Below the pieces are notes generated by a model. It was not told the DNA's origin and did not search any database. It saw nothing but the letters and a program-made list of their open reading frames with translations. From the NCBI RefSeq assembly GCF_024298845.1, contig NZ_CP101156.1:992001-1056000 (forward strand): DNA of 64,000 bases, read 5' to 3'. The position numbers and the translations under genes are program-made. Origin of the DNA: Natronosalvus amylolyticus. Lineage in GTDB: Archaea > Halobacteriota > Halobacteria > Halobacteriales > Natrialbaceae. Shown in pieces: positions 1-64,000 of this stretch; positions within the stretch are counted from its first letter, which is position 1, and every line of letters starts with the position of its first letter.

Positions 1-423
1 AATGAATTCGACTTTGGATCACGATGTGAATGGTGCTCGCCGGTACCACTGTGACTTAGTATCGGAACTAGCCGTGTTGTGCGGATCCCTGCCCTGAGTG
101 TGGGCAGAGAAACTCACCCCCTGAAGTTCTATGCTCGCAATAGTGTGTGATTACAGTGAGTAACGGTACTGCTGAAGTGGAACAGAGTAGTGTACCGTGT
201 AACTATGACGAAGTCGTGGTACTTGGATCAGTACCAGAATAGTGTACCAGGATCTCGTACCGCGACACAGTACTTCACTCTAGTACCATGATCCTGGATC
301 AGGAATCAGGTTCACGAGAACGTTCCACACCACCATACTTTGCTCTCAGTCGCCAAACCAAGATCTCGACCGACTGTTCCGTGTTTCTGTAGTTACAAGT
401 AGAAAGAAGGTCAAGGAAAGAAT
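1..423. other. Intergenic, GTAC-rich
   Basis: I find no convincing gene. Between about 40 and 290 the four-base word GTAC occurs nine times, mostly as GTACC or GGTAC, interleaved with GGATC/GATCC words and a TCCTG-GAT-CAGGA hairpin near 290. The upstream context lies outside the window. The clustering could be a binding-site array or chance. Confidence 0.4.
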
Positions 424-819
424 ATGGTTAGGGAAGAAGCAGAGCTGAGAATGGAGTTCATTGGCGACGTGGTCCGTCACACCAACGGCGGGATCGTCCA
501 CTGTAACGCCGAACCCACAATAGGAAAAGTAGACTACCAGCACAATTGCCAAAAGAAAATGACTGTCGGTGACGGTGTCATCCTCTATTATGAGAAGGAA
601 AGAGGGGAAGACGAATGGATCCAACTGTACCGGTTCTGCTCTAACTGTGATGATGCTCGACGACTTCCCGCACAAGGTCGTAAACACAGGAAAGAACAAG
701 CCGTAGTAGAGGGTACCTTGGAGCACTTTGAGGGAACCGTGGAAGGACATTTCTACGAAGACGCCGTAAGATTAGTTGACGTTCACGTACACCATTACAG
801 CCCAGAAACAGAGGGATAG
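424..819 (+). CDS. Hypothetical protein with four cysteines
   Basis: I do not recognise this 131-residue acidic protein. It has Cys27, Cys42 and a Cys72-x-x-Cys75 pair, with histidines near the first two, so a small zinc-binding fold is possible. No signal peptide or membrane segment is visible. The ATG at 424 is the first in frame after an A-rich leader (AAGGAAAGAAT). It converges on the leftward gene ending at 841, with 21 bases between the two stops. The composition, poorer in GC than the core half of the window, fits an acquired region. That it is a gene rests on open length and acidic, haloarchaea-like composition. Confidence 0.55.
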   Translation: MVREEAELRMEFIGDVVRHTNGGIVHCNAEPTIGKVDYQHNCQKKMTVGDGVILYYEKERGEDEWIQLYRFCSNCDDARRLPAQGRKHRKEQAVVEGTLEHFEGTVEGHFYEDAVRLVDVHVHHYSPETEG

Positions 820-840
820 TCTAATTTTAGTGCAACTTCT

Positions 841-1362
841 CTATTTCGTGTGCTCCAGGATTTGAAGAAGGCGAAAACCCAGTTCACCGAACTGCTTCTT
901 GGTTGAACTCGCTTTAACCTGAAGCGTGTCAATCCTATTCGAGTAATCCTCATTGATCACTAATTCCAACTCCATGTTGTCTATTCCCTCAAACACGGTA
1001 TCCAGCTCTGGGAGGCGTTTTTCCAACCCAAACGGGACTACAGGGCTCCATAGTTGGAATTTGTAGGTGTCCGCAGAATCGAATATTTCAGTGATATAGT
1101 CCCGGTCATTTCTGAATTTCTTCCTCAGATTATCGTAGCTCTCCTGGTAGGTACCGTATCGAAGGCCTCCTAAATGGGTTGTGACTTCGCAAATGTAGAC
1201 CTCCTGATCACCGTCTTCGGTATCTGTTACTCCTATTACATCGATCTCCAACTGGTCTCCTTGTCTAGATGAGCGCTGATTGTACATTACCAACTCGCAC
1301 TCTTTCACGACTCTCAGGTATGCGCCGACCAGGAGTTCACCTGCTTTGGGCTGGGTTGTCAT
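841..1362 (-). CDS. PD-(D/E)XK-like nuclease-fold protein
   Basis: A 173-residue protein with the pattern of a restriction-endonuclease-like fold: an N-terminal helix (GELLVGAYLRVV), a strand with an acidic residue (LEIDVIGV), then a strand ending in an acidic residue (YICEVTTH). The usual lysine of the E-x-K motif is replaced by Thr (E-V-T), so it may be an inactive or variant nuclease. The rest is helical and charged. It is transcribed leftward, with no visible operon partner, and lies in a defence-like neighbourhood just before the large STAND gene. The fold assignment is my inference from motif spacing, and another alpha/beta fold is possible. Confidence 0.5.
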   Translation of the reverse strand: MTTQPKAGELLVGAYLRVVKECELVMYNQRSSRQGDQLEIDVIGVTDTEDGDQEVYICEVTTHLGGLRYGTYQESYDNLRKKFRNDRDYITEIFDSADTYKFQLWSPVVPFGLEKRLPELDTVFEGIDNMELELVINEDYSNRIDTLQVKASSTKKQFGELGFRLLQILEHTK

Positions 1363-2067
1363 GAACCTACCATTAGACTACAGATTTAAAGAGATATAGA
1401 AAATGTGAATCGTAGATAGCGGAATCTACTGGAGTTCGCTTAGTGTGGTGTATTTATGGCCATATTTGCCACCCGTATACTACGCTAAACGTGGTGTGCG
1501 CCGACTCATTTCTGACCAGAACCGTATTTGCTTATCTGGATCTGCAGAATTTGGTTGAACCCCAACCTTTTCCCCTCGCTCACCCCTCCCGCGTCGGGGT
1601 TCGCGTCAGGCAAAAGCTTGACCAAAATGCATGGTCCGAGGGTTCTCAATCATCTTCTAACCTCCATTGCGCCCGCTTCGGCTGGCGGTTCATTCGCTCA
1701 TTCGAGAGGCAGTGACAAGAAGGTTCATGCTGGCCCATACGGGCCGGTGTGGTGCTTGTCACGGATGTCAGTACAGGATTGGGTTGTCAGTAGCGCCCGC
1801 TTCTGACGACTTTGCTCGATTGTGAGCAATGCTTACCGGCCATGTGTGTCCGCTACTGGACTACAATCGCGCTTCCGTCCCTTCATCGAGTTCCTATTTA
1901 AACTCTGTTAATTCAGCCTCTAGTTTGCTTTCATCTACCTGTTCCGGTGTAGCGTCCTAAGCGCTGTTTGCTCGGGGGAGTCTCGCGGATCCTCGCGTCT
2001 CGTAGTTTGACCAACACATTGATGCGTGTATGTGATAACACGAGTTTTGTAAAACACTTTACGAGCA
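1363..2067. other. Gene-poor spacer before the STAND gene
   Basis: About 700 bases with only short overlapping reading frames of poor quality (for example around 1443-1806). An 11-base word ATAACACGAGT occurs at 2035-2045 and again at 2072-2082, the second copy inside the first codons of the STAND gene. It could be a regulatory repeat. I see no RNA gene. Confidence 0.4.
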
Positions 2068-5000
2068 ATGAATAACACGAGTGAAGTGGGGAGTGGAGAC
2101 GGTTCGAGATTGGCTCTAAAAGCCAAGCGGAAAGCTGGTCTAGCACGCGGTGACCTTTTCCAGGATATCATTGGGGGGATCTGCATGCTATCTGTTCTAT
2201 TAGGCGATTCGAAAGCTGTCAAGATCGAAACGCCGTACGATGAGGACGATAGATTTGATGATATCATTTTAGAGACGGAGGAGGAGACTATCTGTATTCA
2301 AGTGAAAAACGGACCAGATTACCGCTTCACCGAAACCGATCTCAATGGCAGCTCAGGTCGATTGAATGTTGAAAAGCTGGTTGAATCTGCGAAATCTAGG
2401 CAGGACGGAGATGCCGGATCTCGATTTATCGTATTCACGTCGTACAATACACCTCAACCGTCCCATGTTCCATTAGCATGCGATGGCTCAGAGTTTCGTT
2501 TATTCGGTGGGTTGAATTTTGAAACTCAACAGCTCGCAGGTAAATCAGGAACAGTCTCGGAAAACACCGAAATTGAATTCATATTTGAGGTTCCCGGTGT
2601 TGAATTGGACGAGGAGGAAGAGGCTTTTCAAGGATTGAAGACGACAAAGATATTCGACCACATTCTTGCTGAGGTCAGGCCGCTTTTTGATGATAGGGTC
2701 AATCCAAGAATCGCGGATTCTGAAACATTGGTTGAACGAGCGATAAGCCTTGCAGCTCGGGCCCGTGAAGATCCAGGACATCGCCTAACCCGTGATATCA
2801 TTGCTGATCGGTTAGAGGTATTACCCTCTGTTCAAGAAATCCCCCAAGTATTTCCTGTGGATGAGGACTGTATAATCCCTGACTGGATTCACGATCTCCG
2901 AAGTTCAATGGTAGATGGTGGGGAGCGGCTTCTCATTGAAGGCGAACCAGGAAGCGGGAAGTCTACAGGCATAGAGCTACTCCACAGTAGTTTGGAGGAG
3001 AGGGATTCGTTTCGAACAATCAGATATAATCTCTTTTCCCCCTCGGATCGACCTTCAGAAGCGAGTGATAGGATTGATCCTGAGTGGTTCCGTGATCAGA
3101 TAGCAGCACAGTTACGAAATGAGTTCCCAAGGGGATTCGACTCCGATAACACTCCAGTGTGGACGGGAACTGATGATTTGCAAAATCACATTTATTCCGC
3201 AGCAGATTGGGCCAAGGAACACAATCAGCAGGGTATAGTTGTCATTGATGGGTTAGATCATGCGCTTCCGAATCCCGAAGGGATGAACACCCGCGAAGAT
3301 ATTGAAGGCACGATAGTAGATGAAATTGGGAAGTTAAGTATCCCAGAACCACTTCGGCTTCTGCTGGTTGGGCGAGAACTGTCCAAGAAAGCTAAACAGA
3401 CACTGTCGGTAGATGATCAAGAACCAGTACCGGCTTGGCAAAGAACTGAGATTGAAACCTATTTTGAACAAAATGGTGTTACTGTCGATTCCGCACTTCT
3501 CGACTCCGTGTATAGAGTATCCAATGGGCTTCCGGTGATACTGTCCCACCTCTTACGAACTGGTCGATCCAAACCTGGAAGTATAGAGGACGGCTTGCGT
3601 TCGGCAGTGGCCGATGCGCCTGAGGTTCATGGGGAATTGAAAGAATACTACGAACGAATATGGGAGCCGGTGAGTCCACATTCACGTGATGTTCTCTCAT
3701 TAATCGCAGTTAGTCCGACGGCCATGGAAGCGGAACTCGTATACGAAATTCTTGATCTTCCTTGGATTCAAAATAAGGTAGAGTTGGAGAGCGGGGCACT
3801 TGCTCACACACTGGAGCGGAGTGATTCAGATCTGTATCATATATTCCACGCTAGTTTCCGTGAGTTTGTCATCGAGGAATTGAGTACGAATGAGAAGGAA
3901 GAGATTCATGAAAGCTTGTACAAGTTTTATTTCCAAAAATCTACTACCTCACCGTCTTATCAGACCAGGTTGCGATATCATGCTGAACATGGACCCGGTC
4001 TGGAACATCTCCGTGGTTTGGCTTCTCAAGATAACATTTTGCACTGGTGGCGTGAAGGCGCTCATATCAGTGAGATAACGGAATCGTTAGAACTTGCGTT
4101 TGAGGGTGCAGTGGAAGCCGGTGACTACGCAACCGTCTTTTATTGTACGATTCTCGGGGCTACAACTCATGGTATGCTGTCCGTCTATGTCGATGATCGA
4201 TTAGAGTACTATATTGCGTTAGGTGATGGAAATAAAGCACTCAGGTTCCTTGAACAGACTCGGGAGAATTCGCCTGGGAGCGGTGCTGTTCTTGACGCTA
4301 TGCAATCGATTGCCCTTGTCTGGCCCGAGAAGTTAGATCCCGATTGGCTTGAAGAGTGGTTTGAGAACAACCAGGGAAGAGATCAGTCCTTTGACTGGAA
4401 ACCAGAAGCGTATTTTGATACTGCTGCAAGAATACTCCCTCCTGACGATTTCTGGCGGCACGCCAGCGGTATAGTATCAGGCGAGTCAGAAGACCAGTTC
4501 ACATATCAGGTATTCAAGGGTTTGAGGGAAAACCCAGTTCACCTCCAAGAGCGGCCTGAACCACCAGAATGGTTGTTTGATGATATGACAAAAACTCTAG
4601 AAGCTTGCGAGACTATTGGTTCACAGCTTCCCGCTGAGTGGCAGCATCGGTTCCTAGAGGAGCTTTCAGAATTCAACGACTTATCTGCACCAGCGCTTCA
4701 TACTGTCCTGAAGTGTGGGGCTGATGAAGACAAGGTAAAACAAAGTCTTGACTTAATCCAGTTCGGTGATGCACGAAGCATCAATGAGGACTATCCGCGG
4801 TTCAGTGAGGCATACTACGTCGGAGCAACACTAGCAGATCTCGGGTTTACACCCGATGCCCTCCTGACCGAGGTAGATGATATGGCCAATGAACAACCTC
4901 GCATTCGGCAGCTCGTGGCTATCATTGGTGCCGCTACAACGAGGGGAGCGAGTACTGAGACAACTAATTGGACTGATGCCACGCTTACATTCATTCGAGA

Positions 5001-6534
5001 TTTGCTGGAAACCCGTCAACTTGGCTCCCCAGAACCAGAGCATTTTGCAAGAACTCAATATCGGACATTACTGAGAAAGACCACGCACGAGTTCGTTGAA
5101 GTTGTCGATGAAGGCACGGACGAATTAATCGACGATGTATTAGACATCGCCGATCCAGAACGTTATCAGCCGTATTTACTGAGTAAATTGGCCGAAGATA
5201 TGCGGCGTGTAAGTGATGCACACCATCCAGAGGACCAGCATATATCGATATGGGAGGAAAGATATCGTGATCTTATGCGGGGACAGCCCTCAGGGGAGCC
5301 GCCATCAAGAGAATTAATGGATCTTGCTATCCGAGCTGCTGACTCAAATGAAATGGGCTATGCCGAGAATTACTTCGAAAAAGCAATAGAACGAGGGTTT
5401 CGATACGGATATCACAAAGATATTCTCCTCAGTGACATCTGGGAGGGTCTCCTCCATGTAGTCGAGGATGATTGGGAGTCTCATAAGGGAACAGCGATTC
5501 AGCTAATCAATTGGGCGAACCTTCTCCATCAAATTACAGATGGTGATGAAACGAGTCACCTCGAATACGATTTTCTATCAACGCTTCTTGATGAAAATGC
5601 AGTCGATTACCATTCTGTGGCTAATACTGTGAGGGAAACCGGAACAGCACGACGATTGCGAAAATGGCGACTGCGGAATCCGGGGGGAATCACAAAAGAA
5701 GAACTTGAAGAAATAATTCAGATACGCGAATGGAAGCTCAGAGCTCGTTCACATGCAACCAAAGATATCAGGTATTTCGCCGATGCTGCGTTGATTGCTG
5801 CCGATCAAGGATGGGACAGCACAGTGAAACTAGCGTTACGCTGTATGAATAGAGGTGAATACGTTGGCAATGGTGTGGATAAGGAAAAAGCTGAGGAGAT
5901 TCGAGAGCTTGCAGAAACGTTTGATGTACGGATCCCCGATGACATAGTCTCCGTTGAAGACTCCGATGATTACGGGAAAAGTGACTTACAAAGACCACCC
6001 GACCTAGCAGAGAAACTACATAAAACACTTGCAGCACATGAATTTGAGGACCCGATCTCTACGGGGAAATTAGACGAATTCTCTCCAAATGAATTGGAGA
6101 ATGCTGGAAAGGCAGTAATTCAAACCAGGAAATACAACCCTTCCGTAGTCGCACCTATCGCGGAAAAACTTGTAGAACACGGTATGGAAGATATTGCCAG
6201 TTCCTTAATCGTGGGTTCAATTGCTGAGTGTCGATTGCTGACCTGGAGGTGGTACGGACACGGACGGTTCGAAATGGTATGCGAGGTACTACTTGATATT
6301 GAGGGGGAAGACGCTCTGGAGTTGGTTCTTAATGCGTGGCAATCGAGCGATCTTGACTCAAAGACTAATCAGTGTATTTTCCCACAATTAGTCTGGATCG
6401 TAAAACACACACGTGGTCAGGTCGCCGCAGAAGAACTGATCGATCAAAGTGTACACTGGTTACGCGAACTGCTAAAACCACACGAAAACGAGGTGCAACA
6501 CTGGGGTGCCATAGAATCTCACCCGTCGGATTAG
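2068..6534 (+). CDS. Putative antiviral STAND NTPase with N-terminal Cap4/Mrr-like nuclease
   Basis: A 1488-residue, three-part protein. Residues ~20-180 look like a PD-(D/E)XK nuclease of the Cap4/DUF4297 kind: a helix with GGxxxxLSVLL, Glu54, Asp64-Asp65 on a strand, then Gln78-Val79-Lys80. Residues ~270-560 are a P-loop NTPase with Walker A GEPGSGKST (292-300) and Walker B IVVIDGLD (390-397), the D-x-x-D form typical of STAND proteins. From ~600 to the end the protein is helical and repeat-like, as expected of a TPR-type sensor. Known STAND proteins of this layout (Avs and relatives) recognise phage proteins and then activate the nuclease; that role here is inferred. A small membrane protein follows 59 bases downstream on the same strand. 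The composition, poorer in GC than the core half of the window, suggests transfer. Confidence 0.8.
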   Translation: MNNTSEVGSGDGSRLALKAKRKAGLARGDLFQDIIGGICMLSVLLGDSKAVKIETPYDEDDRFDDIILETEEETICIQVKNGPDYRFTETDLNGSSGRLNVEKLVESAKSRQDGDAGSRFIVFTSYNTPQPSHVPLACDGSEFRLFGGLNFETQQLAGKSGTVSENTEIEFIFEVPGVELDEEEEAFQGLKTTKIFDHILAEVRPLFDDRVNPRIADSETLVERAISLAARAREDPGHRLTRDIIADRLEVLPSVQEIPQVFPVDEDCIIPDWIHDLRSSMVDGGERLLIEGEPGSGKSTGIELLHSSLEERDSFRTIRYNLFSPSDRPSEASDRIDPEWFRDQIAAQLRNEFPRGFDSDNTPVWTGTDDLQNHIYSAADWAKEHNQQGIVVIDGLDHALPNPEGMNTREDIEGTIVDEIGKLSIPEPLRLLLVGRELSKKAKQTLSVDDQEPVPAWQRTEIETYFEQNGVTVDSALLDSVYRVSNGLPVILSHLLRTGRSKPGSIEDGLRSAVADAPEVHGELKEYYERIWEPVSPHSRDVLSLIAVSPTAMEAELVYEILDLPWIQNKVELESGALAHTLERSDSDLYHIFHASFREFVIEELSTNEKEEIHESLYKFYFQKSTTSPSYQTRLRYHAEHGPGLEHLRGLASQDNILHWWREGAHISEITESLELAFEGAVEAGDYATVFYCTILGATTHGMLSVYVDDRLEYYIALGDGNKALRFLEQTRENSPGSGAVLDAMQSIALVWPEKLDPDWLEEWFENNQGRDQSFDWKPEAYFDTAARILPPDDFWRHASGIVSGESEDQFTYQVFKGLRENPVHLQERPEPPEWLFDDMTKTLEACETIGSQLPAEWQHRFLEELSEFNDLSAPALHTVLKCGADEDKVKQSLDLIQFGDARSINEDYPRFSEAYYVGATLADLGFTPDALLTEVDDMANEQPRIRQLVAIIGAATTRGASTETTNWTDATLTFIRDLLETRQLGSPEPEHFARTQYRTLLRKTTHEFVEVVDEGTDELIDDVLDIADPERYQPYLLSKLAEDMRRVSDAHHPEDQHISIWEERYRDLMRGQPSGEPPSRELMDLAIRAADSNEMGYAENYFEKAIERGFRYGYHKDILLSDIWEGLLHVVEDDWESHKGTAIQLINWANLLHQITDGDETSHLEYDFLSTLLDENAVDYHSVANTVRETGTARRLRKWRLRNPGGITKEELEEIIQIREWKLRARSHATKDIRYFADAALIAADQGWDSTVKLALRCMNRGEYVGNGVDKEKAEEIRELAETFDVRIPDDIVSVEDSDDYGKSDLQRPPDLAEKLHKTLAAHEFEDPISTGKLDEFSPNELENAGKAVIQTRKYNPSVVAPIAEKLVEHGMEDIASSLIVGSIAECRLLTWRWYGHGRFEMVCEVLLDIEGEDALELVLNAWQSSDLDSKTNQCIFPQLVWIVKHTRGQVAAEELIDQSVHWLRELLKPHENEVQHWGAIESHPSD

Positions 6535-6593
6535 AATAAATAGTCAGCGCTGTTCGACAGCATTCTTATCGGGGGAGTTCGATTCTACCACTT

Positions 6594-7055
6594 ATGATAA
6601 ATTGGTCACCAATCGTTTCGTCAGTGGGGATTGCTCTGGTGTTAATAGGAACTCTCGTCCTGGCTCTCCCTGATCTTCCTCGGTTTCTGCGAATTAGATA
6701 CTACAAGAATTCTCGATTACTCCGAGACTATTACGAAGCGCGAGAGTACGTCTTCTCAGCTAAGAGGGGGCGGAAATTCACGTTTGATGACTATGTTATT
6801 TGTTATACATTCATTGATTACCTTGATATGAACTATAGGAGCGATATTCCAGATAACACGCCCAAGAAAATTGAGACGGGTGCTGTGACAATCAGGGCCA
6901 AGGAAGAGGACGGATGGAATGAATACGATTTCCAAATGCCACAGAAATCAATAGTGGAACTCTTAGATCTGACTCTCGAACGTGAATGCCGTATGAGTGG
7001 AATTGCTATTGCGCTGATTGGGACACTCCTGGCGATCATAGGGGTTCTACTTTAG
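6594..7055 (+). CDS. Small membrane protein, two TM segments
   Basis: A 153-residue protein with a hydrophobic segment at residues ~7-27 (a VLIGTLVLAL core) and a second at ~133-153 ending at the C-terminus. Between them lies a soluble loop of ~100 charged residues. I do not recognise the family. It starts 59 bases after the STAND NTPase gene on the same strand, so the two may be co-transcribed. Paired small membrane proteins are common as effectors or accessory parts in prokaryotic defence operons, but a link to the STAND protein is inferred only from position. Confidence 0.6.
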   Translation: MINWSPIVSSVGIALVLIGTLVLALPDLPRFLRIRYYKNSRLLRDYYEAREYVFSAKRGRKFTFDDYVICYTFIDYLDMNYRSDIPDNTPKKIETGAVTIRAKEEDGWNEYDFQMPQKSIVELLDLTLERECRMSGIAIALIGTLLAIIGVLL

Positions 7056-7205
7056 ACGATATAGTCATAGAGGCTACTCAGGTCCAGAGACTGACAACAG
7101 GATCTCGATATTAATGGGTTGCCCTCCTCTCAATCTGTGAAAGATACTTCCGACGCTCAATCACCTTTACTAAGGAAATAATACCAGAGAACCGTACTCC
7201 CCTGA

Positions 7206-8432
7206 CTATCGACCGAATCTCTGCCGCATCTGTCTATGGAAATCCTCCGAATACTTCTCCCAAGCCGCCTGACCAAAGTCCTCCGGTTCTATCCCCTCAT
7301 GATGCTCCCTCTCCTCACCAACAATCCAGCCGTGATCGACGTAGAACTGCAGGACTCTTGTAGAGCTCTCTGTTGAGATTACCAGCACATCCGTAACATT
7401 CGTCGGGATCTCATCTATCACTTCGTCCGGATTAGGAAAAGTTCCCCGAGCAAACAGCACCTGCTCATTCACCCTCTCGATATGTGACTTCGTCAGCGGT
7501 ATTTTCGGCAGACTCTCGACTACTCTATGGTTCGTGAAACAGACAGGGCACTCCTTCACCTCCAAATATTCTAGTAAGTCGTGCTCCGCGTACTTACGCC
7601 GCATCTCCGCAAGCTGAGCTTCAAGATAGTCCGACTCAGCAAATCTCTCTGGATCCTCTAGGATACGATCCTGTACCTTCTCCTTCTCTGACTCAGACAT
7701 CGATACCTGTCCGAATATCTCAGCTCTATCAAATAGAAAACTCCCCCATAACTCCCCCAGCTCTTGTGGTTGCACAATTACCCCCATCTCCTCAATACGA
7801 GTACCTGTGAACCCGCCAGGATCAGATGGTGTAATTGTCGAGAAAAATAGGATCCTGGGGAACTTAAAATAGGTGTGAATATGGTCTTCACCATAGACAC
7901 TGGTGCCGTCGAGGTTCCTCTGCATGTAAAGTTCAAAACCCTCGGGGGCTTCAGGATCAGAGCTAACTAAGTCAAGCTCACCAGCGAAGAAAATATGGTG
8001 CTGAGAAGGATCTTCAGAAACCGATTTCTCACCAAGCAAGATCTCTTCCCACGTCTCCAACCGCTCTTTGACTACCTCGTTCTTGAAATGTTCATTTTCA
8101 TCCCAGACCGCCAATTCAGAGACCAGAAGCCGCCAAGACACAGATAGAACAAACTTGTACATCCACTCATCGTACTCGAACTCATCCTTTTGACTTCGAA
8201 CATGGGGATAGAACACCCGAGCCGCGAACTTACCCTCCCAGTCGGAGAAAATCTGTTCACAGTCCTCGCAGAGTAGCTTTTCGTGATGATCCTGGATTCG
8301 AGTATCCGGGTCTACAGCCTTTCTTAGGAACGGTGTTGCCCCAGTCTTCTTCATCCATCGGATTACAAATCGAGGGATGATGTGGCTGTTCTGCAGTTCG
8401 CGGTTTTCTCCGCAAAGCCTGCACTCACCCAT
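7206..8432 (-). CDS. HNH-like zinc protein
   Basis: A 408-residue protein opening with a C-x-x-C knuckle (Cys4, Cys7) followed by SHIIPRF and then LLCEDCEQIFSDWE. This Cys-Cys / His / Cys-Cys layout is that of HNH-type endonucleases. A second C-x-x-C (ECPVCF) sits near residue ~295. The middle is long, aromatic-rich and unassigned. It is the last gene of a tight leftward operon: its ATG overlaps the stop of the preceding 41-residue gene, which in turn overlaps a ribbon-helix-helix-like gene. This suggests translational coupling and a shared function, plausibly defence or toxin-like. The nuclease activity is inferred from the motif. Confidence 0.6.
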   Translation of the reverse strand: MGECRLCGENRELQNSHIIPRFVIRWMKKTGATPFLRKAVDPDTRIQDHHEKLLCEDCEQIFSDWEGKFAARVFYPHVRSQKDEFEYDEWMYKFVLSVSWRLLVSELAVWDENEHFKNEVVKERLETWEEILLGEKSVSEDPSQHHIFFAGELDLVSSDPEAPEGFELYMQRNLDGTSVYGEDHIHTYFKFPRILFFSTITPSDPGGFTGTRIEEMGVIVQPQELGELWGSFLFDRAEIFGQVSMSESEKEKVQDRILEDPERFAESDYLEAQLAEMRRKYAEHDLLEYLEVKECPVCFTNHRVVESLPKIPLTKSHIERVNEQVLFARGTFPNPDEVIDEIPTNVTDVLVISTESSTRVLQFYVDHGWIVGEEREHHEGIEPEDFGQAAWEKYSEDFHRQMRQRFGR

Positions 8433-8550
8433 GATACCCCGAATTGAGCGTCACGAACTCGTTGAAAGTGTAATACCACTCGTCGTCTCTGAATCTCGGA
8501 AAGTACCCCTCTAGATGTGGATTCTTGACACAGACGTTCTCCTCAATCAT
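8425..8550 (-). CDS. 41-residue coupled protein
   Basis: A small open frame too short for most gene callers. It starts with ATG at 8550, inside the last codons of the ribbon-helix-helix-like gene (stop at 8543), and ends with TGA at 8425-8427, just past the ATG of the HNH-like gene (8432). Overlap at both ends argues for a real, translationally coupled gene. The product is aromatic and acidic (YFPRFRDDEWYYTFNEFV in the middle) with one cysteine. No known family is recognised. Confidence 0.6.
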   Translation of the reverse strand: MIEENVCVKNPHLEGYFPRFRDDEWYYTFNEFVTLNSGYHG

Positions 8551-8749
8551 ACCTTTCTAACTCCTCGCGGACGATCTCTCGAATACGCTCTTCTGTTGTT
8601 TTGAGCTCATCACTTTCTTCTACATAGTAGAGATAATTTCGGTAGAGCATCCAGAGATACTGATCCCAAGGTTCACCTTGTTCCGTTCGATGTTGATTCA
8701 GTTCTTCGAAAAGTTCTGAGTCAACCTTGATCGTCTTCCGATCACTCAT
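8543..8749 (-). CDS. Ribbon-helix-helix-like regulator or antitoxin
   Basis: A 68-residue protein with a short N-terminal strand (KTIKVDSELFEEL) followed by helices, then an acidic C-terminal helix ending REIVREELERYD. This matches the CopG/VapB-like haloarchaeal regulators that open toxin-antitoxin or autoregulated operons. It is the first gene of a three-gene leftward operon. Its promoter region holds palindromic TTGTA-N-TACAA-like sites (8758-8804), consistent with self-repression. DNA binding and the antitoxin role are inferred. Confidence 0.6.
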   Translation of the reverse strand: MSDRKTIKVDSELFEELNQHRTEQGEPWDQYLWMLYRNYLYYVEESDELKTTEERIREIVREELERYD

Positions 8750-8757
8750 GTACGCAA

Positions 8758-8804
8758 TTTGTACTACAGACTATATCAATCTATGGGTACAATTGTAGTA
8801 CAAT
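8758..8804. promoter_or_regulatory. Candidate operator of the RHH/HNH operon
   Basis: Just upstream of the leftward gene starting at 8749 lie an imperfect palindrome TTGTA-C-TACAG (8759-8769), a perfect one TACAATTGTA (8788-8797) and an overlapping ATTGTA-G-TACAAT (8792-8804). Repeated half-sites of TTGTA/TACAA ahead of a ribbon-helix-helix gene are typical of autoregulatory operators. Confidence 0.5.
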
Positions 8805-8988
8805 CAGTAATAGTTGTTTCTGGAATTCTTCGTCCGTGTACTTCGGCGGTCGCGGCATTTACTCAGGTATGGTAGACGGATCATCAAAAACAGTCGTGTT
8901 CCACGCAATCAAACTCCCCTGAGTACCGGGATCACTCCGACTCAGTCTCGCCGGTGTCACGGTCGATGGGTAATCCGTCAAGTGCACC

Positions 8989-10047
8989 TCACCAGTCCGC
9001 ACTTATGCTAATATTCCATATGTCCTGCCGGTCAAATACCGGCGTGAAATTCTGCGCACCGATCGTATTGATATGATACTCTCTATCCTCTGACTGTGGA
9101 TGATGACTCTTCAACCGGACGTACGCATGATCGTACGACGCTAATTGTGCGTACGGGTTCCGGTACTCGGAACAATTCCGGAACTTGTCATCCGCTCTCC
9201 TAAGAACCGCTTCACGAACCCCATCATGACTCTGGATAGGGTTCTCGATAATAAGTCCTGTCACCCACGGTTCATCGTTCGACCGGTCCTCCTTCACCGT
9301 CGTTTCTACCACGTTTACTGGGATATCTTCTTCCGGTGTGATCGTGAACGTTTCAATCTCTTTATCCCGCCCGTGTTGCAGCTCAGACAGGCCGAACTGA
9401 GCAGCGAGTTTCCGGTATAGACTCCCATCAACCGGGTGCCCGTTAGTCAGGAACCCCAGCGTGAAAGACTCAACCTCACCGGAGTACGCGTCAATCTCCA
9501 AGTGGAGAACCAGGTACTCATTCTCATGGAATTCCAAGAGATACACACCGAACCCGGTCTTGTAAGTATCAAACGTCGCTTCTTCTAATCGGCCTTCTAA
9601 CGTTTGGAGACAATGGACAAAGTTCTCCATGTCCGTGCCAACCCACGACCCGCCGAGTTGATGGAAGGTGAACCAGTCATCGTGACCACGGTTGAGGATC
9701 GAGGAAACGCGAGAAAGCCCCTCAACGATTCTATCAACAGTAACCCGAGGTGAATACGTCTTGAATGAAACCGGTTGGTGTGGGATGCTCGGTCGGGGCA
9801 TGAACGTACAGATATCGTTGATATCCCGTGCTTCCTCCGATGAGACGGGGAACACTCTCGGTCCGAGCGAGTAACTCCCCATCGACGGTTCGATGAACTG
9901 GTTCTCGGACTGAACCGGTGTCGGCATTACTCCTAATCCTTCCTTGAGAGTCTCGATGTACGCTTCTTCGATGGTCTTCTCTTCTGACTGTGCGTACTCC
10001 TTAATCTGGCCGTGTACTGACCACGGGATGTCTACATTTGGACGCAT
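8989..10047 (-). CDS. Hypothetical protein
   Basis: A 352-residue acidic protein that I do not recognise. The first ~35 residues (VDIPWSVHGQIKEYAQSEEKTIEEAYIETL) resemble a ribbon-helix-helix or short DNA-binding arm. The remainder alternates strand-like and helical stretches with no catalytic motif that I can name. It stands alone, with ~240 bases to the divergent-side regulator and ~690 bases to the serine recombinase. The ATG at 10047 is the first in frame. Its base composition is somewhat higher in GC than the STAND gene, so it may have a different source. Confidence 0.6.
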   Translation of the reverse strand: MRPNVDIPWSVHGQIKEYAQSEEKTIEEAYIETLKEGLGVMPTPVQSENQFIEPSMGSYSLGPRVFPVSSEEARDINDICTFMPRPSIPHQPVSFKTYSPRVTVDRIVEGLSRVSSILNRGHDDWFTFHQLGGSWVGTDMENFVHCLQTLEGRLEEATFDTYKTGFGVYLLEFHENEYLVLHLEIDAYSGEVESFTLGFLTNGHPVDGSLYRKLAAQFGLSELQHGRDKEIETFTITPEEDIPVNVVETTVKEDRSNDEPWVTGLIIENPIQSHDGVREAVLRRADDKFRNCSEYRNPYAQLASYDHAYVRLKSHHPQSEDREYHINTIGAQNFTPVFDRQDIWNISISADW

Positions 10048-10733
10048 GCGAATGACATGAGAACGCTCCGAAATAAGCCTTCTGCAAAAAGCATACCGAA
10101 TATACTTTCAGTCTAACCGTATTCGAGGAACACAGTGTATACTTATATTCTCACTTAATCGACCAAGTAGGAAACACCGTTCACAGCAACTATAACGCGC
10201 TATAGCGCTGCTTTAGAATCAAGACCGGGTCAGTAGCTACTCATCGGTCACCGCTTTTTTCGGGAATGAAGACGTGGGAACACAGTATGAGGTCATGGAC
10301 GTCCATCAAAGAGAAGCAGTGCATCAACTCGGGATGCACAGGCAGCAGCCACTGTATATGCTCGTAACTGAGAAAAACGAGTGAGGGACAAGATGTTCTA
10401 TTCCATTAACAGTAGATAATAGCACGATCTTTTCATTCAGAACTGGCTGTGAAGCTTTTGATTAGTATAGAGGAAGCAGAGAACGACCTCGGAAACCTCA
10501 TCATTGATTCCACTGTGTGCGTCGAGACGCACCGGATACCAATTCGGGGTTGGGGATCAGGCAACCGGGAACAGCGGCGTGATAAACACGGTCCGAGCAG
10601 CCGTATTCCCTTCCCGCTGTATCGTCGCACACCACAGTGGTGTGCGGTCACCTCTGTTATCGCACAGTCTGTGCGACTATACCGTTCTTTAAGGGGATCA
10701 GAACCATGTGCGATACTTGGACATCCACGACCC
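10048..10733. other. Spacer upstream of the serine recombinase
   Basis: About 690 bases without a firm gene. It holds a 12-base palindrome GCGCTATAGCGC (10197-10208) and three inverted repeats listed separately. A 29-codon frame at 10296-10385 (MDVHQREAVHQLGMH...) is open but too short to trust. The reading frame of the recombinase stays open leftward to 10449, but that extension overlaps the inverted repeats and lacks recombinase features. Confidence 0.4.
10517..10676. repeat. Three inverted repeats, candidate res/crossover or operator region
   Basis: Three perfect inverted repeats precede the recombinase: GTGCGTC-GA-GACGCAC (10517-10532), CGCACACCA-CAG-TGGTGTGCG (10626-10646) and TCGCACAG-T-CTGTGCGA (10660-10676). 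All share CGCAC/GTGCG arms. Serine resolvases act at res sites made of several inverted repeats next to their gene, so a recombination site or operator is plausible. Confidence 0.5.
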
Positions 10734-11468
10734 ATGATCGCATGCTACGCTCGTGTTTCAACATCCGACCAGAAGCTTCCACGACAAGTTCGATCTGTAC
10801 TCCCGTACGTAGAGGACAAGTTCGGCACCGACATTGGCCAAGATATTACAGAGGTTGGTGATTACGTCTCTGACGAGAATACCAGTGACGATCCAATCTC
10901 CCTTGCAGGTGGTGATGTTATGCTATTCTACGATCGCCTGACGGGGACGAACACTGACCGTAAGGGATATCATGATTTGATGGATGCTGTTGACAGTGGA
11001 GATGTTGACGCAGTCGTAAGCGACGCTGTGAGTCGTGTGAGTCGTTCACTTCGAGATCTTGATCGCACCGCTGAGCGTGTCGTTGAACAGAACAACGCGG
11101 AGCTGCATCTGATCAAAGAAGGATTCCAGCTGATACCTGGGAAGGAGGACCCGTTTCAGCGAGCTATGTTCCGACTACTCGGTGTGTTTGCCGAGTTAGA
11201 GGCGGAACTTGCACAGTTAAGGGCGCGAGAAGGCCTTCAGACACGCATTGAGGCCGATGAGAACTATCGACATGGGAGAGCTCCGCTAGGTTTTGTCAAG
11301 AGCGATGGAGAAATTCGACCAGGACCAGATTACGACCTTACCGTTTCCACGTTGCGGGACGTGGCAGAAGGATACCTTAGCAAGCGGAAGGCTGCGAAGC
11401 GGCTCGACACATCCCGTCGAACTATCAACCGATCGTTGAATGACCGATCAGAACTGTATGGCTTGTAG
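10734..11468 (+). CDS. Serine recombinase (resolvase/invertase family)
   Basis: A 244-residue site-specific recombinase. The N-terminus has the catalytic signature CYARVSTSDQ with nucleophile Ser9, followed by the resolvase fold including the arginine-rich helix (SRVSRSLRDLDRT). The domain ends near residue ~170 (FAELEAELAQLRAREG). It is followed by GRAPLGF and a C-terminal helix-turn-helix (KAAKRLDTSRRTINRSL), so it is a small-type resolvase. I chose the ATG at 10734 because homologues start directly before the Tyr-Ala-Arg motif. Three inverted repeats lie just upstream. It may resolve multimers of, or mobilise, the integrated replicon. A second, degenerate paralogue lies at 31746. Confidence 0.85.
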   Translation: MIACYARVSTSDQKLPRQVRSVLPYVEDKFGTDIGQDITEVGDYVSDENTSDDPISLAGGDVMLFYDRLTGTNTDRKGYHDLMDAVDSGDVDAVVSDAVSRVSRSLRDLDRTAERVVEQNNAELHLIKEGFQLIPGKEDPFQRAMFRLLGVFAELEAELAQLRAREGLQTRIEADENYRHGRAPLGFVKSDGEIRPGPDYDLTVSTLRDVAEGYLSKRKAAKRLDTSRRTINRSLNDRSELYGL

Positions 11469-11634
11469 CACCTTCAAATCGGTTCTTTTCCCGGGAATGC
11501 GCGTCTGGTAGCTTGGTACAAATCGAAAGATCCATTCACTCGGATTAATCTGAAGATCCATCTACAGAAACTCGGGTCACATTCGTACAATCGCCTGATC
11601 GCGGTAGTAATTGACCGAAGAGGGTGTTAAGAAG

Positions 11635-11903
11635 TTATTCGATATCGTCCTCTTCGAGATCGGTGATGATCTGTGCAGCTTGAGATGCTAAATTATCATA
11701 GCCAGCTTCGATGGCATATCCCGCTGTTGAGCCATCGCTTTCTCTATCTTTTCGAGATACACTCGGTCACTATCGATGTAATTACCTGCATCAAGCAGTG
11801 CACCACGCGGATCTGCCAATCTCAGGCCCTTTCTTTCTTCCAATTCAGCGATGATCTCCTTCGCTTCGTTTATTTTCTGCACTCGGTTTGTTCTTGCAGT
11901 CAT
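11635..11903 (-). pseudogene. Small gene with a one-base frameshift
   Basis: From the ATG at 11903 the frame reads as an acidic helical protein up to ...DRVYLEK and then runs to a stop at 11688 through an unlikely tail. Adding one base to the T run at 11749-11752 (plus strand) restores a much better continuation, DRESDGSTAGYAIEAGYDNL and then an acidic end, stopping at 11635. The repaired product has about 89 residues. This is either a recent loss or a homopolymer sequencing error. The family is not recognised. Confidence 0.55.
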
Positions 11904-13013
11904 GGGTTGAACCCGAACTGCCAGAGAACCTATTTATTTCTAAACCTCTGCCTTTGAGTACCCGTGTAGTCGTTGCTTCGAGATCGCCACACCCGGTTGC
12001 TGACTGATCACAAGGATGCGAATTTGGGTGTTGAGTTCACGCCGTGTTTCGATTATCCATATTTCATTACAATGAGTCCAAGTCGATAGTGGGCCTATTC
12101 GTGCTTCGAACGACGAGAACGTATGGTGCATCTCTCTCAAGTCGATATAACACTCCTCACCACGATTCCGGATTAATCATAACAACTGCATCCAAACCTC
12201 TGGTTCTCGGACGCACTCCCTGACTAATGAGTTTGAGATAGTACTCCACACAAAATAACTGCCATTACCACACAAGGAATCGAATACGGCAAGGCGATTG
12301 TGATGCATTTTACAAACTTTACGCGATTCATCTAGAGGGATGTAGACATAGAGGAATTGTGAGGAAGAGTGGAGAAGAGTCGCGCGTCCATAACCCCCTA
12401 TATGAGAGATGTAAAACCTGTTAATTCAGAAAAACCAGTGCTCAATCTCCATTGCTGAGGATTGAAACACTAGATTACGCTTCACACACAGAGTGATCTC
12501 CTTGATAAAAACCCGTAAATATCTCATCTATCGTTATGATCCAATTGGTGGCGAATATGCTAGTCATTGACGAAGACCGCCTTGGTTTCTGGACAAACCG
12601 TCGTAGTGGTTCTGGAGAAATCGTTGCATCGGTTGTGCCTTCCCCGCGTACAACTAGGCTAATCATCCATGAGAATATTCAGTAATTTCTAGAACGAGTT
12701 ACAACGATATTTTGATAACCGATGGCCGGGAGAGGTTTTGCTAATAGCTTCATTGAGCCCACTTAAACGTTCATGGAGTAGGAGTGAAACCACCGATATG
12801 TCGGATCTAACCCTCACCTAGGAGGGGGTACTTGAATCCTTGAGCTTACCTTTAAACGTCGGTCGTTACTTTCTGATAGCAAGCACTCGACAACCGGAAC
12901 CTCATCGTCACACAATATCTGCATCCACAATCTGGCGATGCGAAGTACCACCACCCGAACGACGGTGAGGTCGCCCGGGAGGCGAGTGCCATCACAAATC
13001 GGAGGCACTCGAT
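11904..13013. other. Gene-poor region upstream of the replication operon
   Basis: About 1.1 kb with only short, low-quality frames (11940-12140, 12475-12666 and 12814-13008, all minus). The stretch 12150-12480 is AT-rich for this genome. Its place directly upstream of the primase-helicase operon makes it a candidate origin region, but I could not identify clear iterons. Confidence 0.35.
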
Positions 13014-13277
13014 ATGGAATACGATACCCACGGTAATAAGAGTGGATGCACCGGATCAGAAAAACCAGCGGTTGTCCTGCTCAAAGGCGGGACTCTCATC
13101 AACGTTGTACACCAATTCGTTAACACTGACGATCAGCTCTGTATCTACCTTGTAGAGCAAGGCGACAGGATCGATGCGAAGATCAATCTCGACGAGATCA
13201 AAGCCGTCATCAAGACCCGTCGCGGCGCGCACGCCCTCGAAATCGACGACAGTACCGACATAGAGGGGATTGCATAA
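13014..13277 (+). CDS. Small hypothetical protein, replication operon
   Basis: An 87-residue protein, mostly strand-forming (AVVLLKGGTLINVV, LCIYLVEQGDRIDAKI), that could be a small beta-barrel. I do not recognise the family. Its stop codon TAA (13275-13277) overlaps by one base the ATG of the next small gene, which itself overlaps the GTG of the primase-helicase. It is therefore the first gene of a tightly coupled operon. An accessory or regulatory role in plasmid replication is inferred from position only. Confidence 0.6.
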   Translation: MEYDTHGNKSGCTGSEKPAVVLLKGGTLINVVHQFVNTDDQLCIYLVEQGDRIDAKINLDEIKAVIKTRRGAHALEIDDSTDIEGIA

Positions 13278-13435
13278 TGGCGGTCACGGAGGTCGAATAC
13301 AACCAGGTCGCGTGGACGATCGACAGGGTGAACGACAAGTACGCTCGCTTGTACCCGATGTATGGTAACTATCGCGCTCCAATTGTGGTAGCTCGTTATG
13401 CTGTCGTACCTGTCAACGGGGGTGACGACCGGTGA
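13277..13435 (+). CDS. 52-residue coupled protein, replication operon
   Basis: A short frame with ATG at 13277 overlapping the stop of the 87-residue gene (shared A), and TGA at 13433-13435 overlapping the GTG start of the primase-helicase in the form GTGA. The product (MAVTEVEYNQVAWTIDRVND... YAVVPVNGGDDR) has a basic, aromatic middle. No family is recognised. The overlap at both ends is the main support that it is translated. Confidence 0.6.
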   Translation: MAVTEVEYNQVAWTIDRVNDKYARLYPMYGNYRAPIVVARYAVVPVNGGDDR

Positions 13436-16400
13436 CAAAGGATCCATCGAACCCGCGACTTGGAGACGCCGATGGCGATGACGAAGGGGCAACGATGGAC
13501 GAAGTTCAACAGCAACTCACCGAGAGCGACGTTACCGACAACGTTGAACAGACTGGCGACTCCGAGGGTTTGGCTGTAGACTACGAGGAGTTGCGATACA
13601 TCGAGCTGCGTGGAGACGACTCAAAACTCCCAGCGCACAAATGGGGCGGATACAATCAGGACTTCGACGAAGCCCAGCACGTTCACACGCACGACGAGAT
13701 CGTTGATTACCCGTCGGACAATTGGGGGATCGTTGATGTAGGCGAGCGTGCGCACCAGACAGTGTCGCTGCTCATCTTCGACATTGATACGTACAAACTC
13801 CCGAACGACTTCGACCATTCACGGTTCACATGGCCGGCAGACACGCTCATCACAGACTCGCAGAACGGCGGACTGCACGTGTACTTCGCCCTCAGCGGCT
13901 ACCCTCGCGGAGAGTTATCGGAGGGAGACTTCAACGTTGATGATGAACTCCCGATCGACATCCGCGGGTCATCAGTGAGCGCGCACGTCGTCGCACCGGC
14001 AGACATCCCAGGTTGCGATGGGGCATACGAAATTGCCAACAACGATCCCATAGACACAGTGTTCTCGCCTGATGCCGCGTGCGAGCGGTTCAAGTTGGAC
14101 GGTGAGCAGGCGATCACGTATAGGGAACGGCCCCAGGTTGACATCAACCTTGACCGACCGGAGGAGCCGCCCGAGGACATGCCGACCTGCTACCACGCAG
14201 GCCTCTCACTTCGAATGGCTGCGCCTGAGGATCACCCAAATACGCACAAGGTGAACATGTTGACCGCGCTTTGTGGTCTCGCTGCCGGGTACGACGCGGA
14301 GACCGTCGCTGCGCATATGTGCAACGAATACGCACCCATGGACGACGGAACAAACCTTGCTGACGAGGAAGAGACCGCGTACCAGGTACGGCATATCAAA
14401 GGGATGCTGGAGTCCGGGCGATACTCGCCGCCAGCACCGTCGACACTTCGAGCATACGGGATACTCGGTGACGATGAGGAATGCGGAGGGGACTGCTCGA
14501 TAGATGCGCACAATCCCCGCACACCACGGGAGCGGGGAGCGCTAGAAACTGTCGAGTCGTTCATCAGCGAGTACGCCCCAATTGACGACCGGCCGGAGAG
14601 ACCGGACTTGAGTGATGACGATGTTGACCCCGAGGATCCGAGTGTCCAGGAGAAGTTGACAGAATGGCCGAATAAGATCGACTACGACGAAGTTGCGGAG
14701 TCAGTCGTTGACCTGAGCGAAGAGGACTTCGAGAATCACATCGACGAACTCACCGAGCGGGTGCCCAAAACAAGCATACAGATCGATATGCACAGACGCC
14801 TCTCACAGTCTGTCAAAGAGCAAGGAGGCGGAATCATCAATTATGAAGATAAACTCGTACAGGTGACTGGCTCTCGGTGGTTATCCTATGAGACACTACT
14901 GAACTTCGAGCTCGACGTTATCTCGCTCCTGTCCATCGAAGGCGAAGGACGCATGGCGGACGTCGAAGTACGGCCGTCGGAACCTACTGAGTCGGAGTTC
15001 TCCCTGCAAATCGAGCCGAAAGTGTTCAACGACGCACGTCGGTTCAAGGACGAGATCCTCGCAAAGCGGTTCTCGACGACCATTGAAACGTCAATGCACG
15101 AATCAGACTTGATGGATCTGCTGCGGAAGCACATCAGTCATCAAGATGTCCCAAACCTCACCGGACAGAAGCAGATGGGTCTGTCACGTAACGGGGACGA
15201 GTTCGTGACGCCGAACGGAACCATCAGCGCGGACGGATGGACGGACGACCCAGACGCGACGTACGTTGAACGGGACGTTGGTGCGGAACGCAAGTTCTCC
15301 GCGACAGAAGACGATCACGACGCCGATGGAATTGACAACGAGGACGTTGCTCGGATGATCGAGCTCTTCAGCCGGACGCGGGATCCTGAACGGTTCGTGC
15401 CGGTTCTCGGATGGATGTACGCTGCACCGTTCAAGCCGGAGATCGTTGCCCGGTCGGGTTCATACAACTTACTGGTTGTGACCGGGGAATCCGGGGTCGG
15501 TAAGACGGGGACGCTCGGTGTCGCTAGCAGGCTACTCGGCATGAGCGCTGAGCCGTTCAGTTGTACGGACACTACGTTCGCTACGATAACGACACTCGCA
15601 TCAAGCCGCGGAGTACCGATCTGGCTGGATGAGTATAAAACATCGGAGATGGCGGACTGGCAGACGTCAAAACTCCATGAACTCCTTCGGAAGACCGCGA
15701 CAGGTGGCGTAGAGCAGCGTGGTCGAGCGGACCAGTCCACTGAAGAGTACTACTTACGCGCCCCGGTCGTTATTGCTGGTGAGACCGCGATTCGTGGGTC
15801 TGCGGAGCAGCGTCGAGCGATTGACGTAACTTTCCGTGACGAGCCAACTCAGTCGGACACAGAGGAGTACAGGCGCTTCAAGAACTTGGTAGGTGATGCA
15901 ACAACTGACGAGGACGGGAACGTAACGTTCCCCGACGCTCGTTACGAACTCGAAGAGCACGCTGTGAAGTACTACAGTTACGTTGCAGCGACCGAGCCCG
16001 CTGAATTCGAATCAGTGTGGTTCACCGCCCGCGAATACGTGTCAAAAGCCCTTGTTGAGTGGGATGTTGAACTCGACGACCTAGAAGTGCAGGGGCTCCA
16101 GACGATCGTCGCCGGGTACCGCATGATGATGTCGTTCGCAAACTCAGTCGGAGCAGACCTCGATAAACTCCCCAGTGAAGACGACCTTGACGATGCGATC
16201 CGATACGTCGCAGACGTCGAAGGCACCGGGCGAGAGACTCACATTGATCAGTTCATCGGGTTAGTGCAGCGTGCGGCTGTCGCTGACTACGTTGAGGAGG
16301 ACACGCACTATACGGTCGTCCGCGAAGGCAAGTCAGGCGAAGAGGTACGGATCAATGTGCCCAGAGTGTTCGATTCGGTCAGTAGGTACGTTCGAGAGCA

Positions 16401-17370
16401 TGACCTCTCAGAGGATTTGTTGGGGAGCGCTCAGGACTACACGTCCCGGTACAAGCAGGCCGAGGAACAGGAGAGCTACGTAATGTGCACGTCGCAACCA
16501 TCGCCGCCTGTTGGCCGTGCGGTTGGTATCCATACTGGTCGCGCAGAGGAAGAACTTGACAGGTTCGACCGTAGGGTCTTCACGGAGTCCACAGTGGGTC
16601 ACGGCGGTGCGGAAATCGACCTTGACGACGGTAACGGTGACGATGACGATCCAGGTAGTGACGGGGCGACACCTCTGAAGAACCTCGATGCGGACAAAGA
16701 CTACGCGACCGTAACAGTGGACGTCGTCGAATGGTCGCCGACACCAGAGAAAGTTATAGAGGCCGGCGGACCGATTGAGTCCGGATCAGTTACCGATGAG
16801 ACTGGACGGCGAAAAGTGATTGTCTTCAGCTATGAAGGGAGTGCGGAGCCTGAGGGCCTCACTCACATGCTAGATGAAGAGGCCGTTAGGATCAAGCATG
16901 CAGAAGTGACCGAGTACAACGGCTCACCGCAGCTGGTGCTGGATGGAGGGACAACGATCACACCGATCCAACAGGGAGTCGGTTACACTGAAGGTAAAGA
17001 TCCAGGTGATGGACAGGCGACGATTGACGACGCTCCCACCTCTGTCAACAACGACAGTGACCCTCAATGTAACGATGAAAAGGAGTCGCACACCAGTGGA
17101 GACGGTGAGTTGCACCAGAACGCCGCGAGAGCCGATGGCGGAGACGACACCAGTAACGAAACGGAGGTAATCTCTGAACACATTGACAACGCGCTAAAGA
17201 CCCACATCCAAGCGAACGAGGATGACGACGGAGCTGAAAGGTCATATGTTATTTCAGAAACCGTTGATGAGCTCGATGTGGATACAGGACGGATTGAGCA
17301 CCGGCTTCAGGCACTTCGAAAGAGAGGTACGGTGTACGAGCCGAAAAAAGACCGATTGCGGGTAGTTTGA
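13432..17370 (+). CDS. Primase-polymerase / superfamily 3-like helicase replication protein
   Basis: A 1312-residue replication protein. Residues ~50-240 form an archaeo-eukaryotic primase (PrimPol) domain: motif I FDID with Asp117 and Asp119, motif II NGGLHVY with His149, and motif III IDIRG with Asp176. A linker and accessory domain follow. A helicase-type ATPase then carries Walker A TGESGVGKT (684-692) and Walker B IWLDEYK (730-736), as in plasmid and virus primase-helicases. Near ~1075-1170 an OB-fold-like segment is followed by an acidic, low-complexity linker and a C-terminal winged helix (~1245-1312). Such proteins prime and unwind DNA in haloarchaeal plasmids and proviruses. The start is GTG, overlapping the stop of the preceding gene. 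Function is confident; the exact element type is not. Confidence 0.85.
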   Translation: MTKDPSNPRLGDADGDDEGATMDEVQQQLTESDVTDNVEQTGDSEGLAVDYEELRYIELRGDDSKLPAHKWGGYNQDFDEAQHVHTHDEIVDYPSDNWGIVDVGERAHQTVSLLIFDIDTYKLPNDFDHSRFTWPADTLITDSQNGGLHVYFALSGYPRGELSEGDFNVDDELPIDIRGSSVSAHVVAPADIPGCDGAYEIANNDPIDTVFSPDAACERFKLDGEQAITYRERPQVDINLDRPEEPPEDMPTCYHAGLSLRMAAPEDHPNTHKVNMLTALCGLAAGYDAETVAAHMCNEYAPMDDGTNLADEEETAYQVRHIKGMLESGRYSPPAPSTLRAYGILGDDEECGGDCSIDAHNPRTPRERGALETVESFISEYAPIDDRPERPDLSDDDVDPEDPSVQEKLTEWPNKIDYDEVAESVVDLSEEDFENHIDELTERVPKTSIQIDMHRRLSQSVKEQGGGIINYEDKLVQVTGSRWLSYETLLNFELDVISLLSIEGEGRMADVEVRPSEPTESEFSLQIEPKVFNDARRFKDEILAKRFSTTIETSMHESDLMDLLRKHISHQDVPNLTGQKQMGLSRNGDEFVTPNGTISADGWTDDPDATYVERDVGAERKFSATEDDHDADGIDNEDVARMIELFSRTRDPERFVPVLGWMYAAPFKPEIVARSGSYNLLVVTGESGVGKTGTLGVASRLLGMSAEPFSCTDTTFATITTLASSRGVPIWLDEYKTSEMADWQTSKLHELLRKTATGGVEQRGRADQSTEEYYLRAPVVIAGETAIRGSAEQRRAIDVTFRDEPTQSDTEEYRRFKNLVGDATTDEDGNVTFPDARYELEEHAVKYYSYVAATEPAEFESVWFTAREYVSKALVEWDVELDDLEVQGLQTIVAGYRMMMSFANSVGADLDKLPSEDDLDDAIRYVADVEGTGRETHIDQFIGLVQRAAVADYVEEDTHYTVVREGKSGEEVRINVPRVFDSVSRYVREHDLSEDLLGSAQDYTSRYKQAEEQESYVMCTSQPSPPVGRAVGIHTGRAEEELDRFDRRVFTESTVGHGGAEIDLDDGNGDDDDPGSDGATPLKNLDADKDYATVTVDVVEWSPTPEKVIEAGGPIESGSVTDETGRRKVIVFSYEGSAEPEGLTHMLDEEAVRIKHAEVTEYNGSPQLVLDGGTTITPIQQGVGYTEGKDPGDGQATIDDAPTSVNNDSDPQCNDEKESHTSGDGELHQNAARADGGDDTSNETEVISEHIDNALKTHIQANEDDDGAERSYVISETVDELDVDTGRIEHRLQALRKRGTVYEPKKDRLRVV

Positions 17371-17375
17371 GGTGA

Positions 17376-17987
17376 ATGCCAATGGAAACAACCCAACCGA
17401 GGGACTTGACGCGGTCGCAGCGTGCGCTTATTGCCGCGCATTGGTCACAGATCACTCGGTATCTGACAGCACCAGGAATCGCATGGCATTGGTCGGAATG
17501 CCAGATTCCCCACAAAGTAAAGTACCGGTGGAAGGACGCTGCGCTCATCAAGCGCGCCCCGGGTGATGACCGGTGGGAGACAACGCTGTGTCTCTGGTGT
17601 CACGTAATCGATCAAGCCGGACCGGACGAGACAGTCGGTTCGGAAGCTCAAGGACAGGTACTCCTCGACGTGCCACGGCAGCCTCGGGAGTCCCGGCTGG
17701 AAGGCCTGGAACCTTCGCCCCCGTCAACGTTAGTTACGACGACGCAGGCGACGCTGACCGGGAAAACGATCGACGAGACCGACGTGGCTGACATCGACGA
17801 TATCCCTGCGCACACGGTCAATAAAGGGCGATCGTGCATGGAAGACCGCAAGGTGGCCGCACAGCACTCGGGTCAGACGGCCCTCAATGCGTGGAGTGCG
17901 GGCCAGGACATCCTCGTAGCGTGGGACATGACGGCAAGCTCCGATACCATGCGGCTAACCCGTCCATCAGCGACGATCTACAGGTAA
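17376..17987 (+). CDS. Hypothetical protein, replication operon
   Basis: A 203-residue protein beginning five bases after the primase-helicase stop, so probably in the same operon. The N-terminal ~75 residues (RSQRALIAAHWSQITRYL... WKDAALIKRA) look like a helix-turn-helix. A C-x-x-C (CLWC) follows near residue ~65-70. The C-terminal half is weakly structured, with proline- and threonine-rich stretches and an unusual end (MRLTRPSATIYR) that may reflect a frameshift. I do not recognise the family. A role beside the replication protein is inferred from position. Confidence 0.5.
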   Translation: MPMETTQPRDLTRSQRALIAAHWSQITRYLTAPGIAWHWSECQIPHKVKYRWKDAALIKRAPGDDRWETTLCLWCHVIDQAGPDETVGSEAQGQVLLDVPRQPRESRLEGLEPSPPSTLVTTTQATLTGKTIDETDVADIDDIPAHTVNKGRSCMEDRKVAAQHSGQTALNAWSAGQDILVAWDMTASSDTMRLTRPSATIYR

Positions 17988-18151
17988 CTAAAGACGGTTG
18001 GGGTACCGTTCTCGCAGCTTTTCTCCCCGCCCACCACGCTGCCCGCAAGCCGCCGTATGTGATTTGCGCTGGACGACCGATTCTTCTATTCTGATGTGTA
18101 TGCATACCCCTATTGGTCTCTGGGTTCTTTCCAGACCGTCTACCCTGTCTA

Positions 18152-18358
18152 ATGGGGGTTTGGATTGCACGCATTTCTGATAGACGCGACGAATCAGCAA
18201 TAACCGTGTGGAGCTCTCAAACTAGAGCACAGGAATGGTGTACTCATGAGCTTGGAGCCGACATTTCGTGGGATGGCTCTCCTGACGAGAATCCTCAAGA
18301 GCCGATAGACGGGTACGTAGCAGAATACGAACTGCAGAAACTCGATGCGCGGAAGTGA
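18152..18358 (+). CDS. Small hypothetical protein
   Basis: A 68-residue acidic protein (MGVWIARISDRRDESAITVW...) that is mostly polar, with several tryptophans and one cysteine. I chose the ATG at 18152 because the frame upstream lacks haloarchaeal composition. It lies between the replication operon and the leftward AAA+ ATPase gene. No family is recognised. The support is its acidic, coding-like composition. Confidence 0.5.
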   Translation: MGVWIARISDRRDESAITVWSSQTRAQEWCTHELGADISWDGSPDENPQEPIDGYVAEYELQKLDARK

Positions 18359-18446
18359 TGGATCCGGTTGCACTCACATCGCGGTATTCGAATAGACTTC
18401 CACAGGCGCGGCACATTTATTGAGAACGGTTGAACTGTGGTCTCAA

Positions 18447-19955
18447 TCAGTCAATATTCATGAATCCATTTTCGAGATCAGTCCACTGAATCTCATCTCC
18501 GTCTCGGTCCAGAACATATTTTGCAGCCTCCTTGACGACTAGTTCCAAGTCCGCAGCAACCAGTCCCTCGGTCATCACTGCGGCCTGCTGAATCTCGTCA
18601 CCCGATATGGTGTGCGGGCGGTTATCAAGCTGAGCCTTCAGAATCAGCGATCGGGCTTCCGTATCCGGCTCACCGATGTGAACCTTCTTATCGATTCGGC
18701 CTGAGCGAATTCCAGCGTCGTCAAGGGAATCCAAACGATTCGTTGCACCGATGAACACGATGTTGTGATCCCCTGTCTCTTCCAGATGGTTGAGGAACTC
18801 ATTGACGACCTTCTTGTCCTCTTCGTGCGTGTTCGCACCCCCGTCGCGGGACTTCAACACTGAGTCCAACTCGTCGAGGAAGACCACTGCCCCGCCTTCC
18901 TGCTCAGCCACGGTCATCGCTTCCTCGAATAACGTTTTCACCTTGCTTGCGGACTCGTTGATCCACTTCGACTGGAGATCCGCGCCGCTTAACTTGGCAA
19001 ACGGGAGGCCAAGTTCCGTGGCCATCGCCTTCGCCATGAACGTCTTCCCGGTTCCTGGCGGCCCGTGGAAGATGGTGTTCGGCGCGGACACACCAAGCTC
19101 CTCAGCCTTCTCCGGATTCGTGACCAACGGCGTCACAACATCTCGACGGATCTCTTCCTTAAGGTCGTCCATCCCGCCGACGTCGTCGAAAGTCACGTCT
19201 GTCTCCGTGACCCACCGGTACTCCATCTCCGACCAGTCCAAACTACTATTGCCAGCGGTGTGCGTTTTATCGTCCGCGTTACCCTGCGCAGTCGAGTTCT
19301 TTGTGATCTGCTTCTGGCGTTCGTCCTCAGTGTTCTGTGATGGGATGTTCATCGACTGGTTCTGCTGGTGTGCAGCGTTTGCAGTTGCTGCGTCAGAGCG
19401 CCGTTCGGTCCTCTGCCGTGCAACCTCCGGATCCAATGTGTCGGCGTCGTTGTACCCTGTGTTGATGGGCGATAGGTCTGGCGAGTACAGTTGGTGGAAT
19501 ACGTACGCGAACGGAATGGCGACCGCTGCGAGGGCGAAAATGGACTCTCCGGAGCCGGTCGGCAATGATCCACCCAGCAGATCCGTACCGGCAACCCATG
19601 AACCGGCCGAGATACCCGCTGCTGAGATGGTTCCGACGAGACCGCCGAGTCCGGTAATCGTGTACTCCGTACGCCCGAGAAGTTCCGGAGTCTCGATCGC
19701 ACCGATTAAACCAAGGGTGATAATGTGGATGAACAGTGAGACAACTATCGTGAATACGATGGCGAAACCGACACTGAACGGCCAGAGAACGTCTCCAAAG
19801 AGTGGAGAGGCTGCTTGGCTATGTACGAGTTCTTCGCCACTGAGGACGGCGACGAAACTAATTACGACAGCAGCTAAAAAACTAAGTATGCCGGCTACTG
19901 CGGGGGTTAGTATCGGGCTGCGGCTATCACAAGATGGTGGAGCACTATTGAGCAT
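18447..19955 (-). CDS. Membrane-anchored AAA+ ATPase (FtsH/Cdc48-like domain, no protease)
   Basis: A 502-residue protein. The first ~170 residues hold about four hydrophobic helices (LSFLAAVVISFVAVL, VGFAIVFTIVVSLFIHIIT and others). A polar linker follows, and then one AAA+ module from ~245: Walker A HGPPGTGKTF (~294), Walker B VVFLDELDS (~354), sensor 1 region VFIGATNRLD, and an arginine-finger segment SGRIDKKV. The ATPase resembles FtsH and Cdc48 modules, but there is no zinc-protease domain after it. Membrane-tethered AAA proteins of this kind occur in haloarchaeal plasmids and viruses, and may remodel or extract membrane protein complexes. It is monocistronic and leftward. The ATPase assignment is firm; the role is unknown. 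Confidence 0.8.
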   Translation of the reverse strand: MLNSAPPSCDSRSPILTPAVAGILSFLAAVVISFVAVLSGEELVHSQAASPLFGDVLWPFSVGFAIVFTIVVSLFIHIITLGLIGAIETPELLGRTEYTITGLGGLVGTISAAGISAGSWVAGTDLLGGSLPTGSGESIFALAAVAIPFAYVFHQLYSPDLSPINTGYNDADTLDPEVARQRTERRSDAATANAAHQQNQSMNIPSQNTEDERQKQITKNSTAQGNADDKTHTAGNSSLDWSEMEYRWVTETDVTFDDVGGMDDLKEEIRRDVVTPLVTNPEKAEELGVSAPNTIFHGPPGTGKTFMAKAMATELGLPFAKLSGADLQSKWINESASKVKTLFEEAMTVAEQEGGAVVFLDELDSVLKSRDGGANTHEEDKKVVNEFLNHLEETGDHNIVFIGATNRLDSLDDAGIRSGRIDKKVHIGEPDTEARSLILKAQLDNRPHTISGDEIQQAAVMTEGLVAADLELVVKEAAKYVLDRDGDEIQWTDLENGFMNID

Positions 19956-20344
19956 GGTTGTGGAGTACGTTAATGGTGGGTCAGACTTCCCGCCATAGGA
20001 TTACGCGCGGATAATAAAGGTCGCTTGCATATCTGGTTGGAGACAGCGTGTTCGGGCCCTATAGACGAAACTAGAAGGTGGAAGCAGGATATTAGAGCTG
20101 TTTTTTGCTGGGTAGTTATACAAGCTTATTAGTCAATTAGTCCCGGATGAGATTTTGCCGGGTTGGTTGTCCGGTACCGCGGTTCCCTCGGGATTCGGCT
20201 TCCGATTTGGGTTCTCATCGGGCCACGTGTGGTGGCGTGGTCCGATTCTCACCTTGCGGTGGTCACAAAGTAGACTCCTGGGTCAGCGTTTGAAGTACAA
20301 GTACGAAGTACCGTGTCAGTTGGCGTACGAGACGAACCTCGTGT
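19956..20344. other. Promoter region and spacer
   Basis: About 390 bases between the AAA+ ATPase start and the methyltransferase stop. It should hold the ATPase promoter. An 81-codon plus-strand frame (20155-20400) overlaps the methyltransferase end and has a composition unlike protein. I regard it as spurious. Confidence 0.4.
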
Positions 20345-21388
20345 CTACTGAAACTTCGGTCGGTCTGAAAGGTCGAAGTTGCAGACAAGTTTCTCCGTGA
20401 GCGTGCCGAATTGACGCTTCATCCGGTGCCGACTCTTTCGCTCCTTTACGGTCGTGGTCGGCAGTCCGTCGGGGACCTGCTTACACGACAGCATCCAGTC
20501 GTTATCCACCTGCTGAAGGTATTCTACCAAGGAACCGTGGTCGAACTCACCGACGTACTGGTTCTCAGTGTCGACGTACGGTGGATCGACGTAAAAGAGG
20601 ACGTTCACCTTCGAATCGTCATACATCTTGATGACTTCTTGGTAGTCGAGACTCTCGATAGTGACCTGCTCGAATCGTTCGGTGAGTGAATGGATCCGCG
20701 CTTTCGCGTTGTCGAACGTTCTGGCCGGTGACCGTCGCGCACGTGTCTTGAATCCGTTTGCCGTGGACAAGACACCGAGGTACTGCATGTACCGAAGTGA
20801 GAAGAAACGGCCAGCCCGCTCGATGGGATCATCTGGACGGTATCCCTTGTAAAATTCGGTCACCCACTCTTCATATTGGGATCGGGAGTAGGGAACTGAC
20901 GACAGCCAAGTAGCGAGATCATCGCTTCGATCGCGTACAACACGGAAGAACTGGGTGAGATCATCGTTCACGTCGTTGTAGATCTCGTATTTGGAACGGG
21001 ATTTACTGAAGAGGACGCCGGCAGACCCGCCGAAGACTTCGACGTACGTGTCGTGTGTTGGCATGTTTTCAATAATCCACTCCGCGATTCCTGCTTTCCC
21101 ACCGGGATAAGGGATCGTACTGGACGGCGTTACGTTCCGCGGAGTGTACCCTCCAGGATCGATTGAGGATCCGTTCTTCAAGGGATAGTACTCACGGGGG
21201 GCACTTCCAGCACCCCCTTTCGCCCCGAGGAACTCCATCTCGACCATCGCATCGAGAGTGTTCCTGACGGTACGTTTCGACGGCGCATCATCTTCGATCG
21301 CATCCCGAACCCGTGCAGCTGTGAACTTCCGCCGGACTTCCATTACCCGTAGTGTCGCAGCCCAGATTCGGTCCCGGTGAGTAACCAC
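20345..21388 (-). CDS. D12-class DNA N6-adenine methyltransferase with N-terminal winged helix
   Basis: A 347-residue Dam-like enzyme. Residues ~1-75 form a winged-helix-like region (KFTAARVRDAI... SKRTVRNTLDAMVEM). The catalytic part shows the D12 signatures: PYPGGKAGIAEWI (the SAM-binding start), YVEVFGGSAGVLF and the catalytic DPPY near residue 267. It should methylate adenine in a short palindrome, often GATC or related, for self-recognition of the element or defence against restriction. No cognate restriction gene adjoins it, so it is probably an orphan methyltransferase. It is leftward and alone. Class is confident; the target sequence is not visible. Confidence 0.88.
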   Translation of the reverse strand: MVTHRDRIWAATLRVMEVRRKFTAARVRDAIEDDAPSKRTVRNTLDAMVEMEFLGAKGGAGSAPREYYPLKNGSSIDPGGYTPRNVTPSSTIPYPGGKAGIAEWIIENMPTHDTYVEVFGGSAGVLFSKSRSKYEIYNDVNDDLTQFFRVVRDRSDDLATWLSSVPYSRSQYEEWVTEFYKGYRPDDPIERAGRFFSLRYMQYLGVLSTANGFKTRARRSPARTFDNAKARIHSLTERFEQVTIESLDYQEVIKMYDDSKVNVLFYVDPPYVDTENQYVGEFDHGSLVEYLQQVDNDWMLSCKQVPDGLPTTTVKERKSRHRMKRQFGTLTEKLVCNFDLSDRPKFQ

Positions 21389-21522
21389 GTTGTGCGAACA
21401 TTTGTTCTCACAATTAGGACTTTCCGGTTTCCATCGAACCTCACCGAGGGAATGTGATCAGGGACTCCGTATAGTCTAGGTAAAGACTATGTTACTGGGA
21501 TGATGTGATCCTGGTATCGCTA

Positions 21523-21714
21523 ATGACCCGAAAGAAAATCGGGCGTAACACCGGGAAATCCGGGCGGATCAACGTCTCAGGATCCGAGTTGGAGCAACTC
21601 GGTGTCGAGATCGGCGACGCAGTGGATGTCGACGTCGTCGATGCCAAAGATATTGCGCATGCAGTCATCGATAGCAAGGACTCTGAAGAATTCCTCATCG
21701 TCACCTCCGCCTAA
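21523..21714 (+). CDS. AbrB/SpoVT-like small protein preceding the RM gene
   Basis: A 63-residue protein (start MTRKKIGRNTGKSG) with the beta-rich pattern of an AbrB/MazE swapped-hairpin domain (INVSGSELEQLGVEIGDAVDVDVVD). I chose the ATG at 21523 over one 18 bases upstream because the domain begins there. It ends three bases before the ATG of the restriction-modification gene, so the two form an operon. It may act as controller protein for the RM gene, which would be needed during establishment. That role is inferred. Confidence 0.65.
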   Translation: MTRKKIGRNTGKSGRINVSGSELEQLGVEIGDAVDVDVVDAKDIAHAVIDSKDSEEFLIVTSA

Positions 21715-21717
21715 GAA

Positions 21718-24700
21718 ATGCAAACAGCACTCACCTACCGCACGAACCGAGACCTGTTCTCCAACCACTACCTGGATGAGCATCTCCCTGAAACGGAAGA
21801 ATGGGACGATGTCAGCGACGAAGAATTGGAAGCTGCGTACGAGGACATCAAAGATCTCTGGGAGCGCGAAAAAGCGACTGCCCCGAAACGTAACGAGTCG
21901 CAGCTCGAAGAGAAGTTCATCCGTCCGATGTTCCGGAAACTGGGAATCCCCTTCGAGGTCGAGGAAAGTACCAGCCGTACGCAGCGCCGGCCAGACTACG
22001 GTTTCTTCGAAACCGAGGATACCGCCCGTCGAGCCTTCGAACGCCGCGAAGAAGGTGGAGATTTCTACGAGAACTCCGTTGCCGTCGCCGACGCCAAACG
22101 CTGGGGTCGGCCACTTGACACACGGGGGAGCGGTGAACACGAACGCGACTTCGAGAACCCGAGTTACCAGATCCACGTCTACCTTCAGGAGACTCCCGCC
22201 CGCTGGGCCGTCCTGACTGACGGGAAGAAGTGGCGGCTCTACTACGGACCGACGAGCCACCGGCTTGACTCCTACTACGAAGTTGATCTGCCGACGATTC
22301 TGGAGAGCGGCGATCTTGAGGACTTCAAGTACTTTTACCTCTTCTTCCGGCACGAAGCGTTCCTCGAAGATTCCAGCGGTGACTGTTTCCTCGACGACGT
22401 CTACGGCGAATCTAACGTCTTTGCCCAGGAGTTGGGAGAGGATCTACAGGACAACATCTACGAAGCGATCAAGATTCTCTCGGAGGGTTTTCTCCAATTC
22501 CCAGCAAACGATCTCGACGAAGACGATCTCGGGCTGATTCACGACTCGTCGCTCATCTACCTGTATCGGCTCATCTTCGTCCTGTACGCCGAAGCGGAGG
22601 GTCGTGAGTTGCTCGACACGAGCAACGAGATTTATGAGCAGTCCTACAGTCTAAACAACCTCAAGCAAGAGGTTGCTGAGGAGATCGACAGCGGAAACCC
22701 CTCGTACCGTGACTGGCAGGACAACCTGTGGGATCAACTGGACGAGCTGTTCAAACTAATCGACCAGGGGAGCAAGTCCCGAGGCATCCCAGAAGATGAC
22801 CTCTACATCCCAGCGTACAACGGCGGGCTGTTCCGAACGAATCCGGACGTAGACGACAGTCCTGAAGCCCGATTCCTTGCAGAGCACAAAGCTGGTGACG
22901 CTTACCTGGCGAAAGTGGTCGAACTCCTGACGCGAAGCGAGAACGGCAACGGTAGTGGGAAAATCTTTGTCGATTACTCCTCGCTCGACGTCCGTCACCT
23001 CGGTAGCATCTACGAGGGGCTGCTGGAGTATCAGCTAAACGTCGCTGATGAACCGTTGGCCCTCGACGACGGTGAATACGTAGTCCCCGATGAGGACGAC
23101 GATGTCATCGTACAGGAAGGCGAGGTATACCTAACGACTGACAGTGGTGAACGGAAGTCCACAGGTTCGTACTACACGCCCGAATACGTCGTGGAGTACA
23201 TCGTGGAGGAGACACTCGGACCACTCGTCGAAGAGATTCGGATGGATCTTGCTGGGCAAAGCGCGTACAACGAAGGCGGATTCGCCGCCGAGTTCGCTGA
23301 ACGCGTCTTCGAGTTGAAAGTCCTTGACCCCGCAATGGGAAGTGGTCACTTCCTCACCAGCGCCATTGATTACCTCGCTCGTGAAATCATCGATGCCCAA
23401 GAAAAGCAGGCTGCGCAGCAAGGCATCGAGACAGTTGATGAAGATCACGACATCAATTGGGCACGCCGGCAGGTTGCACAACGTTGTATCTACGGTGTAG
23501 ATCTAAACCCGCTGGCCGTGGAGTTAGCAAAAGTGTCGCTATGGCTTCGGACACTTGCGGCGGAGCAACCGCTGGCGTTTCTGGATCATCACCTCAAGAC
23601 CGGCAACTCGCTTGTAGGCAGCGACATCGAAACTGTGCTGGACAATGGCGACCCCAACAGCGGTATCGAGGAAGGGCAGCTCACTTTACAGGAGTCTTTC
23701 GATCGGACACGCCAGAAGGCACTCGAACATGTCACCGACCAGTTCGAAGACCTACTTGCCATCGACAACGAGACACTGGACGATATCAAGGAGATGGAGG
23801 CCGTTTACGAGGATGTCCGTGATGATCGGCTGTACCAGCATCTCATTGCCATGGCGAATGTCCATACTGCCGAGCAGTTCGGCCTCGACATACCGGACGA
23901 TGCTTACGAGCGGATGGCTAAGGCCCTGCGGGACGGTTCGTGGGCCGACATTGAGGAACAGGGCTGGTATCGGTCGGCGCAGGAGATGGCTGAGGATGAC
24001 CTGTTTTTCCACTGGGAACTGGAGTTTCCAATTGCATTCTACGAGCAGGACGGGGGGCGGATGCAAGATGGGGGGTTCGACGCAATAATCGGGAATCCAC
24101 CGTATGTCATTTTCAAGATTCTTGAAGATAGTCTCCGAGATTACTATGATTCAAAATTCGACTCTTTCGTAATGAAAGGAGATATTTATATATTATTCAT
24201 GGAGTTGGCATCAAAGATGCTCAAACAACAGAGGAACACTGGCTATGTTGTCCAAAACAAATTTACAAAAGCGAACTATGGTGAGAATATAAGGGGTGCG
24301 ATAGCTGAAAACGAGACAATTCATCAAATCGTTAATTTCAATGATTCGCCTGTATTCGACATAACGGCTTATCCATTAGTGTTAATTCGGAGCAAGTCCG
24401 AACCCCCCGAGAACCACACATTTGAATGGAAGGAAATAAGAGAAGAGAGTTCTCTTGAGATTCAAAAAGCCCTTCAAGAAACTGAATCTACTTGGTCAAT
24501 TAAACAGGAAGATCTTTCAGAGGGGATTTGGCACCAATTTGTATCGGAAGAAGGGCTCTCTGCGGACACTATACAATTGGGGGAATTTGCAGAACAGATC
24601 GGCGAAGGCGTAGCATCTGGCCTTAGAGATGTCTTTACAGTGGATAGAGCGACGGTGGAGCAGGAAAAGCTTGAAAAGGAGTTTGTTAAACCGGTTTTGC

Positions 24701-25995
24701 GAGGCGGTGACGTTTCAAAATACTCAATCGATGAGTCTGACTTGACGTTCTTGATTTATCCATATCGAATTGATGGTGGTGATCATAAGCTGGTAAGTGA
24801 GTCAGAAATACCTAATATTATCAACTATCTTCAAGAGTACGAGGATGACCTCCTTGAAAGAAGGAACTTTGGATCGAGGCTGGTCGATCAAGGTTATGAA
24901 TGGTATGAATTCAAGCATGCTCCAGAGGGAGTTTCAGAACCAAAAATATTATTCCCGGACATTTCTCCTGAAAACCGATTCGCGTATGATGAGATGGGCG
25001 AGCTTTTTTGTCTAAATACGGTCTATTACTTGACTCGTAGTAGTAAGCTTACAGAATACGACTCTCGGTATCTAATTTCTGTCCTGAATAGTAGCTTCTT
25101 GGACTACTTATTTGAGAGTATGTCTCCAAAAGTTAGGGGAGGGTATCTTCGATACAAAACACAATATGTTGAACAACTCCCTATCCCGTCAGTGGGTTTT
25201 CACACACCGGCCTCTGATCGTTCAGACCACGTCTCGACACTTCTAGATTGTTACGACACTTATCTAAATGGAGATGCTCAGAAACCGATTCCTGAAAACG
25301 ATGATACAGCACACGACTTTCTAATAGAACTCTCCGAACGTATGGGTCAAATTAAAAAGGAACGCGCTATGCTCAATATCTCACTTTTGGATTATATTGA
25401 AATATCTACAGAGGGGATCCCAGACACAATTCAAGACGAAACGCTCGGTGAAATCTATATTCCCGTGTCGGGTATCGCTGATTCACCGCTGACTAAGACC
25501 ATCGAAAAGTATGAGGGATTGCGCGTTGAGGACGTCTCCCTCAAGAACGACGGCGGGCGACTAATGCTGTCGGTGGATATCAGTTACAAGCCAGATGAGG
25601 ACGATCCCCGCGAGACCGACGCCTACGGGCGACTCACCGAGTCGGAGTTCGAGACCTACGAGGCAATGGCCTTCGTCGGACTCTCGGAGACCGAGCAGAC
25701 GCTGCTGCGTGAGTTCGTCCCTGTCGCCGTCGAGAATGCTGGGGGCTTTGCGGGCTTTCGGCAGGGCGCGACCAAAACGAACTCGCCGCTTGACCGCCTG
25801 AAGGATCTGACCCTCCCCGACATCGACGAGGTTCAAACCGGATTAGAGCAGTACATTGAGGTACGCAAGCGTGCTGATGAATTAGAGAAGGAAATCGAGA
25901 AAACCGATCAACTAATCGACGAAATAGTCTACGATCTCTTCGGCCTGACCGATGAAGAGATCGATATCGTCGAAGAAGCAGTACAGGAAGACTGA
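21718..25995 (+). CDS. Type IIG-like restriction-modification fusion (Eco57I-type)
   Basis: A 1425-residue single-chain restriction and N6-adenine methylation enzyme. The N-terminal nuclease has a PD...DAK motif: Pro92-Asp93 and Asp125-Ala126-Lys127. A helical connector follows, then the methyltransferase with motif I VLDPAMGSGHF (535-545) and motif IV NPPY (793-796). The region after NPPY is the target-recognition part, and a C-terminal coiled coil closes the protein (EVRKRADELEKEIEKTDQ). From about 24090 to 25470 the DNA turns clearly AT-rich compared with both flanks, as if the specificity segment had been exchanged. The adjacent SNF2-helicase wreck resembles DISARM, whose DrmMI methylase is of this type. 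A stand-alone type IIG enzyme is the simplest reading. Confidence 0.85.
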   Translation: MQTALTYRTNRDLFSNHYLDEHLPETEEWDDVSDEELEAAYEDIKDLWEREKATAPKRNESQLEEKFIRPMFRKLGIPFEVEESTSRTQRRPDYGFFETEDTARRAFERREEGGDFYENSVAVADAKRWGRPLDTRGSGEHERDFENPSYQIHVYLQETPARWAVLTDGKKWRLYYGPTSHRLDSYYEVDLPTILESGDLEDFKYFYLFFRHEAFLEDSSGDCFLDDVYGESNVFAQELGEDLQDNIYEAIKILSEGFLQFPANDLDEDDLGLIHDSSLIYLYRLIFVLYAEAEGRELLDTSNEIYEQSYSLNNLKQEVAEEIDSGNPSYRDWQDNLWDQLDELFKLIDQGSKSRGIPEDDLYIPAYNGGLFRTNPDVDDSPEARFLAEHKAGDAYLAKVVELLTRSENGNGSGKIFVDYSSLDVRHLGSIYEGLLEYQLNVADEPLALDDGEYVVPDEDDDVIVQEGEVYLTTDSGERKSTGSYYTPEYVVEYIVEETLGPLVEEIRMDLAGQSAYNEGGFAAEFAERVFELKVLDPAMGSGHFLTSAIDYLAREIIDAQEKQAAQQGIETVDEDHDINWARRQVAQRCIYGVDLNPLAVELAKVSLWLRTLAAEQPLAFLDHHLKTGNSLVGSDIETVLDNGDPNSGIEEGQLTLQESFDRTRQKALEHVTDQFEDLLAIDNETLDDIKEMEAVYEDVRDDRLYQHLIAMANVHTAEQFGLDIPDDAYERMAKALRDGSWADIEEQGWYRSAQEMAEDDLFFHWELEFPIAFYEQDGGRMQDGGFDAIIGNPPYVIFKILEDSLRDYYDSKFDSFVMKGDIYILFMELASKMLKQQRNTGYVVQNKFTKANYGENIRGAIAENETIHQIVNFNDSPVFDITAYPLVLIRSKSEPPENHTFEWKEIREESSLEIQKALQETESTWSIKQEDLSEGIWHQFVSEEGLSADTIQLGEFAEQIGEGVASGLRDVFTVDRATVEQEKLEKEFVKPVLRGGDVSKYSIDESDLTFLIYPYRIDGGDHKLVSESEIPNIINYLQEYEDDLLERRNFGSRLVDQGYEWYEFKHAPEGVSEPKILFPDISPENRFAYDEMGELFCLNTVYYLTRSSKLTEYDSRYLISVLNSSFLDYLFESMSPKVRGGYLRYKTQYVEQLPIPSVGFHTPASDRSDHVSTLLDCYDTYLNGDAQKPIPENDDTAHDFLIELSERMGQIKKERAMLNISLLDYIEISTEGIPDTIQDETLGEIYIPVSGIADSPLTKTIEKYEGLRVEDVSLKNDGGRLMLSVDISYKPDEDDPRETDAYGRLTESEFETYEAMAFVGLSETEQTLLREFVPVAVENAGGFAGFRQGATKTNSPLDRLKDLTLPDIDEVQTGLEQYIEVRKRADELEKEIEKTDQLIDEIVYDLFGLTDEEIDIVEEAVQED

Positions 25996-26061
25996 CTTCA
26001 AGCCCAGTGACGAAATCCCGTTTACAGGCGGAGAAAGGTAACCCGCAATTAGGAACATCCC

Positions 26062-26400
26062 CACAGTGGCCACCTGCTTCATGTTTACATCACAGAGGGC
26101 CAACTCCGGAACCTTCCGAGTGGCCCGCCCCTCATCAAGTGGATCGACTCCATCGCTGACCATCAGACAACGAAGCAGATCGATTCACCACTTCACCATG
26201 ACCTCCGAGAACGCGCAACCCGTCTCAACATCGCATACCGGGACGACCGCCTCCTCCCGCCAAAAAACAATCGCATCCAAATCGAATCGTACCAGGTTCA
26301 GGGGCCTACAAGATTCTGAACTGGTGCAACCATCGATACCTCATCGGCGACGAAGTCTGATTCGGGAAAACCATCAAAGCCGGCATCCTCATGAGAGACA
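26062..26400 (+). pseudogene. SNF2-family helicase remnant
   Basis: The frame from 26062 reads HSGHLLHVYITEGQL... to NRIQIESYQVQG at ~26303 and then hits a stop. Shifting frame at ~26304 continues AYKILNWCNHRYLIGDEV, a TGA at 26358, then FGKTIKAGILMRD. This is the Q-motif/Walker A region of SNF2 helicases (usual form RxLIADEVGxGKTIEAG), with the glycine codon GGA turned into TGA. Everything downstream of motif I is missing, so the gene is dead and truncated. Its place right after an Eco57I-type methylase fits a former DISARM-like or helicase-assisted RM locus. Confidence 0.75.
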
Positions 26401-26403
26401 CTC

Positions 26404-26496
26404 GATGACGACGTTAACCTGAGCGCGCTTTCAATCGAACTTAGGTTAGAGTCAACCGAGTACGAGCCCGAACAATTCCCTGGCCTCATCTATCAG
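26404..26496 (+). pseudogene. TATA-binding protein (TBP) fragment
   Basis: In the frame starting at 26404 the translation contains VNLSALSIEL followed by ESTEYEPEQFPGLIYQ. This is the strand-helix region of a haloarchaeal TBP repeat, whose usual form is YEPEQFPGLVYR. The match stops at ~26496, after which the frame drifts to a stop at 26569. It abuts the helicase fragment with no spacer, so the two remnants were joined by deletion or recombination. No other TBP sequence is present in the window. Confidence 0.7.
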
Positions 26497-26975
26497 GCAT
26501 CAGTTTCTTCACATAGAGGTCAGAGTGCTTTCGATGGATGCAAGCAAAATCAATCCCGGACTGGACGCTGAATACGGTTACAGAGCCTTCTTTAGACGCT
26601 TGAACCCAGGTGATTGAGGGGTACTCAGCCGGTCAAGCATTCAGGTAAGCGGGAAAGCGATCCGAGGAACAGCTCAAAATCACTCGTGAGCCAGACTCAT
26701 CCGCGGAATGAGCGCTCTGGATATTCGGGACACCGCAGATCATTACCGCACTGACCTCAATAGAGCCTTTGAAACCTTCGGAATTTGGCATCTAAACAAG
26801 GCCTAATATTTTCAACCGACGCGATGAGTATGAGGATCTGATGATTGGGCATGAATGCGTATACCCAGACGTTGGTCGGTAGAGGCGCGCTAGCCGTTAG
26901 TGAGTGGGAATCAGAGCAAGATCGGAACTTATATTCAATTTGCCGACAATACAACCACATCCGAGGCCGTTTGCT
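26497..26975. other. Decayed spacer
   Basis: No intact gene seen. Short open pieces (for example 26521-26612 and 26708-26806, the latter MSALDIRDTADHYRTDL...) could be further gene remnants, but I cannot assign them. Probably debris of the helicase/TBP rearrangement, plus the promoter of the protease gene. Confidence 0.4.
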
Positions 26976-27623
26976 GTGACCATCACACAACGCGAAGAAG
27001 AAAACTTCCAAGCCGAGATCGGGGACTTTCACGCCCAACACTTCGAAGACCAGTGTTACCCCGCCGCCGTCAAGAATATTGTCGATAGGCTCGCAGACAG
27101 GAAAGACAAGAACGGGATGTCGATGAGTCTGAGCGATGTGAACGACGTGTGTGGGTACAAACGCGGACTCCAGTGCGAAGAGGATCTCATCCCGGAGCGT
27201 CTCACTAACGAAATCACAGAGTACGGCTACGAGACTGTTGTCGAGACAGCGCCAGAAATGAATCTTGACAAGCTCGACAACATTATCGAAGATGACAGTA
27301 CATCGCTACCGATTGTGGAACTCGATCCAACGTACTTCGATGAGGTTGCCGAGCGAGTTGACGGATACCACCCACAACCCTCAGTGGAGCGTGAGCTGGC
27401 GCATGTGGTGATTCCATACAAAGTGAATAGCGAAGAGATATTGTACTACGACCCATACGAAACATACCACAAGAAGCAGCCCGGTGTCGAAGACGCGCCG
27501 TACCGATGGCCACTCATGAACTTTGTCGAACTCTGGAGTGGTGATTACGAAGAACGCTGGACGCTCTGGCTGGCACGTCGCGGGTACGAACTAACTGACA
27601 TTGACGGGACTTCGGAGGACTAG
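26976..27623 (+). CDS. C39-like (papain-fold) cysteine protease
   Basis: A 215-residue protein from the GTG at 26976 (an ATG in frame at 26904 would give 239 residues with an unlikely N-terminus). It has the order of a C39/papain-like peptidase: a Gln-containing start, then DQCYPAAVKNIVDRL with a Cys at the head of a helix. A mid-domain follows (SLSDVNDVCGYKRG), then ELAHVVIPYKVN with the putative catalytic His, and LYYDPYETYH with Asp. There is no leader or transmembrane segment, so it is cytosolic and not a typical bacteriocin exporter protease. It sits two bases before the next gene. It may cleave a partner protein or process a peptide. The substrate is unknown. Confidence 0.65.
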   Translation: MTITQREEENFQAEIGDFHAQHFEDQCYPAAVKNIVDRLADRKDKNGMSMSLSDVNDVCGYKRGLQCEEDLIPERLTNEITEYGYETVVETAPEMNLDKLDNIIEDDSTSLPIVELDPTYFDEVAERVDGYHPQPSVERELAHVVIPYKVNSEEILYYDPYETYHKKQPGVEDAPYRWPLMNFVELWSGDYEERWTLWLARRGYELTDIDGTSED

Positions 27624-27625
27624 AT

Positions 27626-28579
27626 ATGGCGAGTACATCTACGGAGCCACGGTCGAAAATCCGGTTCGATGAGCCGGAGGACATTGAAGACGAGGTGGAA
27701 TTGAAAATCAAGCGCCGGTTCGGTCGCGGGTTATTCGTCGATAAGTACGACGTGATGGACGACGCTATAACGATCAAACTCGGGAATCAGGTTCCGAAGG
27801 ACGTCAGTGACTGTCGGGAACGCGACCGGGTGCTGAAGTTCATTACGTACAAACCGGTGTTCACGCTGAAAGCGGAAGCGACCAGGAATGGGTATCTGAT
27901 TGAGTTGCCGAATCGGAACGAGATTTACGAAGGGTTTGTTGACAGGAAGAAGATGGTGGCGAGGCAACTTGACACCACGATGGCGAAGTCCATTTACGAG
28001 GAGTTGGCCTCCTTCGGGCCGGTGCAGACGCAGTTGAGTGGTGTGAAGGATATTTTGTGGGCGGTTCGGGAGAAGCAGCCGGTTGACGAAGACGAGATTT
28101 ACGCTATGCGTGGGCGAGATAGCGTTGATCAGACGCAAATGTATCTGCACGTGCTTGAGCAGACAAAGTTCATTCGCAGGTCGGATAGTGACTTGTACAG
28201 CGACGAAAACCTGGACGCGCACGATGAGCTGGAGATTGAGTCGGATGAATTCAGTAAATTGGTACTGGGTCAGATTGTGCAGAAGGCATACCACACGCTC
28301 AAAGATGAACTGAATCTGACGCTGCTTCAGCACTACCCGAAATACGCCGGATCGTACTATTACAGCGCTTTGCAGCGAGACAAGTCGGATCTTCGGCTAG
28401 ACGTTGAAACAATCACGGACAACCTGCACACGGTGTATGGAGACGACCATGTGCACAAGTTTACCGTGGAGAAGAAACTGAACGAGCTGGCGCGAGCGAA
28501 TGTGGTGCACAAGGACGACGATCTGTTCTATGGAGATGCAGATGTGTATATGGATGTGGCCAGTCAGACCCCAGTCTGA
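27626..28579 (+). CDS. Possible winged-helix protein paired with the C39-like protease
   Basis: A 317-residue acidic protein starting two bases after the protease stop, so co-transcribed and probably functionally linked. Residues ~15-110 form a strand-rich domain (LKIKRRFGRGLFVDKYDVMDD... ITYKPVFTLKAEA). The C-terminal two thirds contain two segments that look like winged helices (~130-200, VKDILWAVREKQPVDEDEIY; ~245-310, SALQRDKSDLRLDVETI... KLNELARANVV). I do not recognise a family. It could be a DNA-binding regulator controlled by cleavage, or the protease's target. Both ideas are inferred from the pairing. Confidence 0.6.
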   Translation: MASTSTEPRSKIRFDEPEDIEDEVELKIKRRFGRGLFVDKYDVMDDAITIKLGNQVPKDVSDCRERDRVLKFITYKPVFTLKAEATRNGYLIELPNRNEIYEGFVDRKKMVARQLDTTMAKSIYEELASFGPVQTQLSGVKDILWAVREKQPVDEDEIYAMRGRDSVDQTQMYLHVLEQTKFIRRSDSDLYSDENLDAHDELEIESDEFSKLVLGQIVQKAYHTLKDELNLTLLQHYPKYAGSYYYSALQRDKSDLRLDVETITDNLHTVYGDDHVHKFTVEKKLNELARANVVHKDDDLFYGDADVYMDVASQTPV

Positions 28580-28631
28580 TTGATGAGTGAGACAATTTTT
28601 ACGTGCTGGTACTCCGTGATCACTAAAAGGT

Positions 28632-28865
28632 CTATTCAATTGGTGGCCGCAAATCGTGATGCCTGAAGTCAGCGCACGTCCCGTCTTTGAATTCAACCCG
28701 ATAGATCACGCCATCCATCTGCTCACCGGTGATCCCCCCTGCATCATCTGACAACACTTTCTTGACGTAACCATGGTTCCCGTGGTGTAACTTATGGTCT
28801 GGATCACGCTCATCAGGAATATCGATCCGGACGTAGTCTCCTTCATCGGGGCTGAAGTCCTGCAT
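28632..28865 (-). CDS. Small KOW/SH3-like protein
   Basis: A 77-residue protein with a beta-barrel-like pattern (DYVRIDIPDERDPDHKLHHG, HGYVKKVL, IYRVEFKDGTCADF). Small KOW/SH3-type folds have this form, and a role in nucleic-acid or protein binding is possible. I chose the ATG at 28865, because the seven residues before it add nothing to the fold. It is transcribed toward the protease/winged-helix pair, with 52 bases between the two stops. The family is not recognised with certainty. Confidence 0.55.
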   Translation of the reverse strand: MQDFSPDEGDYVRIDIPDERDPDHKLHHGNHGYVKKVLSDDAGGITGEQMDGVIYRVEFKDGTCADFRHHDLRPPIE

Positions 28866-29285
28866 TGTATGGCAGTCAGAAGCCAAGAGGCTTCAGTAAT
28901 TGGGTATCACAGATATCATGAGGCCCAGGGGCTATAGAGGAATAGCTACTTGTCCCCCATCCCTGTTCCCGACACCACCAATGATCCCTTGTAACTTATC
29001 GATGTCTTGTGATTCTGTAGGTTCCGTTGTCGTAAATAGCACTGATAACGGACTATATTAGTCAATTACTGAGTGCTTGGCGATATAGTCGTGCTGTCGG
29101 TCTATGCTTCATGCTGTGAATCGGAATATGGGATCCTGAGGGGTCTAAGGGCGGTTTGTCGGGTTCTCAGTCGCAAGGTTTTAAGTAAAGATTGGCGCAT
29201 ATGCCTGTCTGCGAGATGCAGCAGAATCGAACACGATTCGCACGGAAGGTTACGACAATTGCCCAACATTCAGAGTGATAGAATA
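28866..29285. other. Spacer with promoter
   Basis: About 420 bases without a credible gene. A TATA-like TTTTAAGTA at ~29178 could drive the downstream plus-strand pair, giving a leader of ~80 bases. The reading frame of the 29286 gene stays open upstream to 29073, but the extension is rich in Cys and Arg and does not look like a haloarchaeal protein. Confidence 0.4.
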
Positions 29286-29891
29286 ATGCCACTCAAAGCA
29301 ACAATTGAACACAACGGAGTTGATTACGAAATAGACCTAGACGAACTCACCAACTACGGTGATTACTATCTTACTCGTGGCCGAGACCTCATTATTCGAG
29401 CAGAGGTCTTTACCACGGGAACCAAGAACAGTCGTCACATTCGAGATCCTGTCGAAGTTGGCACTGACTACGAGATAGTCCCAGTAGTGGTTGATCGACC
29501 TAATGTCCGACAACAGATCCATGCCAAACTGGGGATCGACATCTATGACGAGGAACTAAACCGGATCGTAGAGGCCTATGAAAAGGCCGGGTGTGAAGTG
29601 CTAGAAAGCTGGACGAGTGAATTGGACGGTGACAGAATTCTCGGTAAAGAGCGGCAAGGAATCTTGTCAACGGATATAGACGACCCCTTGACGGGATGGG
29701 AGAATGACTTCGCACCTGTCGTCGATCAAGTAGCATGGGAACATGAAGAGATGACACGCCAGGAAATAGTCTCCGTCCTAACACAAGTCTCACCGGGATT
29801 GCACGAATTCAGCGCCAAAGTTGAACTGAGGAAGACACCAGAAGTGACTAGCATACTTCGCGGAAGTGAAGTTCGTACTTCCGACGCTTAA
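29286..29891 (+). CDS. Hypothetical protein
   Basis: A 201-residue acidic protein (MPLKATIEHNGVDYEIDLDE...) from the ATG at 29286, chosen because the upstream extension has non-coding composition. The N-terminal ~80 residues are strand-rich; the rest is helical (LNRIVEAYEKAGCEVLESW). I do not recognise the family. The following gene starts one base after its stop codon, so the two form an operon of unknown role inside the island. Confidence 0.6.
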   Translation: MPLKATIEHNGVDYEIDLDELTNYGDYYLTRGRDLIIRAEVFTTGTKNSRHIRDPVEVGTDYEIVPVVVDRPNVRQQIHAKLGIDIYDEELNRIVEAYEKAGCEVLESWTSELDGDRILGKERQGILSTDIDDPLTGWENDFAPVVDQVAWEHEEMTRQEIVSVLTQVSPGLHEFSAKVELRKTPEVTSILRGSEVRTSDA

Positions 29892-29892
29892 T

Positions 29893-30183
29893 ATGCAGTC
29901 ACAGCAAGGGATTCAAAGCGTGGACAGCACATTCGCCGAGAAGATCCTCAAACATAGATCTGAAAGTGGGAAACCGTTCCCTGAGAAGGTCTGCGCGTGG
30001 TTGAATCTCGACGCGGGTAGTGAAATCACGTATCAGAACGGCACGGACCAGGCGGATACGGTTCGAGAAGAACTGAATCACGATTTCAAAGAGTTAGACA
30101 CGGAGATGTTCGTCGGATCGAATTTCGTCCTGTCGTACCTCGAAAAACAAGGGGTCCGGTTCCTCACGGATCTAGAGCTCTAG
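29893..30183 (+). CDS. Hypothetical protein, second gene of pair
   Basis: A 96-residue protein with ATG at 29893, one base after the TAA of the preceding gene, hence probably translationally coupled to it. The sequence is helical and acidic (TFAEKILKHRSESGKPFPEKVCAWL... DTVREELNHDFKELD), with a C-terminal segment that could pack as a small helical bundle. No family is recognised. A two-gene module of this size could be a toxin-antitoxin-like or accessory pair, but I see no motif that proves it. Confidence 0.55.
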   Translation: MQSQQGIQSVDSTFAEKILKHRSESGKPFPEKVCAWLNLDAGSEITYQNGTDQADTVREELNHDFKELDTEMFVGSNFVLSYLEKQGVRFLTDLEL

Positions 30184-30514
30184 AGGTGGATTGAGAACGG
30201 TGACGATGTCTTCTATGACGTATTATTCTAGCTGAACACACTGTACGCGGTCACCCGAGGTAACGTCGGATCGAACATGGTACTCCGTTATTCACATGTG
30301 GTGTGCGGGGGGCCACTTCGCACGACTTGGGGCTTGGCGTTGCGTCTGGTCAATATCGATGGGATTGGTGTTCTGGTGGGAGCTTTGCGGCGTCTGAGCG
30401 AAGCGCTGGTTCTACACACGCGCAGCCCTCCACATAGATCGTCCTCTTCGTCGCCGACCGGCGAGCCGCGCGGCGTGTGAGCAAGAGCACTGAAGAAGAT
30501 AGTATCGGAAATAG
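30184..30514. other. Spacer holding left copy of a 19-base repeat
   Basis: No gene seen. The right end carries AGCCGCGCGGC-G-TGTGAGC at 30464-30482, also found on the other side of the next gene. The region is GC-rich near the repeat and has no coding frame of quality. Confidence 0.45.
30464..30482. repeat. 19-base direct repeat, left copy
   Basis: AGCCGCGCGGCGTGTGAGC here and AGCCGCGCGGCTTGTGAGC at 31422-31440 differ at one position and lie in the same orientation on either side of the wHTH/nuclease-like gene (30515-31327). The left half is a palindrome (GCCGCGCGGC). Confidence 0.6.
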
Positions 30515-31327
30515 TTACAGCTGATTGCGGATTTGACCGAAGGTGATAATACGATTGAGACCAGGAGCACTCATCGCGTCGATATGGTCTTTCTGGAGAA
30601 TGTGCATCGGGATGCGGCCAGACTCGACTCCTCGGATAGTCTCTACCGAGGGATTGACCTGAATCGAGCTACCACTTGTCAACGCTCGGAGAACTGTCCC
30701 AGCTATCTCGTGATTCCGGGTAACCCAAACTGCTTCACCCCCAGCCTCCATCAGTTGTTCGTAATCCTTCCGGATTGAGTCATAATCGTTAATCCCGACT
30801 CCGTTCCCGGTAGCGTCTGGATCCGCGCTCGTGCGGCCAGCCTCCACCTCTATCGCGGCGATTGTTTCTGTCCCTCGCCCCATAGCGACAGCGTCGATTA
30901 CGCCGCCGTTTGAGCGTGTGTACGTTTGAACGTACTGGACATCGTCTCGGCTATCGTAGTATCGGCGGGCGAGTTCCACACCAACGCGGTGTGGTGTGTG
31001 GTCTCCGAGATCACCAACTCTTGGCCCATGTTTCTGCTGCAACCGGCAAGCTTCTTGGCCATTCCTTGTTACTGAGTAATAGACGCGCCGGTTGGTTCCA
31101 ACGTGTTTTCGGACGAGGCCAGCGTTACGAAGTTTCTGTTCATTGATATCGTACAAGGATTTTATCGTCGCCGCCATTGATTGGGTCAGATCGTATCCTT
31201 CCAGTTCTCCGTTAACAGCCATGACGACCGCCCTCATGAATTTCGCCTCGTCTCGCGTAATGCCGTACTCATTGAGCCGATCGTCTGTCACTCCAACTGC
31301 AGTAACTCGTTTCACGGGGACATTCAT
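30515..31327 (-). CDS. Winged-helix protein with nuclease-like C-terminal domain
   Basis: A 270-residue protein. Residues ~15-100 look like a winged-helix domain (ITRDEAKFMRAVVMAVNG... LRNAGLVRKHVGTNRRVYYSVT). The C-terminal part has a restriction-endonuclease-like pattern: HRVGVELARRYY, then GGVIDAVAM with Asp, then IAAIEVEAGR with Glu (E-x-E in place of E-x-K). Similar wHTH plus nuclease-like proteins occur in haloarchaeal plasmids. It is leftward, flanked on both sides by a 19-base repeat, and has no close partner. A regulator or a DNA-targeting factor is possible. The nuclease fold is inferred from motif order. Confidence 0.55.
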   Translation of the reverse strand: MNVPVKRVTAVGVTDDRLNEYGITRDEAKFMRAVVMAVNGELEGYDLTQSMAATIKSLYDINEQKLRNAGLVRKHVGTNRRVYYSVTRNGQEACRLQQKHGPRVGDLGDHTPHRVGVELARRYYDSRDDVQYVQTYTRSNGGVIDAVAMGRGTETIAAIEVEAGRTSADPDATGNGVGINDYDSIRKDYEQLMEAGGEAVWVTRNHEIAGTVLRALTSGSSIQVNPSVETIRGVESGRIPMHILQKDHIDAMSAPGLNRIITFGQIRNQL

Positions 31328-31745
31328 TGCTGATTATTAGTCTATGGCGGTGGATAAGCGCTGACAAAATGGTAGCGCCTGGTCTATTGGGATTAGTCAC
31401 ACCGGTTTGTATTTCACTCAAAGCCGCGCGGCTTGTGAGCGCGACCACGTCTCTGCCGTACGATGAGGGTAAATCCCATTATACCAAACACCATTTACGG
31501 ATACTACCGTGGGGCGCATTACCCACGGCGTTCCCCTCTCACCTCCTCAAAAATCTTTAGAAGTTTTGCGAACCTCTCAGAATAAGCCAATTAATTCCCG
31601 CCCAGTATTCTACCCAGCTTTCTCCACCAAAAGGTTTCGCCCAGGGGTTCTGCACCCTTTCGCGGAGAGTAACGCATCCGGTGCGAAACTCCCTACGAAA
31701 GAGGCGAGGGCTTATGCCGGTGGTGTCGATGGTATAAAATACACA
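31328..31745. other. Promoter region, right copy of the repeat
   Basis: No gene seen. It contains the second copy of the 19-base repeat, within a 14-base palindrome AAGCCGCGCGGCTT (31421-31434). It should hold the divergent promoters of the leftward wHTH/nuclease-like gene and the rightward recombinase-like gene. Confidence 0.45.
31422..31440. repeat. 19-base direct repeat, right copy
   Basis: AGCCGCGCGGCTTGTGAGC, one mismatch from the copy at 30464-30482, same orientation. The copies bracket one gene. Confidence 0.6.
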
Positions 31746-32615
31746 ATGAGTGCAAGTACAAACAACGACAACGATGACGACGGACAGCTCTCGCTTAGCG
31801 AGGCGTTCAACGTAGCGATCGACGCCGACGAGTCGGATGGGGACGCTGAAACGATAGTTCTACTTGCATGGGGAGATGATCCCGGCGACGCAGCTTCCTC
31901 CGCTCATCGAGTAATCTGTGCGAGCCTGGCGAAGTTCGATAACGAGTTCATTAGCACCGACAAGGCATGCTCCGCGATTCGGAGCGGGTCGGTATCCGCA
32001 CCAGGAAACCTTGGTGAGGGCGCGTGCATCTGGTGGTCAGACTCGGCGGACTGGTTTGAGCTCGATGAGACAATCGACACGTGGATTGGCGACGCGACGG
32101 AGTTCGTGATAGTTGATAAGATGATCGCGCTCGGTGATAGGATCGACCGTGTCCAGGAGCGACTCAACCGTATCCTCCAGAATGGTGCGACCGTGGTTTT
32201 GGTGAACGACGACACCCGCATTACCCCAGCCGACCGGGACATCGTGTCCGCGATCTTCTCGGGACTTGACCGAGCGGGCCCGGCGCTTCAACGCGCGGCG
32301 GAACGTCGGGACATCGCTGACTGGACTGAGGGGCGACAATGGTCTGGTGGCCGCCCACCGTTCGGCTTCGAGGCAGTTGACGGGCGGCTCGTACCTGGCA
32401 ACGACTTCGACCGCATCCGTGCAATTCTCGCTGAGGCGAATGATCCGCATAGTGATATGTCGCGGCGGCGAGCGGCGTTTGAGCTAGGGACGTCTGAGCG
32501 TACGATCGGCCGCATCCTCGATGATAACAGTCGCCGCCAAAAGTATGGGCTGAGACCGACAGACTGGGACGCTGAAGAGCACTACCGAGAGCAAAGAAAT
32601 TGTAATTCCCGATAA
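31746..32615 (+). CDS. Serine-recombinase-like protein without catalytic motif
   Basis: A 289-residue protein from ATG at 31746. The C-terminal ~100 residues match small serine recombinases: GGRPPFGFEAVDGRLVPG, then a helix-turn-helix (RRRAAFELGTSERTIGRIL) ending QKYGL, close to the active recombinase at 10734 (ends LYGL). The central part keeps the resolvase outline (FVIVDKMIALGDRIDRVQERL... GATVVLVNDD). The N-terminus lacks the Tyr-Ala-Arg-Val-Ser catalytic motif, having IVLLAWGDDPGDAASS instead. It may therefore be a dead paralogue kept as a DNA-binding regulator or accessory factor. It is monocistronic. Confidence 0.6.
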   Translation: MSASTNNDNDDDGQLSLSEAFNVAIDADESDGDAETIVLLAWGDDPGDAASSAHRVICASLAKFDNEFISTDKACSAIRSGSVSAPGNLGEGACIWWSDSADWFELDETIDTWIGDATEFVIVDKMIALGDRIDRVQERLNRILQNGATVVLVNDDTRITPADRDIVSAIFSGLDRAGPALQRAAERRDIADWTEGRQWSGGRPPFGFEAVDGRLVPGNDFDRIRAILAEANDPHSDMSRRRAAFELGTSERTIGRILDDNSRRQKYGLRPTDWDAEEHYREQRNCNSR

Positions 32616-33601
32616 TCTTCTAGTTTCTCTTACTTACGGGCACTCATTGGCGACCTGTCGGTCCTGTTCGCCGTTGAACTCCTAAGCGTGCGGATAGTGT
32701 CGACACAAGGTTAACAGACAATCCACACATACCAGACTGAGTTAGGAGATGTAGAGGTCGGTGGAGATTGGGTGTGCGAAGACTGGATTGGGCGTCTCTA
32801 GGCAAGGAATTCGTTAACTCCTCTGATCACTAGAGAGATTCACCGAGAAGTTATGCAGAGAGATTCCAGACCAATGAGCCAAGATAAGGTCACGGGACCA
32901 AAATTAGGATTCACTCACGACTGTAATGTCTCGAATTAGCTGTCCGACAATCACTGTGGACGCGATGACGATCGTCACCGCGAGCACAGTACCCGAGAGG
33001 ACACCGATCAGGACCAAGATAGCTACGACGGCGGTGATGAGCGATGAGAAGTGTGGCAAGTTGCATCCGTTCGGCAGCGTTGTGCAACGCGGTGTTCATA
33101 CCATCTTGAAGCAGTGGAGTTACTAAAATCCAATCAATGCACACCAGGCCCGGGTGGTGCGCGCGCTGGTTGGCAATCTAACCAGTAGTGAATAAAGGGA
33201 AGCCGGTAGTGAAACATCAGTGGTGAAAGTGAAAGAGTTCGCCACGGGTCACGCGTCACATTAACTGCAGCGAGTGGGGTGCACGTCAGTTGACCCTAGG
33301 CAGGGTAGCGATTCTTCTACACTCCGTACGCGTAAGAGAGTTGACGATCCGGGCGCGAATCCGAGATGTGAATTTTAACGAAAAAGTTTGCTCGTGTTGA
33401 TCACAGGTGTGTGAGAGACCATATTGCAGGTGGATTTAAGTGCTCCTTCCACCAAATACGTAGACGTGCCTGGGGTGCGGGACACGATCGCTATGTTCGT
33501 TAACGAATTCAAAATCGGCCTTCGCCAACTGAATGCGGAAAGTGCCGATTCAGTAGGCTCAGTGTGCGAATATTGGTCCTTCAAGATCGCGTGCGAGAAA
33601 A
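32616..33601. other. Long spacer between island and tRNA
   Basis: About 1 kb with one candidate small membrane protein (32904-33059) and one weak frame running into the tRNA (33424-33642). I see no integrase gene and no second copy of the tRNA 3' end in the window, so the island boundary on this side is inferred from composition only. Confidence 0.4.
32904..33059 (-). CDS. Possible small hydrophobic membrane protein
   Basis: A 51-codon minus-strand frame beginning at TTG (33059) and ending at TAA (32904-32906). It encodes a strongly hydrophobic stretch (LITAVVAILVLIGVLSGTV, then LAVTIVIASTVIVGQLI) that would span the membrane once or twice, with a short acidic tail. There is no ATG in frame, so the start is doubtful, and two other frames overlap it. 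Hydrophobic periodicity is the only support. Confidence 0.3.
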   Translation of the reverse strand: MPHFSSLITAVVAILVLIGVLSGTVLAVTIVIASTVIVGQLIRDITVVSES

Positions 33602-33642
33602 TGGGTTGGGGCAGATTTGAACTGCCGACTTCCTCCGTGTGA
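33424..33642 (+). CDS. Weak frame overlapping the tRNA antisense
   Basis: A 72-codon frame whose last ~14 codons read through the antisense of the tRNA 3' half, giving the familiar artefact MGWGRFELPTSSV. The part before it (GVRDTIAMFVNEFKIGLRQL...) has acceptable composition and may be the tail of an island gene ending at the attachment site. No ATG opens it at 33424 (TTG/ATA context). Listed for completeness; it may not be a gene. Confidence 0.25.
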   Translation: MQVDLSAPSTKYVDVPGVRDTIAMFVNEFKIGLRQLNAESADSVGSVCEYWSFKIACEKMGWGRFELPTSSV

Positions 33643-33676
33643 AGGAGGTATCATAACCGGACTAGATCACCAACCC
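33602..33676 (-). tRNA. tRNA-Val (CAC)
   Basis: Read on the minus strand, the acceptor stem GGGTTGG pairs with CCAACCC. The anticodon stem CCTCC/GGAGG encloses loop TTCACAC with anticodon CAC (valine), and the T arm GGCAG/CTGCC has loop TTCAAAT. The discriminator is A and CCA is not encoded. Its 3' end faces the accessory island, the usual arrangement when elements integrate at tRNA genes. The change in base composition between the two halves falls here. Confidence 0.93.
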
Positions 33677-33751
33677 GCACGCCAATCTATCCGGGGGTTA
33701 AACTTAAGCGTTCCTTTCAGCGACGACGCCTCGAGCACCGTCGAAACAGCC

Positions 33752-33949
33752 CTACCGTCGTCCGGGCAAACTCGAGAACGCACCTCGAACGCGATCGACA
33801 CGTCCTGGCTCCGGCTCGGATTCAGATTCGCGGCCAAGTTTTGTGCGGACGGTCCGCTCGAGGGTCCGGACTGTCGATGTGAGACCACGTCGTAACTGTC
33901 TTCCAGCTTGACGAACGTGATACCAGGCATCGCTGTAGTGTGGATTCAT
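33752..33949 (-). CDS. Small haloarchaeal conserved-type protein
   Basis: A 65-residue basic-acidic helical protein, MNPHYSDAWYHVRQAGRQL... ending SSLPGRR. The start resembles a family of ~90-residue haloarchaeal proteins that open MNxHFxDAxYYxKRA and have a central GREKEPEP-like stretch (here GRESESEPEP). This copy is shorter than that family, and the frame beyond the stop remains open in the next frame, so the C-terminus may be lost by frameshift. It lies just upstream of the tRNA and marks the start of core-like, CTCGAG-rich DNA. Function unknown. Confidence 0.5.
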   Translation of the reverse strand: MNPHYSDAWYHVRQAGRQLRRGLTSTVRTLERTVRTKLGRESESEPEPGRVDRVRGAFSSLPGRR

Positions 33950-34080
33950 CGTATGATCGAACCGTATAGGCCACGAGACAATATAGCCCTTTCGCAGACA
34001 ACACAATCTCGAGCGAGATAGTCACAGTCCCTAGCAGCCGAAAAAATCACACCACACGCCTCGAGCGATCTGGCGACCGT

Positions 34081-34614
34081 TCAGTACGAGGGAGATTCTT
34101 CGATTTCGCCATCCCGCATATTCACCACGCGAGCGAGCGTAAATAGCCCATCCGAGAGCCGATTGAGATACTGGACAGCCGTCTCGTTTATCGGTTCGGT
34201 TTCGGCCAGTGCGACGCCCCGCCGTTCGGCCCGTCGACACACGGCTCTGGCGTGGTGCAATCTCGAGCCACTGTCACTCCCGGTCGGAAGAATGAACGAT
34301 CGAAGGGGCTCGAGTTCCTCGTCGTGAGCGTCGATCCACGATTCGACGGTTTCGATGTGCCCCTCGCGAACGATCGGATCGTCCTCCGATGGGTCGGGGT
34401 TGGCGAAATCGGCGAGTACGATGTGAAGATGGTTCTGGATCGCCTGAAGTTGATCATCGATATCCTCGTAGCCCGTCGGTCGAATCGAGCCGATGAGCGC
34501 GTTGAGTTCGTCGACGGTTCCATACGCTTCGATCCGCGGGCTGGTTTTCGACACGCGGCTCATATCACGAAGATCGGTCTCGCCGTCGTCACCTCGACCA
34601 GTGTAGATAGGCAT
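34081..34614 (-). CDS. pduO: ATP:cob(I)alamin adenosyltransferase (PduO type)
   Basis: A 177-residue enzyme that transfers the adenosyl group of ATP to cob(I)alamin to make coenzyme B12. The signatures are visible in order: MPIYTGRGDDGETDL at the N-terminus (ATP binding), RIEAYGTVDELNALIG, and SRLHHARAVCRRAERR with the conserved arginine helix, then YLNRLSDGLFTLARV. The length matches the family. I chose the ATG at 34614 because homologues begin MxIYTxxGD. It is monocistronic and leftward, with the upstream region starting just after the tRNA side. Haloarchaea use adenosylcobalamin for methylmalonyl-CoA mutase and ribonucleotide reductase. Confidence 0.92.
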   Translation of the reverse strand: MPIYTGRGDDGETDLRDMSRVSKTSPRIEAYGTVDELNALIGSIRPTGYEDIDDQLQAIQNHLHIVLADFANPDPSEDDPIVREGHIETVESWIDAHDEELEPLRSFILPTGSDSGSRLHHARAVCRRAERRGVALAETEPINETAVQYLNRLSDGLFTLARVVNMRDGEIEESPSY

Positions 34615-34900
34615 CGAGTTAATCGATGGCCGCGGTGTACTTAATTGTCGCTTCGAACGGCTCCACCAGGACCTCACTCGAGATGACTGCCCTGGAACCA
34701 CAGTGGATGCCTGACAGACTGCCCGACCCCTCCCAGCGGTCACCTATGGGGTGAAATCATGTGATATGACCCGTATGTGGGACCAGAAGATGTGAAAACA
34801 CTCGAGTTCATCGCAGCCCAATTGTATCTATTGCACGCTCTCTCCCAAGACGGCGGCACGATAGGCGTCTAAATCGTTCCACTAGCTCCTATACTGGTAG

Positions 34901-36007
34901 TCAGAAACTGGTTTCTGGGAGCGCAGTGGAACCCACACGCCCACGGCCGCCGGATTCGAAGACCGTTATTCGGTCTCGTGGGAGCTCGATCGTGCGTTTG
35001 TCTCCCTCTCTCGGGGGGCGTTCAGCTGTCTCTACCACGAACTCGTGGCCAGTGGCAGTCTGGACTGTCACATCGTATCGACAGCCGATATCGGCCACAG
35101 ACACGACTTCACCGGGGAGTGAAAGATCGTCGACTGTCGTTCCTGCAGGTGGCCGTAGCGATACATCCGCAGGGCGCACGTGACACGTAACGGACGTTCC
35201 CTCGGGGACGGTAACCGCTTCGTCAGAGAGGGTGAATTCTCGCTCCCCCACCCGGAGGATAGGCGGTTGCCGGGCAACAACCGTTGCCGAGAACGGGTTC
35301 GATCGACCGAGGAACGATGCCACAAACTGGGTTGGTGGTGAACGATAGAGACTTCGTGGTGTTCCGGAACCGGAGATATGACCGTCGTTCATCACGATGA
35401 GTCGATCGGCAAGCGCCATCGCCTCCTCCTGGTCGTGGGTGACGAACAGGGTTGTGACTCCGGTTTCGGCCTGAATTCGGGCAATTTCCTCACGCATTCG
35501 CTCGCGTAACTGCCTGTCCAGGGCCGATAGGGGTTCATCGAGGAGCAACACGTCTGGCTGTGGCGCGAGTGCTCGAGCGAATTCGACTCGGCGTTGCTGA
35601 CCGCCACTCAGTTCAGACGGATACGCGTCCCGTTGGTCGCTGAGATCGACCAGTTCGAGATACTGGTTCACTCGCTCAGTTCGCTGTTGCCTGTCGAGGC
35701 CACGCGCTGTGAGCCCATAGGCGACGTTCTCACTGACACGCATATGAGGGTACAGCGTCGGTTGCTGGAAGACGATCCCGACGTGGCGCTCCTCGGGTGG
35801 TTCTCCAGTTACGTCTCGGTCGCGGAGTGCTATCCGTCCTGCCGTCGGCTGGACGTGACCGGCGATCGCCTGAACGATCGTTGTCTTCCCACACCCACTG
35901 GGACCGATCAATGCGACGAGTTCGCCTTCCTCGAGTCCGAACGAGACACTATCAACGGCTAGCTCGGCACCATAGCTGTGTGTAAGCTGGTCGATCTCGA
36001 GAATCAT
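34901..36007 (-). CDS. wtpC: Tungstate/molybdate ABC transporter ATPase
   Basis: A 368-residue ABC ATPase. Walker A GPSGCGKTT is near residue 35, signature LSGGQQRR near 135, and Walker B VLLLDEPLSALD just after it, followed by the H-loop FVTHDQEEAMALAD. The C-terminal ~120 residues form a TOBE-like regulatory domain. Its start overlaps the permease stop by four bases (36004-36007), so it is the last gene of the wtpA-wtpB-wtpC operon. It powers uptake of an oxyanion. I assign tungstate/molybdate because of the WtpA-type binding protein in the same operon. Confidence 0.85.
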   Translation of the reverse strand: MILEIDQLTHSYGAELAVDSVSFGLEEGELVALIGPSGCGKTTIVQAIAGHVQPTAGRIALRDRDVTGEPPEERHVGIVFQQPTLYPHMRVSENVAYGLTARGLDRQQRTERVNQYLELVDLSDQRDAYPSELSGGQQRRVEFARALAPQPDVLLLDEPLSALDRQLRERMREEIARIQAETGVTTLFVTHDQEEAMALADRLIVMNDGHISGSGTPRSLYRSPPTQFVASFLGRSNPFSATVVARQPPILRVGEREFTLSDEAVTVPEGTSVTCHVRPADVSLRPPAGTTVDDLSLPGEVVSVADIGCRYDVTVQTATGHEFVVETAERPPREGDKRTIELPRDRITVFESGGRGRVGSTALPETSF

Positions 36008-36822
36008 CGTTCGACCACCGTCGGTACACGGCCGAATCGTTGCACTATCGCGAGAACAGCGAGCGTAATCCCGAGCAGTGCGAGTGCAAGCGGTGCGATC
36101 GAATCGATACCACCCGCGATAAAGTCAACCCAGATGCGAGTCGGCATCGTCCGTGGGTTGTACGCAACCATCATCGTCGCACCGAACTCACCGATCGCTC
36201 GAGCAAACGTCAGAATAATACCTGCGACGATTGACCCTCGAGCGAGCGGCAGTGAAACGTTCCAGAACGTGGAGAGCGGACCGTACCCGAGCGAGCGAGA
36301 CGCCTGCTCTAACCGTTCTTCGACCGCACCAAACCCGGCACGGGCGGTAATAATCACGAAAGGAGCAGCGACAAACGTCTGGGCGAGGATGACACCGATT
36401 AAACTGTCAGTGAGTGAAATACCGACAGCCGCGGCGGCAGCACCTATCGGGGTAAACCGGCCGACAGCAGTGAGGATCATTGCACCACCGACGACCGGTG
36501 GGACGATAAGCGGCAAGATCACGAGCGCTTCAACGAATCGTTTTCCGACGAATGACCGTCGAGCCAGGACGTACGCGAGCGGGACGCCGAAAACGGTGGC
36601 GATCGCCGTCGAAACTGGGGCTGTCAAGAGAGAGTTTCGAATCGCCACCTGCGATTCGGGTGTGGATAACCCCGCGACGAGGTTTGCCGTGTCAGTTCGA
36701 GCGATAAATGCGACGAACGGGATTGCAAAGTAGACGAGGATGAGTGCACCGAGGAGCGCGGGGACGAGCAGCTCTGGCAACCGTTTTGACCGCTGCCTCG
36801 GAGAAAGGTTTGCGAGACTCAT
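36004..36822 (-). CDS. wtpB: Tungstate/molybdate ABC transporter permease
   Basis: A 272-residue integral membrane protein with about six hydrophobic segments (for example LVPALLGALILVYFAIPFVAF, ALVILPLIVPPVVGGAMIL, ALALLGITLAVLAIV). It has the EAA-type cytoplasmic loop of binding-protein-dependent permeases (EQASRSLGYGPLSTFWNVSLP...). Both ends overlap its operon neighbours by four bases: with the binding protein at 36819-36822 and the ATPase at 36004-36007. Together they form a three-gene importer. Specificity is inferred from the binding protein. Confidence 0.85.
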   Translation of the reverse strand: MSLANLSPRQRSKRLPELLVPALLGALILVYFAIPFVAFIARTDTANLVAGLSTPESQVAIRNSLLTAPVSTAIATVFGVPLAYVLARRSFVGKRFVEALVILPLIVPPVVGGAMILTAVGRFTPIGAAAAAVGISLTDSLIGVILAQTFVAAPFVIITARAGFGAVEERLEQASRSLGYGPLSTFWNVSLPLARGSIVAGIILTFARAIGEFGATMMVAYNPRTMPTRIWVDFIAGGIDSIAPLALALLGITLAVLAIVQRFGRVPTVVER

Positions 36823-37769
36823 ACAGTGATCCCACCCGGAACGTCACCTTCCAAACGAGGTACGCTATCTTCTACCGACAGCCCGGCCTCGACCAGCAAG
36901 TCGGTCTCATCGATGAGAAACTGAACGAGGTCGTGTCCGGCTTCGGACGCGTCCGCTTCGTCGTTCACCGTTGCGTTGTACAACACTGGACGCCCTATTG
37001 CAGTGTATCCTTCTTCGTCCGTCGTGAACTCGACAGTCCCATAGTGGTCTGCCAACGCGGGTACTGCAAAGTTGTACTCGTCGGGAAACTCGAAGAAGGG
37101 CATGTCGTGATCGATCGCCATATTCCGGTATACTATGGCTGCTGCCCGCGACCCGGTTTCTACCCCGGCCATCATCTGCGGTTCGTCCGGCTCCTCGTAA
37201 ACGAGGCCCATCATTTTGTCCCGGAATCCGTCAAGATCGTACTCGTTTTCAGCCAGCTCGAACGCCTGCACAGCCCGGTACCCAAGGGGATCGAGATCTG
37301 GATCTCCGATCGATATGTCGCCCTCGTTCGACTCGAGCGCCAGTTCGTACCAGGGTTCACCGTCCTCGAGGCCCCGTCCAAACTCCGTCAGTTCGTTGTA
37401 TCCGATACCGACACTATTCGTTGCAAAGACGACGTCCCAGTGGGTGAAATCACCGTACAGTCGGTCTCGCAGAAGCGTTGCGTCGGCGCTGACAATGACG
37501 TCGGGGTGTTTCGTCCGGTCTTCGACCATTCGCATCACTGCATTAGCCCCATAATACTCTCCATGGATCTGGATACCGGTTTCCTCCTCGAACGCTGGTC
37601 CGATGTGGTCTTCGAACGTACGTGCGAGACTGCCGGCTGACAAAACATGTACCGAACTAGAACTAGCTCCCAAACAGCCCGCAAGCGTGGTACCGAGGAC
37701 ACCACCAACCCTGACCAGAGCGCTACGGCGACTCACCGCCCGCTGGTTGTGAGAGCCACGAAGAGACAT
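36819..37769 (-). CDS. wtpA: Tungstate/molybdate-binding lipoprotein (WtpA type)
   Basis: A 316-residue extracellular binding protein. The N-terminus has twin arginines (SRRSALVRVGG) and a lipobox LAGC, so it is probably exported by Tat and lipid-anchored. The mature part has SAGSLARTFEDHIGPAFEEE, DVIVSADATLL and the WtpA hallmark GDPDLDPLGYRAVQAFELAE. WtpA proteins bind tungstate and molybdate as octahedral complexes. It is the first gene of the operon. A TATATA box at ~37793-37800 lies 24-31 bases upstream, suggesting a leaderless transcript. The family also includes other oxyanion binders, so the exact ligand is inferred. Confidence 0.85.
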   Translation of the reverse strand: MSLRGSHNQRAVSRRSALVRVGGVLGTTLAGCLGASSSSVHVLSAGSLARTFEDHIGPAFEEETGIQIHGEYYGANAVMRMVEDRTKHPDVIVSADATLLRDRLYGDFTHWDVVFATNSVGIGYNELTEFGRGLEDGEPWYELALESNEGDISIGDPDLDPLGYRAVQAFELAENEYDLDGFRDKMMGLVYEEPDEPQMMAGVETGSRAAAIVYRNMAIDHDMPFFEFPDEYNFAVPALADHYGTVEFTTDEEGYTAIGRPVLYNATVNDEADASEAGHDLVQFLIDETDLLVEAGLSVEDSVPRLEGDVPGGITV

Positions 37770-37792
37770 ATGAGTCAGTCATATTCCCACAC

Positions 37793-37800
37793 ATATATAA
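37793..37800 (-). promoter_or_regulatory. TATA box of wtpABC operon
   Basis: TTATATAT on the minus strand, centred about 28 bases before the wtpA ATG (37769), the spacing expected for a leaderless archaeal transcript. Confidence 0.6.
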
Positions 37801-37915
37801 CCGCCTCCAGTTCCTAAACCGTAGTAATGTAACCAATAGTGCCTTCATTTGGGAGTGAATAATGGGTCACGAAACTGAAAAAGTAATCATCACCACACGG
37901 GAGAAACAGAGTAAC

Positions 37916-37997
37916 CTGTAGAGCCAGTGAAAGTCTTCGCACACCCTCCCCGAAGACTTCGCGGCTGTAGGTGTGTAAATCGTTTCACTGACTACAG
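37916..37997. mobile_element. MITE-like element, copy 1
   Basis: An ~82-base element with imperfect terminal inverted repeats (CTGTAGAGCCAGTGAAA and, inverted, TTTCACTGACTACAG) and an inner hairpin AGTCTTCG/CGAAGACT. It aligns over its full length, about 75% identical in the 67-base inner part, with the reverse complement of the element at 62977-63060. No coding capacity. The family appears to be mobilised in trans. Confidence 0.7.
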
Positions 37998-38000
37998 TAG

Positions 38001-38400
38001 TACTCTCCCAAACGTCGACGTGTGAGCCATACCTCTCGATCGGCTCAACCGGTAGGTCTGGAAAGCCACTAGAGTGAAGGATTACTCAAACCAAAGACGT
38101 CTCGGTTGTCTGCGCGTGGATCTGGTAGGACGCTGGATTTCGATGAAAGAACACTCGAAAAACAGTTTGCACCGATAGTTACCATCGAAAACCATTGCAG
38201 GTGATGTTGCAAGATAGCACCGCAATAGGCGTGATAAACGAATGCGCTCGACGATCCCGTGGCTCTGAGGACCAACCGTTACCCCGATATCCGCCCACGC
38301 ACAATTAATGAAGCGACATGGAGTTTATCACACTCCAAATCAGGCAGTTTCGAGCACCAAAATCAGTACGTTAAACTCGCTCGGTCCGTAATCACCCGAT
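38001..38400. other. Spacer upstream of the zinc-ribbon gene
   Basis: About 400 bases with no gene of quality; overlapping frames are shadows. It should hold the promoter of the small gene at 38401. Confidence 0.4.
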
Positions 38401-38562
38401 ATGTCGATGGAACTCGAGGCAACTTGTCCAGACTGTGGCGAACAGACGTTTTACCGTGCGGCCAGCACGACTCTCCATCTGGGAGAGAAAGTCAAGTGGC
38501 ACTGCCCGAGCTGTGATTACGGCTTCGTGAAAATCAACGGTATCGACTCGAGTGCCGTTTAA
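38401..38562 (+). CDS. Small zinc-ribbon protein
   Basis: A 53-residue protein, too short for most gene callers, with two C-x-x-C knuckles (TCPDCG and HCPSCD) separated by ~25 residues. This is the classical zinc ribbon found in many tiny haloarchaeal proteins. The spacing and the strands between the knuckles (TFYRAASTTLHLGEKVKW) fit. It begins MSMELEATC and ends at TAA (38560-38562). Such proteins probably bind nucleic acids or partner proteins. The function of this one is unknown. Confidence 0.8.
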   Translation: MSMELEATCPDCGEQTFYRAASTTLHLGEKVKWHCPSCDYGFVKINGIDSSAV

Positions 38563-39377
38563 CCAGTCTTCTCGAACGAGATACGTTCTCACCTGGCGGG
38601 CACAAAATCACAGCGTTCAGGGAGGGTGTGTTGTGCACGATACCCCCTGGGGTAACATCATGACTCTTCGGTTCCAGCGATAGGAACTGACGATTTGCTC
38701 GAGCGTTGTGCAGTGACTCATGAGGATTCATGCCCATAGCCATAGGAATTATCGGAGGAGTTCATCGTTACCGACGAAGAATCGAGGCAAAGCGTCGACA
38801 GCCGTCCTTCAAAAACTCCGACTGGTTACGATAATCCCTATCAGAGCACACTCAATGTGCGATAAGCCTCTGTCGTAGTCTCTTGCATGCCCTCTATGAC
38901 ACAGTCCTCGAAATCTAACATCGATCGACTGGTGAAGTTCCGGGTCCGTACCAGGCCGTGAAATCAAATAGTTTGCCTCGATTGTACGCTGATCCACGGG
39001 TAGAGAGGGCACGTCGTCCTCTCATAGAATCGCTGTAGTTGCGTACCGATCAGCGACCACTTCGATTCATTGCTGGCCGGTAAACGGTTACAGTGCTCTC
39101 CACCGACTGTTATCCAGTTGCACGAAAGAACGCAACGGAGACTCCTCTAGCAGAGACTTCGAGCCGCGGGATGGTCTCCGAGACCGACCAGCAGCCAATA
39201 GATAAACCAAATATTGCAATATGAAATTAGCCGAAGCACAGACCGTCTGAACCAGTGCTCCCGCTATTCGGTACTACTCGAAAAAGAGGTCTGGCGTTAT
39301 ACTAGATCGTCGAAATATCGAGACACTCGAGCGATCCCGTCACCGATCGAGTGTCACAAGACGTCCACGAATCGCTA
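38563..39377. other. Intergenic, no gene seen
   Basis: About 815 bases with only fragmentary frames. A small hairpin TACCCC-CT-GGGGTA (38641-38654) may be a terminator for the zinc-ribbon gene. The right end is the 3' region of gcvPB. Confidence 0.4.
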
Positions 39378-40847
39378 TTACTCCTCGTCGAGGGCGTGCC
39401 AGGAGAGTCGCGGATTTCGCGCCGCACTCGTCTGGTCGATCCGACCGGCAGCGGTCCGACTGGGTGCGGTCTCGAGGGTTTCCGCGTCGGACGCACTCGC
39501 GCGTCTGAACGCCGAAGCCAACAGGTCGAGCGTTTCCTTGCTCTCGACCTCGGTTGGCTCGGTCATGAGTGCCTCCGAAACGATTTCGGGCCACTTGGTC
39601 GTGGGCGGATGGACACCGAAATCGAGCATCCGTTTTGCGACGTCAGCCGCGTCTTGCTCACCGGCACTGGCGACGAACTCGTGATGGAACGGACCGTACG
39701 GAACCTCATAGTCGATTTGGCTCGCGAGATAGTTCGCGTTGAGCACGGCTTTCGCACTGGCATCGAGCAATCCTTCGTCACCCAACCGCGCAATGTACGC
39801 GAAGGCTTTGATCAATACGAGCCAGTTGCCCTGATAGCCGTGGACGTGACCGATGGTCCGCTCCGGGTCGAACAGTTCATATTCGTTCTCAACTTCACGA
39901 ACGCGTGGCGCTGGCAAGAACGGTGCGAGTTCGTCGACGACCCCCACCGGGCCGGCCCCTGGGCCACCACCGCCGTGTGGGGTCGCAAACGTTTTGTGGA
40001 CGTTGTAGTGCATCACGTCGAAGCCCATATCACCGGGCCGAGCGCGGCCAAGGAGAGCGTTGAGGTTCGCTCCATCGTAGTACAACAGACCACCGACATC
40101 GTGGACCATTTCGGCGATTTCAGTGATGTCGCGTTCGAACAACCCGAGCGTGTTCGGATTTGTCAACATCAACGCCGCCGTCTGTTCTGAAAGGGCCGCC
40201 TCGAGCGCCTCGAGATCGACTCGACCTTCGTCGTTACTGGGCAGCGATACGACGTTGTAGCCACCGAGGGCCGCGGTCGCAAAGTTGGTCCCGTGGGCGC
40301 TTTCGGGAATAATGACTTCGTCACGATGGCCTTCGTCGTTGTGTTCGTGATACGCGTTGGCGACACGAATCCCGACGAATTCGCCGGCAGCGCCGGCAGG
40401 TGGTTGGAGCGTCACCGCATCCATCCCCCCGATCTGTGCAAGATAGCCCTGCAGTCGGTAGAGCAACTCGAGGGTTCCCTGAATCGTTTCAGGTGAGCGG
40501 CCCGGATGGACGGCACCCGACTCGAGGGCCGCAACGTCTTCGGTAAACTTCGGATTGTACTTCATGGTACACGACCCGAGCGGATAGGGGCCGGTATCGA
40601 TGCCGTAGATCATCTGAGAGAGACGCGTATAGTGGCGAGCGAGTTCGGGTTCAGAAAGCCCCGGCAACTCGAGTGTATCGCGCGTTAGGTCGGCGGGAAG
40701 CGGCGACTCATCGTCGTCGATGGTCACACGAGTGCTATCCTTCTCTGCAAGCAACGGTTCGTACTTCCCGTTCCGAACGTAGCGTGCTTGCTCGTAGTAG
40801 GCGTCTTCGACACCGGACTTCTCCGTGTCGGACACGTTATCGCTCAT
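39378..40847 (-). CDS. gcvPB: Glycine dehydrogenase (decarboxylating) subunit 2
   Basis: A 489-residue PLP enzyme, the second half of the two-subunit P-protein of the glycine cleavage system. It decarboxylates glycine and passes the aminomethyl group to the lipoyl arm of GcvH. It has the N-terminal [25 protein letters not shown], the PLP loop ANAYHEHND..., and the PLP-lysine motif [18 protein letters not shown] (Lys ~284). Length is normal. Its ATG overlaps the stop of gcvPA by four bases (40844-40847), so the two subunits are translationally coupled. gcvT and gcvH lie ~12 kb away on the other strand. Confidence 0.95.
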
Positions 40848-42181
40848 TGTGTCACCTCGCTAATCGCGGCGACGAACCCACCAATATCTGCCTCCGTTAC
40901 ACCCGAGATGCAACACTGGATGTGATCGTCGTCGAGGACGTGAACCGCGTACCCGCGTTCCTCGAGTGCTCGAGCAATCGCTCTGGCACTGTCGTCAACG
41001 TGGGCAACGAACTCACGGAAATGCCGGCGGTCATTAGCCGGCGCTGTAATACCGTCTAACTCATTGAGCCGTTCGGCGAGCGACTCCGCTCGTACGACAT
41101 CACGTTTTGCCAGGTCGACCAGTCCATCCGGACCGAGCATCGCTGCGTGCATCGCCGTTCGAAGGGCAACCCACGCCTGATTCGTACAGATATTACTCGT
41201 CGCGCGTTCGCGTCTGATGTGTTGTTCACGCGTCTGGAGCGTCAGCGTGAACGCACGGCGATCCTGGTCGTCTTCGCTGACGCCGACGAGTCGGCCAGGT
41301 ACCTGACGTAGGTACGATTCGCGCGTCGCAAACAGCCCGAGTCCCATGCCGTAACTGGTGGGTAACCCCAGCACGCTAGCGTCACCGACGACAACATCGG
41401 CACCGACGTCGACCGGTCGCTGCAACAGCGACAGTGCAATCGGATCGGAGCCAAGCACGAACAGGGCATCCGACGACGAAGCGAGAGAGCCAACCTCGGA
41501 GAGGTTTGGTTCGATCGAACCCGACACCGTCGGGTTCTCGGCATACAACATCACGACATCCTCGTCGATCTGTCGCTCGAGGTCGACCAGATCGACGGTT
41601 CCCTCCCACGTCGGATACGTTTCTACTTCGAGGTCCGTTCCAGCGACGTAGTTCTCGAGGGTGCTCCGGCGACCCTCGAGAATCGTGTCGGGGACCAGGA
41701 CGCGATGTCCGGAGGTTTCTCGAACACGTTCTGCGAGCGTCGCTGCCTCGCCGAGTGCCGTTGCCGCGTCGTACATCGAACAGTTCGCTATCTCGAGTCC
41801 CGTTAGCTCGACCAGCAGCGACTGATACTCGAATAGCGCCTGCAAGAACCCCTGTGACGTCTCGGGCTGGTACTGCGTGTACGACGTCAGATACTCCGAC
41901 CGGTCGGCGAGGTGATCGACCAGTGACGGGACGTAGTAACCGTAGTGACCCCGTCCCAGCAACTCCACCAGCGATTCGTTTTTCTCGAGCGTTCGCCGGA
42001 CCAGCGCTCGCGTTTCGCGCTCGCTCCGGGCAGGGATACCGAACTCGTCGTCGAACCAGACCCCCTCCGGAATGTCAAAGAGGTCGTCGACCGAGTCGGC
42101 ACCGATTGCCTCGAGCATCGCCGCCGTATCGTCGTCCGTGTGAGGAGCGTACGGACTCCCCGAAGTACGTGTTCCGTGCAT
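40844..42181 (-). CDS. gcvPA: Glycine dehydrogenase (decarboxylating) subunit 1
   Basis: A 445-residue partner of GcvPB. Typical segments are [52 protein letters not shown] and [15 protein letters not shown], which form the conserved N-subunit core. I placed the start at ATG 42181 because the family begins MHG-like directly before the disordered acidic start. An ATG 42 bases upstream would add an unlikely CGGDG segment. It is the first gene of the gcvPA-gcvPB operon. The complex supplies one-carbon units and NADH from glycine. Confidence 0.93.
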
Positions 42182-42378
42182 GGCTTGTGATTGAAAAGTT
42201 CCCGGCCCGTCCCCGCCACACAACCCTCGCCACTGGTCGGCCGCGGGTTTCGTTCCGAGACACGTTACTAGCTGCTTAGGAGCACGGGGTTAAGAACGCA
42301 CCTCTTTTCGAGCGAGCGGTCGCAACTGAACCGTAGCGCTCGTACAGACTTATCCGCCGGAAAATAGGTTGTTGCCGA

Positions 42379-43716
42379 TCAGTCGACGAATCGATATTTA
42401 CGCTCGCCCATACGACCCCACCCGTCGAAGACGAACTCGCCTTCTGGGGTGGTCAGCGGTTCGATATCGACGTCCATCTCGTGATTGTGTGCGTCGTGAA
42501 TCTCCTCGTAATCCTCCCAGTTGATATCGTAGCGCGCCTCGAGCTGGTCGTCGACGTTCAACGCCTCGATCTCTTCGCGCCAGTTCTCCTGGACGACTTC
42601 GGTGTGGATTTCGGCCTGGGCACCGCTCCCATACGAGCCGACGAGCAGTGCCTCACCAGCCATGTCGATGTCGTTTTCGGCGGCGTGTTTGAGCGCGCTC
42701 GCCCGTGCCACGTGGACCGAACCAGTGTACCAGTTGCCGACCTCTCGAGAGATCGTCAACGTGGGTTCGATGGTGTTTGCGTACCACTCCTGGTATCGGT
42801 CGGTGCCTTTGAGGGCGTCCATGTACTCTCGGATCGCATCGTGGAACGCTTCCTCGTCGTCGAATGCCTCCTCGCGAGGCTGGCGACCGATGTCTTCGGC
42901 GAGTTCGTCCTCGATTTCGGTATCGCGCGTGATGTGACGGTAGGCGAGCAGCGCCGCTTTCCGGACCATCCCGGGGAACGGCGTGTGGAACGGCGCGTAC
43001 CGGAAGTCGTCGACGGTGATCGTCCCGGCTTCGCGCTGGTAGTCCACGAGCGCTTCGCGCATCCGCGCGAGGTACACCTGCACCGACCGTTTGCCGTCCA
43101 CGCTGGGGAACTGCTGATTTGGCTTGAGGAAGTCGGTTTCGTCGGCCGACCCGAAGCCCTGCTCGGTCGACAGTTCGACCAGGTCGGGGTCCTCGCTGAT
43201 CAACATCGCCACCGCACCTGCACCCTGGGTTGCCTCGCCGGCATCGCCTCGAGCATAGAGAGCAGTGTCGGTCGCAATCACGAGCGCGGCGCGCCCGCGG
43301 TTGCGGCCCGCACGGATCCAGTTGTACGCGTCGTCCAGGCTCTGGGTACCCGCGATACAGGCGAACTTGCGCTCGCCTTTGTTCGCGTGGTGGAAGTCCC
43401 CCTCGAACACCTGCTCGAGGCAGCCTGCGACGTACGTCGAAACCGGTTTCGAGTTGTCGAACGCGCTCTCGGTTGCGACGTCGATTCGGCCGATATCGTC
43501 CGGCTCGAGGCCCTTGCGCTCCATCAGACGGTGCGCGGCGTTGGCCCCCATGGTGACGATATCCTCGTAACTGTCGGGGAACGAGGAGGCGTTGAGACCG
43601 AGTCCTTTCGTGTACTTGGCGGGGTCATCACCCATCTGCTCGGCGAACGTGCCAGGCAGGTCGAGTTTCAGGTTGCCCGTCCAGATTTCGACGGCGTCGA
43701 TACCGACGGATTTCAT
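42379..43716 (-). CDS. mvaS: Hydroxymethylglutaryl-CoA synthase
   Basis: A 445-residue thiolase-fold enzyme that condenses acetyl-CoA with acetoacetyl-CoA to HMG-CoA, the first committed step toward mevalonate and archaeal isoprenoid lipids. The catalytic cysteine is in KFACIAGTQSL (Cys120). Other marks are the MKSVGIDAVEIWTG start, GRIDVATESAFDNSKP, and the C-terminal GSYGSGAQAEIH. Length and start agree with haloarchaeal HMG-CoA synthases. It is monocistronic and leftward, 162 bases downstream-side of gcvPA. Confidence 0.95.
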   Translation of the reverse strand: MKSVGIDAVEIWTGNLKLDLPGTFAEQMGDDPAKYTKGLGLNASSFPDSYEDIVTMGANAAHRLMERKGLEPDDIGRIDVATESAFDNSKPVSTYVAGCLEQVFEGDFHHANKGERKFACIAGTQSLDDAYNWIRAGRNRGRAALVIATDTALYARGDAGEATQGAGAVAMLISEDPDLVELSTEQGFGSADETDFLKPNQQFPSVDGKRSVQVYLARMREALVDYQREAGTITVDDFRYAPFHTPFPGMVRKAALLAYRHITRDTEIEDELAEDIGRQPREEAFDDEEAFHDAIREYMDALKGTDRYQEWYANTIEPTLTISREVGNWYTGSVHVARASALKHAAENDIDMAGEALLVGSYGSGAQAEIHTEVVQENWREEIEALNVDDQLEARYDINWEDYEEIHDAHNHEMDVDIEPLTTPEGEFVFDGWGRMGERKYRFVD

Positions 43717-43786
43717 AGTACTGTTACTCGAGTCAGACTACAAGATATTGTCGTTCGGGATTTCGACGGTTGACGAAAAGAATGGG

Positions 43787-46162
43787 TTAACTTACGGTTA
43801 CGGTCCCAAGTTCTATTTCATCACCACTTTCGGTATACAATGTTATTGTCAGTTGTTGACCACCCACATTACCTGTTCCACCGAATTGTAATTCATAAGC
43901 AATTACATCACCAGACATGATTGTATATGAATCATGATTTTCTATAACACTAACATTTAGATCGGACCTCTGCACTAGAACGCCTTCTTCTATCTCAAGA
44001 TCGTAAGTGTTTCTATTAATATCCTCGACAAGTATTCTATCAATATCAGCTGTAGCACCAGCATTTCGGATAGAGAACTCAACACCTCTTGAACCCTCTC
44101 TCGTCGGATCTTCCTCATAGCTGATATCCAAACTATATTCTTCGATAGTTACCTGCTGAGAGTCACTATTGTTATCACTCGAGACAGTAGCCGTATAGTC
44201 ACCGGCATCACCCTCTTCAGTGACCCACTCATGCGTGACCTCTGTACTTTCGCCACCTGGAATCTCCTCGTTCAAAACACGGTCTTTTTCCTCACCATCG
44301 ATCTTGAGGACGATATCCTGCGTGTCCGTTTCGTTGCCATCGTTGGTGACGGTCGAATTGACCAGTAGGGTATCACCCTCGACCACTGGTTCGTTGGTAG
44401 TATCAATGCTCACGAGGAATCCCTGTTCTACATCAGGATCCCAAACCTCGAGAGTATCCGTGTCGCTATCGTCATCGCTCGAGACGTTGGCAGTATACTC
44501 ACCTTCGTCACCCGCCTCGGTTGTCCACTCGAGAGTTACTTGCTTGGATTCGTCTTCACTCAGGTTGACAGGCTCTGAATCGACCGTTTTAGTATCTCCA
44601 TCTTCGTCTTCGATCTCGAGTTCGATCAACTGTTCACCGGTCCGGAACCCAGTATTCTCTACCGTGGCCGTCACCGTAACGGTCTCACCTGCATCGGCAT
44701 CGTTGGCGTCGACGTTCGAAACGGCGAAGAATGGCGGGTCACCGAAATCAACGGTACTCGTCGTTGCTTGCGGTTCGACAGTGAAAGGATCAGTTTCCTT
44801 TTCGTAATCGCCCGCAACGACGTTTTCGTAATCGTCCTCTTGAACGCCGTACACGGTGTAGTTGCCGTTACTGTCCTCAATCTCCACGGTCCGATACAAG
44901 CCATCGCCCTTGATGAGGACACGATCACCCGTATCTGTATCCTGTATTCGACCGCTGAATGCCCCTTCGTCACTTGATCCGCCGCCATTTCCACTCGAGG
45001 ATTGGCGCACCGTTATCATCCTGCTCACGCTTTCCGGATCGTCGGAATCGAACTCACTCGAACTCGGATCCTCGGTTTTGAAACTGGCGTTGAGGTAAAC
45101 GTCGTTACCGCCTTCATCCTCTCCAGTTTCGTACGAAAAGGTCACTTGCCCATTACTGCCGGTCGTGTCATTATCCGGCACCATCTCGTTAGCCGCGTCA
45201 TCGTTGACGCTCCCGTTGACCCGGACGCCAGATACCGGATTATTGTATCCATCCCGTACTTCAACCGTCATTCGGGTAGTTTCACCCTCCTGAACCTCCC
45301 GAGGCTCCTCGACGACGGTCAAATATGCAGGTTGGTCTTTTTCATCTTCGATGTTGCTCCCGAGTCCAACCTTTGCAACTTGTAACGTGTAGTCATCTTC
45401 CTCGAGCGTAATTTCGACGCCATCACTCGTGTTGGTGACTGATTGCACTCGAGGCTCATCCGACAGGAGTTGTTCCCATCGCTTCTGGCTCAAGTGGCTC
45501 GATATGGACAGAGTCACATTCCCGTTGGCCTCGAGATCAATCGTATTCGAGGACGCACTCACCGTTTCGAAATCGACAGCCACCGTACCGGATTGACTCG
45601 AGGAGTACTCACCCTCGAGCAAAACAAGCTGAATCGTATTACCATCGATTAGCCGTTGCCCGCTCAAAGCTGCTTGCCCACCATTCTGTTCGTTGTACAG
45701 GACCGAATTCTCGTAGACGATAGTTGGTGCGTTGCGATACTCGTTATACCGCGGCTGATAAACGAGCGAACTCGTATTGAACTCGAGTTCACGTTCGTTC
45801 CAGTAGTCACCGACATCACCGCCTTCAACCTCGACATTCTCGAGGCGTATCGTCCGATTCTCCCCAACTGTCTCGAGTGTCCCCGAAGAGGGCGGCGGAT
45901 TGATCGTAAACGTTCGCGTCGGATACGTCGTCCCGAGCGCGACCGAATACGAGCCCACGCGTCGGTCAGGCGCGTTCACCAGCCCGTTACGAACGTCGAG
46001 CAGTTGACTCTGGACGCCCTGATGGTGTTCGTACTCGACGGCCCGGTTATCATCGGGAACGACGTTTACCTGGTACAACGCGAGCGCGGTAACGAGAATG
46101 CCGAGGATGAGGACTGCACCGATGATCGTCGAAACGGCCCGCTCCTCACCCCGGCGTATCAT
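43787..46162 (-). CDS. Surface protein with archaeal pilin-type leader and CARDB/Ig-like repeats
   Basis: A 791-residue cell-surface protein. Its start MIRRGEERAVSTIIGAVLIL is the class III signal of archaeal type IV pilin-like proteins, processed by PibD after the charged leader. Then come a ~250-residue strand-rich domain, a Big-1-like Ig domain (~280-390, DGYNNPVSGVRVNGSV), a CarboxypepD-reg-like piece (GRIQDTDTGDRVLIKG... GNYTVYG) and two CARDB-like repeats (~475-650, VENTGFRTGEQLIELEIE and VTNDGNETDTQDIVLKID). It is highly acidic, as expected outside the cell. The 3' part (43790-44130) is AT-rich relative to the rest. Adhesion or surface display is inferred. Confidence 0.75.
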   Translation of the reverse strand: MIRRGEERAVSTIIGAVLILGILVTALALYQVNVVPDDNRAVEYEHHQGVQSQLLDVRNGLVNAPDRRVGSYSVALGTTYPTRTFTINPPPSSGTLETVGENRTIRLENVEVEGGDVGDYWNERELEFNTSSLVYQPRYNEYRNAPTIVYENSVLYNEQNGGQAALSGQRLIDGNTIQLVLLEGEYSSSQSGTVAVDFETVSASSNTIDLEANGNVTLSISSHLSQKRWEQLLSDEPRVQSVTNTSDGVEITLEEDDYTLQVAKVGLGSNIEDEKDQPAYLTVVEEPREVQEGETTRMTVEVRDGYNNPVSGVRVNGSVNDDAANEMVPDNDTTGSNGQVTFSYETGEDEGGNDVYLNASFKTEDPSSSEFDSDDPESVSRMITVRQSSSGNGGGSSDEGAFSGRIQDTDTGDRVLIKGDGLYRTVEIEDSNGNYTVYGVQEDDYENVVAGDYEKETDPFTVEPQATTSTVDFGDPPFFAVSNVDANDADAGETVTVTATVENTGFRTGEQLIELEIEDEDGDTKTVDSEPVNLSEDESKQVTLEWTTEAGDEGEYTANVSSDDDSDTDTLEVWDPDVEQGFLVSIDTTNEPVVEGDTLLVNSTVTNDGNETDTQDIVLKIDGEEKDRVLNEEIPGGESTEVTHEWVTEEGDAGDYTATVSSDNNSDSQQVTIEEYSLDISYEEDPTREGSRGVEFSIRNAGATADIDRILVEDINRNTYDLEIEEGVLVQRSDLNVSVIENHDSYTIMSGDVIAYELQFGGTGNVGGQQLTITLYTESGDEIELGTVTVS

Positions 46163-46259
46163 AGATTGAGATTGTTCTGCTACGGTATATGAGTGTTGGC
46201 TCGAGCGAACAGGTCACCAAAACGACAAGCTCAGTTCGAGACACCAGGGAGGAGACAGC

Positions 46260-46838
46260 CTACTCGTCCTCTTCGACGACTTCCGGATCGCTCATCGCAC
46301 TCTGGAGGCTGTCCAGACCGTTGATCCACTCGGTGACGAGCCCGTACTCGAGTTCTTCCGCGATGGTCATATCGAGCGTTTCGCCGTCGAAAATCAGCGT
46401 GCCGCCCTGTGCGGCAAAGCCGAGGGCTGCATCCAGATCCTCTTCGGCTTCGGCGTCGGCGGCCGCACCCACGTAGTCGGCGACGCTGCCTTCCTCTGCA
46501 GGACCGCTGGCGACGTACTCCTCTGCGGCAATAAACACGCAAACCAGGCTAGTCTGCACCCCGTCGACGAGCATCCGCGTCTCTTCGTCATCGATGTCGA
46601 CCTCCGAGAGGACGATCTCGCGCACTTCGGCAATCTCATCGAGTGCTGCGTCCTCGTCGAGGTCGCCATCGTCGTAGGCGGCGACGATTTTGGCGATGGC
46701 GATAGCCGTGTCGTCCTGCAGATTCAACAGTAAACGGGCCGAGGATTCGTCCTCCGGGTCGATCTCTTCGTCGTCGATGCGATCGATCCAGTTTTGCCAG
46801 CGTTCTGCGGAATAAAACTCGGTCGGGGGATTGCTCAT
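46260..46838 (-). CDS. DUF2150 family protein
   Basis: A 192-residue acidic, helical protein that matches the haloarchaeal/methanogen DUF2150 family by its start (MSNPPTEFYSAERWQNWIDRI) and the middle LLNLQDDTAIAIAKIVAAY. Function unknown. It is soluble, without membrane segments. It is leftward, ~100 bases upstream-side of the surface protein gene, possibly its own unit. Confidence 0.85.
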   Translation of the reverse strand: MSNPPTEFYSAERWQNWIDRIDDEEIDPEDESSARLLLNLQDDTAIAIAKIVAAYDDGDLDEDAALDEIAEVREIVLSEVDIDDEETRMLVDGVQTSLVCVFIAAEEYVASGPAEEGSVADYVGAAADAEAEEDLDAALGFAAQGGTLIFDGETLDMTIAEELEYGLVTEWINGLDSLQSAMSDPEVVEEDE

Positions 46839-47125
46839 ACTGTCACCTACACCGGCCGCGTAAAATGCCTTTCTCTACACCTCGAGTGTGGCGGCGGTCC
46901 CCGTGGCGACCGTGCGCACCCGAGCGGTCGCTGCTGCGGTCAGGAGACGAGCTTAGTGGGGCGGAAAACAGGTAATAGCCAGAGGGACTGCACAGCGGAC
47001 AACAAACCGGCACGATCTGTGGTTCGTCACGCCTGAACGTGTGGGCCGAACCGATAGCGGTTGTCAGGTTCGCCTCACAGGTCGACGCGTGACGGGGTAC
47101 TCAGGGGCAACCCGTGTTCGTCGAA

Positions 47126-47974
47126 TCAGGACTCGAGCGTCGCTTCGGTGTCGATATCGTAGACCAGACGTGGCGTTTCCACGTGGGCGTTTCGGACGGC
47201 TTCGTCGTATCCGTCCTCGAGGAGCCACGAGACGCGACGCGGGACGGTTTTCGGACCGAGGACGGCTCCAGGCCGGTCCGGGTCGTCGATGAAGTCGGTT
47301 TCCATCAAAAACGGCTTACCGCGGTCGACCGCCTCGCGCAACCGGTCGCGATCACACATGACACTCGGCGTGACGCCCTCGAGAGCCCCACTGGCGTAGT
47401 GCTTGACGACTCGATGGGCCGGTAGTCCCACGGACTGGGCCATGGCACCGACCGCAGTGAAATCGTCGCTTCCTTCGGCGTGTAACTGTACGGCACACTC
47501 GAGGTCCGCGCCGAGTTCGAACGCCCGTCGCATGACCGAATTCGAGGCTTCCCAGACCTCGTCGCTCACGTCGTAGTGTGGACGTCCGGACTTCAACCCG
47601 AGCGCTTTGCCGGCTTCGACGTAGTCGGCCGCGCACTCGATGCCTTCGCGCATGATTTTACCGGCCGCTTCAGGGGTGAAGCCGCGTTCGCCGACAAGTC
47701 TCGAGATCAGCCCAGGGTGGACGCCCAGTACCGGCCAGGCACGACCCTCGAGCCGGTCGCTAGCTTGCGCGACGGTTTCGATGGTTCGCTCGAAAACCGA
47801 TTCGAAACCCGCACCCGATTCGACCTCGACGTCGAGGTGCCAGGAGGGTTTGTTGATCACTATAAGATGTGTCCCGCCTACGCGTGCGAACTCGTCGACA
47901 GCCTCCAGGCCCCGACCGTACTCCGGGTCCAGGTGGAGGTGATTGTCGAGGATGGGTTGCGTTCCGTCCGTCAT
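47126..47974 (-). CDS. TatD-like metal-dependent hydrolase (TIM barrel)
   Basis: A 282-residue amidohydrolase-superfamily protein. The N-terminal metal motif is DNHLHLDPE (H-x-H), followed by VLGVHPGLIS, VQLHAEGSDD and an Asp-bearing end MCDRDRLREAV... METDFIDD. It belongs to the archaeal branch related to TatD nucleases (COG1099). The substrate is unknown, with phosphodiester or nucleic-acid cleavage being plausible. It is leftward, and the NYN-domain gene starts 495 bases upstream (ends at 48014), so a common operon is possible. Confidence 0.85.
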   Translation of the reverse strand: MTDGTQPILDNHLHLDPEYGRGLEAVDEFARVGGTHLIVINKPSWHLDVEVESGAGFESVFERTIETVAQASDRLEGRAWPVLGVHPGLISRLVGERGFTPEAAGKIMREGIECAADYVEAGKALGLKSGRPHYDVSDEVWEASNSVMRRAFELGADLECAVQLHAEGSDDFTAVGAMAQSVGLPAHRVVKHYASGALEGVTPSVMCDRDRLREAVDRGKPFLMETDFIDDPDRPGAVLGPKTVPRRVSWLLEDGYDEAVRNAHVETPRLVYDIDTEATLES

Positions 47975-48013
47975 ACCGGATGGTGATGGCCAGTCCCCGA
48001 AAAGTCACCGACT

Positions 48014-48469
48014 TCAGTCGCCCAACGTGAGTGCCGAGTCGGCGGCGTTCTGGAGGGCATCAGAGCGACCGTACGAACCCGGCGCAATGGCGATCGTTTC
48101 GATACCATTGAGGCCAGCGTATTCGAGGACGGGCTTGAAATCGGTGTCTCTCGAGGCGATAGCCAGGTGTGTGAGCTGTCCCTCGGCGATACAGGCGGTC
48201 GCATCGACGGCCAGTTTGACGTCGACGTCACCGCTGGTAATAACGACCTCGAATCCTCGAGCTTCGGCCGCCTGGATCAGGCCAGGAGTTGCGTGCTCGT
48301 CGAGATAGAGGCGAAGGATGCCGACGGAACCCAGATCTGTCACAGCAGTTCGAAGGTCATCGAGGTCGACGTTGAACTCGTCCCGAAAAACGTTCGGACC
48401 ATCGACGAACAATCCCAGTCGATCGTTTGGCTTCGTTGTCGTCAATCGGTTCCGAACGCGTTCGAGCAT
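48014..48469 (-). CDS. NYN-domain protein (TIGR00288/LabA-like)
   Basis: A 151-residue PIN-like protein. The opening LGLFVDGPNVF with the acidic Asp, the EVVITSGDVDVKLAVDA segment and ASRDTDFKPVLEYA place it in the NYN (LabA/TIGR00288) ribonuclease-like superfamily. These proteins coordinate a metal with several Asp residues and probably act on RNA. The length is as expected. It ends 39 bases before the TatD-like gene start (47974), so they may be co-transcribed. Confidence 0.85.
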   Translation of the reverse strand: MLERVRNRLTTTKPNDRLGLFVDGPNVFRDEFNVDLDDLRTAVTDLGSVGILRLYLDEHATPGLIQAAEARGFEVVITSGDVDVKLAVDATACIAEGQLTHLAIASRDTDFKPVLEYAGLNGIETIAIAPGSYGRSDALQNAADSALTLGD

Positions 48470-48679
48470 ATCGCCGGGTAGACGACTTGCTAATAAAGAT
48501 GTGACGAAGGGCCCGGGAAGTCAAATCGGCCAAAAAACTTACGTGTGGTTGTTAGCCATGCCGAGAGTCAACATAGCAATAGATACTTCGACTCGAGAAT
48601 GGGTTTGGGCTTAATTAAGCGTTGCATGGATATTCTATAGAGAGATAACCAATAAATTGTGCATCGTTTAGTAAGGATT

Positions 48680-48686
48680 TAATATA
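48680..48686 (+). promoter_or_regulatory. TATA box of first subtilase
   Basis: TAATATA, centred ~28 bases before the ATG at 48711 in an AT-rich stretch, as expected for a leaderless archaeal transcript. Confidence 0.55.
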
Positions 48687-48710
48687 CTCTGCCTATTGTT
48701 GTAGATAGCC

Positions 48711-50582
48711 ATGTCAGATGATGGCAGTCATAATTTCGATCGTCGATCGGTTCTCAAAGGTGCGAGTGCGCTCGGTGCGTTTCTCGGTATCAGTGGTGTC
48801 ACGGCAGCAACGCCGGGACGGAAACCCGGCCCGAAAGAAGACGAGATCGTCGTCGGTCTCGGTGCAAACATCTCGAAGGCGGAAGCGGCCGTCGAGCCCG
48901 CGATTCCGGCGAACGCCGAAATCGTCCACAAAAACGAGACGCTCGGTTACGTCGCCGTTAAACTGCCCGAACAGGCCTCGATACAGGCGAAAGAATCCGT
49001 CAAAGCAAACGTTGCAAAACAGAGTGGCGTCGAGTACGTCGAAGACAACGAGACGTACGAAGCACTGGTCGTCCCGAACGACCCACTGTACGGCCAGCAG
49101 TACGCGCCCCAGCAGGTCGGCTGTGAAGACGCCTGGGAAGTAACCTTCGGAGACCCTGACGTGACGATAGCGGTTATCGACCAGGGAATCCAGTACGACC
49201 ACCCGAACCTGGCCGAGAACATGGACGGCAGCGTCTCGAACTACGGCTACGACTTCGTCGACAACAACGACGACCCGTATCCGGTTTCACAGGGCGAAAA
49301 TCACGGCACCCACGTCGGTGGCATCGCCGCCGGCGGCACGAACAACGGCGAAGGCCACGCCGGCATCTCGAACTGTTCGATGCTCTCGGCTCGAGCACTC
49401 GGCGACGGCGGCGGCGGTTCGTTGACCGACATCGCCGACGCGATCCAGTGGGCCGGCGACCAGGGAGCTGACGTCATCAATATGTCCCTCGGTGGCGGCG
49501 GCTTCAACAACACGATGAACAACGCCTGTGAGTACGCCTACAGCCAGGGATCCCTGCTCATCGCCGCGGCGGGCAACGATGGTGGCAGCGTCAACTACCC
49601 CGCTGCGTACGACTCGGTGATGGCTGTTTCGGCTATCGACTCGAACGAGAATCTGGCGAACTTCTCGAGTCGCGGTTCGGAAATCGAGCTGGCGGCCCCC
49701 GGTGTGAACGTCCTCTCGACGGTCAACTGGGACGATTACGACAGCCTCTCGGGCACCTCGATGGCCTCACCCGTGGCCGCCGGTGTCGCCGGCCTCGCGA
49801 AATCGGCGAACCCCGGAATGGACAACGACCAACTTCGTGATCATCTCAAGGCGACGGCAGTCGACATTGGCCTCTCGAGCAACTACCAGGGTGCCGGCCG
49901 TGTCGATGCTGCAAATGCAGTCGGAGATGGTGACGACGATGATGACGATGACGACGATGGTGGAGAACCACCGGAGTCGCCAACGGCGGTCATCGACGTG
50001 TCTGATACTGAACCCGACGTTGGTGACACCGTCGAACTCGATGGTACTGGCTCGAGTTCGCCAAACGGCGAAATTACGGAATACTTCTGGAACGCGGACC
50101 CTGGTGGATCGGTTTCGAGTCCAACGGCAGCGCTCGAGCGAGACGAGGAAGTTGACGTTGACGTCTCCCTGACGATCACCGACGAAGACGGTCAGACCGA
50201 CACCGATACGGTCACCGTCAGCTTCGGTGGTGACAGCGGTGGACAGTGTGGCGACGAGGTCAACACTGCCAGCGTCGAGGGCGAACTGAGCGGCGGCTGG
50301 TGGGGCAATCCAAGCGACACGTATACGTACAACCTCCAGACGGCCGACCCATGTGCGAGTACGATCACACTGGACGGCCCATCCAACGCCACGTTCGACC
50401 TCTATCTCACCCTCGACGGTCGGACGCCGACCACCAGCGACTACGACGAGCGCTCGTACAACTGGGGTGCTGACGAGGAGATCACCGTCGACCTCGACGG
50501 GAGCGAAACCTTCGGCATCCTCGTCGACCGATACGACGGCAGTGGCAGCTACACCCTGACCGTCGAAGAACTCGGCAAGTAA
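48711..50582 (+). CDS. Halolysin-type subtilisin protease with PKD and PPC domains
   Basis: A 623-residue exported S8-family serine protease. A Tat signal ([17 protein letters not shown]) is followed by an I9-like propeptide (~40-120). The catalytic domain has Asp157 (VIDQGIQ), His198 (NHGTHVGG) and Ser350 (GTSMASP), with Asn in AAGND. A poly-Asp linker (~405-420), a PKD domain (~425-505) and a C-terminal PPC domain (~515-615) follow. It probably degrades protein outside the cell at high salt. A second, very similar protease gene starts 405 bases downstream and lacks PKD. The start at 48711 is leaderless by promoter spacing. Confidence 0.95.
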
Positions 50583-50987
50583 CGACTGCAGATACCTTTT
50601 GTCTTCTTTTTTCCTTCGATGCAGAATCGAGTACCTGGAGTTCGATTCGTCGGCGTCTCGAGTGATTTCGAAATCGGATCTGTGAGAAAGGTATCCTATC
50701 AGAACCGTTTGCCTGTGCGGGTCGATAGTCAGAGGACGTGTGACAGCAACGCACAGGAAAATTCGAACAGTCTATCTCTCAAATAAGAGCATTATCCCCA
50801 TCATATTAAAAAACGAACACGTGATTGTTTCGTTTCCGTGATGCAATAATAACCATCGCCAATAAATATTTCTGCCCATACATAGCTGTTCTAAAGCTCG
50901 AGCTCCGTTTCCATTGACACTCTGACAATAAATTCCACAGTATTTCAGAACTATTTAATTAGAGTGTGCGCTATGTCTTCTCGTCTC
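50583..50987. other. Spacer and promoter between the subtilases
   Basis: About 400 bases, AT-rich in the right half. TATTTAAT at ~50952-50958 lies ~30 bases before the ATG at 50988, a good promoter for a nearly leaderless transcript. No gene seen. Confidence 0.5.
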
Positions 50988-52619
50988 ATGGCAGATAATG
51001 GCACTCCCGGACACAACCGACGTAACGTACTGAAAGCTGCTGGTGCACTTGGCGCATTCATCGGTCTTGGCGGCGTCACTGCGGCGACGCCGGGTCGGAA
51101 ACCGGGTCCAAAAGAAGACGAAATCGTCGTCGGTGTTGGTGCGAGCGTTGCCGACGCCGAAGCGACCGTCGCTCCTGAAATTCCTGACGATGCCGAAATC
51201 GTCCACAAAAACGAGACGCTCGGTTACGTCGCCGTCAAGTTGCCCGAGCAGGCATCGACACAGGCAAAAGAGAACGTCAAAAATCGAGTGGCGAGCGCTA
51301 ACGGCGTGGAGTACGCCGAGGACAACGCGACGTTCGAAACGCTGGTCGTTCCGAACGACCCGCAGTATGGCCAACAGTACGCCCCACAGCAAGTCGGTTG
51401 TGAGGACGCCTGGGAGACCACATTCGGTTCCTCGGACGTCAGTATCGCCGTCATCGACCAGGGAATCCAGTACGACCACCCGAACCTGGCCGAGAACATG
51501 GACGGCAGCGTCTCGAACTACGGCTACGACTTCGTCGACGACAATGACGACCCCTATCCGGTTTCACAGGGCGAAAATCACGGCACCCACGTCGGTGGCA
51601 TCGCCGCCGGCGGCACGAACAACGGCGAAGGCCACGCCGGCATCTCGAACTGTTCGATGCTCTCGGCTCGAGCGCTCGGCGACGGCGGCGGCGGTTCGTT
51701 GACCGACATCGCCGACGCGATCCAGTGGTCGGCCGACCAGGGAGCTGACGTCATCAACATGTCCCTCGGTGGCGGCGGCTTCAACAACACGATGAACAAC
51801 GCCTGTGAGTACGCCCGCGACCAGGGATCGCTGCTCATTGCTGCCGCCGGAAACGATAGTGGCAGCGTCAACTACCCCGCTGCGTACGATTCGGTAATGG
51901 CCGTCTCGGCCATCGACTCGAACGAGAATCTGGCGAACTTCTCGAGTCGCGGTCCGGAGATTGAACTGGCAGCCCCCGGTGTGAACGTCCTCTCGACAGT
52001 CAACTGGGACGACTACGACAGCCTCTCAGGCACCTCGATGGCCTCACCGGTGGCCGCCGGTGTCGCCGCCCTCGCTCTCTCCGCCCACCCCGATATGACT
52101 AATGCGGAACTCCGAGATCACCTGAAGGCCACGGCCGTCGACATCGGTCTCTCCGACGATAACCAGGGAGCCGGGCGTGTGGATGCAGCTAACGCGGTTG
52201 CTGATGGTGACGACGGAGACGATGGCGACGACGGAGACGACGGTGACGACGGCGACGATGGCGGAGATGACGAGCCGGGCGAATGCGGTGCGGAGGTCAA
52301 CACTGCCAGCGTCGAGGGCGAACTGAGCGGCGGCTGGTGGGGCAATCCGAGCGATACCTACACCTACGAACTGCAAACAGCGGACCCGTGTGCGAGTACG
52401 ATCACACTTGATGGTCCATCCGACGCTACGTTCGACCTCTATCTGACCCTCGACGGTCGTACGCCGACCACCAGCGACTACGACGAGCGCTCGTACAACT
52501 GGGGTGCTGACGAGGAGATCACCGTCGACCTCGACGGGAGCGAAACCTTCGGCATTCTCGTCGACCGATACGACGGCAGTGGCAGTTACACCCTGACTGT
52601 CGAAGAGCTCGGAAAATAG
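50988..52619 (+). CDS. Halolysin-type subtilisin protease, paralogue without PKD
   Basis: A 543-residue exported serine protease from ATG at 50988. Earlier in-frame starts at 50964 and 50973 add residues before the Tat signal [16 protein letters not shown]. The catalytic residues are at the same positions as in its neighbour: Asp157, His198, Ser350. After the catalytic domain comes a repetitive linker made of DGD units (~407-430), and then a PPC domain almost identical to that of the upstream gene. The PKD domain is absent. The pair arose by tandem duplication, and long stretches of the catalytic domain are nearly identical at DNA level. Confidence 0.94.
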
Positions 52620-52738
52620 TCCGACTCGGCGACTGCAACCATCACCTGACACCGTCGATTCCTCTTTTCCCAGACTCGAGGGACGCTACAGCTTCCCCGA
52701 CGAAAAGACATTACTACTCCGAGAGAGACATCTCGAGT

Positions 52739-53842
52739 ATGTCGCTTCAGACGCCACCGCTAGGTGGGGTACACGACGAGTACGGGGCGAAGTTCACGGA
52801 CTTTGGTGGCTGGCAAATGCCAGTGGAGTTCGATTCGATCCAGACCGAACACCACGCCGTTCGGGACGACGTCGGCAAGTTCGATGTCTCACACATGGGC
52901 GAGGTGGTCGTCTCCGGTCCCGACGCAACTCGCCTGATGCAACGGCTGACCTCGAACGACGTAACCGCCCTCGACGTCGGGGACTCTCAGTACGCCGCAA
53001 TCACCGCGACAGATGGGACGATCATCGACGACACGGTCATCTATCGACTTCCAGACGACGGCGAAATGGAGTACCTGTTCGTCCCGAACGCTGGCAACGA
53101 CGAGGCGATGGTCGAGCGATGGGAGACCCACCGCGAACAGTGGGGTCTCGAGGCGACGGTCGAAAACCGGACACAGGTGTATGCGATGGTCGCCCTGCAA
53201 GGTCCGAACGCTCGAGCGCTCGCGCGTGAAGCTGCCACTGACGGACGTGACCGGCTCGCAGATTTGTCCCGATTCGAAGCGACATACGTCGAGATCAACG
53301 GTGTCGACTGCTGGACCGCTCGAACGGGGTACACAGGCGAGGATGGACTCGAGTTCGTCGTCCCCTGGGAATCGGCCGAAACAGTCTGGTCGGCTCTCGA
53401 GTGTCAGCCCTGTGGCCTCGGCGCACGAGACACCCTGCGACTGGAAGCCGGGTACGTGCTCGCCGGTCAGGATTTCGACCGGGAGTCGAACCCCCGCACT
53501 CCATATGAGTGTGGCATTGGGTTTACCGTCAAACTCGACACCGAATTCGTCGGCCGCGATGCACTCGAGGCACAAAAAGAGGAGGGCGTCGCGGAGAAAC
53601 TCGTCGGCTTCCGATTGGTCGACCGCGGCATTGCCAGACACGGCTACGACATCACGACGGCCGACGGCGACGTCATTGGCACCGTCACGAGTGGGACCAT
53701 GAGTCCAACCCTCGAGCAGGCAATCGGGCTCGGTTACGTTCCAACGCAGTACGCCGACAGTGGGACCGTCGTCCGCGTCGACGTTCGCGGGCGAGACAAA
53801 AAGGCAAAGATTGAAACGCTTCCCTTCGTCGAGACAGTATAA
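52739..53842 (+). CDS. gcvT: Aminomethyltransferase (glycine cleavage T-protein)
   Basis: A 367-residue T-protein of the glycine cleavage system. It takes the aminomethyl group from lipoyl-GcvH and makes 5,10-methylene-tetrahydrofolate, releasing ammonia. Marks are [17 protein letters not shown] at the start, [24 protein letters not shown] and [16 protein letters not shown], and the C-terminal [21 protein letters not shown]. Its stop TAA shares a base with the ATG of gcvH (53842), so the two are coupled. The P-protein subunits are encoded ~10 kb upstream on the other strand. Confidence 0.96.
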
Positions 53843-54219
53843 TGAGCTTCGATACACCAGACGATCGACGGTACCTCGAATCGCACGAGTGGGCACTCGA
53901 AACAGACGGCATCGTCCGCGTCGGCATCAGTGATTTCGCACAGGACGAACTCGGTGACGTCGTCTTCGTCGAACTCCCCGACGTCGGCGACGAGGTGACC
54001 GCGGGCGACGCGTTCGGCGTCGTCGAGTCGATTAAAGCGGTTTCGGACCTGTATGCCCCGGTGAGCGGCACAGTCAGCGCGGTCAACGAGGACCTCTTCG
54101 ACGCGCCAGAACTCGTCAACGAAGACCCCCTCGGCGACGGCTGGATGCTCGAGATAGAGGCGACCGAAGAGGGTACCGATTTGCTCTCAGCGGACGAGTA
54201 CGCCGAACAGATCGCCTGA
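53842..54219 (+). CDS. gcvH: Glycine cleavage H-protein
   Basis: A 125-residue lipoyl carrier. The lipoylated lysine is Lys65 in [11 protein letters not shown], within the conserved barrel starting RYLESHEWA and ending with [12 protein letters not shown]. It shuttles the aminomethyl intermediate between the P- and T-proteins. Its ATG overlaps the gcvT stop by one base. A 10-base-pair hairpin follows 28 bases after the stop, likely ending the gcvT-gcvH transcript. Confidence 0.96.
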
Positions 54220-54246
54220 ACTACCCTCTCAAACGTCGACCGAATT

Positions 54247-54278
54247 CGTGAAACCGCACGGCCGTAATCGGTTTCACG
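54247..54278 (+). terminator. Hairpin after gcvH
   Basis: A perfect inverted repeat, CGTGAAACCG and CGGTTTCACG, around a 12-base loop, 28 bases after the gcvH stop. There is no strong T tract, so it is a hairpin terminator or processing signal by inference. Confidence 0.5.
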
Positions 54279-54636
54279 CATCTGTTCGGGTTTGAGAAAT
54301 CACTGATAACGATGGCTGTGAGTCTTTACCGTCGCAACCACGGAACGTCCTGCGGTTGCGTCGGCAATCAGTCACAGCCATCATTATGAGTGGCCCGTCG
54401 AGACAAACCGAGTGAGCCAATCCGATGGGATCGGTTCACACGACAACGCGTGGTGGCGTGGTGAGCAACTCCCTCGAATGTTGCACACCTGCTCGAGAGC
54501 GATGCGTGCAACCCGGAGACAAGCAGTCGAGTAAATCGTTCTCACTCGTGACACACAATCACTGATAGAGTCACTCACTCGAGTGAAGTTCTGGATCTCG
54601 AGTGCTGGCGACAGTGAAGAAATCTCCTCCGCACGG
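54279..54636. other. Spacer with nested inverted repeat
   Basis: No gene seen in ~360 bases. It carries the nested inverted repeat listed next. Confidence 0.5.
54311..54382. repeat. Nested inverted repeat
   Basis: Outer arms GATGGCTGTGA (54311-54321) and TCACAGCCATC (54372-54382) enclose inner arms CGCAACC (54333-54339) and GGTTGCG (54354-54360), making a long potential hairpin or cruciform of 72 bases. It lies in untranslated DNA. It could be a second MITE-like or regulatory RNA structure. Confidence 0.55.
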
Positions 54637-55110
54637 TCACGGTTTCGTCGTCTCGTAGACCTCGAACGTGTTTTGTTCGAGGGCCGTCACCTGTGCCGGA
54701 ATCCCGGTATCGAACTCGATGTCGACCCGATAGGCGCTACTGTCTTCGTCGGCCGTACAGTCTTCGCCCGGTTCGGCATCGTTGTACGCTGCGACGAGTA
54801 CCTCGAGTGAGCCATCTTCCTCGTTGTACTCGGTTCGACGGAGCTCGTAAGCGCCACACGTCGAGGAGCCGTAAATGATACGCCCCTCGACATGAACGGT
54901 CGAATCGTCATCAGCGAAAACGATCCGAGGTGGGTCAGTACCACCGGGATAGTCGCCATCTGTGTCGGCGTTCTTTTCGATATCGGCCGAGCGTATCTCT
55001 GAAGGTACATCGGCCGACGATTCCTCGAGCGTACCGAGACAGCCGGCAACGCCCACGCCGAGTGTCGCTGTCGTGGTCGTCAGGAACGCTCGGCGATCCA
55101 TACCTGGCAT
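54637..55110 (-). CDS. Tat-exported lipoprotein of unknown function
   Basis: A 157-residue protein with a twin-arginine signal (MDRRAFLTTTTATLGVG) and a lipobox VAGC, followed by an acidic linker and a small strand-rich domain with two cysteines (GSSTCGAYEL, EDCTADED) that may form a disulphide. The ATG at 55110 is three codons before a second in-frame ATG at 55101. Either start is possible. Many haloarchaea have such orphan lipoproteins, and nothing more specific can be said. It is leftward and alone. Confidence 0.75.
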   Translation of the reverse strand: MPGMDRRAFLTTTTATLGVGVAGCLGTLEESSADVPSEIRSADIEKNADTDGDYPGGTDPPRIVFADDDSTVHVEGRIIYGSSTCGAYELRRTEYNEEDGSLEVLVAAYNDAEPGEDCTADEDSSAYRVDIEFDTGIPAQVTALEQNTFEVYETTKP

Positions 55111-55284
55111 TTTTTCGTATCAAGTATATGTTTTGTGGGGGTGACAGGGATGGGTGGCGGTGACAGCTACGGGTGGCGTCGACCGAGGGCCTCGGCCTCG
55201 AGTGAGCCACCGCTCGCGGGAGTGCCATCGAAACGAGAAGTGACCACCTACTGACTGGCCACATGTCGGCCACGAGTGTCCGAG

Positions 55285-57225
55285 TTACAGGAATCGGAAG
55301 GTCTCGAGGTTCTTCGGCGCGAACGTCCGCATGTTGAAGTCGTGATACAGCGCCGAAGACAGATCCTGCGTGGAGCGTTCGTCGCCGTGGACACAGAGCA
55401 CTTTCTCCGGCCGCGGGTTCATCGTCTTCACGAAGTTCATCAGGCCCGCGCGGTCTGCGTGTCCGGAGAATCCGTCGACGGTTTCGACGTCCATGTTGAG
55501 CGAGAGCGTTCCTCGTCCGCCGTTACCGTTCGAACCCATGTTCCCGACTTCGCTGGTCGGGATCTCGTCCCAGCCGTTCTGGATGCGTCGGCCGAGCGTT
55601 CCCTGTGCCTGATACCCGACGAACACGAGCGTCGAATCCGGGTCCGGGCCGATGTGGCTCAGCCAGGACATGATCGGTCCTCCAGTGACCATCCCCGAGG
55701 TGGACAGGATGATGCATGGACCACCGTCGGCAACGTCCTGCCGTTCTTCTTCGCCGCCATCGATGTGATTGAACTCATCGGCGAGGAACGGGTTTTCATC
55801 TTCGTGGAAAATCCGGTCGCGCAGGTCGTCTCGAAGATATTCCGGGTACGTCGTATGAATCGCCGTCGCCTCCCAGATCATGCCGTCCAGGTGAACTGGC
55901 ATTTCCGGAATCTCGCCGTTCCGCATCGCTTCTTCGATGACGAGCATTATTTCCTGTGAGCGGCCGACGGCGAACGCCGGAATCACCACTTTGCCGCCAC
56001 GCTCGGCGGTTTCTTTGATGACTTCCATAAGTTTCTCCTCCGAATCGGCCTGATCGATCTGATAATCGTTTCGACCACCGTACGTCGACTCGAGCACCAG
56101 CGTCTCAACACGGGGGAAGTCGTTGGTTGCGCCGTTGAACAGGCGTGTGTCGTCGTAGTGAATGTCACCGGAGAAGGCGACGTTGTACAGCCCGTCACCG
56201 ATGTGGAAGTGACTCACCGCAGAGCCGAGAATGTGACCAGCGTTGTGGAAGGTGAGTTTGACGTCAGGAGCGATATCCGTGACGTCACCGTACTCGAGTG
56301 GAATGCAGTGTTTGATCGCTTCCCGGACCATCTCACTCTCGTATGGCGGCGTTCGTCCTTCTTTGGCTGCCACGTCGAGATAGTCGAGCGTCAACAGCCC
56401 CATCAGATCACGGGTCGGCTCCGTGCAGTAGATCGGACCGTCATAGCCGTATTTGAACAGCAGCGGGATAAACGCCGAGTGGTCGAGGTGAGCGTGGGTG
56501 AGTACGACGGCGTCTATCGTCTGTGCCCCAGCACCCAACGCTTCTGGCACCTGGAGGTACGGGACTTCGCCTTCGGCACCCGGTTTGTCGCCACAGTCGA
56601 TCAGAATTCGCGTTTCCGGCGTCGAGAGGATAAATGCAGCACGTCCGACTTCACGACAACAGCCAAGCGTCGTGATCCGAACCCACTGGTCGTCGGACAT
56701 CTCTTCGCGATGGATCTGCCGGCCAACGCGTTCTAAGATGTTCCGTCGGTCGTCACGCTCCTGTTTCAGGAAGTTTCGCACGTTCGAAACCGTCGAGGAC
56801 TCGATCGGTGGTGTGCGGACGACTTCGGGAGTCCAGCCGACGTTTTTCGTAATCTCGCGAAGCGTCGACCCGTGACGGCCGATGACCATCCCCGGTTTCT
56901 GGGCCTCGATTACGACTTCGCCTGTGTCGGCGTGGAAATCGAGGTCCGTAATGCCGGCTTCTTCCGGAACGACGCTCTCGATTTCGGCTCGTGCCTTCTC
57001 CGGGGGAGAGAGAACGTCCGGGTCCGGCCGAACGGTAATCCGTTTCCGAAGTTTGCTGGCCAATTTCCTGACCAGGTCACCCTGTCGCGCGAACTTCTTC
57101 GGGTCACGCGTATAGAGGACCAGTTCAGGACCTTCGTATTTCACCGAGGAGACCGACACGTCGTTCGGTAACTCGCTCGTGATCTGTGCTTTCAAATCGT
57201 CGAGTTGCTGCTCTACAGTACTCAT
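55285..57225 (-). CDS. aCPSF1-type beta-CASP ribonuclease
   Basis: A 646-residue archaeal CPSF73-like RNase. N-terminal KH-like domains (~1-145, with VIGRHGSTLREITKN) precede a metallo-beta-lactamase core with LTHAHLDHSAF and the beta-CASP region (~390-520). Later motifs include FSGDIHYDDTRLF, ESTYGG, ILSTSGMVTGG and FSGHADR, followed by a C-terminal VHGDE. In archaea this enzyme terminates transcription by cleaving RNA ends. The start at 57225 is chosen because homologues begin MSxVExQL. The ATG 51 bases upstream adds a glycine-rich stretch absent from the family. Confidence 0.95.
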   Translation of the reverse strand: MSTVEQQLDDLKAQITSELPNDVSVSSVKYEGPELVLYTRDPKKFARQGDLVRKLASKLRKRITVRPDPDVLSPPEKARAEIESVVPEEAGITDLDFHADTGEVVIEAQKPGMVIGRHGSTLREITKNVGWTPEVVRTPPIESSTVSNVRNFLKQERDDRRNILERVGRQIHREEMSDDQWVRITTLGCCREVGRAAFILSTPETRILIDCGDKPGAEGEVPYLQVPEALGAGAQTIDAVVLTHAHLDHSAFIPLLFKYGYDGPIYCTEPTRDLMGLLTLDYLDVAAKEGRTPPYESEMVREAIKHCIPLEYGDVTDIAPDVKLTFHNAGHILGSAVSHFHIGDGLYNVAFSGDIHYDDTRLFNGATNDFPRVETLVLESTYGGRNDYQIDQADSEEKLMEVIKETAERGGKVVIPAFAVGRSQEIMLVIEEAMRNGEIPEMPVHLDGMIWEATAIHTTYPEYLRDDLRDRIFHEDENPFLADEFNHIDGGEEERQDVADGGPCIILSTSGMVTGGPIMSWLSHIGPDPDSTLVFVGYQAQGTLGRRIQNGWDEIPTSEVGNMGSNGNGGRGTLSLNMDVETVDGFSGHADRAGLMNFVKTMNPRPEKVLCVHGDERSTQDLSSALYHDFNMRTFAPKNLETFRFL

Positions 57226-57591
57226 AGTCGCCAGAGGTGGCCCGGAACCCTCGGTGTCGACAAACGGTGTCGCCACGGGGAACCTGCCCTATGCGGGTCG
57301 TCGCTCGCTCGAGTCCTGCCCGGTGTCGTCGTGCCAGTCCCCGCGGTACCATCGGTGATACAACGAGGGTACGGTCACAGGCTCGCGAACTCGAAGCGTC
57401 GTGAGCCGAACCGTACGATGACGGGCACGTGTCCAGTTACCTGATTCAGACGGGAAGATCCCAGGGAGAACCCGCTTACCCGAGCCTATTCCGTGCGTGA
57501 TATAAAAACCTTCCCAATACGGCCCTTCCAATGGAGTGCTCAGAGCGCGTTCGGTCGGAATATTCAGGGTAAACCACGGCAAACTTCGACC
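57226..57591. other. Divergent promoter region
   Basis: About 365 bases between divergent genes. TATAAAAA at ~57501-57508 is a good TATA box for the rightward gene, giving a leader of ~60 bases. The frame open to 57493 is not a plausible protein extension. No gene seen. Confidence 0.5.
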
Positions 57592-58110
57592 ATGGATCGA
57601 CCCACTCGAGAGTCGGTAACACTCACTCGAGACCGAGTCGCCGAAGAACGCGACTGGATGCTCACACGAGGGGACCGCATCGTTCCGTTGATCAACGACG
57701 TCCGGACCGAACTGGGCGATATTTTTTCGGCTGACGTCGACCCAGTCACCGAGAGGGATTACCGTGATGAAGTGAACACGGTCTTCGCGGATGGGGACCT
57801 CGCTGTCAACGTCGCTGCCATGGTCGCAATTCTCCGGAACCTCGACGTCGAAGGCGATTACCCCGGCTTCATCGTCGACGAAATTCTCGGCCGCGAGCTG
57901 GCAGCGACGATTGCCGGGACACAACCGCTCCGAACACTCGGCGAGGCGACGTTCCACTACGCGGACGTCCACGTCCACGGTCCGGAAGACGAAAATGCCG
58001 GTGTCGACGACCTCGAGGCGGCACTCGCGGCCGGTTTTCAGGAACGGATTCCGGGGTGGGACTGGACCGAACGGGAGAGTCCGTTCAGTCTGGAGCCACG
58101 GCGAGAATAG
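57592..58110 (+). CDS. Conserved-type hypothetical protein
   Basis: A 172-residue acidic soluble protein (MDRPTRESVTLTRDRVAEER... TERESPFSLEPRRE). The order of helices and strands is regular, and the segment VNVAAMVAILRNLDVEGDYPGFIVDEILG is strongly helical. I recognise no catalytic motif. Length and composition suggest a real haloarchaeal gene. It stands alone between aCPSF1 and a lipoprotein gene on the other strand. Confidence 0.65.
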   Translation: MDRPTRESVTLTRDRVAEERDWMLTRGDRIVPLINDVRTELGDIFSADVDPVTERDYRDEVNTVFADGDLAVNVAAMVAILRNLDVEGDYPGFIVDEILGRELAATIAGTQPLRTLGEATFHYADVHVHGPEDENAGVDDLEAALAAGFQERIPGWDWTERESPFSLEPRRE

Positions 58111-58167
58111 TATCGACAGGATTCGTCCATCAGCAACGCTGATAGTACAACGCTATGGAAAATATAG

Positions 58168-58659
58168 TTAGGGTTCGGAATCCGGTGCCGGCTCGCCTCC
58201 CGCGGCATCTTGCTGTGCCTGCAGTTCTGCAAACCGACTGCCGGGAAGCAATCCGTCGACGGCCTCGTTCGAGAGCGCTTCGATGAGGGCACCGTCGCTC
58301 CCCTCGAGTAAGAGCGCGCCGACCTCTGGGACGGTGTCTTCGACCGTGATGTCCACGTCCTCAGCGTATGATTCGACGGACTCGACGGCCCCAGCCGTCA
58401 GTTCTGCCTGCAAGGACTGCAACTCGGCCATCGCTTCCTGTTCGGAGAGCTCATCGTCCTGAACTTTTGCGATCAGTTCCTCCTGGAGTTCAGCAACCTC
58501 CTGTTGTGCTTCTTCGTCGGGTTCGACGAAGGCCATGACACCTGATTCCGCGGGTTCTTCCGATTGGCTCGAGCGGAGTTCCGTACAACCGGCAAGAGCC
58601 GACATCCCGGCGATACCGACACCCGACAAAAAACCGCGGCGGTTGGACTGTGGATTCAT
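58168..58659 (-). CDS. Tat lipoprotein, acidic helical
   Basis: A 163-residue exported protein: signal NRRGFLSGVGIAGMSA with lipobox LAGC, then an acidic region of helices rich in Glu and Gln (EEAQQEVAELQEELIAKVQD, AMAELQSLQAELT) that could form a coiled coil, and an acidic end. The ATG at 58659 is chosen because the signal follows at once and a TATA-like ATATTTAA precedes it. Function unknown. It is divergent from nucS. Confidence 0.75.
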   Translation of the reverse strand: MNPQSNRRGFLSGVGIAGMSALAGCTELRSSQSEEPAESGVMAFVEPDEEAQQEVAELQEELIAKVQDDELSEQEAMAELQSLQAELTAGAVESVESYAEDVDITVEDTVPEVGALLLEGSDGALIEALSNEAVDGLLPGSRFAELQAQQDAAGGEPAPDSEP

Positions 58660-58759
58660 ATATTTAAAAGCCGAGGACTCGAGAGGGAAAAGTCGTGGGA
58701 TGTGCTCGTGGGCGGTGAAAGGGACACCATCCATGGCACCCCAACTCGAGGACGGGCCG

Positions 58760-58766
58760 TTTTTAT
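58760..58766 (+). promoter_or_regulatory. TATA box of nucS
   Basis: TTTTTAT lies ~26 bases before the GTG start at 58789, consistent with a leaderless transcript. Confidence 0.5.
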
Positions 58767-58788
58767 TCGCCGCCTCCTACGTTCAACT

Positions 58789-59517
58789 GTGCGCTCTCTC
58801 GAGTCACCCGAACTACAGACGGCAGCCACCGTCGTCACCGAAGGGATTCGCGCCGGAGAGCTCGTGACACTGTTCGGGTGCTGTCGCGTCGAGTACGACG
58901 GACGAGCGTCCAGCACCCTCGGATCAGGGAATCGATACGTTCTGCTCAAACCCGATGGAACTGCGTTGGTCCACACCGCAACCGGACAACAACCGGTCAA
59001 CTGGCAACCGCCGGGGTGTACACATTCCGTCGCGATGGTCGAGGGAGTGCTCGTCGTCACCAGTGAGCGCGACACGCCCACAGAACGGTTGACAATCAGG
59101 TTCGAGTCACTCGAGCACGTCGGCAGCTTTCGAGTGACAGACGATCCGGATGAAGTTACTGTCGTCGGAACGGAAGCCGATCTAAGCGACCACCTGCTCG
59201 AGAACCCATCGCTTCTCGAGTCGGGATTTACACCACTGGCGACCGAACGAGATACCGCCGCCGGTGCCGTCGATATCTACGGCACCGATAGAGAGGGTCG
59301 AACGGTCGTCGTCGAACTCAAACGACGACGCGTCGGCCCCGATGCAGTGAGCCAACTTCGGCGGTACGTGGATGCCCTGTCTAGAGAACTTCATACCGAC
59401 GCCGAGATTCGGGGCATCCTCGTCGCTCCATCGGTAACCGACCGAGCTACCGGCCTCCTGGAGGAACACGACCTCGAGTTTGTGTCCATCGAACCACCGG
59501 CTCGAGAGGACCCATAA
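58789..59517 (+). CDS. nucS: Endonuclease NucS
   Basis: A 242-residue archaeal NucS/EndoMS. This nuclease cuts branched or mismatched DNA and takes part in repair in archaea. The N-terminal beta domain (GELVTLFGCCRVEYDGRASS... YVLLKPDGTALVHTA) and the C-terminal RecB-like nuclease domain with VDIYGTDREGRTVVVELKRR and VSQLRRYVDAL are in the expected order, and the catalytic Asp and E-x-K are present. The start is GTG at 58789, because the frame upstream lacks family sequence and a TATA box sits ~26 bases before it. It is monocistronic and rightward. Confidence 0.93.
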   Translation: MRSLESPELQTAATVVTEGIRAGELVTLFGCCRVEYDGRASSTLGSGNRYVLLKPDGTALVHTATGQQPVNWQPPGCTHSVAMVEGVLVVTSERDTPTERLTIRFESLEHVGSFRVTDDPDEVTVVGTEADLSDHLLENPSLLESGFTPLATERDTAAGAVDIYGTDREGRTVVVELKRRRVGPDAVSQLRRYVDALSRELHTDAEIRGILVAPSVTDRATGLLEEHDLEFVSIEPPAREDP

Positions 59518-59520
59518 CCG

Positions 59521-59603
59521 ATACGAGCAGGTAAAAATCATTGCACACCATATCAAAAGGCGGTGACGTGGCTGGTGTGTCAACCGTTTCACTGGCAACT
59601 ATA
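59521..59603. mobile_element. MITE-like element, copy 2 (diverged)
   Basis: Directly after nucS, ~80 bases align with the other two copies. TCATTGCACACCATATC is the counterpart of TCATTGCCCACCCTATC in the element at 62977 (reverse strand), and the right end TTTCACTGGCAACTATA matches TTTCACTGGCTACTATA. The left terminal repeat is eroded (GAGCAGGTAAAAA), so this copy is probably immobile. Confidence 0.6.
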
Positions 59604-59710
59604 TCGTTGCGGTTGAGCGCTCCTTTGGCGATACTTGTTGAGGATGATAAGTACTGGAATGAAACCAACTCGGAGAAACGCCTTTAGCGTCACGTGTGTC
59701 ACACCCCATC

Positions 59711-59851
59711 ATGGTCTCGACCACCCAGCGTGATGGTGAAACCTGGTACGAGTGTGAAGAATGTGGGTTGTTGTTCGACCTCGAGAAGGATGCGAAGGCA
59801 CACGAACGGAACTGTGACGACGATGACGACGGCCCCTCGTACATTCAGTGA
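59711..59851 (+). CDS. Small zinc-finger-type protein
   Basis: A 46-residue protein, too short for most gene callers: MVSTTQRDGETWYECEECGL... DDDDDGPSYIQ. It has the C2H2-like spacing CEECGLLFDLEKDAKAHERNC (Cys-x2-Cys-x12-His-x3-Cys), typical of the many tiny haloarchaeal zinc fingers. A DNA- or RNA-binding role is inferred. It sits between nucS and the leftward gene at 59908. Confidence 0.75.
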   Translation: MVSTTQRDGETWYECEECGLLFDLEKDAKAHERNCDDDDDGPSYIQ

Positions 59852-59907
59852 CCGAGCATTGAAAGGTGACCCCAGAGGGAGACCCACAGCGGCCGATCAA
59901 GCGCCGT

Positions 59908-60336
59908 CTATACCGAGTCGACGAGTTCGTACGAGTGTTCGCTCATTTCGTCTTCGGCGAAGACGAAAACGCGACCGTCGATTAGCGAGTGGTCGGCCGT
60001 CACCCGAACGGAGTATCCCTCGGTCTCGACGGTGACTCCCGGAAACAGTTCCTCCTCGTCGGTCGACTCGAGCATCACGCGACCGACCCCCGTAGCCTCG
60101 AGAATGTCCTCGTGGGTGTTCCGGTCGTTGATATAGGTCATGATTCCCTCGACACCGTCCGGGCCGGTGACCAGTACGTGCACTTCTTTTCCAGGCGGAG
60201 ATTTCACCGACGATTCGACCGGTTCCGGCACCCCATTATAAAACGTCTCTCGACCGTCGAGGTACTCCACGACGACGCCACCATCGACGAGGTCGACGGG
60301 CAGCGTGCTCGGGGCCACGTTGGAACGCGTACTCAT
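59908..60336 (-). CDS. DUF5796-like haloarchaeal protein
   Basis: A 142-residue acidic protein (MSTRSNVAPSTLPVDLVDGGVVVEYLDGRETFYNGV...). The strand-rich pattern and the helix-poor centre (VTVETEGYSVRVTADHS... EMSEHSYELVDSV) fit a small haloarchaeal family of unknown function. The start is at 60336; a frame open further upstream to 60696 is the antisense of the shikimate kinase gene. It is divergent from that gene. Confidence 0.7.
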   Translation of the reverse strand: MSTRSNVAPSTLPVDLVDGGVVVEYLDGRETFYNGVPEPVESSVKSPPGKEVHVLVTGPDGVEGIMTYINDRNTHEDILEATGVGRVMLESTDEEELFPGVTVETEGYSVRVTADHSLIDGRVFVFAEDEMSEHSYELVDSV

Positions 60337-60502
60337 ACGTGTACACTCGAGGCGGGCGGGGAAAAACACCACGAAAGGTCGCCCTATTGGGTGAGCGCTG
60401 CTTGAAGCTGACGGAAACAAGACGGCTACCCGACACAACCCTGATGCGGCCAGATACGCACCGACCATCAGTCGTAAATAGGCGCTGGGAGAGAGCCTAT
60501 GT

Positions 60503-61375
60503 ATGGACGGTCGGGCGGTCGCACCAGCAGCAGGCACCGTACTCAACGCCCTCGCAACAGGAACCGGATCGGCGTTCGCACTCGATCTCGAGACCACCGC
60601 GACGGTAACGCTCAGTGACGACCCTATCGTGAACGCGACCATCACGGATGCGCCCGATGCCGACACGGGTCTGATCGAACGGTGTGTGGAGTTCACCCTC
60701 GAACGCTACGGGCCGGCGGCCGACCCCGATGCAACACCCCTCGGCGCACAGGTCACGACCGACAGCGAGGTTCCAATGGCCTCGGGCCTGAAAAGCTCGA
60801 GTGCCGCCGCCAACGCGACCGTACTCGCGACCCTCGATGCACTCGACCTCGGCGACGAAGTCGACCGCCTCGAGGCCTGCCTGGTCGGTGTCGAGGCAGC
60901 CAGGGACGCGGGCGTCACCATCACCGGGGCGCTTGACGACGCCAGTGCGAGCATGCTTGGCGGCGTCACTGTGACGGACAACACGGAAGACCGACTTCTC
61001 CAACACGGCCGAGTCGACTGGTACGCAGCGATCTATACCCCACCCGAGCAGGCGTTCAGCGCTGATGCCGATGTCGATGCCTGTACCCGCATCGCTTCGA
61101 CGGCCGAGTTGGTCGCCGAACTCGCGCTCGACGGCCGATACACCGAAGCCATGACGGTCAACGGTTTTGCTTTCTGTGGCGCACTCGAGCACTCACCAGC
61201 ACCGATGCTCGAGGCCCTCCCCGACGCTGCAGGCGTCTCACTCTCCGGGACCGGGCCGAGTTACGTTGCAGTCGGTGATCGATCCGCCCTCGAGTCAGTC
61301 TGTAACCGATGGGCAGAGCGACCCGGGACAACCCGCCTGGTCGAAACGCGAAATGACGGAACCCAGATACGATGA
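60503..61375 (+). CDS. aroK: Shikimate kinase, archaeal GHMP type
   Basis: A 290-residue GHMP-family kinase that phosphorylates shikimate with ATP in aromatic amino-acid synthesis. The archaeal enzyme is unrelated to bacterial AroK. It has the GHMP phosphate loop PMASGLKSSSAAANA (~93-107) and the C-terminal motif SLSGTGPSYVAVGD. Length and start (MDGRAVAPAAGTVLNALATG) match the family. It overlaps the chorismate mutase gene by four bases (61372-61375), so the two steps of the shikimate/chorismate route are coupled in one operon. Confidence 0.95.
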   Translation: MDGRAVAPAAGTVLNALATGTGSAFALDLETTATVTLSDDPIVNATITDAPDADTGLIERCVEFTLERYGPAADPDATPLGAQVTTDSEVPMASGLKSSSAAANATVLATLDALDLGDEVDRLEACLVGVEAARDAGVTITGALDDASASMLGGVTVTDNTEDRLLQHGRVDWYAAIYTPPEQAFSADADVDACTRIASTAELVAELALDGRYTEAMTVNGFAFCGALEHSPAPMLEALPDAAGVSLSGTGPSYVAVGDRSALESVCNRWAERPGTTRLVETRNDGTQIR

Positions 61376-61701
61376 CGAACGAGACAGACACCACGACAGA
61401 CGGAACAGCCACCGAAAGCCGATCACCCGAAGACATGGACCTCGAGGAATTACGCGAGGAGATTCAGGAAATAGACCGCGATATCGTCGAACTCATCGCC
61501 CGTCGAACGTACGTGGCCGACTCCATCGCGCAGGTGAAAGACGCGAAAGGACTGCCGACGACTGACGAGAGTCAGGAGGCTCGAGTGATGGAGCGGGCAG
61601 GTGAGAACGCCAATCGGTTCGACGTCGATGACAACCTCGTGAAGGCGATTTTCAGGTTGCTAATTGAATTGAACAAGGTCGAACAAAGGGATAGTAGATA
61701 G
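61372..61701 (+). CDS. aroQ: Chorismate mutase, AroQ type
   Basis: A 109-residue helical enzyme converting chorismate to prephenate, the branch to phenylalanine and tyrosine. The AroQ core is clear: LRxEIQEIDRDIVELIARRTYVADSIAQVK, then later RLLIELNKVEQRDSR. Most of the first ~20 residues are a disordered acidic arm. Its ATG overlaps the shikimate kinase stop (ATGA). The transcript probably ends just before the repeat at 61700. Confidence 0.95.
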   Translation: MTNETDTTTDGTATESRSPEDMDLEELREEIQEIDRDIVELIARRTYVADSIAQVKDAKGLPTTDESQEARVMERAGENANRFDVDDNLVKAIFRLLIELNKVEQRDSR

Positions 61702-61790
61702 CACTAATCGAGTTTCTAAGCGCGTGTAACGCCCAATAAGCGATTGGAAATCTTCCGGTTGCTGTTCAGTTGGTTCGTGTTGAATGGTTT
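61700..61790. repeat. ~90-base direct repeat, left copy
   Basis: Starts at AGCACTAATCG (61700) and reaches GGTTTGA, matching 62884-62975 with several substitutions and one-base gaps. Shared words include GCGCGT, GAAATCTTCCG, TGCTGTT and GTTGGTTCG. The two copies have the same orientation and flank the small membrane protein and the MazEF-like module. Confidence 0.65.
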
Positions 61791-61840
61791 GAGCAGTAGA
61801 CCGATCACCAGAACCAGCGGACACTACACGTGCAAATACA

Positions 61841-62038
61841 TCACTTGTCTGAGTGAGCGTATTGGTCGTACAGCCACCACGGAACATCAAGTACCATAGC
61901 CAGTGCGACTGCTACTCCGAGTCCAACCAGTAACCCATCCGTGAGTCGAATTGCGAGGAAGACTGCAATACCGCTCACAGCAACTCTTGCCACTCGATTC
62001 GGGTTCCAATCAAAAAGGGCGGACCGAAGCGCGGACAT
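61841..62038 (-). CDS. Small membrane protein, two TM segments
   Basis: A 65-residue protein with hydrophobic segments VARVAVSGIAVFLAIRL and LVGLGVAVALAMVLDVPWWLY, with charged ends. I do not recognise a family. It lies between the repeat and the toxin gene and is transcribed leftward, as are the antitoxin and toxin genes, so it may be in their transcript. A role with the toxin is not supported by any motif. Confidence 0.6.
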   Translation of the reverse strand: MSALRSALFDWNPNRVARVAVSGIAVFLAIRLTDGLLVGLGVAVALAMVLDVPWWLYDQYAHSDK

Positions 62039-62132
62039 ACTGTTTGATTAGGTAGACTGAATTATAATCATTCTGTAAACCAAGGAGTGCCAACCAGTAC
62101 ACGCACGCTCTAAACTGATCACAGCAGATACG

Positions 62133-62486
62133 TCAGTCCAGTCCGAGACTTAGTTTCAACGCCCCGTCCACCGCCTCCATCGTCTTCCCGTCGAGGCTTC
62201 CAAGCACCGAGTGAATCCGTTTTTCGATGGAGACGACACGTATCTGGTCGAGACGGACCGAGGAATCTTTCTCGAACGGTGACTCCGCCGCTTCAACGAG
62301 GACCTCGAACGGATAGCCTCGATACGTTCCCGTCGCAGGTGCGACAATAGTTGTACTGGCATTTTTGTTCCCAACGTCGTTCTGGACGACTACCGCAGGG
62401 CGAGTTTTCTTCATTTCGTGCCCTTCCGCAGGATCAAGCCGTACGATAACAACGTCGCCGCGACGAATTTCCACGTCCTCGCTCAT
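62133..62486 (-). CDS. MazF/PemK-type toxin
   Basis: A 117-residue toxin of the MazF/PemK ribonuclease family. The start RRGDVVIVRLDPAEGHEMKKTRPAVVVQND is the hallmark strand-turn-strand of MazF, followed by TTIVAPATG and VRLDQIRVVSIEKRI, with basic residues likely forming the RNA-binding groove. It probably cleaves mRNA and arrests growth when the antitoxin is lost. The ATG overlaps the antitoxin stop by four bases (62483-62486), the usual antitoxin-toxin coupling. Confidence 0.9.
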   Translation of the reverse strand: MSEDVEIRRGDVVIVRLDPAEGHEMKKTRPAVVVQNDVGNKNASTTIVAPATGTYRGYPFEVLVEAAESPFEKDSSVRLDQIRVVSIEKRIHSVLGSLDGKTMEAVDGALKLSLGLD

Positions 62487-62722
62487 TTATCCAGCCCGCC
62501 CCACGCCTCGTCCGATGCTTCGTCCCACTCTTCTGCAAGCTCTTCCGCACTCTCAGATGCCTCGCGGTACGCAGCAGCCAGTTCATCTTCGTCGGGATGG
62601 TCAGATTCCACCTCGACGACGGCGACGGTCACACGTTTGTTCGCATATTCCGTTCCGAGATAGATTCGACCTCGGTCATCGGTCTCGTTCGTTCGGAGGT
62701 CCCGAGCATCTACTTTCGTCAT
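62483..62722 (-). CDS. Antitoxin partner of the MazF-like toxin
   Basis: A 79-residue protein with an AbrB/MazE-like first half (RTNETDDRGRIYLGTEYANKRVTVAVVEVE), which would bind the operator. The acidic helical tail (DELAAAYREASESAEELAEEWDEAS) would wrap the toxin. It is the first gene of the pair, and the stop overlaps the toxin ATG. Together they form a classic addiction module located between two direct repeats, consistent with an acquired segment. Confidence 0.85.
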   Translation of the reverse strand: MTKVDARDLRTNETDDRGRIYLGTEYANKRVTVAVVEVESDHPDEDELAAAYREASESAEELAEEWDEASDEAWGGLDK

Positions 62723-62883
62723 GTTACCGACTTGGACCTATTGCTGAATAAGTGTTGCCCACTATTACCCACGATAGATATTTTCTGTGATTCGTACCAT
62801 AGATTTCATCTACTTGAACAAAGTAGAGAAGCGTGAGAATAGGTAGCAAACAACACTAAAATTGAGAAGTGACCCAATAGATA

Positions 62884-62975
62884 AGCACTAACCGTATTTT
62901 GAGCGCGTTTACGTCCTGATAGCCGTTAAGAAATCTTCCGAGTGCTGTTTTGTTGGTTCGAGTCGAAGAGATTGA
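62884..62975. repeat. ~90-base direct repeat, right copy
   Basis: AGCACTAACCG at 62884 to GATTGA at ~62975, homologous to 61700-61790. It ends next to the MITE-like element that begins at 62977. Confidence 0.65.
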
Positions 62976-62976
62976 A

Positions 62977-63060
62977 TATAGTAGCCAGTGAAACGATGTA
63001 CACATCTAACGCGACGCCCGCTTGCGATAGGGTGGGCAATGACTTTCACTGGCTACTATA
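62977..63060. mobile_element. MITE-like element, copy 3 (intact ends)
   Basis: An 84-base element with perfect 17-base terminal inverted repeats TATAGTAGCCAGTGAAA at 62977-62993 and its complement at 63044-63060. It has no coding capacity. Diverged copies lie at 37916-37997 and 59521-59603. The ends resemble those of a DNA transposon, and a full-length parent is not in the window. Confidence 0.75.
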
Positions 63061-63163
63061 GAGACACCGACCGACGACGCACCCCTCGAGAGGACGGCGG
63101 ACACGAACCGCATCCTCGCGCCGAAAAGGTGCATTCAAGTATACGCCACGACTTCGTGTGGGT

Positions 63164-63535
63164 ATGCAAGACCAGGGACGCTCTACCCGCAAACGTACTG
63201 GCGGCCGACTGAAACCCTTCAAGAACCGACGCAAACACCAACTGGGCCGACATCCGACCGAGACGCAGGTCGGCGAACCTCGCTTCCGCGCCGTCGACGT
63301 TCGAGGGAACGGCGAGAAAACTCGTGCGCTGGCGACGAACGTGGCCAACGTGAACACGGGCGAGGACACGGTTACCGCAGACATCAACGACGTCGTCGAA
63401 AACGACGCCAACCCCAACTACGTCCGACGTAACATCATCACCAAGGGTGCCCTCATCGACACCAGCGAAGGCACTGCGCGCGTGACCTCGCGACCGGGTC
63501 AGACTGGCCAGGTCAACGCCGTTCTCGTCGAATAA
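63164..63535 (+). CDS. rps8e: Ribosomal protein S8e
   Basis: A 123-residue component of the small ribosomal subunit, archaeal/eukaryotic type. The sequence MQDQGRSTRKRTGGRLKPFKNRRKHQLGRHP and the later RRKH-type arm, plus NPNYVRRNIITKGALIDTS, are diagnostic. The start is ATG at 63164 (another ATG six bases upstream is in frame but gives a non-family N-terminus). It is monocistronic and rightward, with the MITE ~100 bases upstream. Confidence 0.96.
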   Translation: MQDQGRSTRKRTGGRLKPFKNRRKHQLGRHPTETQVGEPRFRAVDVRGNGEKTRALATNVANVNTGEDTVTADINDVVENDANPNYVRRNIITKGALIDTSEGTARVTSRPGQTGQVNAVLVE

Positions 63536-63712
63536 TCTCGAATACGCCGGCGGTTGGTAGTTCAGGCCGTCGGCGACCCACGCTGTTTTCGCTGGCAGTT
63601 CGACACCGGAACTGAGTCAGCGGTGATTGCACCGCCTATAGAGCGGTATCGCTCAGCAACTCGTCTGTCGTCGACAACAACGGCAAGCTCACGGGACGGG
63701 ACGAGGCTGCGA

Positions 63713-64000
63713 TCAGGAGTCTGCTTTCACGTTGTGGACGACCTCGAGTCGGTCTACCACGGTTGCGGTCTCACCTATCGCAGTCTCGATCACGTCACTG
63801 TTTTTGTACGCTCCTGGTGCTTCGTCGACCGGGAGAACGCTCGAGTGTACCCCGTTTGCCTCGAGTTCGGCCGCGATCGCCTCGGCATCGAACTCCTCGT
63901 GGGCCTGTGTCCGACTCATGACCCGACCCGCGCCGTGACACACGGAGTAGTTCCAGGCAGGATTTGACCGACCTTCACAGATGAGCGTGCCGTCGGCCAT
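63713..64000 (-). CDS. rtcB: RNA ligase RtcB, C-terminal part
   Basis: The window ends inside this gene, so 95 C-terminal residues are visible. RtcB joins 2',3'-cyclic phosphate and 5'-OH RNA ends with GTP and manganese, in tRNA splicing and RNA repair. The tail carries NYSVCHGAGRVMSR and EAPGAYKNSDVIETA, the RtcB C-terminal hallmarks, and ends VVHNVKADS. The 5' part is missing from this window. It is transcribed toward rps8e (convergent, 177 bases). Confidence 0.9.
   Translation of the reverse strand: MADGTLICEGRSNPAWNYSVCHGAGRVMSRTQAHEEFDAEAIAAELEANGVHSSVLPVDEAPGAYKNSDVIETAIGETATVVDRLEVVHNVKADS

Follow-up and report, generated by a model that had tools for sequence, protein, structure and literature searches.

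A 50.7-kb island free of CTCGAG at a tRNA-Val gene of Natronosalvus amylolyticus, and the abundance of this palindrome in the family of its host

Why does a hexamer that is frequent on one side of a tRNA gene vanish on the other? The window analyzed here is a stretch of 64,000 nucleotides (G000:C1:992001–1056000) of the Natronosalvus amylolyticus genome, which comprises 4.22 Mb in five contigs. A tRNA-Val gene with anticodon CAC was located by ARAGORN at 33602..33676 on the minus strand, so that its 3′ end (33602) points left. The palindrome CTCGAG is absent from the 33.6 kb left of this gene and occurs 123 times in the 30.3 kb of chromosomal flank to its right (33730..63865); under an even distribution across the window, the probability that all 123 would fall on the right is about 1e-40. 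A preliminary description of the window had remarked on this contrast and on the 3′ end of the tRNA facing the poor side. Both observations hold, although the leftmost site right of the tRNA lies at 33730 rather than 33728, and the word is plainly not equally common on the two sides. GC content falls from about 0.58 in the chromosome to about 0.52 left of the tRNA. Over 144 kb of chromosome, the largest gap without CTCGAG (974607–1025730) measures 51,123 bp, and the runner-up 2,056 bp.

The same description had proposed that an integrated island ends on the right at the tRNA gene and had advised a search left of base 1 for a duplicate of the tRNA 3′ end. When the same genome was searched with the tRNA region, the 24 bp at the tRNA 3′ end (33602..33625 of the window; C1:1025602) were found as an exact second copy at C1:974936–974959, which is 50.67 kb away; base 1 of the window lies 17,065 bp to its right. 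CTCGAG resumes just past this copy, and the gap overshoots the two copies by only 329 bp on the left and 105 bp on the right. A direct repeat of the tRNA 3′ end, one of the criteria for a mobile element, is thus present at both ends. The boundary in the window is very probably the attR of an integrated element of 50.7 kb (C1:974936–1025625), inserted at tRNA-Val(CAC) of a Natrialbaceae-type haloarchaeon by an integrase of the SNJ2 family. The right two thirds of this island fill positions 1..33601. The earlier statement that neither an integrase nor a second copy of the tRNA end is visible is true of the window but not of the DNA beyond it, where both lie 14–17 kb left of base 1. Similarly, the left edge, which had been thought to be outside or lost, is outside the window (attL is 17 kb left of base 1) and has not been lost.

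A tyrosine integrase (PF00589, PF02899) is encoded just inside attL, at approximately 3166–4146 of locus L005. Aligned with the integrases of SNJ2 and Halorubrum persicum, it retains the catalytic residues R155, K187, H273xxR276, and Y308. Its identity to the SNJ2 integrase is about 35–37% (34.8% over 99% in one comparison), and its best named viral relatives are those of HRPV-9 (36%) and SNJ2 (35% over 99%). By the published definition of the SNJ2-type family (PMC8371274), a member is 30% or more identical to the integrase of SNJ2 over 60% of the protein, and the island integrase falls within this definition. In H. persicum, 278 bp upstream of a homologue with 67% identity, there is a tRNA end that resembles an att site. 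In the viral_contigs collection, no relatives of the integrase or of the PrimPol protein described below were found. The integrase would have recombined a 24-bp attP core of the element with the 3′ end of tRNA-Val(CAC), an event that would leave the tRNA whole at the right end of the insert and a 24-bp duplicate, attL, at the left end, next to the integrase gene within the insert. The tRNA gene is indeed intact. Directly observed are the two att copies, the catalytic residues of the integrase, the uninterrupted attB in relatives, the gene content, and the exact fit of the CTCGAG gap. More than one insertion may have contributed to the island, which would then be a mosaic.

The neighborhood of the tRNA gene was compared in relatives, as had also been suggested. 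In most genomes of the family, tRNA-Val(CAC) adjoins a cob(I)alamin adenosyltransferase gene, which in the window lies in the right chromosomal flank (34081..34743, minus strand). The sequence flanking attL directly abuts tRNA-Val as an undisrupted attB, most clearly in genomes G011 and G023, where the match to the left flank is one-sided and only about 90 bp long. A similar downstream hairpin region is present in G006, G007, and G036. In the stretches of relatives examined, the genes of the left flank are not adjacent to tRNA-Val, and none of these stretches contains a complete empty site with both gene flanks. The left-flank genes are found at 97% identity in G004, the nearest relative, which has a different element at the site, with an att copy (one mismatch) beside an integrase of 35% identity. 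In G001 and G008 the site has a pair of att copies, separated by 1.9 and 3.1 kb, and between or beside them lie integrases of 43% and 30% identity; G002 has a degenerate att-plus-integrase element. tRNA-Val(CAC) is an integration hot spot.

Two further features of these comparisons concern G004. The first 333 bp rightward from its tRNA (L039:1319–1651) are 99.7% identical to the N. amylolyticus genome and the DNA farther out about 90%; this stretch is a recombination or replacement tract beside the tRNA, past which G004 has different DNA. A piece of about 170 bp in the left flank (L005:1000–1400; query 1190–1360) has dozens of copies in G004 and is a dispersed repeat.

In our reading, the island resembles an integrative plasmid and its cargo is mostly defence-like, with putative defence functions taken from family names only. 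Left of the window, the integrase is followed by an AAA ATPase, proteins of 710 and 363 aa, a 2153-aa TmtA-like protein (HATPase; E 2e-298), three small proteins, and an IS transposase. Within the window, the leftmost feature is a hypothetical protein (841..1362, minus), whose relative on plasmid contig C4, also of N. amylolyticus, is 50% identical. Next comes a 1488-aa NTPase with an AAA_22/NACHT-like P-loop (2068..6534, plus), a candidate STAND-type defence protein with a weak Avs1b-like match. It is followed by a 408-aa protein that matches phrog_26326, a PHROG family without known function (7206..8432, minus; E 9e-71), and a serine recombinase/resolvase (10449..11468, plus; PF00239). A 1312-aa replication protein (13432..17370, plus) combines a Prim-Pol domain (PF09250, over the Pfam cut-off) with an AAA/DUF927-like helicase part; partially related proteins are encoded by a Natronococcus occultus plasmid and by Halorubrum virus CGphi46. 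The element probably replicates, or once replicated, by means of this PrimPol-helicase, and it carries candidate defence genes. Beyond lie a CDC48/IetA-like AAA+ ATPase (18447..19955, minus), a D12-class N6-adenine DNA methyltransferase (20345..21388, minus), a 1425-aa Eco57I/MmeI/PglX/DrmMI-like methyltransferase that is possibly a type IIG restriction-modification enzyme (21718..25995, plus), and a PadR-like regulator (30515..31327, minus), the last a weak match below the family cut-off.

The closest known counterparts are the SNJ2-type integrative elements (Betapleolipovirus SNJ2, HRPV-9, Humcor2, and Halfgib1), with which the island shares the family of its tyrosine integrase, integration at a tRNA 3′ end, and an integrase gene beside the att site (PMC7911831, PMC8371274). 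It differs from them in being three times larger and in carrying defence-like cargo and the PrimPol-helicase. Viral structural genes were not recognized among the proteins scanned; for the spike, membrane protein, and NTPase genes of pleolipoviruses, neither Pfam nor PHROGs gave a match in a scan that took in only some of the small ORFs. With archaeal defence islands and integrative plasmids at tRNA genes, the island has in common its AAA ATPases, TmtA-like HATPase, STAND-like NTPase, and methyltransferases. Unlike the DISARM and BREX systems, its DrmMI/PglX-like gene stands without partners among the annotated neighbors, in which PADLOC matched no helicase, phosphatase, or DUF1998 protein, and no complete named defence system was demonstrated among the annotated island genes.

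The contrast at the tRNA has two causes that the preliminary description missed: avoidance of CTCGAG in the island and hyperabundance of the word throughout the family of the host. Genome-wide, CTCGAG occurs 17,566 times (4.2/kb), as against 560 copies of the reversed word GAGCTC. It is the commonest hexamer in the flanks of the island, where 93 kb contain 390 copies and 100 are expected, and in the host the words one letter off it do not exceed their expected numbers. Relative to G004 (91.6% identity), 84% of CTCGAG sites are conserved, compared with 65% for words of the same composition and 72% for words containing TCGA. At least 2 copies per kb are found in 99 of the 125 genomes of the host family (median 3.3) and in none of 181 Halobacteria outside it (median 0.24, maximum 1.6); low-CTCGAG genera inside the family are g9, g11, g6, and g10. 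We take this family (f1) to be Natrialbaceae because the best megaplasmid match is to Haloterrigena turkmenica and because named Natrialbaceae plasmids show the same enrichment (1.3 to 3.5 times expectation). The Natrinema viruses SNJ1 (55 copies, 18 expected) and SNJ2 (53 copies, 12 expected) are strongly enriched, so that SNJ2 differs from the island in this respect too, and Natrialba virus phiCh1 is moderately so (69 copies in its first 30 kb, 40 expected). Among the other contigs of the same genome, C3 and C5 are rich in CTCGAG, while C2 and C4 vary along their length and in part contain only the expected number.

These properties recall HIP1 (GCGATCGC) of cyanobacteria, likewise a hyperabundant palindrome of a whole lineage that is as common in coding as in noncoding DNA and has been lost in exceptional lineages (PMC4390886). 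As in the HIP-type definition, the excess of CTCGAG is genome-wide, goes beyond codon use, and extends over coding and noncoding sequence. CTCGAG differs in being archaeal, six bases long, and present at about 4/kb instead of about 1/kb. Natrialbaceae probably possess an archaeal counterpart of HIP1: CTCGAG at approximately 3–4.5/kb in most members, on the chromosome as well as on megaplasmids and in resident viruses, better conserved than expected and associated with no single methyltransferase family, such that its absence would mark recently acquired DNA genome-wide. A literature search, thin on subscription papers, returned no account of CTCGAG abundance in Natrialbaceae. In the chromosome of N. 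amylolyticus, GAGCTC, CGATCG, and GGCGCC are under expectation, which suggests past or present restriction in the lineage.

The host excess may be kept up by a process acting on the DNA itself, either biased repair or selection, and the spread of the word into viruses and megaplasmids fits either. Elhai's model would ascribe it to a HIP1-type effect of a methyltransferase specific for CTCGAG. In cyanobacteria, the occurrence of HIP words follows that of cognate methyltransferases (PMC4390886). Methylation of CTCGAG is known from Halobacterium sp. NMX12-1 (PMC11556058), and Nocardia has an orphan methyltransferase for this word (PMC4752239). In the genomes compared here, however, the presence of PF00145, PF01555, PF02384, or PF07669 does not separate high from low genomes, and G023 (4.1/kb) has neither an Eco57I nor a C5 methylase and, of PF01555, apparently just two near-universal members. 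Thus, in contrast to HIP1, no methyltransferase shared by CTCGAG-rich genomes was found by presence in these four C5 and N6/N4 families, which were compared at the level of the family rather than the orthologue. We regard the methyltransferase explanation as possible but doubtful.

In the island the situation is reversed. An order-2 Markov model predicts about 22 copies of CTCGAG in its 50.6 kb, 23 of TCGCGA, and 21 of GTCGAC; the whole island contains 0, 0, and 4, respectively. GGCGCC is also missing, but this was discarded as evidence of avoidance because the word is equally rare in the host flanks (9 copies in 93 kb, none between 970 and 1030 kb). Restriction of mobile DNA usually leaves word avoidance of this kind, and the pattern is as expected for recent arrival from hosts that restrict CTCGAG, TCGCGA, and GTCGAC. 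Type II restriction in hosts that the element occupied earlier most likely purged it of these three words, and the time since its arrival may have been too short for CTCGAG to build up. Nucleases of the XhoI type (PF04555) are rare, being encoded in 3 of 61 genomes of the order. The halovirus Hardycor1 also lacks CTCGAG (PMC7911831).

A 9.1-kb piece of the island that carries the TmtA-like gene and its neighbors is 88% identical to DNA of G068, a genome from a different haloarchaeal family (L110:~1390–10480). To judge from this similarity, the piece represents a recent transfer between families. The match in G068 sits in a stretch of 54–55% GC within a chromosome of 68–71% GC. This stretch has 5 copies of CTCGAG where about 35 are expected and 1 of TCGCGA where about 36 are expected, and the sampled G068 chromosome is at normal levels. 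The same avoidance in both places implies that the signature travels with the gene pool. These data bear on the alternative that the present host removed CTCGAG from the island, by its own restriction or by counter-selection on foreign DNA. The island does encode two DNA methyltransferases, one of them the possible type IIG enzyme. The host genome, however, itself contains its 17,566 copies of the word, the host plasmid contigs and the family viruses SNJ1, SNJ2, and phiCh1 are at or above expectation, and the same avoidance recurs in the G068 stretch that shares island cargo. We therefore consider a role of the present host unlikely.

Codon usage was evaluated on both sides of the boundary. 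In the host, 480 of 600 coding sites of CTCGAG are in frame 0, as they would be if the excess were a by-product of a preference for the codon pair CTC GAG (Leu-Glu). Nevertheless, over 173 kb the excess relative to synonymous shuffles is greater in the other two frames (6.6- and 7.3-fold) than in frame 0 (2.5-fold), the intergenic density (4.56/kb) equals that of coding DNA (4.34/kb), and GAGCTC is rare. A by-product of this kind is very improbable, and as the sole cause it is ruled out by the frame excesses and the intergenic density. When the synonymous codons of island coding DNA were shuffled, 16.1 ± 3.0 copies of CTCGAG were predicted and 0 observed, with 12.6 and 0 for TCGCGA and 17.2 and 2 for GTCGAC. 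The control palindromes CGATCG, GACGTC, TTCGAA, and ATCGAT were normal by the same procedure, and one-off words of CTCGAG in the island are near expectation, except for CTCGCG and CGCGAG, which are somewhat low. The absence of CTCGAG is therefore real avoidance and not due to low GC alone. That the boundary merely reflects how the chromosome and a set of low-GC genes differ in codon usage or GC, without any insertion, accords with the drop in GC but is scarcely credible given a gap bounded by two exact tRNA ends and an integrase, which rule it out, an avoidance specific to the word, and shuffles that preserve codon use yet predict 16 copies.

By itself, the island is ordinary, a further mobile element borne by a tRNA gene, whose two ends can now be given to the nucleotide. 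It is outweighed by the family-wide palindrome, which has several times the density of HIP1 and is common to the viruses of the family. How such words build up and are maintained is an old question, pursued previously, as far as we found, in cyanobacteria only. Natrialbaceae are culturable, and several have phages, so the cause of the CTCGAG excess can be tested in them. Stretches free of CTCGAG also offer a simple practical marker of recently arrived DNA.

Genomes G016 and G017 had appeared to avoid CTCGAG, and this was rejected: the outlying count stemmed from a stretch next to tRNA-Val that resembles an island, and their chromosomes are just mildly low. The 20 kb beside tRNA-Val in G016 (L049; G016:C1:800001–820000) contain 0 copies of CTCGAG, 2 of TCGCGA, and 2 of CGATCG, where 17, 18, and 32 are expected. 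In its word counts this stretch is unlike the remaining G016 chromosome, and it is probably a further island that avoids a combination of words of its own.
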